Source: Microbacterium sp. Root166 (lineage in GTDB: Bacteria > Actinomycetota > Actinomycetes > Actinomycetales > Microbacteriaceae). Taken from it: a DNA stretch of 64,000 nt. Below, in pieces: positions 1 through 64,000 of the stretch; position 1 is the first letter of the stretch, and each line of letters opens with the position of its first letter. The translations under genes were made by a program, and so were the position numbers. The stretch spans positions 1,255,241 through 1,319,240 of the forward strand of contig NZ_LMGL01000001.1 of assembly GCF_001427145.1 (NCBI RefSeq), given 5' to 3'. The notes beneath the pieces are model-generated. The model did not search any database, had not been told where the DNA came from, and saw only the letters and a list, made by a program, of their open reading frames with translations.

Positions 1-1
1 G

Positions 2-544
2 GTGCCGGACGCCGAGTGGGCCCTGATCGCCCACGAGGGGATGCACGGAACCGGCGCCGCGGCCGACGACACCTTCACCAACTCGCCGCGACGCGCACGG
101 TGGATCCGGCCGCTGTCGTATCGCCGCAACGGGTTCCGGCTCACCGGCGATCTGCTGCTGCTCCGGCGCGGCCTCATCTGGCGCCGTCTCGGCATCCTTC
201 CGCTGGCCCGCCTGCAGAGCCTCGCGCTGCACCAGGGGCCGCTCGACCGCGCGACGCGGGTGGCGTCGCTGCGGGCGCACGTCGTCACCGGTCCGGTCTA
301 CGCAGGTCTGGCGGCGATCGACCGCGATCACGCGCTGGGGCTGTTCCAGGATGCCGCGGCCGCGGCCGTGCGTGCGGCCACGGTGGACACCTCCCACCGC
401 TGGGCGGACGACGGAGGCGCGGCCGAGCTGCCGCCGGCCGACGAGGTGCTCGCCCCGGAGGCGGCTGACCCGGTGGCGGCTGGTCCGGACGCGACCGCTC
501 TGGAGCCCGCCGAGCCCGAGGCCGCCGTGGACGGGCGCGCATGA
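2..544 (+). CDS. PH-domain (bPH2) membrane protein, C-terminal part
   Basis: The reading frame is open at the window edge, so this is the 3' part of a longer gene. The visible 180 residues match the last bacterial PH-like domain of YdbS/YdbT-type membrane proteins: a basic stretch with the motif RRNGFRLTGDLLLLRRG, then a strand with RLQSLALHQGP, followed by a low-complexity Ala/Glu/Pro tail of about 50 residues. Function in the family is unknown. It overlaps the next gene by four bases (ATGA), so the two are probably co-translated. The family call is moderately sure; the start cannot be placed. Confidence 0.7.
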   Translation: MPDAEWALIAHEGMHGTGAAADDTFTNSPRRARWIRPLSYRRNGFRLTGDLLLLRRGLIWRRLGILPLARLQSLALHQGPLDRATRVASLRAHVVTGPVYAGLAAIDRDHALGLFQDAAAAAVRAATVDTSHRWADDGGAAELPPADEVLAPEAADPVAAGPDATALEPAEPEAAVDGRA

Positions 545-1254
545 GACGCGACGGCAGGCTCGGCGTCGGCGTGATCGGCGCCGGACGCGTCGGCCCGGTG
601 ATCGGTGCCGCTCTCGCCGGTGCAGGTCACGCGCTGGTCGGCATCACGGCCGGATCGGACCCGGACCGCGTCGAGGCCGTCCTTCCGGGCGTGCCCACGC
701 TCGAGGCCGTCGAGGTGGTCCGTCGCAGCGAGCTGGTCATCGTGGCGGTGCCCCACGACCAGCTCGAGGGTCTGGTCGCCGGACTCGCCGCGATCGGCGC
801 CTGGCAGCCGGGCCAGCTGGTGCTGCACACCGACCCTGCCTACGGAACCGCCGTCCTCGCGCCCGCGATGGCGCAGGGCGCGATCCCCCTGGCGGTGCAT
901 CCCGCGATCGTGTTCACGGGCACGTCCATCGATCTCCGTCAGCTCGGCACGGCATACGCCGCGGTCACGGCACCCGGCCCGGTGCTGCCGATCGCGCAGG
1001 CGCTCGCCGTCGAGCTCGGGTGCGAGCCCGTCGTGGTCGCCGAAGATGCCCGGCCCGTCTACGCCGACGCCGTCAGCGCCGCCACGGAATTCTCCCGCTC
1101 GATCGTGCGCCAGTCGGCGGGGCTGCTGGCCGAGGCCGGCGTTCCCAGCCCGGGCGCGTACCTCTCGACCCTGCTGCACTCGACGATCGACCATGCACTC
1201 GCCGAGGCGGGGTCCGCGTCGCCGGACGGCCCCGCGGCTACGATCAACGGATGA
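541..1254 (+). CDS. Rossmann-fold DUF2520 oxidoreductase-like protein
   Basis: A 237-residue protein with an N-terminal dinucleotide-binding motif, GVIGAGRVG, at about residues 9-17, followed by a VVRRSELVIVAVPHDQL segment typical of 6-phosphogluconate-dehydrogenase/ketopantoate-reductase-like folds and a helical C-terminal DUF2520 region. In actinobacteria this family usually sits directly before panC, as here, where the stop overlaps the panC-like start (ATGA). A role near pantothenate synthesis, perhaps pantoate supply, is inferred from context only; the substrate is not known. Confidence 0.8.
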   Translation: MRRDGRLGVGVIGAGRVGPVIGAALAGAGHALVGITAGSDPDRVEAVLPGVPTLEAVEVVRRSELVIVAVPHDQLEGLVAGLAAIGAWQPGQLVLHTDPAYGTAVLAPAMAQGAIPLAVHPAIVFTGTSIDLRQLGTAYAAVTAPGPVLPIAQALAVELGCEPVVVAEDARPVYADAVSAATEFSRSIVRQSAGLLAEAGVPSPGAYLSTLLHSTIDHALAEAGSASPDGPAATING

Positions 1255-2099
1255 TCAGCACCATCGACGGGCTCCGGTCCGCCCTGGCGGACGCCCGGGC
1301 CGCGAAGCCCGCCGGCGCTCGTGTCGCGCTCGTCTCGACGATCGGTGCCCTTCACGACGGCCACATCGATCTCATCCACCATGCGCGAGAGGCGGCCGAC
1401 ATCGTCGTCGTCTCGGTCTTCGTGAACCCGCTGCGGTTCGCCACTCCCGCGCAGTACGCCGACTATCCCCGCACTCCCGACGATGACGAGCGCCTGCTGG
1501 AGTCCCTCGGCGCCGATGTCGTGTTCGCTCCCACCGCAGACGAGATGCTGCCGGACGGCGCGGCCACCACGCGGATCAGCGCCGGTGACATGGGGCACCG
1601 CTACGAGGGCCGCGCCCGGCCGACCTACTTCGACGGCCTGCTGACGGTCGAGGCGAAGCTGTTCAACCTGGTCCGCCCGGACGTCGCGTTCTACGGCGAG
1701 CGCGATCCGCAGCGGATCTTCCTGGTGCGGCGGATGATCCGCGACCTCGCGTTCGACGTCGAGGTCGCGACCGTCGAGACCGTGCGCGGCGACGACGGCC
1801 TGCCTGTCTCCACCCGCGTCGGCATGCTCGAGCCGCGCGATCTGGCGGCGGCCGGACTGCTGCCGGCGGCGCTCGATGCCGCCGCCTCCAACGCCGATCG
1901 GGGCGTCGACTCGTGCATCGCCGCCGCGCAGTCGGCGCTGATGGGCGAGACCCGTATCCGCCTCGAGTACCTGAGCGTCGTCGACCCGCGCAGCTTCCTG
2001 CCGGTCGACGAAGGACACAAGGGCGAGGCCCTCGCGCTCATCGCTGCGAGCGTGGCGGGACACCGCTTCATCGACAACGCCCGCATCTACATCGGCTGA
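1251..2099 (+). CDS. panC: PanC-family pantoate-beta-alanine ligase, divergent active site
   Basis: A 282-residue member of the PanC family (ATP + pantoate + beta-alanine to pantothenate in CoA synthesis). The nucleotidyl-transferase motif LHDGH is intact at residues 34-38, and the core VFVNP, YPRT and KLFNLVRPD blocks are present. Several residues fixed in characterised PanC differ: the PTMG block reads STIG (29-32), the pantoate-binding Gln after VNP is Arg62, GEKD reads GERD (149-152), the second pantoate-binding Gln is Arg155, and SSRN reads STRV (187-190). ATG 1251 overlaps the previous stop. It may be a lineage-specific PanC or a ligase with another acid substrate. Confidence 0.75.
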   Translation: MISTIDGLRSALADARAAKPAGARVALVSTIGALHDGHIDLIHHAREAADIVVVSVFVNPLRFATPAQYADYPRTPDDDERLLESLGADVVFAPTADEMLPDGAATTRISAGDMGHRYEGRARPTYFDGLLTVEAKLFNLVRPDVAFYGERDPQRIFLVRRMIRDLAFDVEVATVETVRGDDGLPVSTRVGMLEPRDLAAAGLLPAALDAAASNADRGVDSCIAAAQSALMGETRIRLEYLSVVDPRSFLPVDEGHKGEALALIAASVAGHRFIDNARIYIG

Positions 2100-2113
2100 G
2101 CCGCGGAGGTCTC

Positions 2114-2893
2114 ATGCGCGTCACCAGGATCGGCGGCCCCACCGCGCTCATCGAGTGGGAGGGCTGGCGCATCCTGACGGATCCCACCTTCGATCCGCCC
2201 GGCCGCCGCTACTCGTTCGCCCCGGGCGCGAGTTCCACCAAGACGACCGGGCCCGCGATCGCCCTCGACGACATCGGACCCATCGATGCCGTGCTGCTGA
2301 GCCACCACCAGCACGCCGACAATCTCGACGACGCCGGCCGCCGCGCGCTCGAGCAGGTGCCCACCGTGATCACGACGGTCCCGGGCGCCAAGGCACTTGC
2401 GCACCACGACGTGCGCGGTCTCACCGCGGATGCCCGCACCGTCCTGACGGCCCAGGACAAGCGCCCGATCACCGTGGTCGCCACGGCCGGAAGGCACGGC
2501 GCGCCGCTCACCCGGCCCCTCGTCGGGCACGTGATCGGCTTCGCCTTGACGATCGGCGAGGCCGCGCGGCCGGGGGTCTGGGTGTCGGGTGACACCGTCC
2601 TCTACGGCGGGCTGCGCCGAGCCGTCACCGGGCTCGCTCCGGAGGTCGCGATCGTGCACATCGGAGCGGTCAAGTTCCCCGTGACCGGACCACTCGCCTA
2701 CACGATGAACGCCTCCCAGGCCGTGGAGCTCATCGATCTCGTCGACCCGGGAGTGGTGGTTCCCGTGCACGTCGAGGGATGGAGTCATTTCTCTGAGCAG
2801 GAGGATGCCGCCACCGCGGTGTTCGAAGCGGCACCCGCATCGGTGGCCGACCGCGTCCGCTGGGCCCCGCTCGGGGTGCCGGTCGAGCTCTAG
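2114..2893 (+). CDS. MBL-fold metal-dependent hydrolase
   Basis: A 259-residue soluble protein of the metallo-beta-lactamase superfamily, UlaG/YtnP-like. It shows the metal-binding motif SHHQHADNLD around residue 59 (HxHxD), a later GDT block (WVSGDTVLYGG) and a C-terminal VPVHVEGW segment that would supply the last histidine. ATG 2114 is preceded by a good GGAGGT site at 2105-2110. It lies 14 bases after the panC-like gene and is probably in the same transcript. The substrate cannot be read from the sequence. Confidence 0.8.
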   Translation: MRVTRIGGPTALIEWEGWRILTDPTFDPPGRRYSFAPGASSTKTTGPAIALDDIGPIDAVLLSHHQHADNLDDAGRRALEQVPTVITTVPGAKALAHHDVRGLTADARTVLTAQDKRPITVVATAGRHGAPLTRPLVGHVIGFALTIGEAARPGVWVSGDTVLYGGLRRAVTGLAPEVAIVHIGAVKFPVTGPLAYTMNASQAVELIDLVDPGVVVPVHVEGWSHFSEQEDAATAVFEAAPASVADRVRWAPLGVPVEL

Positions 2894-2959
2894 CGCGTTC
2901 GGGTCGCCCGGAGGCGCCGTGGATAGACTGAGCGGCGACTTTGCGAGGAGCACCACACG

Positions 2960-4489
2960 ATGACCGATTCGCCCGCGGGCACGCCCGCTGACGCCCCTGA
3001 GCCGACCGAAGAGGACATCTTCGAGCAGAAGGCCGTGCGCCTGGCCAAGCGCGAGCGTCTGATCGACGAGCGGACGGATGCCGCGGGTGGCGCCTATCCG
3101 GTCGGCGTGCCGATCACCGACACGATCGGCGCGGTCCGCGCGCGGTTCGGCGATCTCGAGGCCGGCGCCGAGACGGGCGAGACCGTTGCCGTCGCCGGGC
3201 GCATCGTGTTCAGCCGCAACACCGGCAAGCTCTGCTTCGCCACGCTCCAGGCCGGCGACGGCTCGCGCATCCAGGCGATGGTCTCGCTCGCCGCGGTCGG
3301 CGACGAGTCCCTGCAGCGGTGGAAGGAACTCGTCGATCTCGGCGATCACGTCTTCGTCGAGGGCGAGGCGATCTCCAGCCGCCGCGGCGAGCTGTCGATC
3401 ATGGTCTCGCAGTGGCAGATCGCGGCCAAGGCCGTGCTGCCGCTTCCGAACATGTACTCCGAGCTGGGCGAGGAGACCCGCGTCCGCAGCCGCTTCCTCG
3501 ATCTCATCGTGCGGGATCAGGCGCGCAACACCGTGCTGGCGCGAGCGAAGGTCAACGCGAGCCTGCGTGAGACCTTCGCGGGTCACGACTTCGTCGAGGT
3601 CGAGACGCCGATGCTGCAGGTGCAGCACGGCGGTGCGTCGGCGCGCCCGTTCATCACGAACTCCAACGCGTTCGACGCCGACCTGTACCTGCGCATCGCT
3701 CCCGAGCTGTTCCTCAAGCGCGCAGTCGTGGGCGGTATCGACCGGGTCTTCGAGATCAACCGCAACTTCCGCAATGAAGGCGCCGACTCCACCCACAGCC
3801 CCGAGTTCGCGATGCTCGAGGCGTACCAGGCCTACAGCGACTACAACGGCATCGCCGACCTGACGCAGGAGCTCATCCAGAACGCGGCCGTCGCCGTCAC
3901 CGGATCGACCACGGTCACGTGGGCCGACGGCACCGAGTACGACCTGGGCGGTCAGTGGGACCGCCTGCCGATGTACGGGTCGCTCTCGGAGGCGTCGGGC
4001 CGTGAGGTCACGCCGGAGACGCCGCTCGACGAGCTGCTGGCCTTCGCAGCGGACGCGGGGGTCGACGTGCCACCGCACGCGACGCACGGCAAGCTCGTCG
4101 AGGAGCTGTGGGAGCACTTCGTCAAGCCGGGCCTCACGCGGCCCACGTTCGTCATGGACTTCCCACTCGACACGAGCCCGCTGGTGCGCGAGCACCGCTC
4201 GATCCCGGGTGTCGTCGAGAAGTGGGACCTGTACACGCGCGGCTTCGAGCTCGCGACGGGATACTCCGAGCTCGTCGACCCGGTGATCCAGCGCGAGCGC
4301 TTCGTCGAGCAGGCGAAGCTCGCCGCGCGCGGCGACCTCGAGGCGATGCGCATCGACGAGGAGTTTTTGCGTGCCCTCGAGCACGGCATGCCTCCGACGG
4401 GTGGCATGGGAATGGGCATCGACCGTCTCCTCATGGCGATCACCGGGCTCGGCATCCGCGAGACGATTCTCTTCCCCCTGGTCAAGTAG
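2960..4489 (+). CDS. lysS: lysine-tRNA ligase, class II
   Basis: A 509-residue class II lysyl-tRNA synthetase that charges tRNA-Lys. An N-terminal OB-fold anticodon-binding domain (about 60-180) precedes the catalytic domain with motif 2 ([20 protein letters not shown]) and motif 3 ([15 protein letters not shown]) near the C-terminus, ending in FPLVK as in the family. ATG 2960 has an upstream GAGGAG. TAGACT at about 2924-2929 could be a -10 box, without a convincing -35. The last codons are duplicated just downstream; see the repeat at 4469. Confidence 0.97.
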
Positions 4490-4524
4490 TCTTCCGGCGG
4501 TCTCTTCCCCCTGGTCAAGTAGTC
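4469..4524 (+). repeat. Direct repeat duplicating the lysS 3' end
   Basis: The 23 bases covering the last codons and stop of lysS (4469-4491) recur without mismatch at 4502-4524, a spacing of 33 bases. The second copy is non-coding on the lysS strand and overlaps the 3' end of the convergent DUF4192 gene. It looks like a short tandem duplication of a gene tail. Confidence 0.9.
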
Positions 4525-5693
4525 CGCCGGCGCGGCTTGGATCGCGGCGTACGGGTGAACGCCCAGTCCGGCAGATGTCCGGCGTGCACGAACGACCGCA
4601 CGATCTCGCTCAGGCCGTGATCGGGCTCGATCTCGCACGCCAGGCAGGCGTAGACCTCGGCATGCGTCGAGCGCCCGAGCGCCCACGAGATCCAGGCGCA
4701 CATCGCCAGCGCTCCCGGGCGCACGGCCCGAGGACTCGCGGCGGCGACATGCCGTGCCAGCTCGAGCGCGCGTTCCAGACGCCCGGGATCCGGACGATCG
4801 CCCTCGCCCCACATCTGCATCGCGAGGTGTGCCGGATACTCCTCGCCCGCCTCCCATCGCAGCTGCGCATCGAACGCCTCGTCGCCGTCGCCGACCGTGC
4901 CGCTCCACTGCACAAGGGCGACATCGCGCAGGGAGGGCCTCGCGAGGCACCAGGCGATCGCTGCGACGTCGTAGGGATCGAGTTCGTCTACCGGCCACGA
5001 CAGCGCCTCCTCGTAGAGCGTCGGCAGATCGTCCAGCGCGCACACGGTGGCGAGCACCTGTGGGTCGACGCGATCCGGCTCATCGACGACGGATGCCGCG
5101 GCCCCGGCGTCTTCGGGATCACCACCGCACAGCAGTGCCACGGCCCGCTCGAGTGCGATGAGAGCGCGCGCGGTCCTCTCCCGCGTCGCCAGGTCGATTG
5201 AGGGGAGGTCCGCGCCCGACGCCTGATCGCGATCGAGGGCCGGAACAGGCAGGTCCGCCGCCGCTGCCGACTCGAGCTCGCTCAGAGGGCGACCGTCGTC
5301 GGGGCAGTCGGGGTCGAAGAGCGACCCCCACCCGTCGCGGGCGACGCACAGTACGTCGGTGACACCCAGGCCGCAGGCGTCGGCTCGGCGACGCAGTGCG
5401 TCGAAGAGGTCGCGGTGCGGCATCCCACCCCCGTCGGCGAAGCCGGCGTCGGTGTACGCGATCGCGGCCACCGCATCCGCCTGCTGTACCCGGCAGACGA
5501 TGCCGAGGACCGTGGACGCGCCGGCGTCGAGGGTGTCCGCCTCGGCCGACGGCAGATCGAAGCGCATGGCGCCCAGGCTGCGCGACCCGTCGAAGGGGAT
5601 CAGCACCAGGCTCTGCGATGGCACGTAGCCGAGCAGATGAGGAACGAGGGACAGGAATTCCGCGGCACCCGCCGCCTTGACGATGGTGGTCAT
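4515..5693 (-). CDS. DUF4192 domain protein
   Basis: A 392-residue actinobacterial DUF4192 protein of unknown function. The N-terminus carries the characteristic block VPHLLGYVPSQSLVLIPFDG, followed by an acidic, Ala-rich middle and a C-terminal region with ALAMCAWISWALGRSTHAEV, which resembles the tetratricopeptide-like end of the family. ATG 5693 (MTTIVKAAGAAEFLSLVPHL) is the family start; the frame stays open for 39 more codons upstream without similarity. It converges on lysS, and its 3' end lies over the duplicated lysS tail. Confidence 0.85.
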   Translation of the reverse strand: MTTIVKAAGAAEFLSLVPHLLGYVPSQSLVLIPFDGSRSLGAMRFDLPSAEADTLDAGASTVLGIVCRVQQADAVAAIAYTDAGFADGGGMPHRDLFDALRRRADACGLGVTDVLCVARDGWGSLFDPDCPDDGRPLSELESAAAADLPVPALDRDQASGADLPSIDLATRERTARALIALERAVALLCGGDPEDAGAAASVVDEPDRVDPQVLATVCALDDLPTLYEEALSWPVDELDPYDVAAIAWCLARPSLRDVALVQWSGTVGDGDEAFDAQLRWEAGEEYPAHLAMQMWGEGDRPDPGRLERALELARHVAAASPRAVRPGALAMCAWISWALGRSTHAEVYACLACEIEPDHGLSEIVRSFVHAGHLPDWAFTRTPRSKPRRRTT

Positions 5694-5808
5694 CGCACGA
5701 GCGTGCTCGCGGCGGTGCCCGCGTGCCGTGTTCCACAGGAACGAGCCGGTACGACCTCTCGAGAGGGGTCCGGGGAGGAGCCGCTGAGCGCTCGCGTATC
5801 CTGGAGGC

Positions 5809-6015
5809 ATGGACGATTACTGGGTCGCCGTCGCATGGACGCTGCTTCCGACCCTCGTCGTCGGCGGGATCTTCTTCTACGTGCTGCGCAGCATCATCCG
5901 CGCCGATCGCAACGAGCGCCGCGAGTACGCGAAGATCGACGCCCAGGAGCGTGCGAAGCGGGGGCTGCCGCCCGCCGCGGCGCGCACTGAGGCGCCCGCC
6001 GTCTCCGAGCAGTGA
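5809..6015 (+). CDS. Small single-pass membrane protein
   Basis: A 68-residue protein with one hydrophobic helix (about residues 6-28, AWTLLPTLVVGGIFFYVL) and a charged cytoplasmic tail rich in Arg, Glu and Ala (NERREYAKIDAQERAKRG). Proteins of this type are common beside cardiolipin synthase genes in Microbacteriaceae and usually carry no functional name. A 45-base tandem repeat begins 13 bases after the stop. The function is unknown. Confidence 0.7.
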   Translation: MDDYWVAVAWTLLPTLVVGGIFFYVLRSIIRADRNERREYAKIDAQERAKRGLPPAAARTEAPAVSEQ

Positions 6016-6027
6016 CGCAGGTACCCA

Positions 6028-6155
6028 CCGGGGCTCCGCCCCAGACCCCCGGCTTGCTGACGCGCGTTCTCTCCGGGGCTCCGCCCCAGACCCCCGGCTT
6101 GCTGACGCGCGTTCTCTCCGGGGCTCCGCCCCAGACCCCCGGCTTGCTGACGCGC
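6028..6155. repeat. 45-base tandem repeat, about 2.8 copies
   Basis: Three head-to-tail copies start at 6028, 6073 and 6118, the first two identical and the third truncated near 6155. Each copy contains GGGGCTCCGCCCC, a near-perfect inverted repeat that can form a GC hairpin, followed by AGACCCCCGGCTTGCTGACG. Units with this hairpin-plus-CCCC layout recur between genes in actinobacterial genomes. It separates the small membrane protein from cls and could act as a terminator or RNA-structure element. Confidence 0.9.
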
Positions 6156-6205
6156 GCCCCCACTACGCTGGGCCTCACGCCGTCCGGGGAGCGTGAGGAG
6201 CAAGG

Positions 6206-7666
6206 GTGATCAGCATCACGTTCGATCCGACGTGGTGGCTCGTGCTCGTCTTCGTCACCGACCTGATCATCCGCATCGCCGCGATCATCATCGTGCCGCG
6301 CAACCGGCGGCCCACCGCGGCGATGGCCTGGCTGCTGGCGATCTACTTCATCCCGATCGTCGGTGTCTTCCTCTTCCTGCTGATCGGCAACCCGCGGCTG
6401 CCGCGCAAGCGCCGGCGCAAGCAGGAGCGGATCAACCAGTACATCCACGACACCAGCGAGTCGCTCGACTTCGGCACGCTGCGGCCTCACGCGCCGGCGT
6501 GGTTCACGGGTCTCGTCAACCTCAACCGCAACCTCGGGGCGATGCCGCTGGCCGGCGACAACGCCGCGCACATCATCGGCGGGTACCAGGACAGCCTCGA
6601 TGCGATGGCCGACGCCATTCGTGAGGCAGAGCTCTACGTGCACGTCGAGTTCTACATCTTCCAGTCGGACGCGGCGACGGACAACCTGTTCCGCGCGCTC
6701 GAAGAGGCCTGCGAGCGCGGGATCACGGTGCGAGTGCTGCTGGACCACTGGGCCAACCGCGGCAAGCCCACGTACAAGAAGACCCTGAAGCGCCTCGACG
6801 CGATGGGCGCGCAGTGGCACCTGATGCTGCCGGTGCAGCCGCTGAAGGGCAAGTACCAGCGCCCCGATCTGCGCAACCACCGCAAGCTCCTCGTGATCGA
6901 CAACAAGGTCGCGTTCACCGGCTCGCAGAACGTGACCGACTCCACGTACAACCTTCGGAAGAACATCCGCCGCGGGCTGCACTGGGTCGACCTCATGGTC
7001 CGCATCGAGGGGCCCGTGGTGGCATCGGTCAACGCCGTGTTCCGCTCCGACTGGTACAGCGAGACCGACGAGGTCCTCGACGACGAGATCGAGCTGATGG
7101 AAGCCGGCCCCGGAGACCTCGACTGCCAGATCATCCCGTCCGGCCCCGGGTTCGAGTTCCAGAACAACCTCAAGCTCTTCGCAGGCCTGCTCTTCGCGGC
7201 CCAGCGCAAGATCATCATCGTGAGCCCGTACTTCGTGCCGGATGAGGCGCTGCTGCTCGCCATCACCACGGCGTGCCAGCGCGGCATCCATGTCGAGCTC
7301 TTCGTTTCGGAAGAGGGCGACCAGGCCCTCGTCTACCACGCTCAGCGCAGCTACTACGAAGCGCTGCTGCGGGCGGGCGTGAAGATCTGGATGTACCAGC
7401 GGCCGTTCATCCTGCACTCCAAGTCGATGACCATCGACGACGAGGTCGCGATCGTCGGCTCCAGCAACATGGACATGCGCTCGTTCGGTCTCAACATGGA
7501 GATCTCGATGCTCGTGCGCGGCGAGGAGTTCGTCCGCGAGATGCGGGCGATCGAAGACGGCTACCGGTCCCTCAGCCGCGAGCTCACGCTGGCCGAGTGG
7601 GAGCAGCAGCCGCTGCGTTCGACGGTGCTCGACAACCTCGCACGCCTCACTTCCGCGCTGCAGTAG
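6206..7666 (+). CDS. cls: Cardiolipin synthase
   Basis: A 486-residue phospholipase-D-superfamily cardiolipin synthase. Two N-terminal membrane helices (about 8-30 and 39-61) anchor it. The two HKD catalytic motifs are complete: H225-x-K227-x4-D232 (HRKLLVID) and H404-x-K406-x4-D411 (HSKSMTID), each followed by the GS(Q/S)N block. Length and layout match bacterial Cls, which forms cardiolipin at the inner face of the membrane. The start is GTG 6206 behind GAGGAG at 6195-6200. Confidence 0.95.
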   Translation: MISITFDPTWWLVLVFVTDLIIRIAAIIIVPRNRRPTAAMAWLLAIYFIPIVGVFLFLLIGNPRLPRKRRRKQERINQYIHDTSESLDFGTLRPHAPAWFTGLVNLNRNLGAMPLAGDNAAHIIGGYQDSLDAMADAIREAELYVHVEFYIFQSDAATDNLFRALEEACERGITVRVLLDHWANRGKPTYKKTLKRLDAMGAQWHLMLPVQPLKGKYQRPDLRNHRKLLVIDNKVAFTGSQNVTDSTYNLRKNIRRGLHWVDLMVRIEGPVVASVNAVFRSDWYSETDEVLDDEIELMEAGPGDLDCQIIPSGPGFEFQNNLKLFAGLLFAAQRKIIIVSPYFVPDEALLLAITTACQRGIHVELFVSEEGDQALVYHAQRSYYEALLRAGVKIWMYQRPFILHSKSMTIDDEVAIVGSSNMDMRSFGLNMEISMLVRGEEFVREMRAIEDGYRSLSRELTLAEWEQQPLRSTVLDNLARLTSALQ

Positions 7667-7683
7667 TCACCCGGCCCGGGTGA
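7667..7683 (+). terminator. Hairpin directly after cls
   Basis: TCACCCG (7667-7673) pairs with CGGGTGA (7677-7683) around a 3-base loop immediately after the cls stop. There is only a weak T-rich tail, so efficiency is uncertain. Confidence 0.5.
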
Positions 7684-7796
7684 TTGTGACCCGTGCGTTA
7701 TCGGCACTTCTGAGATTCTCGGGCCGATTGCGACACCATAGGGCTGTCGGGTGTCCTCGCTCAGCGGCATCCGCCCGTTCACGGAAGGGTTTCCGC

Positions 7797-8504
7797 ATGG
7801 CTCCTCGCACTCCCTCAGTCCTCGCCGGGCTCGGCCTGGCAGTCCTCCTCGCCGGTGCGCTCACCGCGTGCGCGGGCGGCGCCGGCGACACTCCCGACGA
7901 CGCCGACGACCTCGAGGTCAGCGCCGCCTGGCTCGACGACGGCCGCATGATCGGCCTCGTCACGCAGGGCAGCAGCACCTGCATCCCCGTCGCCGACGAC
8001 GCGACGCTCAAGGGCTCGACGCTGACCGTCACGCTCGGCGCCGCCGCGGGCGACGAGGCGTGCACCAGCGACTTCGTGCCCCGCGTGACGCTCGTCGGCC
8101 TCCCCGAGGGCGTCGATCCCACGAAGAACCTCGAGGTGGTGGTCAAGGGCGAGGACGGCGTGCAGGGCGACACCGAGCTCGACGGCGTTCCGGGCCTCGG
8201 CGGCGGCGGCGAGACGGACTACCTGCCGAGCGCCGGCTGGACCGACGAGGACGGCGAGTTCGTGATCCTCACGTGGGGATCCTCGGGCTGCGTGCCGGTC
8301 ATCGAGAACACCGAGGCCACGTCCGCGACCGAGGTCACCGTCACCTTCCAGACTCCGCCGGACGACCAGGTCTGCACGATGGACATGTCGCCGCGCGGTC
8401 TCGTCGCGACGGTCACCGGCATCGAGGACGACGACGCCGAGATCTTCGCGATCCTCGAGGGTGCCGAGTTCGACAACGTGCGCATCCCGATCACCCCCAA
8501 CTGA
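7797..8504 (+). CDS. Lipoprotein with two internal repeats
   Basis: A 235-residue predicted lipoprotein: hydrophobic signal (about 10-22) ending in the lipobox LTAC, so the mature N-terminus is a lipidated Cys outside the membrane. The mature part has two similar units: GSSTCIPV followed later by DEACTSDFVPR, and GSSGCVPV followed later by DQVCTMDMSPRG. Each has a conserved Cys pair that may form a disulphide. I do not recognise a named family. ATG 7797 has GGAAGGG upstream; the frame extends further 5' but without a signal peptide. It ends just before a strong terminator. Confidence 0.8.
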   Translation: MAPRTPSVLAGLGLAVLLAGALTACAGGAGDTPDDADDLEVSAAWLDDGRMIGLVTQGSSTCIPVADDATLKGSTLTVTLGAAAGDEACTSDFVPRVTLVGLPEGVDPTKNLEVVVKGEDGVQGDTELDGVPGLGGGGETDYLPSAGWTDEDGEFVILTWGSSGCVPVIENTEATSATEVTVTFQTPPDDQVCTMDMSPRGLVATVTGIEDDDAEIFAILEGAEFDNVRIPITPN

Positions 8505-8514
8505 CGACCGATGT

Positions 8515-8550
8515 GAAGACGGGATGCCTCGGCCGGGGCATCCCGTCTTC
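8515..8550. terminator. Bidirectional terminator built from GGATGCC/GGCATCC
   Basis: A perfect 14-base stem, 8515-8528 with 8537-8550, and an 8-base loop. It lies between two convergent genes and can serve both. The arms consist of the over-represented heptamer GGATGCC and its complement. Confidence 0.85.
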
Positions 8551-8572
8551 TCGTCGGGGCGGATGCCGCCGC

Positions 8573-8803
8573 TCAGTCGGCGCGGACCAGCAGGTCGCCG
8601 ATCTCGCAGTCCAGCGCCCGGCAGATCGCCGCCAGCGTGGAGTAGCGGATCGCCCGGGCGCGGTCGTTCTTGAGGATCGACAGGTTGACGACCGAGACCC
8701 CGACGATCTCGGACAGCCGCACCAGGGTCATCCCTCGCGCCTCGAGCAGCTCGTCGAGCCGGCAATGCACCCCGGTCGGGCCCTCGTCGTCGGCCGGGCT
8801 CAT
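8573..8803 (-). CDS. XRE-family (Cro/CI-type) small regulator
   Basis: A 76-residue protein made almost entirely of one helix-turn-helix domain (LDELLEARGMTLVRLSEIVGVSVVNLSILKNDRARAIRYSTLAAICRAL), with the common ending CEIGDLLV. It resembles the YozG type, which is regularly paired with a DUF2975 membrane protein, exactly the arrangement here; the genes overlap by four bases. The pair is probably autoregulated through the inverted repeat at 9434-9470. Confidence 0.9.
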   Translation of the reverse strand: MSPADDEGPTGVHCRLDELLEARGMTLVRLSEIVGVSVVNLSILKNDRARAIRYSTLAAICRALDCEIGDLLVRAD

Positions 8804-9420
8804 ACGAGGAGGTCCGTCTCGCGCTGCAGCCGGTCGCCGACCGTGAAGACGGTCGCGGCCAGCGAGAAGATGAAGGCCGCGAGAATCAGCGTCGAGACGT
8901 GGACGCTCATCGTCACGTTGTCGTAGGTGCCGTCGGAGATGGCGCGGAAGGCGTCGTTGGCGACCATGTTGCCGAAGAACGGAACCCCCGCGATCCCGCC
9001 GAGCGCCGCGATGCCCGCCAGGCCGACCAGCCCGGTGTTCCGCTTGCCGAAGACGCGCCCGCGCATGACCGAGATCGTGACGAGGACGAGGCACACGACC
9101 AGCAGCGAGACGGATGCCACGGCCACCACCTGTTCGAGCACGAGCGCGATCCGTCCCGCCGTCGAGAGGCCGTCGGTCGTGAGCACGGCTGTCTGCAGCT
9201 CGACGTCGCGCATCTCGCCGCCGGGACCGATGGGCGCCTGCGCCGTCGTCCCCGAGAAGGTCGCCGGGACATGGACAGGGCCGCCGCTCAGCCCTTCGAC
9301 GACGCGGACAATCGCCGCGTAGAGCGTGGCTCCCACGATCGCGACGCCGGCGACGATGAAGAACCACATCGCGGCCAGGTCGGCCCTGCTGACGGGGCGA
9401 TCCCCGGTCTGACTGGTCAT
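8800..9420 (-). CDS. DUF2975 four-helix membrane protein
   Basis: A 206-residue integral membrane protein with four predicted helices (near residues 18-40, 95-118, 128-150 and 172-192) and a hydrophilic loop of about 50 residues between helices 1 and 2. Size, topology and the adjacent XRE gene fit the DUF2975 family. Its role is unknown; the pairing suggests the regulator responds to, or is held by, the membrane partner. ATG 9420 follows GGGAGCTC on the minus strand. Confidence 0.8.
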   Translation of the reverse strand: MTSQTGDRPVSRADLAAMWFFIVAGVAIVGATLYAAIVRVVEGLSGGPVHVPATFSGTTAQAPIGPGGEMRDVELQTAVLTTDGLSTAGRIALVLEQVVAVASVSLLVVCLVLVTISVMRGRVFGKRNTGLVGLAGIAALGGIAGVPFFGNMVANDAFRAISDGTYDNVTMSVHVSTLILAAFIFSLAATVFTVGDRLQRETDLLV

Positions 9421-9433
9421 GACGAGCTCCCTG

Positions 9434-9470
9434 CCATATCGATATTCGTTGGTATCGAAGAACGATATGG
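9434..9470 (-). promoter_or_regulatory. Candidate operator of the XRE/DUF2975 pair
   Basis: CCATATCG (9434-9441) and CGATATGG (9463-9470) form a perfect 8-base inverted repeat, with extra TATCGA words between the arms (9437-9442, 9453-9458). It begins 13 bases upstream of the DUF2975 start and is AT-rich against a GC-rich background. Confidence 0.6.
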
Positions 9471-9606
9471 CGAGCGGATGCCGATGTCAAGGCTCCGGTG
9501 CGCTATGCCCCTGGCGAACACGGGCATGCGGCATCCGCCCTCTCGTTACCCTCGTTGTACGGCGCGAGGGCTCGGCAGACCCTCAACGCCACGAAGGAGT
9601 TGAACG

Positions 9607-12132
<2,526 letters not shown>

Positions 12133-12163
12133 GAATCACCGGGTCGACTCGACCCGTGATGCG

Positions 12164-12196
12164 CGAAGAGCGGATGCCCACGGCATCCGCTCTTCG
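12164..12196 (+). terminator. clpC terminator
   Basis: A perfect 15-base stem, 12164-12178 with 12182-12196, and a 3-base loop, 31 bases after the clpC stop. As at 8515, the arms carry GGATGCC and GGCATCC. Confidence 0.85.
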
Positions 12197-12307
12197 TCGT
12201 TCCCGGGGTGTCGTGGCCGTGAGTCGCCAAGACACGCCGGACGCGCGCCGCCGAGTCGGCGTGTTCTGGCGACTCGATGGCGTCGTTCCCGGGCCTACGC
12301 TGGAGGG

Positions 12308-12811
12308 ATGAGCGAGTTCACGGTCCGCCCGGCGACGACCCGCGATGTGCGCGGCATCCAGGCGATGCTCGAGCCCTTCGTCCAGCGGCGGATCCTCCTC
12401 GGCAAAGATCTCGTGGTGCTCTACGAGGCCACGCAGCAGTTCGTCGTCGCGGAGGACGCCTCCGGGCAGCTCGTGGGCTGCGGCGCGCTGCATGTGATGT
12501 GGGAGGACCTCGGCGAGATCCGCACCCTCATCGTGACCGACGAGTGGCTGCACCACGGTGTCGGCCGGGGCATCGTCGAGGCGCTCGAGTCGAACGCCCG
12601 CACGCTCGGGCTCTCGCGGCTGTTCTGCCTGACCTTCGAGGTGGACTTCTTCACGCGCCGCGGGTTCTCGCCGATCGGCGAGCAGGTCGTCGACCCCGAC
12701 GTGTACTCGCAGCTGATCCGCTCACCCGACGAGGGTGTGGCCGAGTTCCTCGATCTCGCGCACGTGAAGCCGAACACGCTCGGCAACACCCGGATGATCA
12801 AGAACCTCTGA
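12308..12811 (+). CDS. argA: Amino-acid N-acetyltransferase (short actinobacterial ArgA)
   Basis: A 167-residue GNAT acetyltransferase closely resembling the mycobacterial Rv2747-type N-acetylglutamate synthase, the first step of arginine synthesis. Hallmarks are LVVLYEATQQFVVAE, VGCGALHVMWEDLGEIRTL, the acetyl-CoA loop HHGVGRGIV, FEVDFFTRRGF and the C-terminal AEFLDLAHVKPNTLGNTRM. It lacks the kinase-like domain of the long ArgA form, as expected for this type. ATG 12308 follows GGAGGG. It appears monocistronic. Confidence 0.85.
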   Translation: MSEFTVRPATTRDVRGIQAMLEPFVQRRILLGKDLVVLYEATQQFVVAEDASGQLVGCGALHVMWEDLGEIRTLIVTDEWLHHGVGRGIVEALESNARTLGLSRLFCLTFEVDFFTRRGFSPIGEQVVDPDVYSQLIRSPDEGVAEFLDLAHVKPNTLGNTRMIKNL

Positions 12812-12851
12812 CGCACGCCCTCGGAAGACGGATGCCGCGGCCCGCGCCGGT

Positions 12852-13193
12852 TCAGTCGAACAGGTCGCTGAGCCAGTGCTCCTTCTTCTTGCGCCGGTGG
12901 TCCTGGTTGTAGCCCTGGTTGCCGTAGCGCGGGTCATACGACTGCTGGCCGTACGACTCCTGCGCGGGCGGCGCGTACCCGGGGGCGGTGGCCGGGTAGC
13001 CGGGCTGGGACGAACCGTAGGCCGGAGCGGCCGGGGCGGCGGCTGCGGCGGGCATCTCGCGTGCGGCGCGCTCGAGGATCTTGTCGAGCTCGCCGCGGTC
13101 GAGCCAGACGCCGCGGCAGGTCGGGCAGTAGTCGATCTCCACGCCCGAGCGCTCGCTCATCACGAGCACGGAACCGTCGGTGGGGCACTTCAT
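12852..13193 (-). CDS. TFIIB-type zinc-ribbon protein
   Basis: A 113-residue protein starting with a zinc ribbon (MKCPTDGSVL, then DYCPTCRGVWLDRGEL) of the zf-TFIIB family, with two CxxC/CPxD-like knuckles. The rest is a Gln/Tyr/Pro/Gly-rich low-complexity region and a short basic-acidic end (HRRKKKEHWLSDLFD). The function is unknown. It converges on argA with 40 bases between them. Confidence 0.85.
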   Translation of the reverse strand: MKCPTDGSVLVMSERSGVEIDYCPTCRGVWLDRGELDKILERAAREMPAAAAAPAAPAYGSSQPGYPATAPGYAPPAQESYGQQSYDPRYGNQGYNQDHRRKKKEHWLSDLFD

Positions 13194-13309
13194 GGGGTCC
13201 TCCTAGGGGTCTCCTCGACCCTAGCGACCGGGCCTTTCACGCGGCTGTGAAGAGGCTCCGGCGGGCGTGCCGACCGCCGGAGGCGGGAAGGCCCGCCTAC
13301 CCTGGGAGG

Positions 13310-14023
13310 ATGACCGGCCAGACCCCGCGCAGACGCCACTCGGCAGCGGTGTATCGGCGTCGCCGGCTCGTCGTGTTCCTCGCCGTCCTCGCGATCGCCG
13401 GCGGAGTCGCCTGGCTGCTGATCGCCCAGCCGTGGCGCAGCTCCGCGACGGAGGTGGCGGCATCCCCGTCCGCGACGCCCAGCGCGACGCCCACCTCTAC
13501 CGGACTGCCGGTGGTGGAGTCGGACGCCTCAATGACGCCGACTCCCGAAGCCGACTCCGCTCAGGGCGCCGGCACCGTCGAGGGATCGACCCCCTCGCCA
13601 TCGGCGACCCCCGAGGCTCAGCCGTGCACCGACGACACTGTCGCGGTCGAGGCGGTCGTGAGCCAGGACTCGTACTCCGCCGATCAGAATCCCGCATTCT
13701 CCATCACGCTCACGAACAACGGACCCGACTGCACGCTCAACGTCGGCACCAGCGCGCAGTCGTTCACCGTCACCAGCGGCAGCGACACCTGGTGGCGCTC
13801 GACGGACTGCCAGAGCGAGCCGAACGACATGGTGGTCCTGCTTCAGGCGGGGCAGAGCGTGACCAGCGCCGCGCCGCTCACGTGGGACCGCACTCGCTCG
13901 GCGGTCGGGACCTGCGCAGACGCCACCAGGCAGCGTGCCGCGGGCGGGGGCGCCTCCTACCACCTGGGGGTCTCCATCGGCGGAATCGCCTCGACCACGA
14001 CGGCGCAGTTCCTGCTCTACTGA
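13310..14023 (+). CDS. Membrane-anchored protein with extracellular domain
   Basis: A 237-residue protein with a basic N-terminus, one hydrophobic helix (about 20-40, VVFLAVLAIAGGVAWLLIA), a Ser/Thr/Pro linker of about 60 residues and a beta-rich outer domain with four cysteines (CTDDTVAVEAVVS, SITLTNNGPDCTLNVG, DCQSEP, TCADATRQ). The domain resembles Ig-like or DUF4232-type actinobacterial secreted domains, but I cannot name a family. ATG 13310 has GGGAGG directly upstream. Confidence 0.75.
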   Translation: MTGQTPRRRHSAAVYRRRRLVVFLAVLAIAGGVAWLLIAQPWRSSATEVAASPSATPSATPTSTGLPVVESDASMTPTPEADSAQGAGTVEGSTPSPSATPEAQPCTDDTVAVEAVVSQDSYSADQNPAFSITLTNNGPDCTLNVGTSAQSFTVTSGSDTWWRSTDCQSEPNDMVVLLQAGQSVTSAAPLTWDRTRSAVGTCADATRQRAAGGGASYHLGVSIGGIASTTTAQFLLY

Positions 14024-14082
14024 GCCGGACAGTCAGGGCTGCGATTGCGCAGCGCCACCTCGCTCTGCGGGAGGGCATGAAA

Positions 14083-14114
14083 AGGCCCCCGGGGTTGGGG
14101 ACTCCCGGGGGCCT
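14083..14114 (+). terminator. Terminator after the membrane-anchored protein
   Basis: AGGCCCCCGGG (14083-14093) pairs perfectly with CCCGGGGGCCT (14104-14114) around a 10-base loop, 60 bases after the stop at 14023. Confidence 0.8.
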
Positions 14115-14553
14115 GCCATCGCCGGGAGTTCGGGCACACCCCATGGCGCGCGATCCTCGGCGATGATGAGAGAGCGCTGGGGACGCTTCTCTCGGAGGCG
14201 CTGGGGACGCCTCGTGACCAAGGATATATGAATTGGTCCAACCTTGCATGTCCCCACTTCGGTGGACAAGAATTGCGAATTTGGCCCTCCTGAGCCCGAA
14301 TCTGTCCCCCAAACGGGGGACAGACTGTGCAGATCGCCGGGCATACCCTGAGGTCAGCTCCCGCGGGCCGGCTCGTCGCTGTCCCCAGCAGTAGTCTCGT
14401 CCCCAGCGAGCCGAACGAGCCGCCGGTGAGCCGAGGGCCCTCTCGAGCCGCCCTTCAGGGGTCAGGCGCGGGGGGGCGTTTTGCCCGGCACCGGCTGCGC
14501 ACAGGACAGCGGGGCCGAAGCGCCCCCCGACACTTCGACCCCGCTCTGACGGA
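14115..14553. other. Non-coding region with repeated GCTGGGGAC motifs
   Basis: No convincing gene is present in these 439 bases. GCTGGGGACG occurs at 14176-14185 and 14200-14209 on the plus strand; its complement occurs at 14398-14407, with a one-base variant at 14380-14389. Between them, TCTGTCCCCC (14301-14310) and GGGGGACAGA (14315-14324) form a perfect 10-base hairpin with an AAAC loop, and TGTCCCCAC occurs near 14250. The cluster sits downstream of the permease gene. Confidence 0.6.
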
Positions 14554-16125
14554 TCAGACCTTCTCGTCGCCGAAGACCTGCGATTCCATCGCGTCGTATC
14601 CCTCGGCCTGGGGATCTCCGTGGCGCCCGCCGGAGAGGGCGTACTCCTCCTCCGGCGAGAGCACCAGGCGGTGCCGGAAGAAGAGAGCGAAGCCGACGAG
14701 GATCACCACGTAGACCACGCCGATGGCGATGATCGCGGGAAGGAACGTCGGGTTCAGCAGGAAGCCGACGAAGATCAGCGCGGCGATCAGGGCCGCGATC
14801 ACCGCGCCGGGAACCCCCCACGGGCTCAGGTAGGGCCGCTTGGCGTCGGGGAACTTCCGTCGCAGGATGACGAACGCGACCATCTGCAGCAGGTAGGCCA
14901 GCACCGCGCCCCAGACCGCGATGTTCAGCACGATGGCGCCCGCCACCGCTCCGGCGCCTTCGGGGTTCACGGCGGCGAGCACGTCGAGCACGACGAGCGC
15001 CAGGAAGCCGATCGCGGCACCGACCAGCAGCGCGACCCACGGCGTCTGCCGCTTGCCGGTCAGCGAGAGGAATCGGGGGTAGTAGCCTGCGCGCGAGAGC
15101 GAGTACATGTTGCGGCCGTAGGCGAACATGATGCCCTGCAGGGATGCGAGCAGGCCGACCAGGGCGAGCAGCGCGAGGACGGCGGCCACCTCGTTGCCCA
15201 CGATCGCCCGGAAGCCGTCGAGCAGCGGCTCCAGCGAGACGCCGGTCGCCTCGGCGCCGATGACTCCGGTGTTCAGGAACAGCACGAGCAGGCCGGTGAC
15301 GATGAGCGTGCCACGAGCCCAGAATCCCGCCTTGGGGATGTCGCGCACGGGGTCGTGCGACTCCTCCGCGGCGAGAGGGAGCTCCTCGATGCCGAGGAAG
15401 AACCACATGGCGAACGGCAGCGCGAACAGGATCGGCAGCACGCCGTGCGGGAGGAACTCGGTCTGACCGGCATCCGGTGCGATGTCCCACAGGTTCGACC
15501 ACTGGAAAGCGCCCGACACCAGAGCCATGACCGAGAAGACCACGATGATGCCGATCGAGATGATCGAGACGACGATCGCGAACTTGAACGAGATGCTCGC
15601 GCCTGCGGCGTTCAGCAGCACGAACGCCAGGTAGAGAACGACGTACCAGAGCCACATCATGTTGGAGCCGGTGGCGGCGGACAGGTCGAAGCCGAGCAGC
15701 TCGGCGGTGATGGCATTGGCGTACGACGCGGAGAAGAAGACGATGACCGCCGTGGTGGCCACGTATTCGATGGTCTCGGCCGCGCCGGTGATGAGGCCGC
15801 CCCAGGGCCCCATCGCCGACCGAGCGAACGAGTACGCACCCCCGGTGTGCGGCATGGCGGCCGCCATCTCGCCGATCGAGAAGATCATGCCGTAGTACAT
15901 GACGACCAGGATCGCGAAGGCGATCAGCATGCCCCCGAAGCCGGCGAAGTCGATGCCGAAGTTCCAGCCCGAGAAGTCTCCCGAGATGACCGCGGCCACC
16001 GCCAGTCCCCAGAGGCCCCACACTCCGGCCGACCTTTTGAGGGTCCGCTTCTGGAAGTAGTCCTGTCCGGCTCGCGTATAGGTCGCCCCGGCGACCTTCG
16101 CGGAATCCTCTCGCGGCTGCGACAT
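14554..16125 (-). CDS. APC-family permease, ethanolamine type
   Basis: A 523-residue amino-acid/polyamine/organocation transporter with about 12 membrane helices. The N-terminal GDFSGWNFG block, MPHTGGAYSFARSAMGPWGG and the FFLGIEELPLAAEESHDP loop are typical of ethanolamine permeases (Eat). It is divergent from a glutamine-synthetase-like ligase and an amine-oxidation set, which supports uptake of ethanolamine or a related amine. Another small amine is possible. Confidence 0.8.
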   Translation of the reverse strand: MSQPREDSAKVAGATYTRAGQDYFQKRTLKRSAGVWGLWGLAVAAVISGDFSGWNFGIDFAGFGGMLIAFAILVVMYYGMIFSIGEMAAAMPHTGGAYSFARSAMGPWGGLITGAAETIEYVATTAVIVFFSASYANAITAELLGFDLSAATGSNMMWLWYVVLYLAFVLLNAAGASISFKFAIVVSIISIGIIVVFSVMALVSGAFQWSNLWDIAPDAGQTEFLPHGVLPILFALPFAMWFFLGIEELPLAAEESHDPVRDIPKAGFWARGTLIVTGLLVLFLNTGVIGAEATGVSLEPLLDGFRAIVGNEVAAVLALLALVGLLASLQGIMFAYGRNMYSLSRAGYYPRFLSLTGKRQTPWVALLVGAAIGFLALVVLDVLAAVNPEGAGAVAGAIVLNIAVWGAVLAYLLQMVAFVILRRKFPDAKRPYLSPWGVPGAVIAALIAALIFVGFLLNPTFLPAIIAIGVVYVVILVGFALFFRHRLVLSPEEEYALSGGRHGDPQAEGYDAMESQVFGDEKV

Positions 16126-16279
16126 CGATCCTCCGTGCGCTCGGGTGTGACGCGAGGGTGCGTCTTGCGCATGATTGTGGCGCTAAAGGTGGGCTGTGTC
16201 TACCTTTGGATGTGAATTCCTCGTTACAGTGGACGCGACCGCGGCGAGCGACTCACCCGCGAGAAGACTGGAGGCAGGC
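16126..16279. promoter_or_regulatory. Divergent promoter region, permease / ligase operon
   Basis: The 154 bases between the divergent genes should hold both promoters. I see a short inverted repeat, AAAGGT (16185-16190) and ACCTTT (16202-16207), but no convincing -35/-10 pair. GGAGG at 16270-16274 is the ribosome site for the ligase start at 16280. Confidence 0.4.
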
Positions 16280-17635
16280 ATGCCGGGCAATCTCCCCGTT
16301 GCAGAACTTCATTCCGCGATCGCCGCAGGAGAGATCGACACCGTGATCGTCGCCTTCGCCGACGCGCAGGGACGCATGGTGGGAAAGCGCGTCTCCGCGC
16401 GGTTCTTCCAGGAGGAGGTGCTCAGTCACGGTGCCGAGGCGTGCAACTACCTGCTGTCGGTCGACGTCGACATGAACACCGTCGACGGCTACGCCATGTC
16501 GAGCTGGGAGACCGGCTACGGCGACATGAATCTGCGCCCCGACACCGAGACGCTCCGCCTCATCCCGTGGCAGCCCGGCACCGCTCTCGTGATGGCCGAC
16601 CTCGCCTGGGAGTCCGGCGACCCCGTCGTCCAGGCGCCCCGCGAGATCCTCAAGGCGCAGCGCGCGCGCCTGGCCGAGCGCGGCCTGACCGCCTACTCCG
16701 GCACGGAGCTGGAGTTCATCGTCTTCGACGACTCGTACCGGGATGCCTGGGCAAAGGGCTACCGCGACCTCAAGACGTCGACGGACTACAACGTCGACTA
16801 CGACCTCCTCGCGTCCGGACGTCTCGAGCCGCTGCTGCGCGACATCCGTCTCGGCATGGACGGCGCGGGCCTGTACACCGAGGGCGTGAAGGGGGAGTGC
16901 AACCTCGGTCAGCAGGAGATCGCGTTCCGCTACGCCGAGGTGCTCGAGACCGCCGACCAGCACACCATCTACAAGAGCGGCGCGAAGTCCATCGCCGACG
17001 CGCACGGCAAGTCGATCACCTTCATGGCCAAGTTCAACGAGCGCGAGGGCAACAGCTGCCACATCCACCTCTCGCTGCGCACCGGCGAGGGCGAGGCGGT
17101 GATGGCGGGGGACGGCACCCACGGGTTCAGTCCGCTGATGGAGCACTGGATCGCCGGCATCCTCGCCACGCTGCGCGAGTTCACGCTGCTGTACGCCCCC
17201 ACGATCAACTCGTACAAGCGGTACGCGAAGGGCACGTTCGCTCCGACGGGCGTCGCGTGGGGCATCGACAACCGCACCTGCGCGCTGCGGGTGGTCGGTC
17301 ACGGCGCATCGCTGCGGGTCGAGAATCGCGTGCCCGGCGGCGACGTCAACCCGTACCTCGGCATCGCCGCGATCATCGCCGGCGGCCTGCACGGGATCGA
17401 GCACGAGCTCCCGCTCCCGGCGGCTCTGGGCGGAAACGCGTACGCCTCCGACGTCGACCACCTGCCGACGACGCTGCGCGAGGCGGCCCGCCTGTTCGAC
17501 GAGTCCGCGATCGCGCGTGCCGCGTTCGGCGACGACATGGTCGAGCACTACCTGAACCAGGCCCGCATCGAGGTCGAGGCCTACGACGCCGCGGTCACCG
17601 ACTGGGAGAGGGTGCGTGGATTTGAGCGCCTCTGA
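16280..17635 (+). CDS. Glutamine-synthetase-like gamma-glutamyl-amine ligase
   Basis: A 451-residue member of the GS fold, close to PuuA/GlnA3/GlnA4-type enzymes that join glutamate to an amine with ATP rather than making glutamine. Visible GS blocks are GTELEFIVFDD, VKGECNLGQQEIAFRYA, KSITFMAKFNEREGNSCHIHLSL and KRYAKGTFAPTGVAWGIDNRTCALRV. ATG 16280 is chosen for its GGAGG site; an in-frame GTG lies at 16196. It leads an operon with amidotransferase, aldehyde dehydrogenase and SDR, as in gamma-glutamylated amine catabolism. Its amine is inferred from the permease next door. Confidence 0.85.
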   Translation: MPGNLPVAELHSAIAAGEIDTVIVAFADAQGRMVGKRVSARFFQEEVLSHGAEACNYLLSVDVDMNTVDGYAMSSWETGYGDMNLRPDTETLRLIPWQPGTALVMADLAWESGDPVVQAPREILKAQRARLAERGLTAYSGTELEFIVFDDSYRDAWAKGYRDLKTSTDYNVDYDLLASGRLEPLLRDIRLGMDGAGLYTEGVKGECNLGQQEIAFRYAEVLETADQHTIYKSGAKSIADAHGKSITFMAKFNEREGNSCHIHLSLRTGEGEAVMAGDGTHGFSPLMEHWIAGILATLREFTLLYAPTINSYKRYAKGTFAPTGVAWGIDNRTCALRVVGHGASLRVENRVPGGDVNPYLGIAAIIAGGLHGIEHELPLPAALGGNAYASDVDHLPTTLREAARLFDESAIARAAFGDDMVEHYLNQARIEVEAYDAAVTDWERVRGFERL

Positions 17636-18380
17636 ACAGCGACGGCGGCCGGTGATCGGACTCACCACCTACCTCGAGCAGGCCAAGCAGGGCGTATGGG
17701 ACGTGCGCGCCGCATTCCTCCCGCACCAGTACTTCGACGCGGTCATCGCCTCGGGGGGCGTCGCGGTGCTGCTTCCGCCGCAGCCCGCTCCGGATGCCGC
17801 GGCCGCCGTGCTCGATGGCCTCGACGGCCTGATCCTCACCGGAGGCCTCGACGTGCAGCCCGAGCTGTACGGCGCGGAGCGCCATCCGCTCACCGACCCG
17901 GCCCGGCCCGACCGCGACGAGTGGGAGATTGAGCTCTTCCGCGGCGCGGAGGAGCGACGGATGCCGGTCCTCGCCATCTGCCGGGGGCTCCAGGTCGTGA
18001 ACGTCGCACGCGGCGGCACGCTGCACCAGCACCTGCCGGATGCCCTGGGAACCGAGCGGTACCGCATCGGCGGCGGCGTGTTCGCGACCAACGAGGTGCG
18101 GATCGAGGGCGGATCCCGGCTCGCGGGGCTCGTGGGCGACGGCACGCTCGACGTCCACAGCTACCACCACCAGGGCGTCGACCGCCTCGGCGACGGTCTG
18201 GTGGCGACCGCGACGACCGACGACGGGCTCGTCCAGGCGATCGAGTCCGACGGGGACGGCTACCTCGTGGGCGTGCAGTGGCACCCGGAGGAGAACGCCG
18301 AGGACCGGCGGCTGTTCGCGGGACTCGTGGCCGAGGCATCCGTCTACGCCAATCGTTCTGTGGGAAAGGTCGGCGCATGA
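17616..18380 (+). CDS. Class I glutamine-amidotransferase-like gamma-glutamyl hydrolase (PuuD type)
   Basis: A 254-residue peptidase C26 protein. The catalytic triad is visible: Cys122 in AICRGLQVVN and His223/Glu225 in GVQWHPEE. The LILTGGLDVQP block supports the gamma-glutamyl-gamma-aminobutyrate hydrolase family, which removes glutamate after the amine carbon skeleton is oxidised. The GTG start at 17616 lies inside the end of the ligase gene, with GGGAGAGG just upstream, and the stop overlaps the dehydrogenase start (ATGA), so translation is coupled. Confidence 0.88.
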   Translation: MDLSASEQRRRPVIGLTTYLEQAKQGVWDVRAAFLPHQYFDAVIASGGVAVLLPPQPAPDAAAAVLDGLDGLILTGGLDVQPELYGAERHPLTDPARPDRDEWEIELFRGAEERRMPVLAICRGLQVVNVARGGTLHQHLPDALGTERYRIGGGVFATNEVRIEGGSRLAGLVGDGTLDVHSYHHQGVDRLGDGLVATATTDDGLVQAIESDGDGYLVGVQWHPEENAEDRRLFAGLVAEASVYANRSVGKVGA

Positions 18381-19738
18381 GTGGCACGTTCACCGTCATC
18401 AATCCGGCGACCGCGCAGCCCATCCGCGAGATCGCTAGGGCGGGGGCCGACGAGGTCGACGCCGCCATCGCGGCGGCCGTGGTCGCACAGCGAGGCTGGG
18501 CGTCCTCTGCCCCACTCACCCGTGCCGACGCGCTGCGCCGCTTCGCGCGCGTCGTCGAAGAGCACGTCGAAGAGCTGGCACAGCTCGAGGTGCTCAATTC
18601 GGGGCATCCGATCGGGTCCGCCCGGTGGGAGGCGTCGCACGTCGCCCAGGTGCTGAACTTCTACGCGGGGGCGCCGGAGCGGCTGAGCGGGCAGCAGATC
18701 CCGGTCGCCGGTGGGCTCGACGTGACCTTCCACGAGCCGTACGGCGTGGTCGGGATCATCGTCCCGTGGAACTTCCCGATGACGATCGCGTCGTGGGGCT
18801 TCGCGCCCGCGCTCGCCGCGGGCAACGCCGTCGTGCTCAAGCCCGCCGAGCTGACGCCCCTCACCGCGATCCGGCTGGGCGAGCTCGCGCTCGAGGCCGG
18901 GCTGCCCGAAGGACTGTTCTCGGTCGTGACGGGATCGGGCTCGGTGGTCGGGCAGCGGTTCGTGTCGCACCCGGACGTGCGCAAGGTCGTGTTCACCGGC
19001 TCGACCGAGGTCGGAGTGTCGGTGGCGGCGGGCTGCGCGCAGGCGCTCAAGCCCGTGACACTCGAGCTCGGCGGCAAGAGCGCCAACATCGTGTTCGAGG
19101 ACGCCGACCTCGAGAGGGCGGCATCGGCGGCCCCTGGCGCAGTGTTCGACAACGCCGGTCAGGACTGCTGCGCGCGCAGCCGCATCCTGGTGCAGCGGTC
19201 GGTGTACGACCGGTTCCTCGAGCTGCTCGAGCCGGCCGTGCGTGGGTTCGCGGTCGGCGATCCGACGCTGGAGGGCACCCAGATGGGACCGCTGATCTCG
19301 GCATCCCATCGCTCGACAGTTGCCGGATTCGTCGACGGGGCGAACGTCGCGTTCCGCGGCTCGGCCCCGGACGGCGACGGGTTCTGGTTCGCGCCGACCG
19401 TCGTGCTGGCCGAGCGCGGCGACCGCATCGCGCGCGAGGAGGTCTTCGGACCGGTCGTCGCCGTGCTGCCGTTCGACGACGAGGCGGACGCCGTCGCGCT
19501 CGCCAACGACACGATCTACGGCCTCGCCGGGTCGATCTGGACCGAGAACCTCGGCCGCGCAGTGCGGGTCTCCCGCGCCGTCAAGAGCGGGGTGCTGTCG
19601 GTCAACTCGCACTCGTCGGTGCGGTACTGGACGCCGTTCGGCGGCATGAAGGCGTCCGGCCTCGGGCGCGAGCTCGGCCCCGATGCGGCCGAGCACTTCA
19701 CCGAGACCAAGAACGTCTTCTTCGCGACGGATGACTGA
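18377..19738 (+). CDS. NAD(P)-dependent aldehyde dehydrogenase
   Basis: A 453-residue aldehyde dehydrogenase with the complete family signature: PWNFPMTIASWGFAPALAAGN, FTGSTEVG, the general-base Glu in LELGGKS, the catalytic Cys near residue 264 in GQDCCARSR, and EVFGPVVAVLPF. In a gamma-glutamylation operon it would oxidise the gamma-glutamyl-aminoaldehyde to the acid (compare PuuC). ATG 18377 overlaps the preceding stop. Confidence 0.92.
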   Translation: MSGTFTVINPATAQPIREIARAGADEVDAAIAAAVVAQRGWASSAPLTRADALRRFARVVEEHVEELAQLEVLNSGHPIGSARWEASHVAQVLNFYAGAPERLSGQQIPVAGGLDVTFHEPYGVVGIIVPWNFPMTIASWGFAPALAAGNAVVLKPAELTPLTAIRLGELALEAGLPEGLFSVVTGSGSVVGQRFVSHPDVRKVVFTGSTEVGVSVAAGCAQALKPVTLELGGKSANIVFEDADLERAASAAPGAVFDNAGQDCCARSRILVQRSVYDRFLELLEPAVRGFAVGDPTLEGTQMGPLISASHRSTVAGFVDGANVAFRGSAPDGDGFWFAPTVVLAERGDRIAREEVFGPVVAVLPFDDEADAVALANDTIYGLAGSIWTENLGRAVRVSRAVKSGVLSVNSHSSVRYWTPFGGMKASGLGRELGPDAAEHFTETKNVFFATDD

Positions 19739-19764
19739 TGAGCGAGCGTCGGGAATTCGGCATC

Positions 19765-19818
19765 CATGTCGCGTTTCGTCCTGGTTCGAGGGCATCGAAC
19801 CGGACGAAGTGGGACATG
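19765..19818. repeat. Long imperfect inverted repeat within the operon
   Basis: Arms of about 24 bases (19765-19789 and 19795-19818) face each other around the loop GGGCA; the inner part (GGTTCGA/TCGAACC) is perfect and the outer ends CATGTC/GACATG match, with a few mismatches and a one-base bulge between. As RNA it would be a strong hairpin between the aldehyde dehydrogenase and SDR genes. Confidence 0.8.
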
Positions 19819-19859
19819 CAGCGGGGGAATCGGGACATGAACAAGAGGAGAACCACCGA

Positions 19860-20633
19860 ATGGACCTGACGAAGCGGCTCGACGGCCGGGTCGCGATCAT
19901 CACGGGCGGCGCGTCGGGCATCGGCCTGGCGACGGCGCGGCGGTTCGCCGCCGAGGGCGCGCGCGTCGTCATCGCCGACCTCGACCCGACGCCGGGCGAG
20001 GCGGCGGCCACGGAGGTCGGGGGCGTCTACCGGCACGTGAACGTCGCGGACGAGGCATCCGTCGATGCGCTCTTCGACGGGATCGCCGCGGAGCTCGGCA
20101 ACGTCGACATCGCGTTCAACAACGCCGGCATCTCGCCCGCGGACGACGACTCCATCGAGACCACCGGGCTGCCCGCCTGGGATCGGGTGCAGGACGTCAA
20201 CCTCAAGAGCGTGTACCTGTGCTCGCGCGCAGCGCTGCGGCACATGGTTCCGGCGGGCAGGGGCTCGATCATCAACACGGCCTCCTTCGTCGCGCTGCTC
20301 GGATCGGCGACGTCGCAGATCTCGTACACCGCCTCGAAGGGCGGCGTGCTCGCGATGACCCGCGAGCTCGGGGTGCAGTTCGCCCGGCAGGGCATCCGCG
20401 TGAACGCGCTGTGCCCGGGGCCGGTCAACACGCCGCTGCTGCAGGAGCTGTTCGCCAAGGACCCCGAACGCGCACAGCGCCGGCTCGTGCACGTGCCGAT
20501 GGGCCGCTTCGCCGAGCCCGATGAGATGGCCGCGGCCGTCGCGTTCCTCGCCTCGGACGACGCGTCCTTCATCACCGCCACCGCGTTCGTCGTCGACGGC
20601 GGAATCACCAACGCCTACGTCACGCCGCTGTGA
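19860..20633 (+). CDS. SDR-family oxidoreductase
   Basis: A 257-residue classical short-chain dehydrogenase. It shows the cofactor motif TGGASGIG near residue 16, an acidic residue after beta-2 (ADLD) favouring NAD, NNAG, and the catalytic Ser and YxxxK (YTASKGG). In the pathway it could oxidise the gamma-glutamyl-amino-alcohol to the aldehyde that the upstream dehydrogenase uses, fitting an alcohol-bearing amine such as ethanolamine; that is inference. ATG 19860 follows AAGAGGAG, after a 121-base gap containing the hairpin. Confidence 0.9.
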   Translation: MDLTKRLDGRVAIITGGASGIGLATARRFAAEGARVVIADLDPTPGEAAATEVGGVYRHVNVADEASVDALFDGIAAELGNVDIAFNNAGISPADDDSIETTGLPAWDRVQDVNLKSVYLCSRAALRHMVPAGRGSIINTASFVALLGSATSQISYTASKGGVLAMTRELGVQFARQGIRVNALCPGPVNTPLLQELFAKDPERAQRRLVHVPMGRFAEPDEMAAAVAFLASDDASFITATAFVVDGGITNAYVTPL

Positions 20634-20642
20634 GCCCATGAT

Positions 20643-20734
20643 GATGAGCACAACGTCGGCGATCCGGGGCTCGAGGGACCCGGATTCGCCGCGCGGGCAG
20701 CGCGACTGAGAGAGTTGCCGACGTTGTGCACATC
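20643..20734. promoter_or_regulatory. Paired 18-base sites before the GntR gene
   Basis: GATG(A/T)GCACAACGTCGGC occurs on the plus strand at 20643-20660 and, inverted, at 20717-20734, with 17 of 18 positions agreeing. Between them ATCCGGG/CCCGGAT (20662-20668, 20679-20685) forms a small stem. The right site ends 14 bases before the GntR start and contains TGTGCACA. These are candidate operators for the regulator. Confidence 0.7.
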
Positions 20735-20748
20735 GGGAGGGGGATGAC

Positions 20749-21465
20749 GTGACCGAGACACCGCTGCGCGAGGTGCGCCGGGCCGTCTATCGCCCGGTGC
20801 GCGAGGGCAATGCGCTCGAAGACACCGTCGCGCGGCTCGTGCAGACGATCCGGCTCGGCGTGGTCGCGCCGGGGGAGTCGCTGCCCGCCGAGCGGGACCT
20901 CGCCGCGCGCTATGCGGTGAGCCGCGACACCGTGCGCGAGGCCATCCGCGAGCTGGCCGACACGGGGTACCTCGTGCGCCGCCGCGGCCGGTACGGCGGC
21001 ACCTTCGTCGCCGATCCGCTGCCGCAGCCGCCCGACCCGGGCCGGATCGACGTCGCGCACCTCGAGGACGTCCTCGGCCTGCGGCGAGTGCTCGAGGCCG
21101 GCGCGGCGCGGGCCGCGGCATCCCGTTCCCTCGACGCCGCCCAGCGCGACGAGCTGTGGGCACGGTACGAAGCGGTCGCGGCGGGATCCGAAGCGGACTA
21201 CCGTCGGCGCGACACCCTTCTGCACCTCGCGATCGCCGAGGTCGCCGGCATCCCGTCGCTCGTGGCGCTCGCCGCCGAGAACCGCGCGCAGGTCAACGCC
21301 TGGCTCGACACGTTCCCGCTGCTGCCGCGCAACATCGAGCACGCCAACGCCCAGCACGAGCACATCGTGACTGCGATCCTCGCCGGGCGAGCGGATGCCG
21401 CGGAGCACGCGGTCCTCGACCACCTGGCCGGCACCGAGGCGCTGCTGCGCGGCTTCCTCACCTGA
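20749..21465 (+). CDS. FadR-subfamily GntR regulator
   Basis: A 238-residue GntR protein with an N-terminal winged helix (RLVQTIRLGVVAPGESLPAERDLAARYAVSRDTVREAIRELADTGYL region) and an all-helical FCD effector domain that has the usual metal-binding Asp/His positions (DTLLHLAIAEVAG, ANAQHEHIVTAIL). GTG 20749 is used because ATG 20744 leads straight to a stop; GGGAGGGG precedes it. It probably senses the amine or an intermediate of the upstream pathway. Confidence 0.9.
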   Translation: MTETPLREVRRAVYRPVREGNALEDTVARLVQTIRLGVVAPGESLPAERDLAARYAVSRDTVREAIRELADTGYLVRRRGRYGGTFVADPLPQPPDPGRIDVAHLEDVLGLRRVLEAGAARAAASRSLDAAQRDELWARYEAVAAGSEADYRRRDTLLHLAIAEVAGIPSLVALAAENRAQVNAWLDTFPLLPRNIEHANAQHEHIVTAILAGRADAAEHAVLDHLAGTEALLRGFLT

Positions 21466-21527
21466 CGCGCGAGGGTGCCGGGGGTTAAGTGCCCGGCCCT
21501 GCGCCGAGACGTCGCCGGACGCGGGTC

Positions 21528-21675
21528 GAACCGTCGCGTGCGGCTGCCTGGTGCGCGCGCGGGCGACCATTCGCGACGGCTCGGCGGGGTGGCGGCGGGG
21601 GTACTGGAGCCGAACCGTCGCGCGTGGCTGTTACGCGCGCGCCGGGGCGACCCTTGGCGACGGCTCGTGGGGCGG
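21528..21675. repeat. Imperfect ~84-base intergenic direct repeat
   Basis: Two copies start at GAACCGTCGCG 21528 and 21612. Each runs about 62 bases through GCGCGCGCGGG-like sequence to GCGACGGCTCG, and copy 1 carries CCGTCGCG (21531-21538) with its complement CGCGACGG (21572-21579), so it can fold on itself. The 241 bases between the GntR gene and 21707 contain no gene. Confidence 0.75.
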
Positions 21676-21706
21676 CCGGGGGCCGGCGGCGTCTAATCTG
21701 GGATGC

Positions 21707-22111
21707 GTGGCAGGCAAGAAGCGCGCGAAGAAGGAGCCCCTCGAGTTCCGCAACACCGTGCTGAGCGACGCGCTCCAGACCCAGGACATGGCCGCCGTTG
21801 CGTTCGCGCTGCGGCACGGGCCCACCGTGGTTCCGCTCATGCGGCCGGGTCAGCGCGACGATCCTCGCGACGTCGGAGAGGTCTGGACGTACCGCGACCC
21901 GAAGACCGGTGACGTCGCGCTACTGCTGTTCAGCGACGCCGCCCACAAGCCAGCCACCCTGCCGCCGGGCGTCGCGCTGCAGTCGCCCGCGTGGCTGCGC
22001 GCGTTCCTCGGTACGCACGAGTCCGAGATCACGACGGTCTTCTTCGACATCGCGGGCCCGCATCCCATGCAGGCGACGCCGACCGACCTGATCGCGGCGC
22101 TCGACGCCTGA
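21707..22111 (+). CDS. SseB-N-like hypothetical protein
   Basis: A 134-residue soluble protein starting with a basic tail (VAGKKRAKKEPLEF). The core (TVVPLMRPGQRDDPRDVGEVWTYRDPKTGDVALLLFSDAAHKP, later SPAWLRAFLG) resembles the N-terminal domain of SseB-like proteins of unknown role. It starts at GTG 21707. Its last codons and stop are copied downstream; see 22094. Confidence 0.6.
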   Translation: MAGKKRAKKEPLEFRNTVLSDALQTQDMAAVAFALRHGPTVVPLMRPGQRDDPRDVGEVWTYRDPKTGDVALLLFSDAAHKPATLPPGVALQSPAWLRAFLGTHESEITTVFFDIAGPHPMQATPTDLIAALDA

Positions 22112-22207
22112 GGCCGGGGCGTTTCGTCTCGCTGCGCTCGCTCAACGACCGAGGAGGCGCGCACGACACTGACGGGGGAGCGGCGCTCGACGCCTGAGGC
22201 CGGGGCG
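22094..22207 (+). repeat. 28-base duplication of a gene 3' end
   Basis: The 28 bases 22094-22121, spanning the last codons and stop of the SseB-like gene, recur exactly at 22180-22207, 86 bases on. The interval to radA also repeats GCTGCGCTCG and CAACGACCG words and holds no gene. Confidence 0.9.
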
Positions 22208-22281
22208 CTGCGCTCGCCAACGACCGGGATGCTGCGCTCGGCCGACGACCGGGGTGCTCGACGACGACGGAACCGACCGAC

Positions 22282-23652
22282 TCAGAAGTCGGGGACGTCG
22301 TCGCCCCGGGCCGGCCGGACCCGGGCCCGCACGTCGTTCAGGGCGCCGCGCAGCGTCGCCGAGCGGTTGTCGATGAGGTCGGTGTAGCCGAGCCGCGCGG
22401 CCTCGCTGCGCCGCTGCGCGGACTGCGTCACGGGCCGCACCTCGCCCGCGAGGCTGAGCTCGCCCACCGCGGCGAGCGTCTTCGGCGCGGCTTCGTTGCG
22501 CACCGCACCGGCGACCGCGACAGCGATCGCCAGGTCGGCCGCGGGTTCGGTGAAGCGCACGCCGCCGACGGTCGAGACGTAGACGTCCAGGTCGCTCGTG
22601 ACGATGCCGGCCTTCTTCTCGAGCACGGCGAGCACCATCGCCACGCGGGCCGAGTCGACGCCGTTGACGATCCGGCGCGGGTTCGGGGCCGACGTCTTGA
22701 TCGTGAGCGCCTGCACCTCGACCGGCAGGGCGCGCCGGCCCTCGAGCGCGATCGCGACGCACGTGCCCGGCTCGGGGGAGCCGTGGCCGAGGAACAGGGC
22801 GCTCGGGTCGGGGACCTCGGCGATGCCCGCGCCGGTCATGTCGAAGCATCCGACCTCGTCCGTGGGTCCGAAGCGGTTCTTGAGCGCGCGCACGAAGCGC
22901 AGTGACGTCTGGCGATCGCCCTCGAAGTGGCAGACGACGTCGACGAGGTGCTCGAGGATGCGCGGCCCCGCGATCGACCCGTCCTTGGTGACGTGGCCGA
23001 CGATGATGACGGGCAGCCCGCGATCCTTGGCGACGCGGATCAGCGTGGAGGCGACCTCGCGCACCTGCGACGGATGCCCCGCCATACCGTCGGACAGCGA
23101 CGACGACACGGTCTGCACCGAGTCGACGATCAGCAGCTCGGGCCGCACCTCGTCGATGTGGCCGAGGATCGTCGCGAGGTCGGTCTCGGCGGCGAGGTAC
23201 AGCTCGTCGTGCAGTGCCCCGGTGCGCTCGGCGCGCAGCCGGACCTGCGCCGTCGACTCCTCGGCGCTGGCGTACAGCACGCGGCGTCCGGCCTTCGCCG
23301 ACTGCGCCGCCACCTCGAGCAGCAGCGTGGACTTGCCCACGCCGGGCTCGCCCGACAGCAGGATCGCCGCGCCCGGAACCACCCCGCCGCCGAGCACGCG
23401 GTCGAACTCGCCGACGCCGCTCGTGCGCCGGGGCGCGTCGGAGGTGTCGATGCTGGTGATCGGCTGCGCAGCGCGTCCGGCGCCGGGAGCGACAGGGCTG
23501 ACCGATCGCTGCAGGCCGGTCGGCTCGGATGCCTCGACCACCGTTCCCCACTGCTGGCACTCGCCGCAGCGGCCGGCCCACTTGATCGTCGACCACCCGC
23601 ACTCGGTGCAGCGGTACGACGCGGTCTGGGTGGGTCGTCGGGTGGCGGCCAT
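22282..23652 (-). CDS. radA: DNA repair protein RadA/Sms
   Basis: A 456-residue RadA, a RecA-like helicase acting in branch migration during recombination repair. The N-terminal zinc finger has Cys15, Cys18, Cys29 and Cys32, Walker A GEPGVGKST lies at about 101-109, the RadA motif KNRFG is intact (RALKNRFGPTDEVGCF), and the C-terminal Lon-like domain carries GEVRPV. ATG 23652 (MAATRRP) is taken as the start since residues further upstream show no family similarity. Confidence 0.95.
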   Translation of the reverse strand: MAATRRPTQTASYRCTECGWSTIKWAGRCGECQQWGTVVEASEPTGLQRSVSPVAPGAGRAAQPITSIDTSDAPRRTSGVGEFDRVLGGGVVPGAAILLSGEPGVGKSTLLLEVAAQSAKAGRRVLYASAEESTAQVRLRAERTGALHDELYLAAETDLATILGHIDEVRPELLIVDSVQTVSSSLSDGMAGHPSQVREVASTLIRVAKDRGLPVIIVGHVTKDGSIAGPRILEHLVDVVCHFEGDRQTSLRFVRALKNRFGPTDEVGCFDMTGAGIAEVPDPSALFLGHGSPEPGTCVAIALEGRRALPVEVQALTIKTSAPNPRRIVNGVDSARVAMVLAVLEKKAGIVTSDLDVYVSTVGGVRFTEPAADLAIAVAVAGAVRNEAAPKTLAAVGELSLAGEVRPVTQSAQRRSEAARLGYTDLIDNRSATLRGALNDVRARVRPARGDDVPDF

Positions 23653-23710
23653 GGGTTCAGCGTACGGCGGGGCCGCGACATCCTCCCCCGACTCGGCGTA
23701 GGGTGACCGC

Positions 23711-24160
23711 ATGCGCGTGGATGCGGCATCCCGATTCATCGCGGCGGAGCCGGAGAAGGTGTTCCGCGCCTTCACGAATGCCGCCCTCATGCTCGAGTGG
23801 CTCCCGCCCGACGGGATGACCGGGCACTTCGAGCGGTTCGACGCCGACACCGGGTACCGCCTCGTCCTGCACTACGTCGAACGTCCGGCGGGAGGGGGGA
23901 AGGCGTCGGCGGAGGAGGACATCGCCGAGGTGCGGCGGATCGAGGTCGACCCGCTCGAGCGCATCGTCGAGGAGGTCGACTTCCCCTCGGACGATCCGGC
24001 GTTCTCGGGCACGATGACGATGACGTGGACCTTCGCCGAAGGCGACGGCGGCACCTATGTCACCGTCGAGGCGACGGACGTGCCGCCCGGGATCGACCCC
24101 GACGACCACGCCGTCGGCCTCGCATCGTCGCTGTCGAACCTCGCGCTGCTCGTGGAGTGA
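23711..24160 (+). CDS. SRPBCC (AHSA1-type) protein
   Basis: A 149-residue START/SRPBCC-fold protein of the activator-of-Hsp90-like family: FIAAEPEKVFRAFTNAALMLEWLPPDGMTGHFERFDADTG at the N-terminus, a central VDFPSDDPAFSGTMTMTWTFAEGDGGTYVTV strand pair and a C-terminal helix (SLSNLALLVE). Such proteins bind hydrophobic ligands; no specific role is evident. It is transcribed away from radA, the starts 58 bases apart. Confidence 0.85.
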   Translation: MRVDAASRFIAAEPEKVFRAFTNAALMLEWLPPDGMTGHFERFDADTGYRLVLHYVERPAGGGKASAEEDIAEVRRIEVDPLERIVEEVDFPSDDPAFSGTMTMTWTFAEGDGGTYVTVEATDVPPGIDPDDHAVGLASSLSNLALLVE

Positions 24161-24182
24161 GGGCGCGGCATCCGCTCTGTCG

Positions 24183-25136
24183 TCAGTCGCGCAGCGAGTC
24201 GGCGACCTCTTGCAGCGCCGCCGCCGAACGATGGAGCAGGTCCAGCTCGCCGGGCGCGAACTGCGTCTCGCGGATCGGCTCGGCGCCGGCCGCGCTCACC
24301 ACCGAGGGCACCGATAGGGCGACCCCGTCCACCCCGTGGAAGTCGTGCAGCACGGGCGAGACGGGCATCACCGCGTGCTCGTCGCTAAGGATCGCCTCGA
24401 TGATCCGGGCGCTGGACAGGCCGATCGCATAGTTCGTGGCGCCCTTGCCCTGGATCACCTTGTAGGCGGCGTCGCGCACATCGATGGCGATCTGGTCGAG
24501 CTCCTCGGCCGTCATGCGGTCGCCGGCCGGCGTGACCCACTCGAGGATAGGCACCGTCCCGATCGTCGCCCGGGACCACAGCGGGAATTCGGTGTCGCCG
24601 TGCTCGCCCACGATGTAGGCGTGCACGCTGCTGGTCGAGACGCCCGCGCGCTCGGCGAGCTTCCAGCGCAGGCGCGAGGTGTCGAGCACCGTCCCGGACG
24701 CGAAAATCCGCTCGGGCGGAAGGCCGGTCTGCTCCTGCGCGAGCACCGTGAGCACGTCGCAGGGGTTGGTGACGATGACGTAGACGGCGTCCGGAGCGGC
24801 CTCGAGCAGCTGCGGCATCATCGTGCGCATGATCCCGGCGTTGACCCCGGCGAGCTCGATGCGCGTCTGGCCCGGGTTCTGCTTCGCGCCGGCCGTGATC
24901 ACCACGACGTGCGAGCCCTCGACGACCGAGAGGTCGCTGCCGCCGGTGATGTCGCTCGTGCCGGTGAACTGGGTGCCGTGCGCGAGGTCGAGCACCTCGG
25001 CCTCGACCCGCGCCGTGGCGATGTCGTACAGGGCCACGTGACGCGCCGAGCCGCGGATCAGCGCGGCATACGCGGTGCTCGAGCCGACGCTGCCGGCTCC
25101 GACGATGGTGACTTTCGAGTTCTCGATCACAGCCAT
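24183..25136 (-). CDS. ldh: L-lactate dehydrogenase
   Basis: A 317-residue NAD-dependent L-lactate dehydrogenase (pyruvate/lactate, cytosolic). It shows GAGSVG at 13-18, the mobile-loop AGAKQNPGQTRIEL with the catalytic Arg, TNPCDVLT, GTVLDTSRLR and the catalytic His in GEHGDTEFPLWS. Gln in KQNPGQ at the specificity position favours lactate over malate dehydrogenase. ATG 25136 is used; upstream in-frame sequence is low-complexity. Confidence 0.93.
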   Translation of the reverse strand: MAVIENSKVTIVGAGSVGSSTAYAALIRGSARHVALYDIATARVEAEVLDLAHGTQFTGTSDITGGSDLSVVEGSHVVVITAGAKQNPGQTRIELAGVNAGIMRTMMPQLLEAAPDAVYVIVTNPCDVLTVLAQEQTGLPPERIFASGTVLDTSRLRWKLAERAGVSTSSVHAYIVGEHGDTEFPLWSRATIGTVPILEWVTPAGDRMTAEELDQIAIDVRDAAYKVIQGKGATNYAIGLSSARIIEAILSDEHAVMPVSPVLHDFHGVDGVALSVPSVVSAAGAEPIRETQFAPGELDLLHRSAAALQEVADSLRD

Positions 25137-25257
25137 GGCTCCAGCATGGCAGGGGCGGCGCGGCACGAGGCCTGGCAGTTCGACCGACTTCGGCCCTACG
25201 CTGACACCCACGCGACGTCGCCCTCGGCGCCGCTCCGCGACGCGGTTCGGAGGCGGC

Positions 25258-26091
25258 ATGTGCCGGTGGCTGGCCTACACGGGTGAGGCGCTGCAGCCCT
25301 CGACCCTCATCCTCGATCCGCAGCACTCGGTGGTCGCGATGTCGCTGAACTCGCCGCTCGGTGCCGAGACGGTCAACGGCGACGGGTTCGGGCTCGGGTG
25401 GTATCCGGATGCCGCATCCCCGCAGCATCCGGCTGTCTTCCGCAGTATCGAGCCGGCGTGGAACGACCAGAACCTGCGGGAGCTGAGCCAGGCGATTCGC
25501 ACGCCGCTGTTCTTCACGCACGTGCGTGCCGCCGCCGGGCCGCCGATCCAGCAGACGAACTGCCACCCCTTCCGGCACGAGAACTGGCTGTTCATGCACA
25601 ACGGCGCGATCTCTCAGTTCGGGCTCCTCAAGCGCGAGATGGCGCTCGCCGTCGACCCGGCGCTGTATCCGCTGATCCAGGGGACCACCGACACCGAGAT
25701 GCTGTTCCACCTCGCGCTCACCTACGGGCTGATGGACGACCCCGTCGCGGCCGTGGGCGCGGCGATCCGCAAGGTGGAGGAGGCCGGGCACGCAGCTGGT
25801 GTGCAGTTTCCGATGCAGGGCACGATCGCGGTGTCGGACGGCGCGACGGTGTGGGCGATCCGGCACTCGTCGCAGGGTCGCTCGCGCACGCTGTTCCATT
25901 CGAACGACGTGCCGACGCTGCACGGCATGTATCCGGATGCCGAGCGCCTGGCCTCGTTCGGAGACCATGCGCAGGTCGTCGTGTCAGAGCCCCTCAACGA
26001 CCTGCCGGGCGTCTTCCTCGAGGTGCCCGAGTCGACGGTCGCCGTGCTCGATCCGGACGGCTACCACCACCGCGACTTCCTGCCGGCGTAG
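25258..26091 (+). CDS. Class II glutamine amidotransferase domain protein
   Basis: A 277-residue Ntn-type amidotransferase whose N-terminal nucleophile is Cys2 (MCRWLAYTGEAL). It carries NGDGFGLGWYPD, THVRAA and CHPFRHENWLFMHNGAI, the standard glutaminase layout of the YafJ/EgtC group. No synthase domain is attached and no partner is obvious, so the acceptor is unknown; an EgtC-type role would need an egt cluster, which is absent here. ATG 25258 has GGAGG upstream. Confidence 0.88.
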   Translation: MCRWLAYTGEALQPSTLILDPQHSVVAMSLNSPLGAETVNGDGFGLGWYPDAASPQHPAVFRSIEPAWNDQNLRELSQAIRTPLFFTHVRAAAGPPIQQTNCHPFRHENWLFMHNGAISQFGLLKREMALAVDPALYPLIQGTTDTEMLFHLALTYGLMDDPVAAVGAAIRKVEEAGHAAGVQFPMQGTIAVSDGATVWAIRHSSQGRSRTLFHSNDVPTLHGMYPDAERLASFGDHAQVVVSEPLNDLPGVFLEVPESTVAVLDPDGYHHRDFLPA

Positions 26092-26107
26092 GCTCCGGAG
26101 GGCTCGA

Positions 26108-26137
26108 TTGGCGGCATCCCTCGGCGTGACGTAAACT
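26108..26137 (+). promoter_or_regulatory. Promoter of tRNA-Ser(CGA)
   Basis: TTGGCG at 26108-26113 and TAAACT at 26132-26137 with an 18-base spacer; the mature tRNA begins seven bases after the -10 box. Confidence 0.6.
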
Positions 26138-26144
26138 CGTCGGC

Positions 26145-26235
26145 GGTGACGTGTCCGAGCGGCCGAAGGTGCAACTCTCGAAAAGTTGTGTAGGGTAACC
26201 CCCTACCGTGGGTTCAAATCCCACCGTCACCGCCA
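26145..26235 (+). tRNA. tRNA-Ser(CGA)
   Basis: A 91-base class II tRNA with an encoded CCA. The acceptor stem GGTGACG pairs with CGTCACC, the anticodon stem CAACT/AGTTG holds the loop CTCGAAA (26177-26183) giving anticodon CGA, and a long variable arm (GTAGGG.../...CCCTAC) precedes the T arm GTGGG-TTCAAAT-CCCAC. It is the apparent insertion site of the island that follows. Confidence 0.95.
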
Positions 26236-26236
26236 G

Positions 26237-26261
26237 AAAACCCCCGTTTATCGGGGGTTTT
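26237..26261 (+). terminator. tRNA-Ser terminator
   Basis: AAAACCCCCG (26237-26246) pairs with CGGGGGTTTT (26252-26261) and is followed by TTTC, a classical intrinsic terminator. A diverged copy lies at 43383-43418. Confidence 0.9.
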
Positions 26262-26543
26262 TTCTTGCCCGGACGGCTCGTGAGAAAGAAATGGGAAAAA
26301 CCGCTCTCGGAGCGTGGCGAGTCTGGCGGGATTCGGACACCTCCATAGGCCCTGCCTCAGCGGCCGAGCTCGGCGCGAGGGGCGGTATTCCGGGGGTACC
26401 GCGACTCCACCGGCGAGTATGTTGTCGCACCCGCGATTGCTGACGATGGGTATCTGTCCCATAGTCAGTCGGTCAGTGCTCGCCGGTGCGGAGCTCACGG
26501 CTGCAAGAAAAAGTCCCTTTCGTCTGGGGCCAAGCGGAACGAC
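26262..26543. other. Left island flank, no gene
   Basis: These 282 bases hold no supported gene. Segments 26270-26302 and 26419-26470 match the right-hand flank at about 43420-43525; roughly 100 bases between them are absent from the right copy. Confidence 0.6.
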
Positions 26544-27200
26544 TCAGCATGCTCGACTCAGACGTGCAATTGCCTGCTCGACGGGCTGGTCGCCATCGGT
26601 GAGTTCGACAATAACTCGATTCAGGGTCTGTTCCGGGAGAGCGGCTGCGATGAAGGCGGCGACGTTGTCGCGGCTGACTCGGCCGTACTCGATCGCGAGA
26701 CCGGCCGTCACGAGGCCAGTTCCGGGGGTGTCAGTCAGCAGCCCAGGGCGGACGATCACCCAATCGAGGTCGCTGGCTGCCAGATACACGTCTGCGGTCT
26801 TTTTCACGCGCATGTAATGCTCGAAACCCTCTCCGAGGCGGCCTCCGCGTTCGGAGTCCGGGAATGCGGACACCAGGATGAAGCGGCGTGCGCCAGCCGC
26901 TCGCGCTGCATCGACAGACTTCTCCAGGCCTTTCCCGTCGATGAGGGTGGTCTTATCCTGTCCTGTTCCGTGGGCACCCGCCGAGAAGACGACTGCGTCG
27001 TGACCGGCCATCAATGCAGCCAGCTCGCCCACCGATGCCTCGATCAGGTCCCCGGGCACCGCAAGAGCACCCGCCTGAGCGATGGTGCCGGCTTGGTCGG
27101 GCGAGCGATGCATTCCGGTGACCGTGTCGCCGCGATTGGTGAGCAAGTGCGCGAGGCGTCGGCCGACGTTGCCGCCAGCGCCGATCTGGAAGATTTTCAC
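26544..27200 (-). CDS. NAD(P)-binding atypical SDR
   Basis: A 218-residue atypical short-chain dehydrogenase of the NmrA/YwnB-like group. It opens with MKIFQIGAGGNVGRRLA (an NADP-type GxGGxxGR loop), contains DAVVFSAGAHGTG and ILVSAF, and lacks a clear YxxxK, as often in this group. The role is unknown; such proteins may be redox sensors or flavin/quinone reductases. It is divergent from the LacI gene and may share its operator. Confidence 0.8.
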   Translation of the reverse strand: MKIFQIGAGGNVGRRLAHLLTNRGDTVTGMHRSPDQAGTIAQAGALAVPGDLIEASVGELAALMAGHDAVVFSAGAHGTGQDKTTLIDGKGLEKSVDAARAAGARRFILVSAFPDSERGGRLGEGFEHYMRVKKTADVYLAASDLDWVIVRPGLLTDTPGTGLVTAGLAIEYGRVSRDNVAAFIAAALPEQTLNRVIVELTDGDQPVEQAIARLSRAC

Positions 27201-27294
27201 GAGAGAGCCTTTCCGGAGCAGAGCTCCACCCTCGCACGATTCAACAGCGGGATGGGCGCCGGAGCCGCGCTAGTTCGGGTGTCCCCGGATGAGA

Positions 27295-27309
27295 TGAAAA
27301 CGTTAGTCT
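27295..27309 (+). promoter_or_regulatory. Candidate LacI operator before its own gene
   Basis: TGAAAACGTTAGTCT agrees at 12 of 15 positions with the complement of the two operators at 28378 and 28419 and keeps the AACGTT centre. It lies seven bases before the LacI start, suggesting autoregulation. Confidence 0.6.
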
Positions 27310-27316
27310 TCACCCA

Positions 27317-28333
27317 ATGAACTCAGTAGAGAAGATGCCCGGGCTTGTGGAAGTCGCGGCCGCCGCGGGGGTGAGCCTCTCGACGGTTTCCCGCGTGATC
27401 ACAGGTCGCACCCCGGTGAGTGAGCGCACGCGCATCAAGGTCATGGATGCGGTCGAGCGCCTCGGCTACCGCCCGAATGCCGTTGCGCAAGCACTGGTCA
27501 GCGGCAGATCATCAACCGTCGCCGTGATCGCCAAGAACACGCTTAGGTGGGGGTACGCGGCTACGCTGCAGGGCATCGAAGAGGAGGCCAGGGCTGCGGG
27601 CTACACCGTCATGATCGCGGTCGTCGAATCCAGTGAGCCTGAGGAATTGAAGCGCGCGACCGACCTCGTCTGGTCGCACTCTCTCGCTGGTGCGATCGTC
27701 ATCGACTTCGACGCGGTGGGGTCGGCGACGATGGCGGCGCTGCCTCACAATGTGCCGGTCGTCGCGGCATCGGGAGCGCGAAGTGACGCGATGGACAGAC
27801 CACACGCATTCCTCGATGATCTCGAGGGCGGTCGCGCAGCGACCGATTACCTCCTGTCGCTCGGGCATGAGACGGTCCATCACGTGGCGATTCCCGCCAC
27901 CAGCGAACACTCAGGGCGAGAGTGGGGGTGGCGCCAGGCGCTCGCCGCCTCGGGCGCGCCGATCCCTCCCATCATCCGCGCGGACTACCACCCCGAGTCG
28001 GGATACGAGGCTGCGCGTCAGCTCCCCCCGGATGCATCGGCGGTCCTCTGTGGAAACGACGAGCTCGCGATCGGCGTGGCTCGATTTCTTCAGGAGAACG
28101 GGCGACGCGTCCCCCTCGACATCAGCGTGATGGGGTTCGACGATCAACCCTTCGCTGCGATGTGGGTGCCGGCGCTCTCCACCGTTCGTCAGGACTTCGT
28201 CGATCTCGGTCGTCGCACTTTCGGTCTGCTTCAGCAATGGATTGAAGGCGACGAGATGCCGCCGGATTCGACGGCATCGCCTCGCCTCGTCATACGTGAG
28301 AGCACGTCGAATCCACCGGTTCCCAGCGACTGA
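27317..28333 (+). CDS. LacI-family regulator of the alpha-galactoside operon
   Basis: A 338-residue LacI/GalR regulator: N-terminal HTH (VAAAAGVSLSTVSRVITGRTPVS) with hinge (LGYRPNAVAQALVSGRS), then a periplasmic-binding-like sugar domain ending VMGFDDQPFAAMWVPALSTVRQDF. It precedes the GH36/ABC operon, with two identical 15-base palindromic sites between the genes, so it most likely represses that operon until the sugar is present. ATG 27317 is used; a second in-frame ATG lies at 27335. Confidence 0.9.
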   Translation: MNSVEKMPGLVEVAAAAGVSLSTVSRVITGRTPVSERTRIKVMDAVERLGYRPNAVAQALVSGRSSTVAVIAKNTLRWGYAATLQGIEEEARAAGYTVMIAVVESSEPEELKRATDLVWSHSLAGAIVIDFDAVGSATMAALPHNVPVVAASGARSDAMDRPHAFLDDLEGGRAATDYLLSLGHETVHHVAIPATSEHSGREWGWRQALAASGAPIPPIIRADYHPESGYEAARQLPPDASAVLCGNDELAIGVARFLQENGRRVPLDISVMGFDDQPFAAMWVPALSTVRQDFVDLGRRTFGLLQQWIEGDEMPPDSTASPRLVIRESTSNPPVPSD

Positions 28334-28377
28334 CCGAGCTTCGACCAATCTCGGATCCATGTGGGCTCGGTTGAGTT

Positions 28378-28433
28378 TGACCAACGTTTGCATTCCACCT
28401 TTCCCGCGTGCTAACTTCTGACCAACGTTTGCA
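28378..28433 (+). promoter_or_regulatory. Promoter with two LacI operators
   Basis: TGACCAACGTTTGCA occurs identically at 28378-28392 and 28419-28433, 41 bases apart (about four helical turns). Between and overlapping them lie TTGCAT (28388-28393) and CTAACT (28411-28416), spaced 17 bases, a good -35/-10 pair. Both operators overlap or flank this promoter, the layout of simple repression with possible looping. Confidence 0.8.
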
Positions 28434-28466
28434 GAGTGCTCTCGTTGCTTCAAAGGAGCACTACCC

Positions 28467-30707
28467 GTGGTGATGTCGCCGCCCCTTCCCGACGCTTTGA
28501 ACTCGTTCGGTGCCGAAAAGCCGCACCTGGTTCGCTTCGCGGCCAACGGGGTGGCGCTGGTGCTGGAGCTGCCGGAGGATTCACTGCCGCACGCGCTCTT
28601 CTGGGGGAGCGACTCGTTGGCCGACGCCGATCTCGAGCAGCTCAAGCTTTCCTCGGGGCGGCCGAACGCGGCTAACGGGCTTGACGACCCACTTCCCGTG
28701 GCGCTGCTGCCTGAGGCGTGGACGGGCTGGACCGGTACCGCTGGATTGGGCGGCCACCGCTTGGGCGAAGCGTGGTCCCCGAAGTTCACACCCGAGGCCG
28801 TCTCCATCACCGAAACCGAAGGTCTCGGTGGATCGCTGGTCATGACGGCGCTCGACGCCGCGGCCCAGCTGTCGATGACGCTGCAGGTCGAGATGGTCCC
28901 GTCAGGTCTGGTGCGCATGCGCGCCTCGGTGCAGAATCTCGCGCCAGCGCCATATGTCGTCGACGGCCTCCACTTGGCGCTGCCTGTTCCGGGCTATGCC
29001 GACGATGTCCTCGACCTTGCGGGCAGGTGGGCGAAGGAGCGCATCCCTCAGCGCGGTCGGTTTCAGGTCGGGACGCACCTGCGGGAAGGGCGGCACGGCC
29101 GCACCGGCGCGGACGCAGCATTCGTTCTCACCGCGGGCGAGTCTGGGTTCGGTTTCGACCAGGGCGAGGTGTGGGGCCTGCACGTGGCGTTCAGCGGCAA
29201 CCACCGCACGAGCGCCGAGCGGACTTCCACAGGCGAGCGCCTGCTGCTTGGGGGAGAGCTCCTGTTGCCGGGCGAGGTCGTCCTCGCCCAAGACGAGTCC
29301 TACTCATCTCCTTACATCTACGCGACGTATGGGAATGGGCTGGACGAGTCGGCAGCCCGCATCCACGAGTTCCTTCGTGCGCGGGTTGAGCACCCCAGGT
29401 CGCCGCGGCCCGTCGTGATGAACGTCTGGGAGGCTGTCTACTTCGATCACGACTGGTCAAAGCTCGCCGAACTCGCGGTGGTGGCGGCCGGAGTGGGAGT
29501 AGAGCGATTCGTCCTGGACGACGGCTGGTTCGGTGCCCGCCGCGACGACACCGCCGGCCTCGGCGATTGGCACGTCTCGACGGATGTCTGGGGCGACGGC
29601 AGGTTCGAGTCGCTCGTGGATCACGTCACCTCGCTCGGGATGGAGTTCGGTCTCTGGTTCGAACCGGAGATGGTCAACGTCGATTCCGACCTTGCGCGTC
29701 GCCATCCCGAATGGATGCTGCAGGTTCCCGGACGCCTGCCTGTCGAATTCCGCAATCAGCAGGTCCTGGATATCTCCCATCCCGGCGCCTTCGACTACAT
29801 CCGTGACAGCATCGTGGGTCTCGTGCGCGAGCACGGGATCCGCTTCATAAAATGGGACCACAACCGGGACCTCGTTGACGCCGGTTCCACGCGCACTGGT
29901 CGCGCGGGGGTTCACGAACAGACCCTGGCGACGTACCGGCTCCTCCGTGAGATTCGTCTAGCGTGCCCCGATCTGGAGATCGAATCATGCTCGTCCGGGG
30001 GCTCGCGTATCGATCTCGCGATCCTGGAGCACACCGACCGCGTGTGGGCGTCCGACTGCATAGATGCGCACGAGCGTCACCAGATTCAACGATGGACCGC
30101 TCAATTGCTGCCTCCGGAGCTGGTCGGGAGCCACGTCGGCGCCGACCAGGCGCACACGACCGGGCGCCGCCTGGACCTTTCGTTCCGCGCGGCGACCGCA
30201 TTGTTCGGTCACTTCGGCATCGAGTGGGACCTCACGAACGCCTCCTCCGAGGACCTGGCCGCGCTGAGGGAATGGGTCGATTTCTACAAGTCGCATAGGG
30301 ACTTGATCCACACCGGTCGTGTGGTCCGCGCCTCGAGCGAAGACGACGCGCTGTGGCTCCACGGTGCCGTGAGCCCCGACCGCACGCGCGCTTTGTACTC
30401 CGTGAGCCTTCTCGAGCGCCCTGTGACGTGGCCGGCCGGAAGGCTGCGGCTGCCGGGCCTCGACGACGCGACGTTGTACCACGTCTTCCCGACCGGGCCG
30501 GGCGGGACGGAGGACTTCGACGCGAGGGTCCACCCCGCGTGGTGGAGCCCCGAAGGCGTAACCCTGCCCGGCGAGGTGCTCTCGCGCATCGGCGTGGAGA
30601 TCCCGGCGTTGCGCGTCGATCACTCCGCACTCATCGGCGTTGAGCGCGTCGGCCCCGCGAGTAGTCGCTCCTTCGATGCTCATCACGCAGGAGGCAGCCG
30701 CGCATGA
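28467..30707 (+). CDS. Alpha-galactosidase, GH36
   Basis: A 746-residue cytoplasmic GH36 enzyme releasing alpha-linked galactose from sugars such as raffinose or melibiose. It has an N-terminal beta-domain, then the TIM barrel with RFVLDDGWFGARRDD, WFEPEMVN, the nucleophile Asp464 in KWDHNRD, SCSSGGSRIDLAIL and the acid/base Asp near 530 in WASDCIDAHER. No signal peptide is present, so the substrate must be imported. GTG 28467 has AAAGGAG at 28452-28458. Its stop overlaps the permease start. Confidence 0.93.
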   Translation: MVMSPPLPDALNSFGAEKPHLVRFAANGVALVLELPEDSLPHALFWGSDSLADADLEQLKLSSGRPNAANGLDDPLPVALLPEAWTGWTGTAGLGGHRLGEAWSPKFTPEAVSITETEGLGGSLVMTALDAAAQLSMTLQVEMVPSGLVRMRASVQNLAPAPYVVDGLHLALPVPGYADDVLDLAGRWAKERIPQRGRFQVGTHLREGRHGRTGADAAFVLTAGESGFGFDQGEVWGLHVAFSGNHRTSAERTSTGERLLLGGELLLPGEVVLAQDESYSSPYIYATYGNGLDESAARIHEFLRARVEHPRSPRPVVMNVWEAVYFDHDWSKLAELAVVAAGVGVERFVLDDGWFGARRDDTAGLGDWHVSTDVWGDGRFESLVDHVTSLGMEFGLWFEPEMVNVDSDLARRHPEWMLQVPGRLPVEFRNQQVLDISHPGAFDYIRDSIVGLVREHGIRFIKWDHNRDLVDAGSTRTGRAGVHEQTLATYRLLREIRLACPDLEIESCSSGGSRIDLAILEHTDRVWASDCIDAHERHQIQRWTAQLLPPELVGSHVGADQAHTTGRRLDLSFRAATALFGHFGIEWDLTNASSEDLAALREWVDFYKSHRDLIHTGRVVRASSEDDALWLHGAVSPDRTRALYSVSLLERPVTWPAGRLRLPGLDDATLYHVFPTGPGGTEDFDARVHPAWWSPEGVTLPGEVLSRIGVEIPALRVDHSALIGVERVGPASSRSFDAHHAGGSRA

Positions 30708-31606
30708 CGACGACAACGCCCTCCCGACTTTCGCGGCGGAGTCGCAGCGACTTCCGAATCGCCATGGTGTTCATCGCCCCCGCAGCGATCGGCTTCATCG
30801 CGTTCTTCCTGATCCCGACTGTGCGTGGGATCTGGTTCAGCTTCACCGATCAGAACCTCGTCGGATCCGGCCAGTTCATCGGGACGGACAACTACGTGCG
30901 GATGGCCGGCGACCCGCTGTTCTGGAATTCGCTTCTCGTGACGGTCTACTACGTCGTCATCAACATCACCGTGCAGACCGTGCTCGCCGTGCTCATTGCC
31001 GTGCTCATGCACCGACTCACACAGTCGCTCGCAATCCGCGGCATCATCCTTCTCCCGTACCTGGTCGCCAACGTGGTGGTCGCGCTGGTGTGGTTCTGGA
31101 TGTTCGACTACTCCACCGGCATCGTCAACGTCGTCATCGACGGACTGGGACTTGACCGCGTCGCGTTCTTCGGCGACCCGGCGACCGCGATCCCGACCAT
31201 CGCGCTGATCAACGTCTGGCGATTCGTCGGCTACACGGCGCTGCTCGTCTTCGCCGGTTTGCAGACGATCCCGAAGGAGCTCTACGAAGCGGGAGCACTG
31301 GACGGTGCCAGCGAGTCACGGATGTTCCGCTCGATCACCCTGCCGCTGCTGCGACCGGTGCTGGCGCTCGTGCTCGTCATCACGATCGTCGGCTCTTTTC
31401 AGATCTTCGACACAGTCGCCGTCACGACCGAAGGCGGGCCGGTCAACGCCACGCGTGTCATCTACTACTACATCTACCAACAGGCCTTCGAACGATTCGA
31501 TCTCGGGTACGCCTCTGCCCTGTCGGTGTTCCTGCTCGTCGCGCTCGCGCTCATCGCCTACGCGCAGCTGAAGCTGCTGCGCTCCAACCAATCGGATCTC
31601 GCATGA
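30704..31606 (+). CDS. Sugar ABC permease, MalF type
   Basis: A 300-residue inner-membrane subunit with six helices. The EAA loop that contacts the ATPase reads EAGALDGASESRMFRSITLPLL. The start ATG overlaps the GH36 stop, and its own stop overlaps the next permease start, so the three genes are translationally coupled. Confidence 0.92.
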   Translation: MTTTTPSRLSRRSRSDFRIAMVFIAPAAIGFIAFFLIPTVRGIWFSFTDQNLVGSGQFIGTDNYVRMAGDPLFWNSLLVTVYYVVINITVQTVLAVLIAVLMHRLTQSLAIRGIILLPYLVANVVVALVWFWMFDYSTGIVNVVIDGLGLDRVAFFGDPATAIPTIALINVWRFVGYTALLVFAGLQTIPKELYEAGALDGASESRMFRSITLPLLRPVLALVLVITIVGSFQIFDTVAVTTEGGPVNATRVIYYYIYQQAFERFDLGYASALSVFLLVALALIAYAQLKLLRSNQSDLA

Positions 31607-32565
31607 CCGCCACCCTGCCCCCGCGCCAGCGTCGACACGAGGTCGAGACCGGCCCGTCCGGGCATGCTCCTCAGACGAAGCGAGCACGGCCCCGCATCAG
31701 TGCTGGACGCATCTTCGCGTGGGCCGGACTCATCCTCGTGCTGTTGGTGACGCTCTTCCCGTTCTACTGGATGCTCCGCACGGCGCTCTCGAGCAACAGC
31801 GCTCTCTACCTGCAGCCCGGCAACCCGCTGCCGGTCGAGTTCAGCTGGGGCGGCTTCCGTCGGGTCCTCGGTCTTGCGAGCCCCGACGAGATCGCTGCCG
31901 ACGGCGGCACGAGCGGCACCCTCAACTTCTGGCTGTACCTGCGCAACTCGCTCATCGTGTCGACAACCATCACTGTCGGGCAGGTGTTCTTCAGCTCCAT
32001 GGCGGCGTACGCATTCGCTCGTCTGCACTGGCGCGGTCGCGAGGCCGTGTTCTTCCTCTTCCTGACGGCTCTCATGGTCCCGCCGATCTTCGTGCAGCTG
32101 CCGAACTTCGTCCTGATCCGCGACCTCGGCCTCCTCAACACGCTCCCAGGCATCATCCTGCCGTTCCTCTTCATGACTCCGTTCGCCGTCTTCTTCATGA
32201 GGCAGTTCTTCCTCGGCATCAGTCGCGAGGTGGAGGAGTCGGCGATGATCGACGGCGCCGGCCATTTCCGGATCTTCTTCCGCATCATCGTTCCGATGTC
32301 CTGGACTCCGATGCTCACGCTCGGGCTGCTGACGTTCATCACCGCGTGGAGCGAGTACTTCTGGCCGCTCCTGGTCGGCCGCGGCGAAGAAGCGCGCGTC
32401 CTCACCGTCGCGCTCGGGATCTTCCGTTCCCAGACACCGCAGACAGGACCCGACTGGGCCGGCCTCATGGCGGCGACCCTCATCGCGGCACTCCCCGTCC
32501 TCATCCTTTTCTTCGTCTTCGGTCGAAAGCTCATCGACAATCTCGGCTACTCGGGAATCAAGTAG
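31603..32565 (+). CDS. Sugar ABC permease, MalG type
   Basis: A 320-residue permease with a basic N-terminal extension of about 35 residues and six helices. The EAA loop is EESAMIDGAGHFRIFFRIIVP. It forms a heterodimer with the preceding subunit. No ATPase gene follows, as is common for actinobacterial importers that share one multi-sugar (MsiK-type) ATPase encoded elsewhere. Confidence 0.92.
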   Translation: MTATLPPRQRRHEVETGPSGHAPQTKRARPRISAGRIFAWAGLILVLLVTLFPFYWMLRTALSSNSALYLQPGNPLPVEFSWGGFRRVLGLASPDEIAADGGTSGTLNFWLYLRNSLIVSTTITVGQVFFSSMAAYAFARLHWRGREAVFFLFLTALMVPPIFVQLPNFVLIRDLGLLNTLPGIILPFLFMTPFAVFFMRQFFLGISREVEESAMIDGAGHFRIFFRIIVPMSWTPMLTLGLLTFITAWSEYFWPLLVGRGEEARVLTVALGIFRSQTPQTGPDWAGLMAATLIAALPVLILFFVFGRKLIDNLGYSGIK

Positions 32566-32627
32566 CCCCCAACACGTGTGCCGCACCCGCCGGCATTCGA
32601 TCCACCACCCAGCCCGAAAGGTCAGCA

Positions 32628-33998
32628 ATGAAGCACCAGAATCGGCCCGCGCGCCGGATCATGATCGGTGGCGCCGCCGGAGCCGCCGCGTTCTCACTCC
32701 TCCTCGCCGGCTGCGCGCCGCAGTCCGGTGGAGAGGGTGGAGGCGACGCCCAGGAGATCAGCTATTGGCTCTGGGACTCGAACCAGCAGCCCGCCTACCA
32801 GCAGTGCGCGGATGACTTCGCCGAGGAGTCCGGCATCGCCGTGAACATCGAGCAGTTCGGGTGGGCGGACTACTGGCAGGGTCTCACGACCGGCTTCGCG
32901 TCGGGCAGCGCCCCTGATGTGTTCGCCAATCACCTCTCGTACTACCCCGAGTTCGTCTCGCAGGGCCAGCTTCTCGAGATCTCCGACCGCATCGAAGCAG
33001 ACGACATCGACCTCTCCATCTACCAGGATGGACTCGCCGATCTCTGGCAGGACCAGGAAGGTGAGCGCTACGGGCTCCCGAAGGACTTCGATACGGTCGC
33101 GCTGTTCTACAACGAGCAGATGGCGACCGAGGCGGGAGTCACGCCCGAACAGCTCGCGGAACTCGAATGGAATCCGGAGGACGGCGGCACGTTCGAGGCG
33201 GCCGTCGCGGCATTGACGGTCGATGCCAACGGCGTGCGCGGCAACGAAGCCGGCTTCGACAAGTCCAACGTCGCCGTCTACGGGCTCGCGCTGTCGGGCA
33301 ACGGGCTGAACGCTTCCGGCCAGCAGACCTGGGCGCCCTACGCGCTCAGCAACGACTGGTACTTCGGCGACAAGACGCCCTGGACGACGGAGTTCAACTT
33401 CGGCGACCCCGAGTTCGCAGACACCCTCGCCTGGTACAGCAGCCTCCAGGACAAGGGATACATGCCCACCGTCGATATCGCCCTGTCCGAGCAGGACCCG
33501 CTGAACGGGTATCTCGCCGGACGCTACGCGGTCGTGTCCGATGGCTCCTGGATGAACGGCTCCTACCTCGGTCAAGACGACGTCGTGACCAAGGTGGCAC
33601 CCACCCCGGTAGGCCCCAGCGGTGAGCGCGCCACCGTCTTCAACGGACTCTCCGACGGGATCTGGTCAGGCACCAAGAACCCCGACGCAGCGTGGGAGTG
33701 GGTCTCCTACCTCGGGTCCGCCGAGTGCCAGGACGTGATCGCGGAGTCCGCGGTCGTCTTCCCCGCGATCAAGACATCGACCGAGAAGGCGACGGAGGCA
33801 TTCGCTGCGAAGGGCTGGGACATCACTGGCTTCACCGTTCAGGTCGACGAGGGAACCACCCAGCTGCTGCCCATCGCAGACAACTGGTCCACCGTCAACG
33901 ACACCATGACGGCGGCCATCGAGTCCTACCTCCAGGGCAATGGAGACGCCGCTTCGCTCGCCACCGCCAACGACGAAATCAACGCCCTCTTCAAGTAG
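32628..33998 (+). CDS. Sugar-binding lipoprotein of the ABC importer
   Basis: A 456-residue family-1 solute-binding protein. A signal peptide ends in the lipobox LLAGC, anchoring it to the outer membrane face. The mature protein begins with EISYWLWDSNQQPAYQQCADDF and contains KDFDTVALFYNEQMATEAGV, typical of oligosaccharide binders. It completes the importer whose substrate is probably an alpha-galactoside, given the GH36 in the operon. ATG 32628 lies 62 bases after the permease. Confidence 0.92.
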   Translation: MKHQNRPARRIMIGGAAGAAAFSLLLAGCAPQSGGEGGGDAQEISYWLWDSNQQPAYQQCADDFAEESGIAVNIEQFGWADYWQGLTTGFASGSAPDVFANHLSYYPEFVSQGQLLEISDRIEADDIDLSIYQDGLADLWQDQEGERYGLPKDFDTVALFYNEQMATEAGVTPEQLAELEWNPEDGGTFEAAVAALTVDANGVRGNEAGFDKSNVAVYGLALSGNGLNASGQQTWAPYALSNDWYFGDKTPWTTEFNFGDPEFADTLAWYSSLQDKGYMPTVDIALSEQDPLNGYLAGRYAVVSDGSWMNGSYLGQDDVVTKVAPTPVGPSGERATVFNGLSDGIWSGTKNPDAAWEWVSYLGSAECQDVIAESAVVFPAIKTSTEKATEAFAAKGWDITGFTVQVDEGTTQLLPIADNWSTVNDTMTAAIESYLQGNGDAASLATANDEINALFK

Positions 33999-34049
33999 CC
34001 CACGTCAGGTACGTGTCCTCTTCGGCGGCCGACAGCCGCTGAGCCGGTA

Positions 34050-34073
34050 GTGGCGGGATTGGAGTCCCGCCAC
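34050..34073 (+). terminator. Hairpin after the binding-protein gene
   Basis: GTGGCGGGA (34050-34058) pairs perfectly with TCCCGCCAC (34065-34073) around a six-base loop, 52 bases after the stop, with no T run. It may lower read-through into the hydrolase gene or protect the upstream mRNA. Confidence 0.6.
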
Positions 34074-34156
34074 AGGCCGTACGGCCACTCGATCGGCGAC
34101 GGATCGCTGGTCGTCACGAACACGCAGGAATACCCAACCCCGAAGGAGTGGTAAGT

Positions 34157-37099
34157 ATGTTCTCACGATCCCCTTTGCGCGCCACCAGCGTCTTGCTGGC
34201 CGGCGCCCTGATAGCCGGAGGCGGAGCTCTCGCCACCGTCGTGCCGGCCTCAGCCGCAACCGAAGTCGTCACCGTCGATTTCTCCGATTCGACGGGACCC
34301 GTGCACGGCGGTGCAGCGGGCTACCTCTATGGGCTGAGCGACCCCGACGTGCCCACCACTTCCGTCATCGCAGGTGCCGGAGTAAAGCACCTCACGCAGA
34401 TGCCGGAGGGTGGTGAGCAGCATCCGAACGGCGGAGCCTTGACGGTTTCCGACACATTCTTCCGCGCTGGTGGAGAAGAGATCTACATCAACGTTCAGGA
34501 CCAGTACCCGCAGTGGGGTTATGCCAACGCCGGCGTGCCCTCGAACACCTACCCCGGTCAGGCGGACTACCTCGAGAAGGTTCGCCACGTCGTCCAGAAG
34601 GTCGTGGACGCAGTTGAGCCCGAGCACTACGACCGGTACGTCATCACGCCCTTCAACGAACCGGACTGGATCTGGTACGGGAACTGGGGCAGCGCCACAA
34701 TACGCGAGCAGTTCTTCGCCGACTGGGATGCCGCATACCGCCTGATCCAGGAGATCATGCCCGGCGTCCGCGTCGCCGCGACCGGCGAGGCGCAGTGGAA
34801 CCAGACCCGCGTGCGAGACTTCCTCACGCACGCGAAGGCGAACAACACCCTTCCGCAGATCTTCACGTGGCATGAGCTCGACAACAACGACCTGCGTGAC
34901 TGGCCGACCCACCTGGCGCAATACCGTCAGATTGAGGACGACCTCGGGATCGCAGATCTTCCGATCAACATCACCGAATACGGTGGCCGCCGCGACACTG
35001 GCGTCCCCGGGCGCATGATCCAGTGGCTCTCCACCTTTGAGGGCTCGAAAGTGGACGCTCAGATCGCCTACTGGACGTACTCGGGAAACCTTGACGACCA
35101 TGTGGCGCAGACCAACGGCGGCAACGGCGCGTGGTGGCTCCTCAAGTGGTACGCCGACCTCACCGGAGAAACGGTCCGGCTCACCCCGCCCGCGATTCAC
35201 CAGCCCAGCACGATCCAGGGGATCGCAGCGCTTGACGAGCAGAAGCAGGCAGCCACGGTGCTCGTCGGGGGAGGTGCGATCGATGTCGATCTCTCCTTCA
35301 CAGGGCTCGACTCTGTGACCTTCGGCACCGAGGTCGATGTGCAGGTCAGCCGTACGACGTTCACGGGGCAGGAGGGCTTCGCAGAGCAGCCGCCGATCAT
35401 TCTCACCCAGCGTGTCGAACTCGACGCGAACGGCGGCGGGAAGATCACCATTCCGAACAACTACGTGATGGACGCTTACCAGGTCGTCTTCACTCCGGCG
35501 GTCGAAGCAGCGCCCGAAGTCAACGCTCCGTGGAAGGTCCGCACAGAGGCGGAGTCGACGACTCTCGCGGGTGGCGCATCGATCACGACTCACAACGCGG
35601 ACCAGCAGGCGACGTCCAATGGCCGGGACGTGCGGGGCTTCGGCAACGCCGCCGCGTCGTCGACCTGGACCGTGGAGGTTCCTGCCGACGGCAAGTATCT
35701 GCTCGGTGTGCACTACGGCACCCAGGAGAAGGTCGCCGGTGACACCCTCAACAACAAGGTGGGCCGTCACGCCCTGTTCCTGGACGGCGCGTTCTCCACG
35801 GTTGTGCAGTACTCCAGCACGCTCAACTATGTCTACAAGGGTCGCGTCGATGTCCCGGTCGAGTTGACCGCGGGGTCGCACACGTTCTCACTGCGTTCCA
35901 GCCAGAACGGGACCACCGCCCTGCCGGGAAGCAACATCGCCCTCGACAAGTTCGAACTGACGGATGCCTCGGCACCAGAAGCGGCTGAGTATCGGGGCAC
36001 AGCTGCCCGGCTATCGGGTGACTGGGAGATCGAGCGTGGCGCCGGCGAGTACGGCGGCAGCGCGGTCCTCGGCGACGATGGCATCGCGGCGTTCTACCTC
36101 GGTGCGGCCGAGGACGGCTACTACGACGTCACGATCGATTACCGCACACCCGGCCCACAGGAGCTGGATGTCACTGTGAATGAGCGTCCGATCACGGGCG
36201 TGGCATCCGATGGCGCCGGACTCTGGTCGACGACGGCAACCATCCACTTCGCCAAGGGCGTGCAGGAGCTCGCGGTGAGCGGCGCCGGCGTGGGAGTGGA
36301 AGGAGTCAGCGTCGTCCGTAACCGTGCCGCAGACTCCAATGTGGCCGTCATCGAGGCCGAGTCCCCGGCTGTGCAGCGATCGGCGGGCATCACCGTCGAG
36401 ACACCGGGCGCGGCCTATGGATCGAACGTGAACGGGCAGTTCGCCGGTTGGATTCAGGCAGGTCGTACGCTCACCATCCCCCGCCCAGCGGGAACGGAGG
36501 CGGGGCAGTACAACTTCCTCGTCAACTACGCGAACGCCCAGCGCCGTGTCGGTCATCCGTACAACACGGACGGGATCACCCGCACCGCAGATATCACGGA
36601 AACTGGCGGATCGACATCCGTCACGGGACAGTTCCGACACAACTACAGCTTCTACAGCTTCTGGTGGCAGAACGTTCCGATCGAGCTCGTGACGGATGAC
36701 GGCGCCATCGTCGTCGGCAACCCCGCCGGCGATGCGCCGAACATCGACGCCTTCCAGCTTGCCAAGCTGGTCACCGCGATCGACACCACCTCTCGCAATC
36801 CCGTCCCCTCGCTGGATGTCAGCGCGGAAGCGAGCACGCGATGCGTCGCGGGCAAGGCGGTCGTCACCGTCAAGTCGACCAACGATGATGACATGCCCGT
36901 CTCGATGGCGGTCAGCTCGGCGTTCGGATCGAAGACGTTCGCGTCGGTTGCGGCGGGCAAGTCCGTCTCTAACGTGTTCACCACACGATTGGGGAGCGTC
37001 CTGGCCGGCGTGGCGACCGTGCAGGCGACGGCATCCGTCGGTGCTGAGCCGGTCACTGTCACCATCGAGGCGCCGTACGACGCGCGATCCTGCGGCTGA
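34157..37099 (+). CDS. Secreted clan GH-A glycoside hydrolase with CBM-like domains
   Basis: A 980-residue exported enzyme: Sec signal (1-33, cleavage near ASAA), TIM-barrel catalytic domain (about 35-340) with the putative acid/base Glu in TPFNEPDWIWYGNW and nucleophile Glu in INITEYGG, and at least two C-terminal beta-sandwich domains of CBM6/35 look (AESTTLAGGASI..., IEAESPAVQRSAGI...). The exact GH family is uncertain (GH39/GH30-like). No LPxTG motif, so it is probably released. ATG 34157 has AAGGAG upstream. It would supply oligosaccharides to the importer. Confidence 0.82.
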   Translation: MFSRSPLRATSVLLAGALIAGGGALATVVPASAATEVVTVDFSDSTGPVHGGAAGYLYGLSDPDVPTTSVIAGAGVKHLTQMPEGGEQHPNGGALTVSDTFFRAGGEEIYINVQDQYPQWGYANAGVPSNTYPGQADYLEKVRHVVQKVVDAVEPEHYDRYVITPFNEPDWIWYGNWGSATIREQFFADWDAAYRLIQEIMPGVRVAATGEAQWNQTRVRDFLTHAKANNTLPQIFTWHELDNNDLRDWPTHLAQYRQIEDDLGIADLPINITEYGGRRDTGVPGRMIQWLSTFEGSKVDAQIAYWTYSGNLDDHVAQTNGGNGAWWLLKWYADLTGETVRLTPPAIHQPSTIQGIAALDEQKQAATVLVGGGAIDVDLSFTGLDSVTFGTEVDVQVSRTTFTGQEGFAEQPPIILTQRVELDANGGGKITIPNNYVMDAYQVVFTPAVEAAPEVNAPWKVRTEAESTTLAGGASITTHNADQQATSNGRDVRGFGNAAASSTWTVEVPADGKYLLGVHYGTQEKVAGDTLNNKVGRHALFLDGAFSTVVQYSSTLNYVYKGRVDVPVELTAGSHTFSLRSSQNGTTALPGSNIALDKFELTDASAPEAAEYRGTAARLSGDWEIERGAGEYGGSAVLGDDGIAAFYLGAAEDGYYDVTIDYRTPGPQELDVTVNERPITGVASDGAGLWSTTATIHFAKGVQELAVSGAGVGVEGVSVVRNRAADSNVAVIEAESPAVQRSAGITVETPGAAYGSNVNGQFAGWIQAGRTLTIPRPAGTEAGQYNFLVNYANAQRRVGHPYNTDGITRTADITETGGSTSVTGQFRHNYSFYSFWWQNVPIELVTDDGAIVVGNPAGDAPNIDAFQLAKLVTAIDTTSRNPVPSLDVSAEASTRCVAGKAVVTVKSTNDDDMPVSMAVSSAFGSKTFASVAAGKSVSNVFTTRLGSVLAGVATVQATASVGAEPVTVTIEAPYDARSCG

Positions 37100-37107
37100 C
37101 AAACAAC

Positions 37108-37143
37108 CGAGCCGGGTGCTGCGTGATCGCAGCGCCCGGCTCG
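37108..37143 (+). terminator. Terminator of the secreted hydrolase gene
   Basis: A 16-base stem with one mismatch, 37108-37123 with 37128-37143, loop TGAT, starting nine bases after the stop. Confidence 0.85.
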
Positions 37144-37189
37144 GGCCGCATCCGCTCAGCCAATCGGCCGCCATAAGAGGAAGACACAG

Positions 37190-38212
37190 TTGGATGAACT
37201 GATTGTGAGGGGTTCGCAGAGGCCGAACATCTATGACGTCGCCACACTGGCCGGCGTCTCGCACTCCACGGTGTCGCGCGTGCTCAATGACCAGCCGCAT
37301 ATCAGCGACTCGGCCCGGCAGCGGGTGCTGGATGCCATCGAACGGACCAACTTCATGCCGAGCTCAATTGCGAGGGCCCTAGCGACCCGACGCGCCGGTC
37401 GCATCGGCGTCGTCGTCGACACGTCCCTCCAATACGGCCCCGAAAGCACCATCCGTGCACTGGAGAGCGCCGCGCGCGTCGCCGGGTACGTCATCACTCC
37501 CTTTTCCGTGGGCGACGATGACGGTGGCCTCGGGATAACCGAAGGAGTGGGTGAACTCGACGCCGACGGCGTAGACGCGCTCTGTGTGATCGCCCCACGG
37601 GTGTCCTCCCTCGAGGCGCTGCGTCAGCGGCAGGCCGGTGTCCCCGTCCTCGTCATCCAGTCCGAGCCAGACGCCGACATGCACAGAGTGGCAGTGGACC
37701 AACGCGCCGGCGCGATGATGGCAATGAAGCACCTACTCGACCTCGGCCACCGGTCGATCGCGCACATCGCCGGCCCTCTCGACTGGTACGACGCGCGTGC
37801 CCGCGAAAGCGTGTGGCGTGATGCGCTGACCGCGGCGGGGGTGACCCCAGTCGGCACGCCAGTCGGCGACTGGTCCTCCGCGTCCGGCTACGAGTTCGGC
37901 CGGTCCCACGACTTCGGCGACGCCACTGCCATCTTTGCGGCCAACGATCAGATGGCGCTGGGAGCTATCCACGGGCTCAGAGACCGTGGACTTCGAGTAC
38001 CAGTGGACGTCAGCGTCGTCGGCTTCGACGACCTGCCCGACTCCCGCCACTTCCTGCCGCCCCTCACCACCATCCGGCAGGACTTCACCGCGCTGGGCAC
38101 CCTCGCGATGGCGTTGCTCGTCGCTGCCATCGAAGACGGAACCACACCCGACCGGAAGACAATCGCGCCCCAGCTGATCGTGCGCGAGTCCACCGCGGCT
38201 CCGCCTAAGTAG
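37190..38212 (+). CDS. LacI-family regulator
   Basis: A 340-residue LacI/GalR protein: HTH IYDVATLAGVSHSTVSRVLNDQPHIS, hinge FMPSSIARALATRRAGR, and a sugar-binding domain with GHRSIAHIAGPLDW and VSVVGFDDLPDSRHFLPPLTTIRQDF. The TTG start at 37190 has AGAGGA ten bases upstream; GTG 37205 is an alternative. Its target may be the secreted hydrolase or the neighbouring module; no matching operator was found. Confidence 0.88.
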   Translation: MDELIVRGSQRPNIYDVATLAGVSHSTVSRVLNDQPHISDSARQRVLDAIERTNFMPSSIARALATRRAGRIGVVVDTSLQYGPESTIRALESAARVAGYVITPFSVGDDDGGLGITEGVGELDADGVDALCVIAPRVSSLEALRQRQAGVPVLVIQSEPDADMHRVAVDQRAGAMMAMKHLLDLGHRSIAHIAGPLDWYDARARESVWRDALTAAGVTPVGTPVGDWSSASGYEFGRSHDFGDATAIFAANDQMALGAIHGLRDRGLRVPVDVSVVGFDDLPDSRHFLPPLTTIRQDFTALGTLAMALLVAAIEDGTTPDRKTIAPQLIVRESTAAPPK

Positions 38213-38540
38213 CCGACCCGGTAACGAATGCGCGGTCTCCCGCGTCGACGAGTCGACTAGGTCGTCGTTCCTTCAGGCGTGGCGACCTACTCCCAGGGAT
38301 CAAATCCTTGCGGCGCAGGCAGATGCGTCGAACGACGTGCAGCATCCGCAATCCCGCGGAAGAAACCGGCGAAAGAAGCAGCGCGCCTCTGCGTAGCCTC
38401 GAAAGGTCGAGATCCGCCTGTCCGGAACCTGCTCGAAGGCCGATCCCTAGCCCGGCACTCGCCGCCAGATCGTTCGCACTCCCCTTCGACTCAGCCCAGG
38501 TCGTCGCGTGTACGCCGACCTGGGCTGGCTCAGGGGGTCT
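38213..38540. other. Gene-free interval holding a third island-junction core
   Basis: The 328 bases between the LacI gene and the minus-strand binding protein have no supported gene. CCTCTGCGTAGCCTCGAAAGG at 38386-38406 matches 19 of 21 positions of the sequence at 43329-43349 that leads into the tRNA remnant, including CTCGAAA (38398-38404). It may mark the joint of two successive insertions. Confidence 0.55.
38493..38526 (-). terminator. Terminator of the minus-strand binding protein
   Basis: AGCCCAGGTCG (38493-38503) and CGACCTGGGCT (38516-38526) form a perfect 11-base stem just beyond the stop at 38541. Confidence 0.7.
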
Positions 38541-39800
38541 CTAGCGGTCCCAGGCTGCGTCCATGTCCGCAAGGACCTGTTCGGGAGCGACCTGCCCAGT
38601 CAGCAGACCTTGCACTCCGGTCGCGAGCGCGTCGAAGACCGCGGAGTTCGGCCACGTGGCGTTCGGCACCGTGGTGAAGGCGCCGTTCTTGAGAATGTTG
38701 GCCACTGGTGCATAGACGGTCTGCGACAGGTCCATGTCCTCGTAACCGACCGCTGGGAGGGCGTTGCTGAGTTCAGCGAACATTTCGGCTTGGGCAGGTT
38801 CAGCGACCCACTTGACGAACGCCTGTGCGGCCGCGTCATTACTGGCTGCCGCTGGCACCGATAGTGCGTATGAACTGCTTACCAGACCGAACGGATCCCC
38901 CGATTCGGTGGGGAACGGCTCGATAAGCCAGTTCGCGTCGGGGGCAGAAGTGAGCAGCTCGCCGATGGAGTTTCCCGGGATGAACGCGCCAAGCGCGATC
39001 TGCTGCTGCAGGTTGTTGGTGATGACGTCGAAACCTGCGCCCTCAGCTCCCTCTTGGAAGCATCCGCCGTCGTGGAGTGCGATGACGGTGTCAAGGGTTT
39101 CGCGCCAACCGTCGCTGTCGGAGAAGGTGACATCGCCGGCCTCACGCTGCGCATTCCAATCCGGCTCGTCTGCGTAGACAGCGCTCGCGGCGACAGTCAT
39201 GGCAGCCAATCCCGTGTTGGGAGGCGCCGCGCCCGCGAGGACGATGAAGGACATGCCCATTTCGGACAGGTCTCCGCACTTGGCGATGAAGTCCTTCAGC
39301 GTCGTCGGGAACGGATCGACCCCGAGTGGCTGTAAGCCCGCCCCCGCCACCACGAGTCCGCTCACCGTGATGCCCATCGGAACGCCGTAGATATCGCCGT
39401 CGACCTCGAACAACGGCTCGCTGCCCGGCGCGACAAGGTCCCGCGCGGAGGCGTCGATGGGAGCAAGGAGGTCAGCCTCGACGAGAGGCACGATGCTGTT
39501 CTGCTCGCCCGAGCCGGCGGCAGTGAGCATCACATCCGGGGCGTTGCCCCCTCGCAGCTGTGTGAGGACCGTCTCGGCGTAGCTGTCATTGGGCAAAGCG
39601 TTGAGCTCAATGGTGACGTCCGGGTTCTCCTGCATATAGGCCTTCGCCAGTTCCTCGTAGGGGCTGACGCCCGAGTTGGCGACCGCGTAAGTGAACGCGA
39701 AGTTCTTGCTGTCCGCGGACGCGCCGCAACCTGCCAATGCAAGCCCGGCAAGGACGGGCACGGTAAGCGCCGCGACTGCGCGCGGCGAGTGGAGAGTCAT
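38541..39800 (-). CDS. Orphan extracellular solute-binding lipoprotein
   Basis: A 419-residue family-1 binding protein with a signal and lipobox LALAGC. It is clearly paralogous to the binding protein at 58942: both share the opening FxFTxAxxN, a central GAAPPNxGL block, PDWNxQRxAGD, GGCFQxGAEGxGFDxITN and the ending GVQGLLTGQ...VLxDMDxAW. No permease lies beside it. It may deliver sugar to the 60.3 kb permeases or to an importer elsewhere. Confidence 0.9.
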   Translation of the reverse strand: MTLHSPRAVAALTVPVLAGLALAGCGASADSKNFAFTYAVANSGVSPYEELAKAYMQENPDVTIELNALPNDSYAETVLTQLRGGNAPDVMLTAAGSGEQNSIVPLVEADLLAPIDASARDLVAPGSEPLFEVDGDIYGVPMGITVSGLVVAGAGLQPLGVDPFPTTLKDFIAKCGDLSEMGMSFIVLAGAAPPNTGLAAMTVAASAVYADEPDWNAQREAGDVTFSDSDGWRETLDTVIALHDGGCFQEGAEGAGFDVITNNLQQQIALGAFIPGNSIGELLTSAPDANWLIEPFPTESGDPFGLVSSSYALSVPAAASNDAAAQAFVKWVAEPAQAEMFAELSNALPAVGYEDMDLSQTVYAPVANILKNGAFTTVPNATWPNSAVFDALATGVQGLLTGQVAPEQVLADMDAAWDR

Positions 39801-40008
39801 GTGCTGTTGCCTCCTCAGACATCGTTGTCGTCGACCCTCGGTGGGATCGCAAATCAGAGCTTGTCATGGTAATGCGCGCCGCGCACATTAGTAAGGTCTA
39901 TACAGTGCATTGATCGAGTTGCGGGCCGAGCCCTTCAGGTGCACTGAGGTCCGCAGGTGCAGCCGTAGAATTCGGTCGAGACCGATTACCCTAGCGATTG
40001 AGTACACC
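39801..40008. promoter_or_regulatory. Divergent promoter region, binding protein / ROK
   Basis: It contains an imperfect palindrome around 39881-39899 (AATGCGCGC facing GCGCACATT) and TATACA at 39899-39904, a possible -10 for the ROK gene without a convincing -35. The palindrome is a candidate ROK or LacI site. Confidence 0.4.
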
Positions 40009-41289
40009 ATGGAGCCCGCCGAGGAACCCTCGCGAGGCGTGGCCGGGGTTCCCGCGGACTTCGACTCCATGCCGACAGCTGTTCTGCTGGACCTTGTGCG
40101 CTCGGGCCGTGCCACAACGCGCCCCGAACTGGTGAATGCCAGCGGTGCGGGTAGGAAAGCCGTCGCCGAGCGAGTCGCTCACCTCGTGGACGTTGGCCTG
40201 CTAGAGGATACGGGTCTGGTTCCTTCCAGCGGCGGGCGACCCGTCCGCACGCTCGCCGTGAATCCGGGTGCTGGGCATGTGGTCGCCGCCATTGTCGGAT
40301 CCACCGAGATCACGCTGGCGCGGACGGATCTCACGGGTCGGGTTATCGCTTCCGCGCACTGCTCGTGGCAGGTTGAGCGAGGTCCGCAAGAAACGATGCA
40401 GCGAGTCGCTGCGCTGCTCGATGAGACCTCGATACCCGTACGCGGCAGGGCGCCCTGGGCCATTGCCCTGGGATTGCCGGGCCCGGTCGAATTCTCGACC
40501 ACGCGGCTCAGTGCTCCAGCGATCATGCCCGGCTGGGATGGGTTCAGTCCCAGAGCGTGGCTTCGCGAGCGTTACGACGCACCCGTGTGGGCCGACAACC
40601 ACGTGCACGTGATGGCTCTCGGCGAATGGCACGAGCAACCGCAGCCACGACGCGACCTCCTCTTCATCGAGGTGGGCGTGGACGTGGGCGCCGGCCTCGT
40701 AGTCGACGGCCACGTTCTCCGAGGTGAGCGCGGCGGCGCTGGGGCCATCGGGCACATTCGAGTTTCGGCCGACGAGACGCGATGTCGCTGCGGAAAGACC
40801 GGCTGCCTCGAGGTCACGGCCGGCGGATGGGCGATACTGCTCAAAGCGGCGGAACGGGCCGCTGAGAGCCCGACCTTATCGCGCATGCTTCGGACTGGGC
40901 CGCTCACCCTAGAAGACATCGGCGTCGCGGCGAGGGAGGGCGATCCGGTCGTCGAGGAACTACTGCAGCGCGCCGCGGATGATGTCAGCGCGGTGGCCTC
41001 CAGCCTCGTCACCTTCATCAACCCCGGCGAGGTCGTGCTCGGCGGCGGCGTCCTCAATGCGGGCCCTCGATTCTTGAAGACCATGGACGCCGCCATCAAG
41101 GCGAACGGGCCCGAGTTGGTCACGGAGCGGCTCGTCGTGCGTCCCTCGTCTCTCAGCGACGGCTACGGCATCATTGGAGCCGCCCGGCTGGCCCTAGATT
41201 CCATCCTTACCCCGCCATCGCTGGCTCGATGGTTGCCGAGCCGGACGCCGCTCGCACATGGCGCCGAGCTGCAGCGCATCGTGCGTTAG
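40009..41289 (+). CDS. ROK-family transcriptional regulator
   Basis: A 426-residue ROK protein. An N-terminal winged helix (LLDLVRSGRATTRPELVNASGAGRKAVAERVAHLVDVGLLE) precedes the actin-like sugar-kinase fold with the ROK zinc motif, here GHIRVSADETRCRCGKTGCLEV (H, then CxCGxxGC), and FINPGEVVLGGG. The kinase ATP loop is poorly conserved, so it is a regulator rather than a kinase. ATG 40009 is the likely start without a strong ribosome site. It lies between the binding protein and the GH3 gene. Confidence 0.88.
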   Translation: MEPAEEPSRGVAGVPADFDSMPTAVLLDLVRSGRATTRPELVNASGAGRKAVAERVAHLVDVGLLEDTGLVPSSGGRPVRTLAVNPGAGHVVAAIVGSTEITLARTDLTGRVIASAHCSWQVERGPQETMQRVAALLDETSIPVRGRAPWAIALGLPGPVEFSTTRLSAPAIMPGWDGFSPRAWLRERYDAPVWADNHVHVMALGEWHEQPQPRRDLLFIEVGVDVGAGLVVDGHVLRGERGGAGAIGHIRVSADETRCRCGKTGCLEVTAGGWAILLKAAERAAESPTLSRMLRTGPLTLEDIGVAAREGDPVVEELLQRAADDVSAVASSLVTFINPGEVVLGGGVLNAGPRFLKTMDAAIKANGPELVTERLVVRPSSLSDGYGIIGAARLALDSILTPPSLARWLPSRTPLAHGAELQRIVR

Positions 41290-41372
41290 CAACTTAGGTG
41301 CTTAGCGAACCTTAGCGGTGCTATGGTAGCGGCTGTCGATCGCGTCTCGTTGCGGCGACAGATGGGAAGACC

Positions 41373-43214
41373 ATGGCGCTGGCTCATTCGGAAAGCAGCG
41401 ACGGTACTCGCTACCGCGATTTGAACGGCAATGGCGTTATGGATCCGTACGAGGATCCCCGACTGAGCTCGGACGACCGAGCCGATGATCTGCTTGGCAG
41501 GCTTTCCCTGGAGGAGAAGGCCGGCCTGGTCTTCCAGACCGTCATCCACGTCGGCGCCCCTGGGGATCACGATGACCCCGGGCATGTGGGGACTGGAACT
41601 GCCCGAGAACTGGTCCTCGGCAAGCGGATGAATCACTTCAATGTGACCCGGCTGCCGTCCGCCCGGCAAACGGCACTCTGGGTGAACGCGCTGCAGGAAC
41701 TCGCTGAGGGGACGCCGCACGGCATCCCGGTCACCCTCGCTTCGGACCCGCGTCACGGCTTCTCCCACAATGAGGGGATGGTTCAGCCGGCGGGTCACTT
41801 GTCGCAGTGGCCGGAAACACTCGGGTTGGCTGCCATCGGTGAGGTTGATCTGTTCGAGCGGTTCGCAGACGTCGCTCGGCGGGAGTACCGCGCGCTGGGC
41901 ATCACCTCAGCGATCCACCCGCAGATCGACCTGGCGACCGACCCGCGCTGGGCGCGGCAGTTGCAGACTTTCGGTCAGGATCCGGCCCAGGTCAGCGCGT
42001 TCGTGGCGGCCTACCTTCGCGGCTTCCAAGGTCAAGACCTCTCCACCGGTGTGGCGTGCATCGCGAAGCACTTCCCCGGCGGCGGCGCACAAAAGGATGG
42101 CGAGGACCCGCACTTCCCGTACGGACGAGAGCAGGTCTACCCCGGCGGCCGATTCGACGAACATCTCGCCCCCTTCCGCGCAGCAATTTTCGCCGGCGTC
42201 GCCGCCGTCATGCCCTACTACGGCATGCCCGTCGGACTCACCGTTGATGGTGAACTGATCGACGAGGTTGGATTCGCGTTCAACCGCGCCATCATCACCG
42301 ACCTGCTCCGGAGCCGCCTTCACTTCGATGGGGTCGTCGTCTCGGATTGGGCGATCATCAGCGACATCGAGGTGGCAGGAAAGCCGTGGCCCGCGAAGGC
42401 CTGGGGGGTCGAGCATCTCAGCATCCCGGAGCGCGTGACCCTAGCTCTCCAGTCCGGCGTCGACCAGATCGGCGGAGAAACCCTGACCGAAGTCGTCGTT
42501 GACCTGGTTCAGAACGGCACAATCGAGGAGGAGCACCTCAACCAGTCCGTTCGACGTATCCTCCTGGTGAAATTCCGACTCGGACTGTTCGATAATCCGT
42601 ACGTCGAACCCGACACCGCGGACGCGGCCGTCGGAACCGTTGAGTATCGCCAAGAAGGCCACAACGCGCAGGCCCGGTCGATCACGATTCTCAAGAACGA
42701 GGGGATACTGCCTCTCCCTGAAGGAACCCGGCTCTACTGCGAGGGCATGAACGTTGACGACGTCAGACAGTATGGGGTCGAAGTCGTGGACAAGCCCGAG
42801 GATGCTGACGTCGCCGTCGTCCGACTCGCTGCGCCTTACGAACCGCGGGACATGTACTTTCTAGAAGCAGCAACTCACCAGGGCAGCCTCGACTTCGATC
42901 CAGAGGTGATCGCGCATCTCGCGGACCTGGCATCCCGTACCGCCGTTATCGCCGACATCCATCTCGAACGCGCGGCGATATTGACCCCGATAGCTCCGTC
43001 CACCAGCGCCCTCGTGGGCAACTACGGGGCGTCGGACCGCGCCCTCCTGGACGCCCTGTTCGGCCGCATTCAAGCCCAGGGAACGCTCCCCATGGAGCTA
43101 CCCAGCTCCATGACCGAAGTCCTCGCGAGCTACCCCGATGTACCGTCGGACACCGGCAACCCGCTCTTCCCCGTCGGGCACAGTGTCCCGTACGCCACCG
43201 TGATGAGGACCTGA
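41373..43214 (+). CDS. GH3 family glycoside hydrolase
   Basis: A 613-residue GH3 enzyme, usually an exo-beta-glucosidase or xylosidase. The first domain shows DPRHGFS, the KHFPGGG block and the nucleophile Asp325 in VVSDWA; the second domain follows from about 400 (RSITILKNEGILPLP). The N-terminus contains DLNGNGVMDPYEDP, a calcium-binding EF-hand-like loop often seen in this subgroup. No signal peptide is present, so it acts inside the cell. Two CTTAGCG words (41301-41307, 41311-41317) precede the start. Confidence 0.9.
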   Translation: MALAHSESSDGTRYRDLNGNGVMDPYEDPRLSSDDRADDLLGRLSLEEKAGLVFQTVIHVGAPGDHDDPGHVGTGTARELVLGKRMNHFNVTRLPSARQTALWVNALQELAEGTPHGIPVTLASDPRHGFSHNEGMVQPAGHLSQWPETLGLAAIGEVDLFERFADVARREYRALGITSAIHPQIDLATDPRWARQLQTFGQDPAQVSAFVAAYLRGFQGQDLSTGVACIAKHFPGGGAQKDGEDPHFPYGREQVYPGGRFDEHLAPFRAAIFAGVAAVMPYYGMPVGLTVDGELIDEVGFAFNRAIITDLLRSRLHFDGVVVSDWAIISDIEVAGKPWPAKAWGVEHLSIPERVTLALQSGVDQIGGETLTEVVVDLVQNGTIEEEHLNQSVRRILLVKFRLGLFDNPYVEPDTADAAVGTVEYRQEGHNAQARSITILKNEGILPLPEGTRLYCEGMNVDDVRQYGVEVVDKPEDADVAVVRLAAPYEPRDMYFLEAATHQGSLDFDPEVIAHLADLASRTAVIADIHLERAAILTPIAPSTSALVGNYGASDRALLDALFGRIQAQGTLPMELPSSMTEVLASYPDVPSDTGNPLFPVGHSVPYATVMRT

Positions 43215-43226
43215 CGCGGTCGCTCC

Positions 43227-43304
43227 GTCGTGATCTGTCCGGACCTGCCCCGCATCCATGGGCTCCTGGACGCCGGGCTCCGGGTGCCGGGCGACGTCAC
43301 GATC
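43227..43304 (+). pseudogene. LacI-family C-terminal fragment
   Basis: In the same frame as the GH3 gene, beginning a few codons after its stop, the sequence reads VVICPDLPRIHGLLDAGLRV followed by PGDVTI, matching the effector-domain block of LacI proteins (CxNDxxAxGxLxxLxxAGLRVPxDVSI). Similarity ends before the expected VGFDD, where the island junction core begins. It is a remnant cut by recombination and has no start. Confidence 0.65.
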
Positions 43305-43340
43305 CGCGGAACGACGCGGAAAGTCAACCTCTGCGCAGCC

Positions 43341-43386
43341 TCGAAATGTGATCCGAGAGGGGTTCGAATCCCATCGTCGCCGCCAG
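43341..43386 (+). pseudogene. tRNA-Ser 3' fragment (right attachment remnant)
   Basis: From the anticodon loop CTCGAAA (43341-43347) through GGTTCGAATCCC to CGTCGCC-G-CCA (ending 43386), this resembles the 3' half of the tRNA-Ser at 26145. The variable arm is lost and the T stem has a mismatch, so it cannot fold as a tRNA. It marks the right end of the island. Confidence 0.8.
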
Positions 43387-43418
43387 AAAACCCCTGATTC
43401 GTCAGGGGTTTTCTGGCG
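43383..43418. terminator. Terminator following the tRNA remnant
   Basis: A perfect 16-base stem, 43383-43398 with 43403-43418, loop TTCG, overlapping the remnant CCA. It parallels the tRNA-Ser terminator at 26237 and can serve either strand, including pobA on the minus strand. Confidence 0.85.
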
Positions 43419-43518
43419 CGGACGCCTGGTGGGAAAGAAATGGGAAGAACCGTTCGCGGATCACGTCCAGGATTGCTGTCGCGCCCGCGACTGCTCACGT
43501 TGGGTATCTGTCGCATCG

Positions 43519-44700
43519 TCACTCCGGGAGCGGCCACCCTGTGTACGCCTCGGCGAGGAAGGTGCGACCGGCGTCGGATTCGACCACCGAGCGCAGCTCG
43601 CCCAGCTGACGACGCCGGTCGAAATCAGTGGCTCCGGGAGCGACGTGGAGCATGCTCGTCATCCACCACGAGAAGTGCTGGGCCTTCCAGATGCGGTGCG
43701 AGGCGGACTCGGCGAAGCCGTCGATGAGGCGCTCGTCGCCGTCGAGCAGGAGGGCGCGCAGCGCGCGGTCGAGAAGCACGACATCGGCGACGGCGAGGTT
43801 CATGCCCTTCGCGCCGGTGGGCGGCACGGTGTGCGCGGCGTCGCCGACGAGCACCGCGCGTCCGCGCCGCAGTTCGCGGGCGACGAAGCTGCGGAAGCGC
43901 AGCACGTCGCGCTGGAAGATGGGGCCCTCGGTGAGCGCCGTGCCGGGGACGCGGGCCTGGAGGGTGTCCCAGATCTGGGCCTCCGAGAGTGCATTCGGGT
44001 CGGCATCCGGTTCGCACTGGAAGTACATGCGCTGCACCGTGGCGCTGCGCTGGCTGATCAGGGCGAAGCCGTCGGGCGCGTTGCTGTAGATGAGCTCGTG
44101 CGCGCTGGGCGGCGCCTCGCACAGGATGCCGAACCAGGCGAACGGGTACTCGCGGAAGTAGCCGCCCGCAGAAGCGCCGCTCACCGCGCCGCGCACCACG
44201 CTGCGGGATCCGTCCGCGCCGACCACGAACTCGGCCTCGATGCGGAGGTCCTCTTCTTCGGCGGTGGTGGCGATCACCGTGGGGCGGTCGCCGTCGATCC
44301 CTTCCATCCCGACCGCCGTCGTGCCGAAACGCAGGTCCTGTCCCGCCGCGATGCGCGCCGCGATGAGGTCCTTGAGCGCTTCGTGCTGCGGGTACAGCCA
44401 TACACTCCGGCCGACGAGACCTGGGAAGTCGATGCGGTGGCCGTGGCCGTCGAAGCGGAGCTCGATTCCGTCGTGCCGGCTGCCGTCCGTGAGCACGCGC
44501 GTCGAGGCGCCGGTCCTGGTCAGCACGTCGACCGTTCCCTGCTCGAGGATGCCGGCACGGATCGTGCTCTCGATCTCGGCGCGGGAGCGCTGGTCGATCA
44601 CGACTGAGTCGATGCCGGCGTCCGCGAGGAGGTGCGAGAGCAACAGGCCGGCGGGTCCGGCGCCGACGATGGCGACGCGGGTGCGGACAGTGGTGGTCAT
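43519..44700 (-). CDS. pobA: 4-hydroxybenzoate 3-monooxygenase
   Basis: A 393-residue flavoprotein converting 4-hydroxybenzoate to protocatechuate with NAD(P)H and O2. It shows the FAD loop GAGPAG near residue 14, the RSRAEIESTIRAGILEQGTV block of PobA, GADGSRS and the second FAD motif VLVGDAAHTVPPTGAKGMNLAVAD. ATG 44700 has AAGGAGA upstream on the minus strand. It supplies the pca operon on the other side of the IclR gene. A candidate operator lies at 44762. Confidence 0.93.
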   Translation of the reverse strand: MTTTVRTRVAIVGAGPAGLLLSHLLADAGIDSVVIDQRSRAEIESTIRAGILEQGTVDVLTRTGASTRVLTDGSRHDGIELRFDGHGHRIDFPGLVGRSVWLYPQHEALKDLIAARIAAGQDLRFGTTAVGMEGIDGDRPTVIATTAEEEDLRIEAEFVVGADGSRSVVRGAVSGASAGGYFREYPFAWFGILCEAPPSAHELIYSNAPDGFALISQRSATVQRMYFQCEPDADPNALSEAQIWDTLQARVPGTALTEGPIFQRDVLRFRSFVARELRRGRAVLVGDAAHTVPPTGAKGMNLAVADVVLLDRALRALLLDGDERLIDGFAESASHRIWKAQHFSWWMTSMLHVAPGATDFDRRRQLGELRSVVESDAGRTFLAEAYTGWPLPE

Positions 44701-44761
44701 GGCGTCTCCTTCGACGGGGCGGGACCATTGTCCTGTCGCGGTTCGCGCCGTTGACGGCCAC

Positions 44762-44781
44762 TTCTCATTCAACGGGATTCC
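44762..44781 (-). promoter_or_regulatory. Candidate IclR operator before pobA
   Basis: On the minus strand GGAATCCCGTTGAATGAGAA matches the pcaH palindrome at 45565 in about 15 of 20 positions. It lies between the IclR stop and the pobA start, suggesting pobA has its own IclR-controlled promoter. Confidence 0.6.
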
Positions 44782-44784
44782 GCG

Positions 44785-45537
44785 TCAGCGGCGGAAGCCC
44801 AGGGCCCCCTCGATGCCGCGCGCGGCGGCGTGGAGCTCCGCGAGAGCCGGAGGCACCGGGTCATCGCGCCGCAGCACGCTCGACAGCGCCGCGATCACGG
44901 CGCCGGTCTCATCTCTCACGGGCACGGCGACGCCGGTGGACACCGCCTCGATGTAGCCGGGGGCGATCGAGTGCCCGAGGGAGCGCACCTCGGCGAGCTT
45001 GCGGCGCAGGGCCGCGGCATCCGTGATCGTCTCCACGGTGAGGGGGAGGAGAGGGCCGTGCAGGATGCGCTCCTGCAGGTCGTGCTCCCCATAGGCGAGC
45101 AGTACGAGCCCCGAGGACGAGGCGTGCAGAGGAAGCCTCCCGGCGACGCGCGTCACGTTCGACCCGGAGTGGGGGCCGCTCAGGCGCTCGAGGAAGAGCG
45201 CCTCGTCCTGCTCGAGGATCGCCAGCTGGGTGTGCTCGCGCACCCGGGCCTGCACCTGCTCCATGTACGGCAATGCCACCTGTCGCAGCCGGAGCGCCTG
45301 GGATGATCGGGTCGCGAGCTCCCACAAGCGCATTCCGACGCGGATGCGGCGCTCCTCGTCGCGCTCGAGCAGCCCCGCGTCCACCAACTCGCCGACGATT
45401 CGGTGCGCCGTGGACGGCGGCAGTCCCGCACGCCGCCCGATCTCGGCCGCGGTCTGCACGGTGCGTGTCGGGGTGAAGGTGTCGAGCACGCGCACGAGAC
45501 GGCCGGTGACGGAGTCGCCCGACGTGGAGTTCGCCAT
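44785..45537 (-). CDS. IclR-family regulator of the protocatechuate genes
   Basis: A 250-residue IclR protein: winged helix (TAAEIGRRAGLPPSTAHRIVGELVDAGLLERD) and a GAF-like effector domain (LPLHASSSGLVLLAYG, APGYIEAVSTGVAVPVRDETGAVIAALSS). In other bacteria PcaR, PcaU and PobR of this family control pca and pob genes, and its position between pobA and pcaH fits that role. ATG 45537 (MANSTSGDSV) is chosen; the frame is open further upstream across the operator. Confidence 0.88.
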   Translation of the reverse strand: MANSTSGDSVTGRLVRVLDTFTPTRTVQTAAEIGRRAGLPPSTAHRIVGELVDAGLLERDEERRIRVGMRLWELATRSSQALRLRQVALPYMEQVQARVREHTQLAILEQDEALFLERLSGPHSGSNVTRVAGRLPLHASSSGLVLLAYGEHDLQERILHGPLLPLTVETITDAAALRRKLAEVRSLGHSIAPGYIEAVSTGVAVPVRDETGAVIAALSSVLRRDDPVPPALAELHAAARGIEGALGFRR

Positions 45538-45564
45538 GGCCTCATGGTCGCACAGCGCGCATCC

Positions 45565-45585
45565 GATTCCCATTGGATGGGAATC
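45565..45585 (+). promoter_or_regulatory. IclR operator between regulator and pcaH
   Basis: GATTCCCAT (45565-45573) and ATGGGAATC (45577-45585) form a perfect 9-base palindrome with a TGG centre in the divergent IclR/pcaH promoter region. It is a candidate site for autoregulation and pca control. Confidence 0.75.
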
Positions 45586-45658
45586 ACCACCACGATCGGC
45601 CGACCGGAGCGCACGATGCTGTAAGACGTACCGCCCTCCTGTGTCGAAGGAGACACCC

Positions 45659-46480
45659 ATGACCGACCCTCTCGCGCCCACCGCCGAGGCGCCGGAGTCC
45701 CTGCTCGCTTCGCCCGACCAGGTCGACCAGCACACGATCACCCGGGAGATCGAAGACTTCCACGCGAGCTATGCCGAGCGCGAGCGCTCCGGCGAGGCGC
45801 TTCCCGCGACGATGCACGACTTCCCGCCGTACCGTTCAAGCCTGCTGCGCCACCCTACGAAGAACCCGAAGCTCGTCGACCCCGAGACGATCGAGCTGTG
45901 GTCGCCCGCCTTCGGACAGCGCGATGTCGCCGCGATCGAGTCCGACCTCACGATCCAGCACGCCGGCGAGCCCCTGGGGGAGCGGATGACCGTGCGCGGG
46001 CGCCTGCTGGACTCGTGGGGCAAGCCGATCCCGAACCAGCTCGTCGAGCTGTGGCAGGCCAACTCCGCGGGCCGTTACATCCACCAGCGCGACCAACATC
46101 CCGCGCCTCTCGATCCGAACTTCACCGGTGCCGGGCGCGCGATCACGAACGATCAGGGCGAGTACCTCTTCACGACGATCAAGCCCGGACCGTACCCGTG
46201 GAAGAACCACGTGAACGCCTGGCGCCCCGCCCACATCCACTTCTCGGTCTTCGGCAACGGCTTCACCCAGCGGCTCGTCACCCAGATGTACTTCCCCGGC
46301 GACCCGCTGTTCCCGCTGGACCCGATCTACAACACGATCTGGCGGCAGCGTGACCGCGACAGCCTCCTCGGCGTGTACGACCACGACCTCACCTCGCCCG
46401 AGTGGTCGACCGGCTACCGCTTCGACATTGTCGTCGACGGCCCGGATGCGACCTGGTTCGAACCGGAGGAAGAGCACTGA
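45659..46480 (+). CDS. pcaH: Protocatechuate 3,4-dioxygenase beta subunit
   Basis: A 273-residue iron-binding subunit of the intradiol dioxygenase that opens protocatechuate to 3-carboxy-cis,cis-muconate. The four Fe(III) ligands are in place: Tyr140 (SAGRYIHQ), Tyr179 (GPYPWKNH), His192 and His194 (RPAHIHFSV). ATG 45659 has AAGGAGA. It is the first gene of the operon, and its stop overlaps the pcaG start. Confidence 0.95.
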   Translation: MTDPLAPTAEAPESLLASPDQVDQHTITREIEDFHASYAERERSGEALPATMHDFPPYRSSLLRHPTKNPKLVDPETIELWSPAFGQRDVAAIESDLTIQHAGEPLGERMTVRGRLLDSWGKPIPNQLVELWQANSAGRYIHQRDQHPAPLDPNFTGAGRAITNDQGEYLFTTIKPGPYPWKNHVNAWRPAHIHFSVFGNGFTQRLVTQMYFPGDPLFPLDPIYNTIWRQRDRDSLLGVYDHDLTSPEWSTGYRFDIVVDGPDATWFEPEEEH

Positions 46481-47046
46481 TGCCCGCGGACCGCCCACCG
46501 AAGACGCACCTGCCGACCCCCGGCCAGACCGTGGGCCCGTTCTTCGCCTACGGCGTGGAGTACGCCAAGATGCACGAGGTCGCCCACCCGCACTCGCCGG
46601 GCGCGATACTGCTCGACGGGGTCGTCCGCGACGGCGCGGGCAACCCGATCCCGGACGCCTTCATCGAGATCTTCGCGGCGGACGAGGACGGCTCCGTGCC
46701 CCGCGCACGCGGGGCGTTCCGTCGCGACGACCACACCTTCACCGGGTTCGGCCGCGCGTTCACGGACGACGAGGGTCACTACGAGTTCTGGACGCGGAAT
46801 CCCGGCTCCGTCGACGGCGCCGCGCCCTTCTTCGCCGCGATCGTCTACGCCCGGGGCCTGCCGGACAAGCTGCACACCCGCATCTACCTCCCCGACGATG
46901 CAGGAGCGCTCGCCGCGGATCGGCTGCTCTCCTCGCTCGACGAGGACGACCGCGCTACCCTCGTCGCGACGCGCCTTCCCGGTGGTGGACTCCGCCACGA
47001 CATCCGGCTGCAGGGCGAGAAGGAGACCGTGTTCCTTGTCTTCTGA
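46480..47046 (+). CDS. pcaG: Protocatechuate 3,4-dioxygenase alpha subunit
   Basis: A 188-residue subunit with the same beta-sandwich as PcaH but without the iron ligands. TPGQTVGPFFAYGV at the N-terminus and RGAFRRDDHTFTGFGRAFTDDEGHYEFWTRNPG in the middle identify it. It pairs with PcaH to form the active site. The start overlaps the pcaH stop, and it overlaps pcaB by 11 bases. Confidence 0.94.
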   Translation: MPADRPPKTHLPTPGQTVGPFFAYGVEYAKMHEVAHPHSPGAILLDGVVRDGAGNPIPDAFIEIFAADEDGSVPRARGAFRRDDHTFTGFGRAFTDDEGHYEFWTRNPGSVDGAAPFFAAIVYARGLPDKLHTRIYLPDDAGALAADRLLSSLDEDDRATLVATRLPGGGLRHDIRLQGEKETVFLVF

Positions 47047-48388
47047 CCACCGCGAACCCTCCCTCGACGTCGGGCTGCTCTCGCCGGTCTCGGCCGGCCA
47101 CGACGAAAGCGTCAGCGACGCGGCGATCCTCGACGCGCTCGTCACGGCGGAGGTCGCGCTGGTCCGGGGCCTGGCCCGCGTCGGCGCGCTCGACCCGGGT
47201 GCCGCCGAGCGGCTGTCGGCCGAGTACGGGTGGACGGACAGCGGATGCCGCGGCCACGGCCTCAGCGCGACGGACCTCGCCCTCGCCGCCGTCGACGGCG
47301 GGAACCCCGTGATCCCGCTCGTTGGTGCCCTGCGCGGACGCGGAGTCGAGCCCGACGCGATCCACCGCGGGGCCACCAGCCAGGACATCCTCGACACCGC
47401 ACTCATGCTCGTCGCGCGCGAGGCGCTCGGCCGTGTCATCGCAGACCTCGACCGAGCCGCTCGTGCGCTGTCGGCGTTCGCCGACGAGCACGCCGGCGTC
47501 GTCACGGCGGGCCGCACGCTCACGCAGCACGCGGTGCCGACCACGGTCGGCGCTCGGGTGGCGGGCTGGGTTCGCGGCATCCGGAGAGCAGTGCACCGGC
47601 TGCGGGAGGCGCGCGACGCCCTGCCCGTTCAGCTCGGCGGCGCTGCCGGCACGCTCGCGGCGACCGTCGACGAATGGGGGACGGATGCCGCGGCCGCCCT
47701 GCCTTCTGCCTTCGCGGCCGAGCTGGGTCTGATGGCGCCGGATGCCCCCTGGCACACCGAGCGCTGGCCGGTGACCGAGCTGGGCGACGCCCTGGTCCAG
47801 GCCGTCGACGCCGTCGGCAAGGTCGCCGCGGATGTCGCCGTCCTCACGCGCCCCGAGATAGGCGAGCTGGCGGAAGGCCGTGGCGGCGGGTCGAGCGCCA
47901 TGCCGCAGAAGCAGAACCCTGTGGCGTCGGCGCTGATCCGCTCCGCGGCCCTCCGCGCTCCGCAGCTCGCGGCGACGCTCCACCTCGCATCCGCGTTCGC
48001 CGTCGAAGAGCGACCGGACGGGGCATGGCACGCCGAGTGGCCGACCCTGCGCGAGCTGCTCCGGCTGGCGCTCGGATCCTCGGCGCAGGCCGCCGCGCTC
48101 GCCGAGGGTCTGGTCGTGGACCGCGCGGCGGTCGCGCGAAACCTCGCCCTGTCGGACGGGCGGATCGTGAGCGAGCGTCTCGCCCGGGTGCTCGTTCCCC
48201 GCATCGGGAAGGAGCGGTTCGCGGCCCTGATCGGCGAGGCCTCGACCGGGTCGCTGGCGGGCGCCCTGCGCGCACTGCCCGAAGCCGCCGACCTCGACGT
48301 CGACGCACTGCTCGACCCCGCCGGCTACACGGGGCTCGCCGAGCGCTTCGTCGGTGATGCCACAGCGCCGGACAGCGGGCGCGCATGA
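47036..48388 (+). CDS. pcaB: 3-carboxy-cis,cis-muconate cycloisomerase
   Basis: A 450-residue member of the fumarase/aspartase superfamily that lactonises carboxymuconate. The family signature GSSAMPQKQNPV lies near residues 285-296 and RGATSQDILDTA is also present. The likely start is TTG 47036 (LSSDHREP), with AAGGAG about ten bases upstream inside pcaG; no ATG or GTG lies suitably in frame. Confidence 0.92.
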   Translation: MSSDHREPSLDVGLLSPVSAGHDESVSDAAILDALVTAEVALVRGLARVGALDPGAAERLSAEYGWTDSGCRGHGLSATDLALAAVDGGNPVIPLVGALRGRGVEPDAIHRGATSQDILDTALMLVAREALGRVIADLDRAARALSAFADEHAGVVTAGRTLTQHAVPTTVGARVAGWVRGIRRAVHRLREARDALPVQLGGAAGTLAATVDEWGTDAAAALPSAFAAELGLMAPDAPWHTERWPVTELGDALVQAVDAVGKVAADVAVLTRPEIGELAEGRGGGSSAMPQKQNPVASALIRSAALRAPQLAATLHLASAFAVEERPDGAWHAEWPTLRELLRLALGSSAQAAALAEGLVVDRAAVARNLALSDGRIVSERLARVLVPRIGKERFAALIGEASTGSLAGALRALPEAADLDVDALLDPAGYTGLAERFVGDATAPDSGRA

Positions 48389-49152
48389 CACCCGCGCTCA
48401 CCCTGACCGATCCCGTCGGCCCCGACGGAGCGCCGCTGCTCGTGCTCGGGCCCTCGCTGGGCACCTCGACGATCTTGTGGGAGGCGGCGACGCCTGTCCT
48501 CTCGACCCGGTACCGGGTGACGGCCTGGGACCTTCCCGGCCACGGCGACTCCCCGGCCGGCGACGGCGGCTTCACCGTCGCCGACCTCGCCGACGCGGTC
48601 GCCGCCGCCGTCGACGAGCCGACCTTCCGCTACGCCGGCGTCTCGCTCGGCGGGGCGGCCGGGCTCGAGCTCGCGCTCCGGTATCCGCATCGCGTCGAGG
48701 CGGCGGTGATCGTCGCCTCGGGTGCGCAGCTCGGCGAGCCGGCAGCGTGGCACGAGCGCGCCGCACAGGTGCGGGCCGAGAGCACCTCGAGCCTGATCAT
48801 CGCGTCGGCGCAGCGCTGGTTCGCCGAGGGGTCGGTGGCGCGGCATCCGGAACTGACCGGCCGCCTTCTGCACGCCCTGCAGTGCGCTGACGACGAGAGC
48901 TATGCCCGGTGCTGCGAGGCGCTCGCCGCGTACGACGTCCGCGCGAGACTGAACGACATCGCGACCCCGACGCTCGCGCTCTGGGGTGAGCACGACGCGG
49001 TGGCGCCCGAGGTCAAGGCGGTTGAGATCGCCGATGGCGTGCAGCGGGGCGAAGCGGCGATGGTCGCCGGTGCCGCGCACCTGCCGCCGGCCGAGCAGCC
49101 CGAGGCGGTCGCCGACGCGGTGCTGAGGTTCTTCGCGAGTGTGGAGGGATGA
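48385..49152 (+). CDS. pcaD: 3-oxoadipate enol-lactonase
   Basis: A 255-residue alpha/beta hydrolase. The nucleophile Ser lies in GVSLGGAAGLELA, the acid in WGEHDAVAPE and the His in GAAHLPPAEQPEAV. It hydrolyses the enol-lactone to 3-oxoadipate. It overlaps pcaB by four bases. In some actinobacteria PcaD is fused to PcaC (PcaL); here they are separate genes. Confidence 0.9.
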   Translation: MTPALTLTDPVGPDGAPLLVLGPSLGTSTILWEAATPVLSTRYRVTAWDLPGHGDSPAGDGGFTVADLADAVAAAVDEPTFRYAGVSLGGAAGLELALRYPHRVEAAVIVASGAQLGEPAAWHERAAQVRAESTSSLIIASAQRWFAEGSVARHPELTGRLLHALQCADDESYARCCEALAAYDVRARLNDIATPTLALWGEHDAVAPEVKAVEIADGVQRGEAAMVAGAAHLPPAEQPEAVADAVLRFFASVEG

Positions 49153-49156
49153 ACGC

Positions 49157-49561
49157 ATGACTCGACCCGATGGCGAGGGCCTCACCGACGAGCAGCGCTA
49201 CGACCAGGGGATGGCCGTGCGCCGCGCGGTGCTGTCCGACGCCCACGTCGACCGCGCCGACGCCGCGACGACCGAGCTCACCGCGGACTGGCAGGACTTC
49301 ATCACCCGTGTCGCGTGGGGAGACGTCTGGTCGCGGCCGGGCCTCGATCGCCGTGCCCGCTCGGTGGCGGTGATCACCGCGCTCATCGCGCACGGTCACC
49401 ACGAAGAGCTCGAGATGCATCTGCGCGCCGCGGTGCGCAACGGGCTCACCGTCGACGAGATCCGCGAGGTCATCCTGCAGTCGGCGATCTACTGCGGCGT
49501 CCCGGCGGCGAACAGCGCCTTCCGCATCGCCGCCGCCGTGTTCGGCGAGGAGACCCCGTGA
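49157..49561 (+). CDS. pcaC: 4-carboxymuconolactone decarboxylase
   Basis: A 134-residue AhpD-like/CMD-family protein: RYDQGMAVRRAVLSDAHVDRA, TRVAWGDVWSRPGLDRRARSV, HGHHEELEMHLRAAVRNGLTVDEIREVILQSAIYCGVPAAN. It converts the carboxymuconolactone to the enol-lactone used by PcaD. ATG 49157 is preferred over 49139 for its spacing from GGAGGG. It overlaps pcaI. Confidence 0.94.
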   Translation: MTRPDGEGLTDEQRYDQGMAVRRAVLSDAHVDRADAATTELTADWQDFITRVAWGDVWSRPGLDRRARSVAVITALIAHGHHEELEMHLRAAVRNGLTVDEIREVILQSAIYCGVPAANSAFRIAAAVFGEETP

Positions 49562-50316
49562 TCGACAAGACGGTGACGGATGCCGCCGCCGCCGTCGCCG
49601 GCATCCCCGACGGAGCGACGGTCATGATCGGCGGATTCGGCCGGGCCGGGCAGCCTGTGGAGCTCATCGATGCGCTCATCGAGAGCGGTGCGACGGACCT
49701 CACGATCGTCAACAACAACGCGGGCAACGGCGACACCGGTCTGGCTGCGCTCCTCGCGAGGAGGCGGGTGCGCAGGATCGTCTGCTCGTTCCCGCGCCAG
49801 CACGACTCCTGGGTCTTCGACGGTCTCTACCGGGCCGGCGAGATCGAACTCGAGATCGTGCCGCAGGGAAACCTCGCCGAGCGCATCCGTGCGGCAGGCT
49901 CCGGGATCGGTGCCTTCTTCTCGCCCACCGGGGTGGGGACCGAGCTCGCCGACGGCAAGGAGGAGCGCACGATCGACGGACGCCGCTACGTCCTCGAGTA
50001 CCCCATCCGCGCGGACTTCGCGCTGATCTCGGCGCTCAAGAGCGACCGCTGGGGCAACCTCGTCTACCGCGAGACCGCGCGCAACTTCGGCCCGATCATG
50101 GCGACCGCGGCCACGACCACCGTGGTGCAGGTCGACGAGGTCGTCCCGCTCGGCTCCCTCGATCCCGAGAGCGTCGTCACTCCCGGGATCTTCGTCGACC
50201 GCGTCGTCGCCGTCGGTCCGCGTGCCTGGCTCCGCGACGGCGGGTTCGTCGGGGGAGTGGACGTCGAAGGACGCCCGGCGGCCGCCCCGGTCGCCACCGT
50301 GGAGGAGAACCAGTGA
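49558..50316 (+). CDS. pcaI: 3-oxoadipate CoA-transferase subunit A
   Basis: A 252-residue CoA-transferase family I alpha subunit with the glycine-rich oxyanion loop IPDGATVMIGGFGRAGQP and FFSPTGVGTELADGKE. With PcaJ it moves CoA from succinyl-CoA to 3-oxoadipate. GTG 49558 overlaps the pcaC stop (GTGA). Confidence 0.94.
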   Translation: MIDKTVTDAAAAVAGIPDGATVMIGGFGRAGQPVELIDALIESGATDLTIVNNNAGNGDTGLAALLARRRVRRIVCSFPRQHDSWVFDGLYRAGEIELEIVPQGNLAERIRAAGSGIGAFFSPTGVGTELADGKEERTIDGRRYVLEYPIRADFALISALKSDRWGNLVYRETARNFGPIMATAATTTVVQVDEVVPLGSLDPESVVTPGIFVDRVVAVGPRAWLRDGGFVGGVDVEGRPAAAPVATVEENQ

Positions 50317-50984
50317 GCACCCGGATCAGCCGCGACGACCTCGCCCGCCGGATCGCCGCCGACATCGCCGAGGGGTCGTACGTCAACCTCGGCATCGGAG
50401 CGCCCACCATGGTCGCGAACTTCCTGCCCGACGACCTCGAGATCATCCTCCACACCGAGAACGGACTGCTCGGCATGGGCGGCGCCCCCTATCCCGGCAG
50501 CATCGATCCCGACCTCATCAACGCCGGCAAGCAGCCGGTGACCGCGCTGGCGGGCGCCGCGTACTTCCATCACGCCGACTCGTTCGCGATGATGCGCGGC
50601 GGGCACCTCGATGTGTGCGTGCTCGGAGCCTTCCAGGTCTCGCAGACCGGAGACCTCGCGAACTGGTCGACGGGCGCGGCCGGCGCGATCCCCGCCGTCG
50701 GCGGGGCGATGGACCTGGCGATCGGCGCCAAGCAGGTCTTCGTCATGACCGACCTGCTCACCAAGACCGGCGAGTCCAAGCTCGTCGCCGCCTGCACCTA
50801 CCCGCTCACCGGGGTCGGCTGCGTCACCCGGGTCTACACCGACCACGCCGTCTTCGACGTGGACGGCGGCCGGTTCGCCGTGCGCGAGACGTTCGGCGAC
50901 AACACGCTCTCCTCGCTCGCCGAGCTGACGGGCCTCGACCTCATCGATAGGACGGATGCCGCGGCATCCGTCGCCGGAGACTGA
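50313..50984 (+). CDS. pcaJ: 3-oxoadipate CoA-transferase subunit B
   Basis: A 223-residue beta subunit. The catalytic Glu lies in LHTENGLLGMGG (the ExGLLG signature), preceded by YVNLGIGAPTMVANFLPDD. GTG 50313 overlaps the pcaI stop. A perfect 22-base palindrome lies in its last codons. Confidence 0.94.
   Translation: MSTRISRDDLARRIAADIAEGSYVNLGIGAPTMVANFLPDDLEIILHTENGLLGMGGAPYPGSIDPDLINAGKQPVTALAGAAYFHHADSFAMMRGGHLDVCVLGAFQVSQTGDLANWSTGAAGAIPAVGGAMDLAIGAKQVFVMTDLLTKTGESKLVAACTYPLTGVGCVTRVYTDHAVFDVDGGRFAVRETFGDNTLSSLAELTGLDLIDRTDAAASVAGD
50951..50972. repeat. Perfect 22-base palindrome inside the pcaJ end
   Basis: The halves are GACGGATGCCG and CGGCATCCGTC, so GGATGCC is immediately followed by its complement. 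It encodes TDAAASV near the PcaJ C-terminus, 14 bases before pcaF. Confidence 0.9.
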
Positions 50985-50985
50985 C

Positions 50986-52155
<1,170 letters not shown>

Positions 52156-52167
52156 CGGTGTACCGCG

Positions 52168-52962
52168 TCATGCGCGAGATGCCAGCTCACGAATATATTG
52201 AATCGCTTCGGCTGAAGATGTTTGGGGCACCGGCTCGAGGCCGATCGGCCCGTCGTAACCGGTGGCACGCAAGACAGTGAAGAATGCGGGCCAATCGATC
52301 TCACCCGTTCCAGGCTCGCCGCGCCCCGGTGCGTCTGCGATCTGCACGTACTGGATGAGTTCACCAGCGTTGGTGAGCTCGACCTCGGGATTCTCGCCCT
52401 CCGTGACCGAGTGGTAGAGGTCGTAGAGGACGCCGAATGAAGGTGAGTCCACTCCGCGAGCCACATATACGGCGTCGGCCGTGCGATCCAGAAGCATGCC
52501 GGGATGATCGACGCGGCCGTTGACCGCCTCCAGGACGAGCGTGATTCCTGAGCCGCTGATCTGGGTCGTTGCCTTTCGGAAGATCTCGACCAGCTCATCC
52601 AGCTGCGTCCGTCGCCTCGAGCCTCCAAACCCTGTGCCGCCACTGACGACGAGACGCGGGCACTCGAGCGTTTGCGCGATCCGAACTCCCTCGTCGAGCT
52701 TCCGATAGAACTCTGAATGGTCCTTCGGTGGAAGCATGAAGTGGGTTCGCGGTTCAGCAGTCTGCAGGGTCAGCTGCGTGTTCGTCTCCTCCAGCGCTGT
52801 CTTCAGGGCGGCTATGTCCTTCGGGACCGAAGGGAAGTCCGCGCCGGTGGGACCCCACATCTCCACAGCCGTGAACCCGGCGTCGGCGGCGGCGCGCACG
52901 CGGTCGTGGTAGTCGCCCGCCTCTGTGAATAGAAGTTCTATGTTGGCAGCAAGTTGGTACAC
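52168..52962 (-). CDS. Hydroxypyruvate-isomerase-like sugar isomerase/epimerase
   Basis: A 264-residue TIM-barrel protein of the AP-endonuclease-2/Hyi superfamily. It is a close paralogue of 62232-63026, sharing ANIELLFTEAGDYHDRVRAA at the N-terminus, HSEFYRKLDEGV, GSGITLVLE, ARGVDSP and ADAPGRGEPGTGxIDW. Candidate metal ligands are Glu in LVLEAVN, Asp in LYDLYHS and Glu in GLEPVP. GTG 52962 is chosen because it gives the same length as the paralogue; GTG 52983 is also in frame. It may act on a keto-sugar from the glycoside pathway. Confidence 0.85.
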   Translation of the reverse strand: MYQLAANIELLFTEAGDYHDRVRAAADAGFTAVEMWGPTGADFPSVPKDIAALKTALEETNTQLTLQTAEPRTHFMLPPKDHSEFYRKLDEGVRIAQTLECPRLVVSGGTGFGGSRRRTQLDELVEIFRKATTQISGSGITLVLEAVNGRVDHPGMLLDRTADAVYVARGVDSPSFGVLYDLYHSVTEGENPEVELTNAGELIQYVQIADAPGRGEPGTGEIDWPAFFTVLRATGYDGPIGLEPVPQTSSAEAIQYIRELASRA

Positions 52963-53100
52963 GAGGCCGTTTCCTGTCTGCACGGGGATCGTCAGGGCTG
53001 TCCCTGTTGCGAGTCGAACTTCGGACTTGGCGAAAGCATGATGCAGCGGGTCTCCGCAAGACGATTCGCTGCAAACGGGCTCCGCCCAGAATCGGTCGCG

Positions 53101-53124
53101 CGCCGGACCTGTTGAGGTCCGGCG
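53101..53124 (-). terminator. Terminator of the carboxylesterase gene
   Basis: CGCCGGACCT (53101-53110) pairs perfectly with AGGTCCGGCG (53115-53124), loop GTTG, nine bases beyond the esterase stop on the minus strand. No T run follows. Confidence 0.75.
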
Positions 53125-53132
53125 GACCTCGC

Positions 53133-54746
53133 TTATCGCTGGGTCGCCCAGAATCCGCAGTTGTGGTCGTCCGCGAAGGTGCGGAACACCTCATCCCCTC
53201 CGGACTGCAGGCGCAGCACGGGGTGATCGAGTGACGTGACCGGCGCCCAGGGTGATCCCAGCGTGCCAGTCTCGGCGAACTCACCCCAATACAGCTTCAT
53301 CCGCGTCGCGAGCTCGTTCTCCGTCGCGGTGAGCGGGCGTTCCACATCGGAGTATGCGAACAGGTACGCCAGGTCCGCCGAGTGCGCACTCGCCATGTCT
53401 AGTCCGGCGATACTCATGCCCTGGTTCGTGGGTGACGTCGGGTCGTCGAACTCGTACTCATAGACCGGGACTTGTGTGGCCGCGAGCTCCGCGAACTCGT
53501 ACGAACGGCACCCGAAACCACTGTCGGTATCGATGGCCGCCAGGGCATACGCGGGCTTCTCGAAGTCGGAGGCCGGGTACTGGGCGAGGATGGCATCCGC
53601 CCGCGGCCCGTGGAACTGTCGCACCTTAGCCTCGTACTGCTCGACAGTCATCGACCCGGCATCCGGGCCCACGCTGAAGTAGATGCCCTGCTTGCCCTCG
53701 TATCGCGTGGAGCCGAGGAGCAGCGGTACCTTGTGCCAATCGCCGGCGGCGATGGCCTCGAGCGGCGATGTCGGAACCGCCGGCACCCCGTGCACCGGAG
53801 TGAAGCGTCCATTGACCCGCATCAGTGCGCCGACGTCGAGTCCGCGCAGGCAATCCATCCGGTCGGCTGGCGACGTGCACCCGAGGGAGGCTGCTGCCGC
53901 GCCGCCGCGGACAACGGCGGTCGAGGCGGCGCTGGATGCGGGGAACGTGCATGGACCGCTCTGCAAGATGGCCCTATCGAACAGGCCTTCGGTCAGCGGC
54001 GACACGAGAAGGCTGCAGATCGACATCGCACCCGCTGACTGCCCGTCGAGGGTGACGGAGCCCGGGTCGCCGCCGAAGGCGGAGATGTTCCTGCTCACCC
54101 ACGTGAGCGCGGCAGCCTGGTCGAGGATGCCGAAGTTGCCGACGGCTTCGCCCATCTGCTCGACTGCGAGGAATCCGAGCGCCCCGAGTCGGTAGTTCAC
54201 GGACACCACGACGGACTGGGTCAGCCGGGCCAACTCAGAACCGTCGAACTCACCGCCGCTGCCCCCACCGAATCCCCCGCCGTGAATCCAGACGATGACG
54301 GGCAGCCGGTGCCCGGGTGCAGCGCGCCCGGGACCGTAGACGTCGAGGTACAGGCAGTCTTCGCTCGTGACCTGGCCACTCGACACGTCTCCCATCCCGC
54401 CTTGGAGACACGCGGGAGACGCTGTCGTGGCGTCCCGCACCCCCCGCCACTTGGCGGGCTCGCTGGGGGCGGCGAACCGAAGCTCGCCCACCGGCGGTGC
54501 CGCGAAGGGAATGCCGCGGAACGACTGCACGCCGTTCGCCTGCACCCCGCGGAGGTTCCCCTGCTCCACGTGCACGACGCGCGACTTCGAAGATGACCCC
54601 CCGACGGCCCCGGTCGCAGGCGCCGCGGTCAGCCCACTGACGACGATCACGATCGCGGCCACCATCGCGACGGCGAGCGCAGCGACCCGGGCTCGGTGAA
54701 CCGCTCGTTCGGAAGCGCCATTTGGCGCGAGATGCCAATGCGACAC
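53133..54746 (-). CDS. Exported type-B carboxylesterase
   Basis: A 537-residue carboxylesterase. An N-terminal hydrophobic segment (about 20-40, VAALAVAMVAAIVIVVSGLT) followed by AAPATGA suggests export. The oxyanion loop WIHGGGFGGGSGG and nucleophile Ser in LDGQSAGAMS are present, with FRGIPFAAPPVGELRF typical of the family and several cysteines for disulphides. GTG 54746 has AAAGGAG at good spacing. It could remove acyl groups from plant glycosides outside the cell before import; the substrate is not known. Confidence 0.85.
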   Translation of the reverse strand: MSHWHLAPNGASERAVHRARVAALAVAMVAAIVIVVSGLTAAPATGAVGGSSSKSRVVHVEQGNLRGVQANGVQSFRGIPFAAPPVGELRFAAPSEPAKWRGVRDATTASPACLQGGMGDVSSGQVTSEDCLYLDVYGPGRAAPGHRLPVIVWIHGGGFGGGSGGEFDGSELARLTQSVVVSVNYRLGALGFLAVEQMGEAVGNFGILDQAAALTWVSRNISAFGGDPGSVTLDGQSAGAMSICSLLVSPLTEGLFDRAILQSGPCTFPASSAASTAVVRGGAAAASLGCTSPADRMDCLRGLDVGALMRVNGRFTPVHGVPAVPTSPLEAIAAGDWHKVPLLLGSTRYEGKQGIYFSVGPDAGSMTVEQYEAKVRQFHGPRADAILAQYPASDFEKPAYALAAIDTDSGFGCRSYEFAELAATQVPVYEYEFDDPTSPTNQGMSIAGLDMASAHSADLAYLFAYSDVERPLTATENELATRMKLYWGEFAETGTLGSPWAPVTSLDHPVLRLQSGGDEVFRTFADDHNCGFWATQR

Positions 54747-54970
54747 ATCAACTCCTTTGTTGAGTAGTGAAGATATGAGGTCGCCCGCGCGACCCACTCC
54801 GAGCATTAAGTCATATACCGACTCACTTAAGCAAGAAATAGTCGAAAGGCTTCACTAACAAGGAGCGCGCCCTTCCTTATGCGCCTATCAGGAATCCTTA
54901 TGCATAAACCTGACTGAAGTTGCTAGCCTCGAAGAGCGCGATGCCGCGCCTGATCAGAGAGCGAGCACCG
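54747..54970. promoter_or_regulatory. Divergent regulatory region, esterase / glycoside operon
   Basis: It is AT-rich relative to its surroundings. CCTTATGCG (54875-54883) and CCTTATGCA (54896-54904) lie 21 bases apart, the second inside the palindrome TTATGCATAA (54898-54907). Similar CTTATG words stand before the binding protein at 58942, suggesting one regulator for both operons. Confidence 0.5.
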
Positions 54971-56272
54971 ATGCTTCTCGAGCGAGACCTCATCCAATCT
55001 GTCGGATTTCGGAACGTCCGCGAGGGCGACGAGATCCGCGGATTCCAGTTCCGCGTTCGGATGCCCTCCTACCGCGGCATGGCCGCCTCCCTCATCGACG
55101 GCATCGGCGTGCGCATCCCGGGCCTGGTCGATGTCGCCCCCGATGTGCCGACGTGGACACTGCAGGGGCAGACGTACACCCTCGCCGAGCTGTGGGAGAG
55201 CGACGGGGTGCGCTGGCAGCTGGAGGAGGCGGCCGTCGTGACCGTTCCCCTTCCCGGGGGTCTGCCGGACGGCATCCACGAACTGTCGATCGACCTGCGC
55301 CTGCGCATGTCCTACATCCCGCAGGAGCACCAGCCGAGCCGGTACGAGATCGCGAAGCACGTCACGCTCACACCGGAGGCCGCTGGCCGGCCGTTCAGCT
55401 ACGGCGTCTCGCTGTACAGCTACATGGGCGATTACGGCACGGTCATGGACCTCGAGACAGCACTGCGCTCGATCGCCGACCTCGGGGCGACGGGGGTTGA
55501 GATCCTCGGCGAAGGCCACATCCCGAACTACCCCGAGCCTGCGCAGGAGTGGGTCGACGAGTGGTTCCGGCTGCTCGGCGTGTACGGGCTCGAGCCGACG
55601 AACTACGGCTCGTGGATCGATACCCGGCTCCACTCCAGCGGAGCGAACGGCCGCGACATGACCGCCGACGAGGGCGCGGCCGCCCTCCAGCGCGACCTGC
55701 GCCTTGCCAAGCGCCTCGGCTTCCGCTTCGTCCGACCCAAGATCGGGGTGGTCTCGGGCGACCTGGTCCCGCATCCGATCTGGACCGAGGTCGTCGAGCG
55801 ATCCCTCTCGCTCGCCGAGGAGCTGGACGTCGTGATCTGCCCGGAGATCCACTCTCCGACCCCCATCAAGCACGAGGTCGTCGATGATTACATCGAGCTG
55901 ATCCGCCGCACCGGCACGAAGCACTTCGGGCTCCTGCTGGACACGGGCATCTTCCAGGACCGCCCGATCCCGTTGGCTCCCGGCGAGCTCCCCGGCCGCC
56001 GGCCGGCCTTCCTCGACGGCATCGGGGTCGACCCGGCCGACGTCTTCGACATCATCGACCACGTCGTCTTCATCCAGGCGAAGTTCCACGACATCGACGA
56101 CTCGCTCGAGGACCAGCAGATCCCCTGGGAGCCCGTCCTGCGTGCGCTGAAGGAGGCAGGCTACACCGGCTACCTTTCCAGCGAGTACGAGGGGGAGCGG
56201 ATCCCCTGGCGCTCGATCGAGCAGGTCCGCCGCCAGCACTCGCTCATGCGCCAGGTCGCCGACCGGCTCTGA
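54971..56272 (+). CDS. Fused C-glycoside-deglycosidase-like protein (DUF6379 + isomerase barrel)
   Basis: A 433-residue protein. Residues 1-140 match DUF6379, the beta-subunit family of bacterial C-glycoside deglycosidases (DLIQSVGFRNVREGDEI, MPSYRGMAASLIDGIGVRI, TYTLAELW). From about 142 a TIM barrel matches the alpha subunit (FSYGVSLYSYMGDYGTVM, GATGVEILGEGHIPNYPEP). Candidate metal ligands are Glu292 (PEIHSP), Asp324 (LLDTGIF), His373 (QAKFHDID) and Glu405 (SSEYEGER). Known enzymes have the two parts as separate subunits, so a fusion is unusual. ATG 54971 fits the family N-terminus. First gene of a tandem pair. Confidence 0.8.
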   Translation: MLLERDLIQSVGFRNVREGDEIRGFQFRVRMPSYRGMAASLIDGIGVRIPGLVDVAPDVPTWTLQGQTYTLAELWESDGVRWQLEEAAVVTVPLPGGLPDGIHELSIDLRLRMSYIPQEHQPSRYEIAKHVTLTPEAAGRPFSYGVSLYSYMGDYGTVMDLETALRSIADLGATGVEILGEGHIPNYPEPAQEWVDEWFRLLGVYGLEPTNYGSWIDTRLHSSGANGRDMTADEGAAALQRDLRLAKRLGFRFVRPKIGVVSGDLVPHPIWTEVVERSLSLAEELDVVICPEIHSPTPIKHEVVDDYIELIRRTGTKHFGLLLDTGIFQDRPIPLAPGELPGRRPAFLDGIGVDPADVFDIIDHVVFIQAKFHDIDDSLEDQQIPWEPVLRALKEAGYTGYLSSEYEGERIPWRSIEQVRRQHSLMRQVADRL

Positions 56273-56285
56273 ACAGGAGACAGCC

Positions 56286-57761
56286 ATGCCCAACGGACTC
56301 ATCCACGACGACAGCCTCCGCCTGCACCCGGACGGACTCGCACTGCGCTTGACGCTGCCGTGGTACCGCAGCCTCTGGCTGTCGTCGGTCACGAGCCTCG
56401 ACCTCACCGTCGACGGCGAGCCCGTGCCGCAGGGCGATCTGACGTTCGTACTCGGTGATCGCGAGTACACGCTCGACGAGCTGCCCGAGCAGAGCGAGAC
56501 CCTCTGGTACCTGCAGGAGCACCCGCTCCTGGTCGTCCGTCGCGACCGCGGCGTCGCTCTCGGCGAGCGGCACAACGTCACCCTCGCCGGGCAGTTGCGT
56601 CTGCCGTACATGCAGATCGCGCCCGGCGAGAACGGTGCTCCCGGCATGTATGTGCCGAACTTCGTGCGCGACCAGCTCACGTTGACCGTGAGGGATGCCG
56701 ATGCCCCCGCGCCGGCGCTGGTGACGGACGTGCCGCCACCCCCGCCGGCGATCGACGCCGATCCCTTCCAGCTCGGGCTGACGCTCTATTCGGCGAGTGC
56801 GGAGTTCCGCGCCGGCTGGTTCGACTTCGACGGTCTGCTGGACCGGGTCGCCGAGCTGGGCATCGGACCGGGGATCGAGATCGTGGCATCCCAGATGGTG
56901 CCCACCTACCCGGTGGTGTCCGAGGAGTTCGTGCGCAGCTGGCGGGCCGCGTTCGACAGGCACGGCTTCGCCGCCAGCTCCTTCGGCGCGAACCTCGACA
57001 TGGGGCGCCGCCGCGACCGCGACATGACGCCGGACGAGGAGTTCGAGTTCAGCGAGCTCATGCTCCAGGGGGCGAAGAAGCTCGGCTTCCCGCTGGTGCG
57101 GATCCAGAGCGCGAAGTCTGAGCTGCTGCGGCGCCTCCTGCCGATCGCCGAGGAGCTCGAGCTGCAGCTCGCGTACGAGATCCACGCGCCGCTGGGCCCC
57201 AACGCGGAGCCCATCCTCAAGGTGCGCGAGACGTACGCCGAGCTGAACTCCCCGCTCCTCGGCTTCGTCGCCGACTTCTCGTCGACCATGCACGCGATGT
57301 CGCCCACGCTGCTGCGTGCGGTCCGTCGTGCCGGGCTCGACGACGAGGCGCTCGGGCGTCTCCAGGAGATCTGGGCGACGGATGCCACGATGCGAGAGCG
57401 CCAGGAGGAGTTCATCGGCTATCTGCGGGGACGCGATTTCGATCCGGCACGACTGGGATCGTTCGCGCACCTCGCCTTCAACATGCACGGTCATGTCGAC
57501 CCGCGGGAGTGGGCCGACATCATGCCGCAGATCATGCACGTGCACGCGAAGTTCTACGACATCGACGAGCACGGGCAGGAGCCCGCGATCGACTACCCGG
57601 AACACGTCCGCGTCTTCGTCGAAGGGGGATACCGCGGCTACTGGTCGAGCGAGTGGGAGGGGCACGCCTTCGCCGAGCTGGGCGAGGTCGACCCGCTACT
57701 CCTGGTGCGCAGGCAGCACGACCTCATCCGTCAGGCGATGCGAGAGCTGCAGCCGTCCTGA
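56286..57761 (+). CDS. Second fused DUF6379 + isomerase-barrel protein
   Basis: A 491-residue paralogue of the preceding gene with the same layout: a diverged DUF6379-like domain (about 1-150; WYRSLWLSSVTSLDLTVDG, YTLDELPEQSETLW), a Pro-rich linker and a TIM barrel from about 160 (FQLGLTLYSASAEFRAGWFD). Ligand positions Glu298 (YEIHAP), Asp330 (VADFSS) and Glu456 (SSEWEG) are kept, but the equivalent of His373 is Tyr423, with new histidines at 418 and 420 (MHVHAKFYDID). Activity or metal binding may differ. ATG 56286 has AGGAGA. It may form a complex with its neighbour. Confidence 0.75.
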   Translation: MPNGLIHDDSLRLHPDGLALRLTLPWYRSLWLSSVTSLDLTVDGEPVPQGDLTFVLGDREYTLDELPEQSETLWYLQEHPLLVVRRDRGVALGERHNVTLAGQLRLPYMQIAPGENGAPGMYVPNFVRDQLTLTVRDADAPAPALVTDVPPPPPAIDADPFQLGLTLYSASAEFRAGWFDFDGLLDRVAELGIGPGIEIVASQMVPTYPVVSEEFVRSWRAAFDRHGFAASSFGANLDMGRRRDRDMTPDEEFEFSELMLQGAKKLGFPLVRIQSAKSELLRRLLPIAEELELQLAYEIHAPLGPNAEPILKVRETYAELNSPLLGFVADFSSTMHAMSPTLLRAVRRAGLDDEALGRLQEIWATDATMRERQEEFIGYLRGRDFDPARLGSFAHLAFNMHGHVDPREWADIMPQIMHVHAKFYDIDEHGQEPAIDYPEHVRVFVEGGYRGYWSSEWEGHAFAELGEVDPLLLVRRQHDLIRQAMRELQPS

Positions 57762-57764
57762 GGT

Positions 57765-58709
57765 TCACGCGATGACGTGAGCGTTCTCCTCGACGATGCG
57801 GCCCGCTTCCTCGAACAGCCCGCGCATCCAGGTGTGCTCCGGGTCACGGGTGTGGCTTGGGTGCCACCACAGGGCATTGACGAGCGGCGTCGCATCGAAC
57901 GGCAGGGGCACCACCCGGATGCCGCCGATGCGGAGCATGTGGGGGGCCAGCGCCGCCTGCACGAGACCGATCCGGTTCGTTCCGCTGACGAAGTGCCCGA
58001 CCGACAGGAAGCTCTCGAGTACCACCTCGATGTGCGGCTCCACCCCGAGCTGCTGAACCTGACGGGCGGCGGAGGTGAAGGCGGACCGCGACTGGTACGT
58101 CATCACCCAGGGCAGCTCCGACATGTTCTCCATCGTGAGCTCGGCGCCGACGGCCGAGTTGGTGTCGGACACGACCGCCAGCCAGCTGTCGTGCCACAGG
58201 TCGAGGAACGGCAGATCCGAGACCGGGCCATGCGGGATCACCATGCCGTCGGCGGATCGCAACTTGGTCGCGGCGTCCTCGACGATGACGGGGTTGTGCA
58301 GCATGAAGCGGAATCGCACCCCGGGCGAACGCTCGGCGGCGAGCCGGGATACGACGGTTCCGAGGGTGACGAAGCCGTAGTCCGACCCGTAGATCGAGAA
58401 CTCCCGGGTGGATTCCTCCGGACTCCATGTCGCCTGGCTCTCGAACACGCGCCGTGCGGCTTCCAATGCGGTGGTGGTGTGTTCGATGAGTCGCAGCGCG
58501 AACGGCGTGAGCTCGTAGGTGTTGCCACGGCGGGCGAGGATCTGATCGCCGAAGTGGATGCGAAGCCGCCCGAGCGAGGCGCTCAGAGCGGGCTGGCTGA
58601 GATGCAGGCGCTCAGCGGCGCGGGTGACGCTCTTCTCCGTGAGCAGCGCGTCGAGCGCGACGAGCAGGTTGAGGTCCAGGCGTGAGAGCAGGGCGTGATC
58701 GGTCACCAC
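57765..58709 (-). CDS. LysR-family regulator
   Basis: A 314-residue LysR protein with N-terminal HTH (LDLNLLVALDALLTEKSVTRAAERLHLSQPALSASLGRLR) and a two-lobe effector domain. The NLLVALDALL start places it near the NodD/LeuO/aromatic-sensing group. It faces the fused deglycosidase genes and is divergent from the binding-protein operon, so it is the likely local activator. GTG 58709 is used (a second GTG follows at 58706). Confidence 0.9.
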   Translation of the reverse strand: MVTDHALLSRLDLNLLVALDALLTEKSVTRAAERLHLSQPALSASLGRLRIHFGDQILARRGNTYELTPFALRLIEHTTTALEAARRVFESQATWSPEESTREFSIYGSDYGFVTLGTVVSRLAAERSPGVRFRFMLHNPVIVEDAATKLRSADGMVIPHGPVSDLPFLDLWHDSWLAVVSDTNSAVGAELTMENMSELPWVMTYQSRSAFTSAARQVQQLGVEPHIEVVLESFLSVGHFVSGTNRIGLVQAALAPHMLRIGGIRVVPLPFDATPLVNALWWHPSHTRDPEHTWMRGLFEEAGRIVEENAHVIA

Positions 58710-58941
58710 GACGTGAACCTCCGATGCAAGAGCGGTCGATCCACTGTATCAACGGAGGCTATGCCCACGGGGGTTGGTATACGCGGGGTCGATGGTGTCG
58801 AAAATCGACCGGGGTCGTCCCGGCTTATGCCGCATATCGTAAACCCTTATGTGCGTTTCCGGCACATGATCGTGATACTGGACTCACAGCACAGGCGCTC
58901 GAATGGACGAGCCGCCGACAATGAAGTCAGAAAGGCTGGAC
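58710..58941. promoter_or_regulatory. Divergent regulatory region, LysR / ABC operon
   Basis: GGTCGAT (58787-58793) and ATCGACC (58804-58810) form an inverted repeat of LysR size. CTTATGC near 58824 and CCTTATGTGCG near 58846 resemble the sites before 54971. No gene is supported in this interval. Confidence 0.5.
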
Positions 58942-60243
58942 ATGTCACAGCACAGTCACACCGCTCTGCGTCGAGGAGCCCTCATCGCGGTCCCCGTCAT
59001 CGGAGCGCTGCTCCTGGCCGGCTGCTCCGGCTCCGGCGGCGATTCGAACGACTCGGGCGACGAAGGCGCGGCCGAGTTCTCGTTCACGTTCGCGACCTCC
59101 AATAACCTCGAGAGCCCGTACGAGACGCTGTCGAACGCCTACATGGAGGCGAACCCCGACGTCACCATCACGACGAACCCGACGCCGAACGACAAGTACG
59201 GCGAGACCATCCGCACGCAGTTCCAGGCCGGCAACGCGGCCGACGTCGTGCAGACGACGCCCGGATCCGGCGACGCCCGCGGCATCATCCCACTCGCCGA
59301 GGCCGGGTTCCTCGAACCGCTCGGCGAGACCGCGGCATCGCTCGTGCCGCAGGGCAGCGAGACGATCTTCGAGATCGACGGCGAGGTCTACGGCCAGCCG
59401 ATGGACTTCACCATCGCGGCAGTCGTCGCGAGCATGGGCACGGCTGCCATGAACGGCCTCGATGCGTGGCCGACGAGCGAGGACGAGATGTACGACGCGT
59501 GCACCGCGCTCGCCGGTGACGGCAAGTCGCTCCTCGTGGTCGCCGGCGCTGCGCCCCCCAACGCGGGGCTCACCGCGCAGGGCATCGCCGCCACCCGCGT
59601 CTACGCCCAGGATCCCGACTGGAACGAGCAGCGTGCCGCCGGCGACACGACGTTCGCCGAGAGCGAGGGCTGGGCCGACACCCTCCAGACGATCATCGAC
59701 CTGAACGAGGGCGGCTGCTTCCAGGCCGGTGCCGAGGGTGGTGGCTTCGACGCCATCACCAACGGGCTGTCTCAGGGCACGTCGGTCGGCAGCTTCATCC
59801 CCTCGGGCTCGGCCGTCGAGATCGCGACCGCGGCACCGCCGGAGGCCGACTTCAAGGTGCAGCCCTTCCCGCCGGCAGATGGAGGCGACCCCTACATCAT
59901 CGCGAGCTCGAACTACACGATCTCGATCAACGCCGCATCGGAGAAGAAGGACGCCGCCGCCGACTTCGTGGAGTGGCTCGCCACGCCCGAGGCGCAGGAG
60001 ATCTACTACGAGGCATCCGGCCTCCTGCCCATCTCGAACTACCAGGACCTCGATCTGAGCGAGACCATCTACTCGCCCGTCGTCGACCTGCTGGCCGAGG
60101 GCTCGTACACGCCGCTGCCGAACAACATCTGGCCGAACCCGGCCGTGTACGAGGCGCTGCAGGTGGGCGTCCAGGGCTTGCTCACCGGTCAGAAGACCGT
60201 CGACCAGGTGCTCCAGGACATGGACAGCGCCTGGGGCGAGTGA
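58942..60243 (+). CDS. Solute-binding lipoprotein of the glycoside importer
   Basis: A 433-residue family-1 binding protein. Signal and lipobox (ALIAVPVIGALLLAGC) lipidate the mature Cys. The mature part is about as long as, and strongly similar to, the orphan protein at 38541. ATG 58942 gives a normal signal peptide and has AAAGG upstream; ATGs at 58903 and 58921 would add a charged extension. Start of an importer operon. Confidence 0.92.
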   Translation: MSQHSHTALRRGALIAVPVIGALLLAGCSGSGGDSNDSGDEGAAEFSFTFATSNNLESPYETLSNAYMEANPDVTITTNPTPNDKYGETIRTQFQAGNAADVVQTTPGSGDARGIIPLAEAGFLEPLGETAASLVPQGSETIFEIDGEVYGQPMDFTIAAVVASMGTAAMNGLDAWPTSEDEMYDACTALAGDGKSLLVVAGAAPPNAGLTAQGIAATRVYAQDPDWNEQRAAGDTTFAESEGWADTLQTIIDLNEGGCFQAGAEGGGFDAITNGLSQGTSVGSFIPSGSAVEIATAAPPEADFKVQPFPPADGGDPYIIASSNYTISINAASEKKDAAADFVEWLATPEAQEIYYEASGLLPISNYQDLDLSETIYSPVVDLLAEGSYTPLPNNIWPNPAVYEALQVGVQGLLTGQKTVDQVLQDMDSAWGE

Positions 60244-60248
60244 TCACC

Positions 60249-60283
60249 GTGACCGCCCGGGCGCATGACGCCCGGGCGGTCAC
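60249..60283 (+). terminator. Strong hairpin between binding protein and permease
   Basis: A perfect 15-base GC-rich stem, 60249-60263 with 60269-60283, loop CATGA, starting five bases after the stop. With permease genes continuing 39 bases later, it probably attenuates or stabilises, giving more binding protein than permease. Confidence 0.75.
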
Positions 60284-60321
60284 TCCCACCTCCGCACGAT
60301 GACGTACGAACACGAGGAATC

Positions 60322-61281
60322 ATGACCGCGACACTCAACACCGAGACCGAGGCGCTGATCGTTCCGAAGCGCGATCGCCGCGGCCGTCGTCGCGATGCCG
60401 CCACCCGCCGGCCCGGTCTGCTGAAGTTCGGGTACTGGTGGTGGGCGCTGCCGGGCATCCTGCTCGTCCTCGCCATCCACTACGTCGCCACCGCGATCGG
60501 CGGATTCTTCGCCTTCACCGACTGGTCGGGCATCGGCGACTTCACCTGGATCGGGTTCCAGAACTTCGTCGAGATCTTCAACGATCCGACGCAGATCGGC
60601 GCCGTCACCAACACGCTCTTCCTCGCGTTCGCGTCGGTCATCCTCAGCAACATCGCCGGGCTCGCACTCGCTCTCGGCCTCAACCGCGGTCTGAAGACCC
60701 GCTACGCACTCCGCGTCCTCTTCTTCATGCCGGTGGTGCTGAGCCCCCTCGCGGTCTCGTACGTCTGGAAGTTCATCTTCGACTTCAACGGTCCGATCAA
60801 CGGCGTGCTCCGGGCGATGGGCCTCGACGAATTCGCCAAGGCGTGGGTCGCCGATCCGACCTGGGCGATCTGGACGGTGCTCGTCGTCATCGTGTGGCAG
60901 AACACCGGCTTCGCGATGGTCATCTACATGGCCGGCCTCGCCGCCGTGCCGATCGAGATCGAGGAGGCGGCGGCCATCGACGGCGCGACCCTGTGGCAGC
61001 GCTTCTGGCACGTGACCTTCCCGTCGATCCGACCGGCCGTGGCCATCGCCACGACACTCGGGCTCGTCAACGGCCTGCGGGTCTTCGACCAGATCATGGC
61101 GCTCACCGGCGGCGGTCCGGCGGGAGCGACCGAGACCCTCGCGACCCAGGTGTACAAGGAGTCCTTCGCCCTCGGCAACTTCGGCTACGGCGCGGCGCTG
61201 GCCCTCGTGCTGACGCTCATCATTCTCGTGTTCGCCGTCATTCAGCAGCGAGTGACCAGCGGCCGTCCCGAGGAGGACTGA
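60322..61281 (+). CDS. Glycoside ABC permease, MalF type
   Basis: A 319-residue six-helix permease. The EAA loop reads EIEEAAAIDGATLWQRFWHVTFP. The basic N-terminus (PKRDRRGRRRDAATRRPG) is cytoplasmic. ATG 60322 has CGAGGA upstream. It pairs with the next gene. Confidence 0.92.
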   Translation: MTATLNTETEALIVPKRDRRGRRRDAATRRPGLLKFGYWWWALPGILLVLAIHYVATAIGGFFAFTDWSGIGDFTWIGFQNFVEIFNDPTQIGAVTNTLFLAFASVILSNIAGLALALGLNRGLKTRYALRVLFFMPVVLSPLAVSYVWKFIFDFNGPINGVLRAMGLDEFAKAWVADPTWAIWTVLVVIVWQNTGFAMVIYMAGLAAVPIEIEEAAAIDGATLWQRFWHVTFPSIRPAVAIATTLGLVNGLRVFDQIMALTGGGPAGATETLATQVYKESFALGNFGYGAALALVLTLIILVFAVIQQRVTSGRPEED

Positions 61282-61282
61282 C

Positions 61283-62119
61283 ATGTTCCGCTACACCAAG
61301 CTCACCGCGGCCCGCGAAGTGGTCTTCTGGATCATCGCCGTGATCTTCCTGGCGCCGTTCTACTTCCTGGTCACCACGGCCTTCAAGTCCGACGAGGAAG
61401 TGCTGACCACTTCGAACCTCGCCCCGCCCACGAGCCTGGACTTCAGCAACTTCACCGAGGTCCTCACGGCGCAGGGCAACTCCAACGTGATCCAGGGCCT
61501 GGTCAACAGCATCCTGATCACCGCCGGCAGCATCCTCGGCCTCATCCTGCTGGGGGCGATCACGGGATATGTCATCGCACGGAGCACCCGCCGGTGGAGC
61601 CGGGCGGTGTTCTACCTCTTCCTGATCGCGATCGTGCTGCCCACGCAGCTCGGCACCGTGCCGTTGTACATCGGGGCGAGGGCCATCGGCCTCACCGGGT
61701 CGATCGGGGGCATGATCATCCTCTACACCGGCATGCTGCTTCCGCTGTCGATCTTCCTCTACGCCGGATTCTTCCGCGGCCTCGGCACGGAGTACGAGGA
61801 GGCGGCGACGATCGACGGCGCCTCCAGGACGCAGATCTTCTTCCGCATCGTGCTTCCGCTGATGTCGCCCGCCACCGGGACGGTGGCCATCCTGGCCGGT
61901 CTCATCGTGTGGAACGACTTCTTCACGTCGCTGATCTTCCTCGGTGGCTCGCAGAACCAGACGCTGCCTGTGGCGATGTACTACTACATCGGCTCGCTGG
62001 TGTCGTCGTGGAACAAGATCTTCGCGATCGTCATCGTGTCGATGATCCCCATCCTGGCCTTCTACCTCTTCGCCCAGAAGCGCTTCATCCAGGGCTTCGC
62101 AGGTGGGTTGAAGGGCTGA
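61283..62119 (+). CDS. Glycoside ABC permease, MalG type
   Basis: A 278-residue permease with six helices; the EAA loop is EYEEAATIDGASRTQIFFRIVLP. No ATP-binding protein follows, so a shared MsiK-type ATPase elsewhere is implied. The stop overlaps the remains of a SnoaL-like gene. Confidence 0.92.
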   Translation: MFRYTKLTAAREVVFWIIAVIFLAPFYFLVTTAFKSDEEVLTTSNLAPPTSLDFSNFTEVLTAQGNSNVIQGLVNSILITAGSILGLILLGAITGYVIARSTRRWSRAVFYLFLIAIVLPTQLGTVPLYIGARAIGLTGSIGGMIILYTGMLLPLSIFLYAGFFRGLGTEYEEAATIDGASRTQIFFRIVLPLMSPATGTVAILAGLIVWNDFFTSLIFLGGSQNQTLPVAMYYYIGSLVSSWNKIFAIVIVSMIPILAFYLFAQKRFIQGFAGGLKG

Positions 62120-62217
62120 TCAGCATCTACCGATTCGAGGGCGGCCGGATCGTCGAGCACTGGGACGTGCTTCAGCAGGTTCCCGTGCATGCCGCCCACG
62201 ACCATCCGATGTTCTGA
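62116..62217 (+). pseudogene. SnoaL-like protein, C-terminal remnant
   Basis: Thirty-three codons in frame to TGA 62215-62217 read LISIYRFEGGRIVEHWDVLQ and end HAAHDHPMF, matching the C-terminus of SnoaL/NTF2-like aldol-condensation proteins (xIFRxExGKIVEHWDVxQ...MF). There is no start or N-terminal part, because the permease coding sequence ends at the junction. It looks like the scar of a recombination that joined the importer to the following genes. Confidence 0.75.
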
Positions 62218-62231
62218 CTCTAAGGACGACC

Positions 62232-63026
62232 ATGTACCAGCTCGCACCCAATATCGAACTGCTCTTCACAGAGGCCGGCGACTATCACGACCGCGTGCGG
62301 GCGGCCGCGGCATCCGGTTTCACGGCCGTCGAGATGTGGGGGCCTACGGGTGTCGACGCGCCTTCGACGCCCAAGGACCTGCCGGCGCTGAAGGCGGCGC
62401 TGGATGAGACGGGGCTGCAGCTGACCGCGCAGCTCGCCGAGCCCCGCACGCAGTTCATGATCCCGCCGTGGGACCACTCCGAGTTCTACCGCAAGCTCGA
62501 CGAGGGCGTCGAGATCGCCCATGTCCTGGGCACCCCGCGGATGGTCGTCGGAAGCGGCACCGGATTCGGCGGATGGAAGCGCCAGGTGCAGCTCGACAAG
62601 CTCATCGAGATCTACCAGAAGGCCATCGCCCAGATCGAGGGATCGGGGATCACGCTGGTGCTCGAGCCGGTGAACGTCCGTGTCGATCACCCCGGGTCGC
62701 TGCTGGACCGCACGAGCGAGGCGGTCTACGTCGCGCGCGGCGTCGACTCCCCGTTCTTCGGCGTGCTCTACGACCTGTACCACTCGACCGTCGAGGGGGA
62801 GGACGTCGCGGCCGAGCTCGCGAACGCCGGCGACCTCATCCGGTACGTCCAGCTCGCCGACGCTCCGGGACGCGGCGAGCCCGGCACGGGTGCGATCGAC
62901 TGGGAGGCCCGTCTGGGCGAGCTCCGCGCCTCGGGGTACGACGGCCCCATCGGCCTCGAGTACTACCCGCAGGCCCCGTCGGCCGAGTCGGTGAAGCGGA
63001 TCGTCGCACTGGCGGCCGCCGCATGA
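62232..63026 (+). CDS. Hydroxypyruvate-isomerase-like sugar isomerase/epimerase
   Basis: A 264-residue TIM-barrel protein, paralogue of 52168-52962 in opposite orientation. It shares NIELLFTEAGDYHDRVRAAA near the N-terminus, HSEFYRKLDEGV, GTGFGG and ADAPGRGEPGTG, with candidate ligands Glu in LVLEPVN, Asp in LYDLYHS and Glu in GLEYYP. ATG 62232 follows TAAGGA. Its stop overlaps the GMC oxidase start, linking it to glycoside oxidation; a keto-sugar substrate is inferred. Confidence 0.88.
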   Translation: MYQLAPNIELLFTEAGDYHDRVRAAAASGFTAVEMWGPTGVDAPSTPKDLPALKAALDETGLQLTAQLAEPRTQFMIPPWDHSEFYRKLDEGVEIAHVLGTPRMVVGSGTGFGGWKRQVQLDKLIEIYQKAIAQIEGSGITLVLEPVNVRVDHPGSLLDRTSEAVYVARGVDSPFFGVLYDLYHSTVEGEDVAAELANAGDLIRYVQLADAPGRGEPGTGAIDWEARLGELRASGYDGPIGLEYYPQAPSAESVKRIVALAAAA

Positions 63027-64000
63027 GCGCGCGCGCCTACCCGGACGCGGTCGACGTGGTGATCGTCGGCAGCGGCCCGACCGGAGCCGCATACGCCCGC
63101 ATCCTGAGCGAGGAGGCGCCGAACGCGACGATCGCGATGTTCGAGGTCGGACCCACCGTGTCGGACCCACCCGGTGCGCACGTGAAGAACATCGAGGATC
63201 CCGCCCGGCGATCCGCCGCCCAGCACGCATCCCAGGGCCCCTCGGCGGCAGCGGAGACGGTCAGCAACCCCGGAGCCGTCAAGAGCGGGCGGCGTCTCGC
63301 CCGGGCCGGCACCTTCCTGCTGGAAGACGGCTATCAGCAGCCCGGCGAGGACGGCCTGCCCGTCGCCGCGATGTCGAGCAACGTGGGTGGCATGGCGGCC
63401 CACTGGACCGCAGCGTGCCCGCGCCCCGGTGGCAGCGAGCGCGTCCCCTTCGTGCCCGACCTCGACGAACTGCTCGACGAGGCCGAGCGCCTGCTCGGCG
63501 TGACGACCCACGCCTTCGACGGCTCGCCGTTCGGCGACCTGGTGCGCGAGCGCCTGGCCAAGGCCGTCGACGAGGGGCGCGTCGACGAGACGCGCGTGCA
63601 GCGGATGCCGCTCGCCGTGCACCGCCGTGAGGACGGCCGCCTCGTATGGTCGGGATCCGACGTGGTGCTCGGCGAGACTACCCGGGCGAACGAGAACTTC
63701 TCCCTGCACGACGAGTCGCTCGTCACGCGGGTGCTGCTCGAGGACGGACGTGCGGTGGGCGTCGACGTGCGCGACGTGCGCTCAGGCGCGACCCACACCG
63801 TGCGTGCCCGCTTCGTCGTGGTCGCCGGCGATGCTCTGCGCACCCCGCAGCTGCTGTGGGCCTCGGGCATCCGCCCCGAGGCTCTCGGGCGCTACCTGAA
63901 CGACCAGGCCCAGATCGTGTTCGCGGTGCGACTGCGCGATGTGCCCCCGCTGGCCGCCGACGTGCCGGCAGACGGCGCGCTCGCGGAGTACAGCGGCGTC
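63023..64000 (+). CDS. GMC / pyranose-oxidase-like flavoprotein (CarA-like), 5' part
   Basis: The first 326 residues of a GMC-superfamily FAD oxidoreductase running off the window. The Rossmann motif VIVGSGPTGAAYARIL lies at 13-28. SSNVGGMAAHWTAACPR contains His127 in the VGGMxxHWT context where pyranose 2-oxidase carries its covalent flavin. FVVVAGDALRTPQLLWASGI is a standard later FAD block. Relatives include bacterial C-glycoside 3-oxidases, which make the 3-keto glycoside cleaved by DUF6379-type deglycosidases. The start overlaps the upstream stop. Confidence 0.85.
   Translation, partial: MSARAYPDAVDVVIVGSGPTGAAYARILSEEAPNATIAMFEVGPTVSDPPGAHVKNIEDPARRSAAQHASQGPSAAAETVSNPGAVKSGRRLARAGTFLLEDGYQQPGEDGLPVAAMSSNVGGMAAHWTAACPRPGGSERVPFVPDLDELLDEAERLLGVTTHAFDGSPFGDLVRERLAKAVDEGRVDETRVQRMPLAVHRREDGRLVWSGSDVVLGETTRANENFSLHDESLVTRVLLEDGRAVGVDVRDVRSGATHTVRARFVVVAGDALRTPQLLWASGIRPEALGRYLNDQAQIVFAVRLRDVPPLAADVPADGALAEYSGV

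Follow-up and report, generated by a model that had tools for sequence, protein, structure and literature searches.

Two adjacent genes of Microbacterium sp. Root166, here called A and B, each encode in a single polypeptide the β-subunit domain of a C-glycoside deglycosidase (CGD) followed by its metal-dependent TIM barrel, and are genuine β-α fusions. Both products are very probably complete, self-contained 3-oxo-C-glycoside lyases belonging to a C-glycoside catabolic island. The finding is real but largely known, because many soil actinobacteria hold the same pair and a structure has been solved for a close relative of A.

Genes A and B each encode a single-chain fusion

As an earlier note on this DNA had proposed, two tandem single-chain fusions occupy positions 54971 to 57761 of the window (the whole stretch analyzed, 64,000 nucleotides): two plus-strand open reading frames (ORFs) lie there, separated by 13 bases, and Pfam domains are found in each.

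54971..56272, plus strand: gene A, 433-aa single-chain C-glycoside deglycosidase of the Microbacterium testaceum CGD type
54971..55372, plus strand: β-subunit domain of A (PF19906), aa 1-134; Tyr34 corresponds to PuCGD β-Tyr39
55397..56269, plus strand: catalytic barrel of A, aa 143-433; E292, base H294, D324, Q369, K371, E405, E407
56286..57761, plus strand: gene B, 491-aa single-chain C-glycoside deglycosidase of the AgCGD2 type, with lid helices
56286..56687, plus strand: β-subunit domain of B, aa 1-134; Tyr27 corresponds to PuCGD β-Tyr39
56688..56765, plus strand: proline-rich interdomain linker of B, aa 135-160, placed from sequence and model secondary structure
56766..57758, plus strand: catalytic barrel of B with lid, aa 161-491; E298, base H300, D330, H420, K422, E456, E458

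The predicted N-terminal resemblance to DUF6379, the name that PF19906 chains carry in the PDB, was borne out by Pfam matches to CGDB (PF19906; cut-off, 27.6 bits) at 5.2e-32 in A (110.5 bits, aa 3-115) and 1.4e-16 in B (60.8 bits, aa 16-108). The C-terminal match to AP-endonuclease-2 (AP_endonuc_2, PF01261) scored 1.3e-16 in A (61.5 bits, aa 166-423) and fell slightly below the curated cut-off of 31.1 bits in B (4.2e-7, 30.3 bits). The identity of the B barrel is nevertheless clear, because a PDB sequence search matched it to the AgCGD2 α chain, 7dnm_A, at 8.1e-129; the fold matches too.

The predicted model of A (pLDDT 89.6) superimposed on 8un2/8qrz, the solved M. testaceum enzyme, with a TM score of 0.95-0.96 and 86% identity over 432-433 columns (VIA Z 50), and its barrel lacks lid helices, like that of EuCGD. 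The model of B (pLDDT 83.4) matched AgCGD2 domain by domain (7dnm_A, TMt 0.91, 58% identity; 7dnm_B, TMt 0.85, 42%). The whole B model superimposed poorly on single-chain 8un2 (rmsd 17.8 Å, TM 0.50), so that the domain arrangement of B either differs or is mispredicted, and the model lends no support to an A-like active site spanning both domains.

Both fusions carry a full set of catalytic residues

According to PMC8563793, the metal ligands of AgCGD2 are E147, D179, H269, K271, and E305, with H149 as the base and E307 as its helper. In our alignment, the ligand positions are occupied by E298, D330, H420, K422, and E456 in B (base H300, helper E458) and by E292, D324, Gln369, K371, and E405 in A (base H294, helper E407). 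The E/D/H/K/E set is therefore complete in B, and A has Gln in place of His. The earlier note had this contrast inverted: it credited A with a full E/D/H/E set through His373 and took the B His to be replaced by Tyr423. The residue in question is Tyr424, and it aligns, like A His373, with AgCGD2 position 273, which is not one of the published ligands. B pocket residues N399/M400 align with AgCGD2 N248/M249.

The published two-chain CGDs have His where A has Gln369, and this counts against a lyase role for A, since the same paper reports that changing the metal His to Ala "dramatically reduced" the activity of PuCGD and MiCGD. The solved M. testaceum CGD also has Gln, and the metal His thus does not define that subgroup. 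We considered whether the ligand had instead moved in A, with His373 standing in for the lost His in a remodelled metal site. His373 lies four residues past Gln369, where the predicted strand that holds Gln369 (E365-372) ends, and is conserved in 77/77 readable A ORFs, but each of the seven further barrels with Gln in the alignment, three from fusions and four from split enzymes, has F or Y at 373, and PuCGD has His at the equivalents of both 369 and 373. Since these other Gln-bearing relatives lack His373, Gln369 is the likelier ligand in A; a remodelled site is unlikely, and we set His373 aside as a metal ligand.

Conservation was assessed in 80 named loci found with an A-derived search, of which 79 have fused A and 70 have fused B as well. 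Eight A positions (E292, H294, D324, Q369, K371, H373, E405, and E407) are identical in 77 of the 79 A ORFs (all but the frame-broken L117 and L125, which lies at a contig end), and nine B positions are identical in 69 of the 70 B ORFs, the exception (L089) again lying at a contig end. The β-subunit Tyr for C-C cleavage (PuCGD Tyr39; A Y34, B Y27) is kept in 79/79 A and 70/70 B ORFs. With the catalytic base, its helper Glu, and the Tyr for the aglycone all present in both, A and B each look complete. In PMC10628242, the isolated α subunit had no activity on C-glucosides, and PuCGD lost >99% of C-cleavage when Tyr39β was changed to Phe.

A predicted C-glycoside catabolic island

Downstream of B, the window contains the following genes.

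57765..58709, minus strand: LysR-type regulator
58903..60243, plus strand: ABC transporter solute-binding protein
60265..61281, plus strand: ABC transporter permease 1
61283..62119, plus strand: ABC transporter permease 2
62232..63026, plus strand: hydroxypyruvate-isomerase-like barrel, scoring far under the TIGR03234 cut-off
63023..64000, plus strand, cut by the window end: GMC oxidase, related to the glycoside 3-oxidase PsG3Ox (7qf8, 5.2e-260)

The sequence of the GMC oxidase was taken from L005:13023-14543. A LysR relative (>65% identity) was present within the stretch examined around 57 of the 80 named A loci. The neighborhood also holds a Gfo/Idh gene and a hydratase candidate, which is a relative of the 8ro4 hydratase (1.8e-34) and much nearer to 2zds, of unassigned role (1.3e-153).

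From these genes and from the CGD mechanism in PMC8563793 and PMC10628242, we infer the following pathway. The ABC transporter would import plant C-glycosides, and the GMC oxidase, judged by its sequence, would be the source of the 3-oxo-glycoside, oxidizing the imported compound at sugar C3. In each fusion, the 3-oxo-sugar would be bound by the divalent metal of the barrel (E/D/Q-or-H/K/E), H294 of A or H300 of B would act as the catalytic His that abstracts the C2 proton, and the Tyr of the fused β domain (A Y34, B Y27) would stabilize the aglycone oxyanion, such that the C-C bond is cleaved via β-elimination to give the aglycone and 2-hydroxy-3-keto-glucal. The AtHYD-related neighboring barrel would then hydrate the glucal, and the Gfo/Idh/MocA enzyme would reduce the 3-keto-sugar. 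Fusion would thus place in one chain the β subunit that PuCGD requires as a partner.

Because the fold and metal chemistry are the same, A or B might chiefly be a 3-oxo-O-glycoside lyase like AtOGE, with little C-C cleavage; PuCGE also cleaves 3-keto-phlorizin (PMC10628242), and Gln369 sets A apart from published two-chain C-lyases. That paper, however, describes the β domain and Tyr of PuCGE as required for C-C and hardly for O-cleavage, the β domain and Tyr are conserved in every A and B ORF of the named loci, and the 86% orthologue of A bears the title C-glucosyl deglycosidase. We regard an O-glycoside lyase as quite improbable and retain C-glycoside cleavage as the predicted activity of both proteins.

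The two are paralogues of probably different specificity, as the earlier note had suggested. The A barrel is 42% identical to EuCGD and 33% to AgCGD2, the B barrel 59% to AgCGD2 and 32% to EuCGD, and B Met400 corresponds to AgCGD2 Met249, where C6 enzymes have Ala or Gly. Likeness to such distant relatives hints weakly that A may prefer C6-glycosides and B C8-glycosides. A pair with probably complementary regiospecificity would explain the use of mixed C6/C8 flavonoids by soil bacteria. Single-chain deglycosidases also suit biocatalysis, since co-assembly of two subunits is unnecessary, including the reverse reaction to aryl-C-glycosides, demonstrated for two-chain PuCGE in PMC13273386.

The A/B pair is widespread, and A occurs without B

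The tandem pair occurs in Microbacteriaceae and Micrococcaceae; no relative was found in viral contigs scanned with A. The named loci were picked with two patterns from A, so that they are A-like loci from which the frequency of split forms is not derivable, and the count of 80 retains a 65-residue contig-end fragment (L135), a locus cut at 188 residues (L125), a frame-broken A (L117), a frame-broken B (L074), and a B cut at a contig end (L089). B starts ≤110 bases after A in 67 of the 70 loci with both.

Nine of the 80 loci have A without fused B. For five of these (L073, L084, L102, L116, and L130) and for G021, all chosen because B does not adjoin A, B was sought elsewhere in the genome; L074 (frame-broken B), L080 and L125 (contig ends), and L117 were left out. 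Five of the six genomes have no B anywhere, their best match being an α2-type barrel at 53-55%, with completeness known for G021 only (100%), and the remaining one, that of Naasia lichenicola (L073), carries B (79%) at a site away from A. The earlier proposal of a catalytic/partner pair, in which one chain of a heteromer is catalytic and the other its partner, is favored by the close tandem spacing of A and B, but the full catalytic residues of both and the A-bearing genomes that lack B count against it, and PDB sequence searches with A and B found no B-like chain in 8qrz/8un2; such a heteromer is very unlikely.

Origin of the fusions

The A and B fusions fall in different lineages in both the barrel tree and the β-domain tree. 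Constraining A-type and B-type sequences to one clade was rejected (p-AU 5.9e-11 and 2.8e-8, respectively, in trees with long branches for EuCGD and for 9m3a with G657 and odd letter composition in several rows), and with it a single origin of the two fusions. These tests are still compatible with a single ancient fusion whose two domains were later separated several times.

Separately, a fifth α/β unit (α5+β5) lies ~7 kb beyond the window end, outside the finding proper. Its metal site is complete; the base His is replaced by Gln, the helper Glu by Gly, and the β-subunit Tyr by Ile. The residue survey excluded one row (L101, "fused," with Tyr), in which B was mixed with the fifth unit; L047 lacked two positions, and two rows duplicated loci among the 20. 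The unit was present in 30/30 sampled genomes of the genus with an A match and so may be needed for a non-lyase step of the pathway, e.g., on 3-keto-glucal or a 3-keto-sugar. We suggest tentatively, at somewhat less than even chances, that Microbacterium islands hold up to five paralogous α/β units that underwent repeated fusion, the fifth now being a different enzyme. A literature search for a CGD paralogue without the catalytic base found nothing relevant, and a conserved unit without the non-metal catalytic residues poses a directly testable question.

Comparison with known deglycosidases

Membership in the CGD family, as originally proposed, is upheld by the PF19906 and barrel matches and by the closest structures, all of which are CGDs. 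That A and B are ordinary sugar isomerases or epimerases with an accessory domain, as the PF01261 barrel and the 8qrz molecule name "Sugar phosphate isomerase" might suggest, is highly improbable, since sequence and structure comparisons alike put CGDs nearest, far ahead of epimerases (with A as query, VIA Z 31-50 versus ≤24), and since β domain and neighborhood are both of CGD type.

The M. testaceum C-glucosyl deglycosidase (8qrz/8un2, released April 2025), so titled in the PDB, has the single-chain β-α order and length of A, matches A end to end at 86%, and shares Gln369 and His373; sequence divergence is the only difference found. The subunits are thus not "otherwise separate polypeptides," as the earlier note held, for 8qrz is one 435-residue chain, and the fusion is not new: an orthologue of A has a solved structure, and fused A occurs widely. 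For A, then, the fusion is already common and its structure solved, although our search of open-licence literature on CGDs, fused CGDs, and 8qrz, in the parts accessible, found no 8qrz paper and no fused CGD described; such reports may exist. B is only 24% identical to 8qrz/8un2, with no full-length orthology to it, and falls with AgCGD2.

AgCGD2 (AgCarB2-C2 of Arthrobacter globiformis, 7dnm/7dnn) is 59% identical to the B barrel and 42% to its β domain, and its lid, metal set, base, and pocket N/M are kept in B; AgCGD2 is an α-β heterodimer of two chains, whereas in B a single chain carries the β domain first, joined to the barrel by a proline-rich linker. EuCGD (DfgA-DfgB, 7bvs/7dre) is the closest solved two-chain relative of A (barrel 42%), likewise lacks the lid, and groups with A in both trees, on a long branch; unlike A, it is a two-chain α4-β4 octamer and has the canonical metal His. 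PurBC, CarBC, and DgpBC (PuCGD) belong to the same reaction class as A and B and are two-chain enzymes, no fused form being described in the accessible text. AtOGE, a 3-keto-O-glycoside eliminase, has no β subunit and uses His132 as a metal ligand, and A and B differ from it in their fused β domain and in having Glu at that ligand position, as in CGDs. A and B, being single ORFs, depart from the two-chain CGDs, with α and β on separate chains; 8qrz, as a single-chain CGD, indicates that separate chains are no requirement of the wider family.

Tandem single-chain probable C-glycoside deglycosidases

A and B lie in tandem on the same strand, 13 bases apart, with an AGGAG stretch preceding the ATG of B.

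A, window 54971-56272 (+), ORF of 433 aa
B, window 56286-57761 (+), ORF of 491 aa

In each, Pfam placed PF19906 (C-glycoside deglycosidase [CGD] beta subunit) and a PF01261-type barrel within one chain, the PF01261 score of B being slightly under the cut-off, which bears out the earlier note's reading of two tandem single-chain fusions. Its DUF6379 lead also held, in that both N-terminal domains match PDB chains named "DUF6379 domain-containing protein."

Full-length A matches PDB entries 8qrz and 8un2 (phmmer, 2.6e-261), titled "Microbacterium testaceum C-glucosyl deglycosidase (CGD), wild type" and released on 2025-04-23. In structural superposition, the predicted model of A (pLDDT 89.6, pTM 0.87) matches both entries across 432-433 columns (TM 0.95-0.96, 86% identity, VIA Z 50). 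The single-chain CGD form has thus already been solved. Judged by sequence, B is assigned to a subgroup other than that of A, its barrel being 59% identical to AgCGD2 alpha and its beta domain 42% identical to AgCGD2 beta. The model of B (pLDDT 83.4) fits AgCGD2 one domain at a time but superposes poorly on the whole of 8un2 (rmsd 17.8 Å), which may reflect a different domain arrangement in B or an error of the model.

Distribution

Named genomes, when scanned with patterns derived from A, yielded 81 relatives, of which 80 were kept. A fused A-type ORF was found in 79 of the 80 loci and a fused B-type ORF in 70, B starting at most 110 bases after A in 67 of these 70. Genera named in the record titles include Microbacterium, Agromyces, Subtercola, Pseudoclavibacter, Salinibacterium, Arthrobacter, and Pseudarthrobacter; among the strains are Arthrobacter globiformis NBRC 12137 and Pseudarthrobacter siccitolerans 4J27, the origin of studied enzymes of the C-glycoside pathway (for P. 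siccitolerans, PMC10646112). Frame breaks interrupt A in Naasia aerilata (L117:6001-7300) and B at L074:7363-8716 (record title, Planococcus sp.); relatives of both loci carry intact copies. Three loci from records titled Stenotrophomonas (L080), Fulvimarina (L089), and Planococcus (L074) have A at 80-84% identity and are probably mislabelled or contaminating contigs.

In sampled genomes, with the source genome of the window included each time and E values up to 0.001, PF19906 occurred in 5/396 genomes of the phylum (3 of them above the family cut-off), 16/396 of the order, and 8/58 close relatives. Nine of the 16 order genomes had at least one fused ORF and seven had split forms only. A match to A at 1e-100 or better was present in 30 of 149 genus genomes, one of them (G868) at just 49% identity.

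Metal site and catalytic residues

The metal ligands of AgCGD2 are E147, D179, H269, K271, and E305, with H149 as base and E307 as helper (PMC8563793). B matches every one (E298, D330, H420, K422, and E456; base H300, helper E458), and A has E292, D324, Gln369, K371, and E405, with base H294 and helper E407. The earlier note had taken His373 of A as a metal ligand and had the metal His of B lost to Tyr. Both residues instead fall at position 273 (AgCGD2 alpha numbering), a non-ligand position occupied by Y, F, W, I, H, or N in the alignment; the ligand position of A holds Gln369, and B keeps its metal His. All eight A positions (the seven above and H373) are identical in 77 of the 79 A ORFs from named genomes (of the other two, one is frame-broken and one lies at a contig end), and the B positions are identical in 69/70 (the exception lying at a contig end).

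In each of the other seven aligned barrels that carry Gln (three fused, four split), residue 373 is F or Y. From these alignments we infer that the Gln predates H373 of A, that it appeared in two lineages, and that it serves as a metal ligand. In the second lineage, Gln replaces the canonical metal His in two split barrels near 8qvc (L138 and L141); this lineage is related to the CGD of Deinococcus aerius, in which the His is present.

Evolution of the fusion

In a tree of barrels (54 rows including the outgroup, 25 fused), the fused state requires at least five changes, four of them forced by well-supported branches; in the corresponding tree of beta domains (65, of which 26 are fused), it requires at least six, five of them so forced. 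A groups with EuCGD in both trees (100/99 for the barrel, 95/94 for the beta domain), the EuCGD branch being long, and B groups with AgCGD2 (74/100 and 100/99, respectively). A single clade of A and B fusions was rejected (P = 5.9e-11, barrel tree; P = 2.8e-8, beta-domain tree). The simplest reading of these trees is independent fusion, several times over; an old fusion followed by repeated splitting is a less simple alternative. In a genome from another family of the phylum (G229), the domains of A are split into adjacent frames, beta then alpha, with the canonical metal His, an arrangement that could give rise to a fusion.

A genome from another family of the order (G657) also has two fused beta-alpha CGD-like ORFs in tandem (L152:100-1563 and L152:1575-3005, both on the minus strand). 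This second tandem belongs to a different lineage and groups with 9m3a in the barrel tree, a placement flagged as possible long-branch attraction. Separately, genome G144 has a weak PF19906 match (1.8e-5, under the cut-off) at the start of an ORF of ~500 aa (L035:1486-2985, +), the rest of which resembles, by eye, a uroporphyrinogen-decarboxylase-type barrel; this may be a case of the beta-sandwich joined to an enzyme of another class. A comparably weak match lies in a long frame of genome G374.

Surrounding genes and proposed pathway

Directly upstream of the pair, within the window, lie aromatic-catabolism genes, a barrel, and an esterase divergent from A; a second barrel and a second GMC oxidase lie downstream of it:

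Window 43519-52155, 4-hydroxybenzoate 3-monooxygenase, protocatechuate/beta-ketoadipate genes, and a PcaR-like regulator scoring below its cut-off
Window 52168-52983 (-), hydroxypyruvate-isomerase-like barrel 1, far below the hydroxypyruvate isomerase cut-off
Window 53133-54806 (-), carboxylesterase (COesterase, 2.4e-112)
Window 62232-63026 (+), hydroxypyruvate-isomerase-like barrel 2, far below the same cut-off
L006:13391-15010 (+), second GMC oxidase, further downstream, 42% identical to the first

The two barrels thus sit one on either side of A and B. The carboxylesterase may act on acylated glycosides. Downstream of A and B are a LysR regulator, an ABC sugar transporter, barrel 2, and then a GMC oxidase that runs across the window end (best PDB match, PsG3Ox 7qf8, 5.2e-260). 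It is followed by a beta1-alpha1 pair, an alpha2-beta2 pair (alpha2 being 84% identical to AgCGD2), a Gfo/Idh/MocA enzyme, and a hydratase-related barrel that matches the 2-hydroxy-3-keto-glucal hydratase 8ro4 (1.8e-34) but is much closer to 2zds. The island therefore holds four CGD units with catalytic residues (A, B, alpha1/beta1, and alpha2/beta2). Glyoxalase/dioxygenase, FAA-hydrolase, FAD-binding, and amidohydrolase-type genes lie further downstream; such aromatic-catabolism-type neighbors would be expected of an island that also degrades aglycones.

After import, the glycoside would be oxidized at C3 by the GMC oxidase and cleaved by the CGDs through beta-elimination; the resulting glucal would then be hydrated, and a reduction would follow. 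From oxidation onward, this four-step scheme is published for the class (PMC13273386), and its assignment to the island genes is our proposal. The regiospecificity of A and B might, more tentatively, be read by analogy, with A perhaps preferring C6- and B C8-glycosides. AgCGD2 accepts the C8 substrate alone (PMC8563793), and a pocket Met replaced in C6 enzymes is kept in B. The nearest solved two-chain enzyme to A is EuCGD, in a docking model of which the C8-glycoside orientin clashes and the C6-glycoside homoorientin fits (PMC8563793).

A fifth unit

Beyond the window, ~7 kb from its end and ~13 kb downstream of B (genome C1 1326030-1327469), lies a further beta/alpha pair without a Pfam match above the cut-off:

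L006:790-1797 (-), fifth-unit alpha, CGD-like barrel
L006:1819-2229 (-), fifth-unit beta, CGD-like beta domain

Its metal E, D, H, K, and E are kept, but Gln replaces the base His, Gly the helper Glu, and Ile the beta Tyr (equivalent to PuCGD beta-Tyr39). This pattern recurred in 6/6 barrels and 7/7 beta domains compared, and in all 20 fetched loci (the best 20 of the 32 genus genomes with the unit), 9 of them fused and 11 split. The closest PDB match of one fused copy (genome G017) is AgCGD2 alpha (9.2e-18). When two draws of 149 genus genomes were treated as one set, per listed handles, the unit was present in 30/30 genomes with an A match and in 2 without A, 117 having neither. The kept metal site, the loss of all three nonmetal catalytic residues, and the co-occurrence with A together suggest a different reaction on the same pathway.

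Comparison with known systems

AgCGD2 is a heterodimer of two chains (PMC8563793), whereas B is one chain; a fused AgCGD2-type protein was found neither in the PDB searches nor in the available text of the CGD literature examined. For P. siccitolerans, the available text of PMC10646112 describes four separate CGD genes close to the oxidase, with no mention of fused ones. The pair of A and B is real but belongs to a known kind; such novelty as it offers is in the fused AgCGD2-type form of B, the recurrence of fusion, the Gln at the metal site, and the fifth unit.
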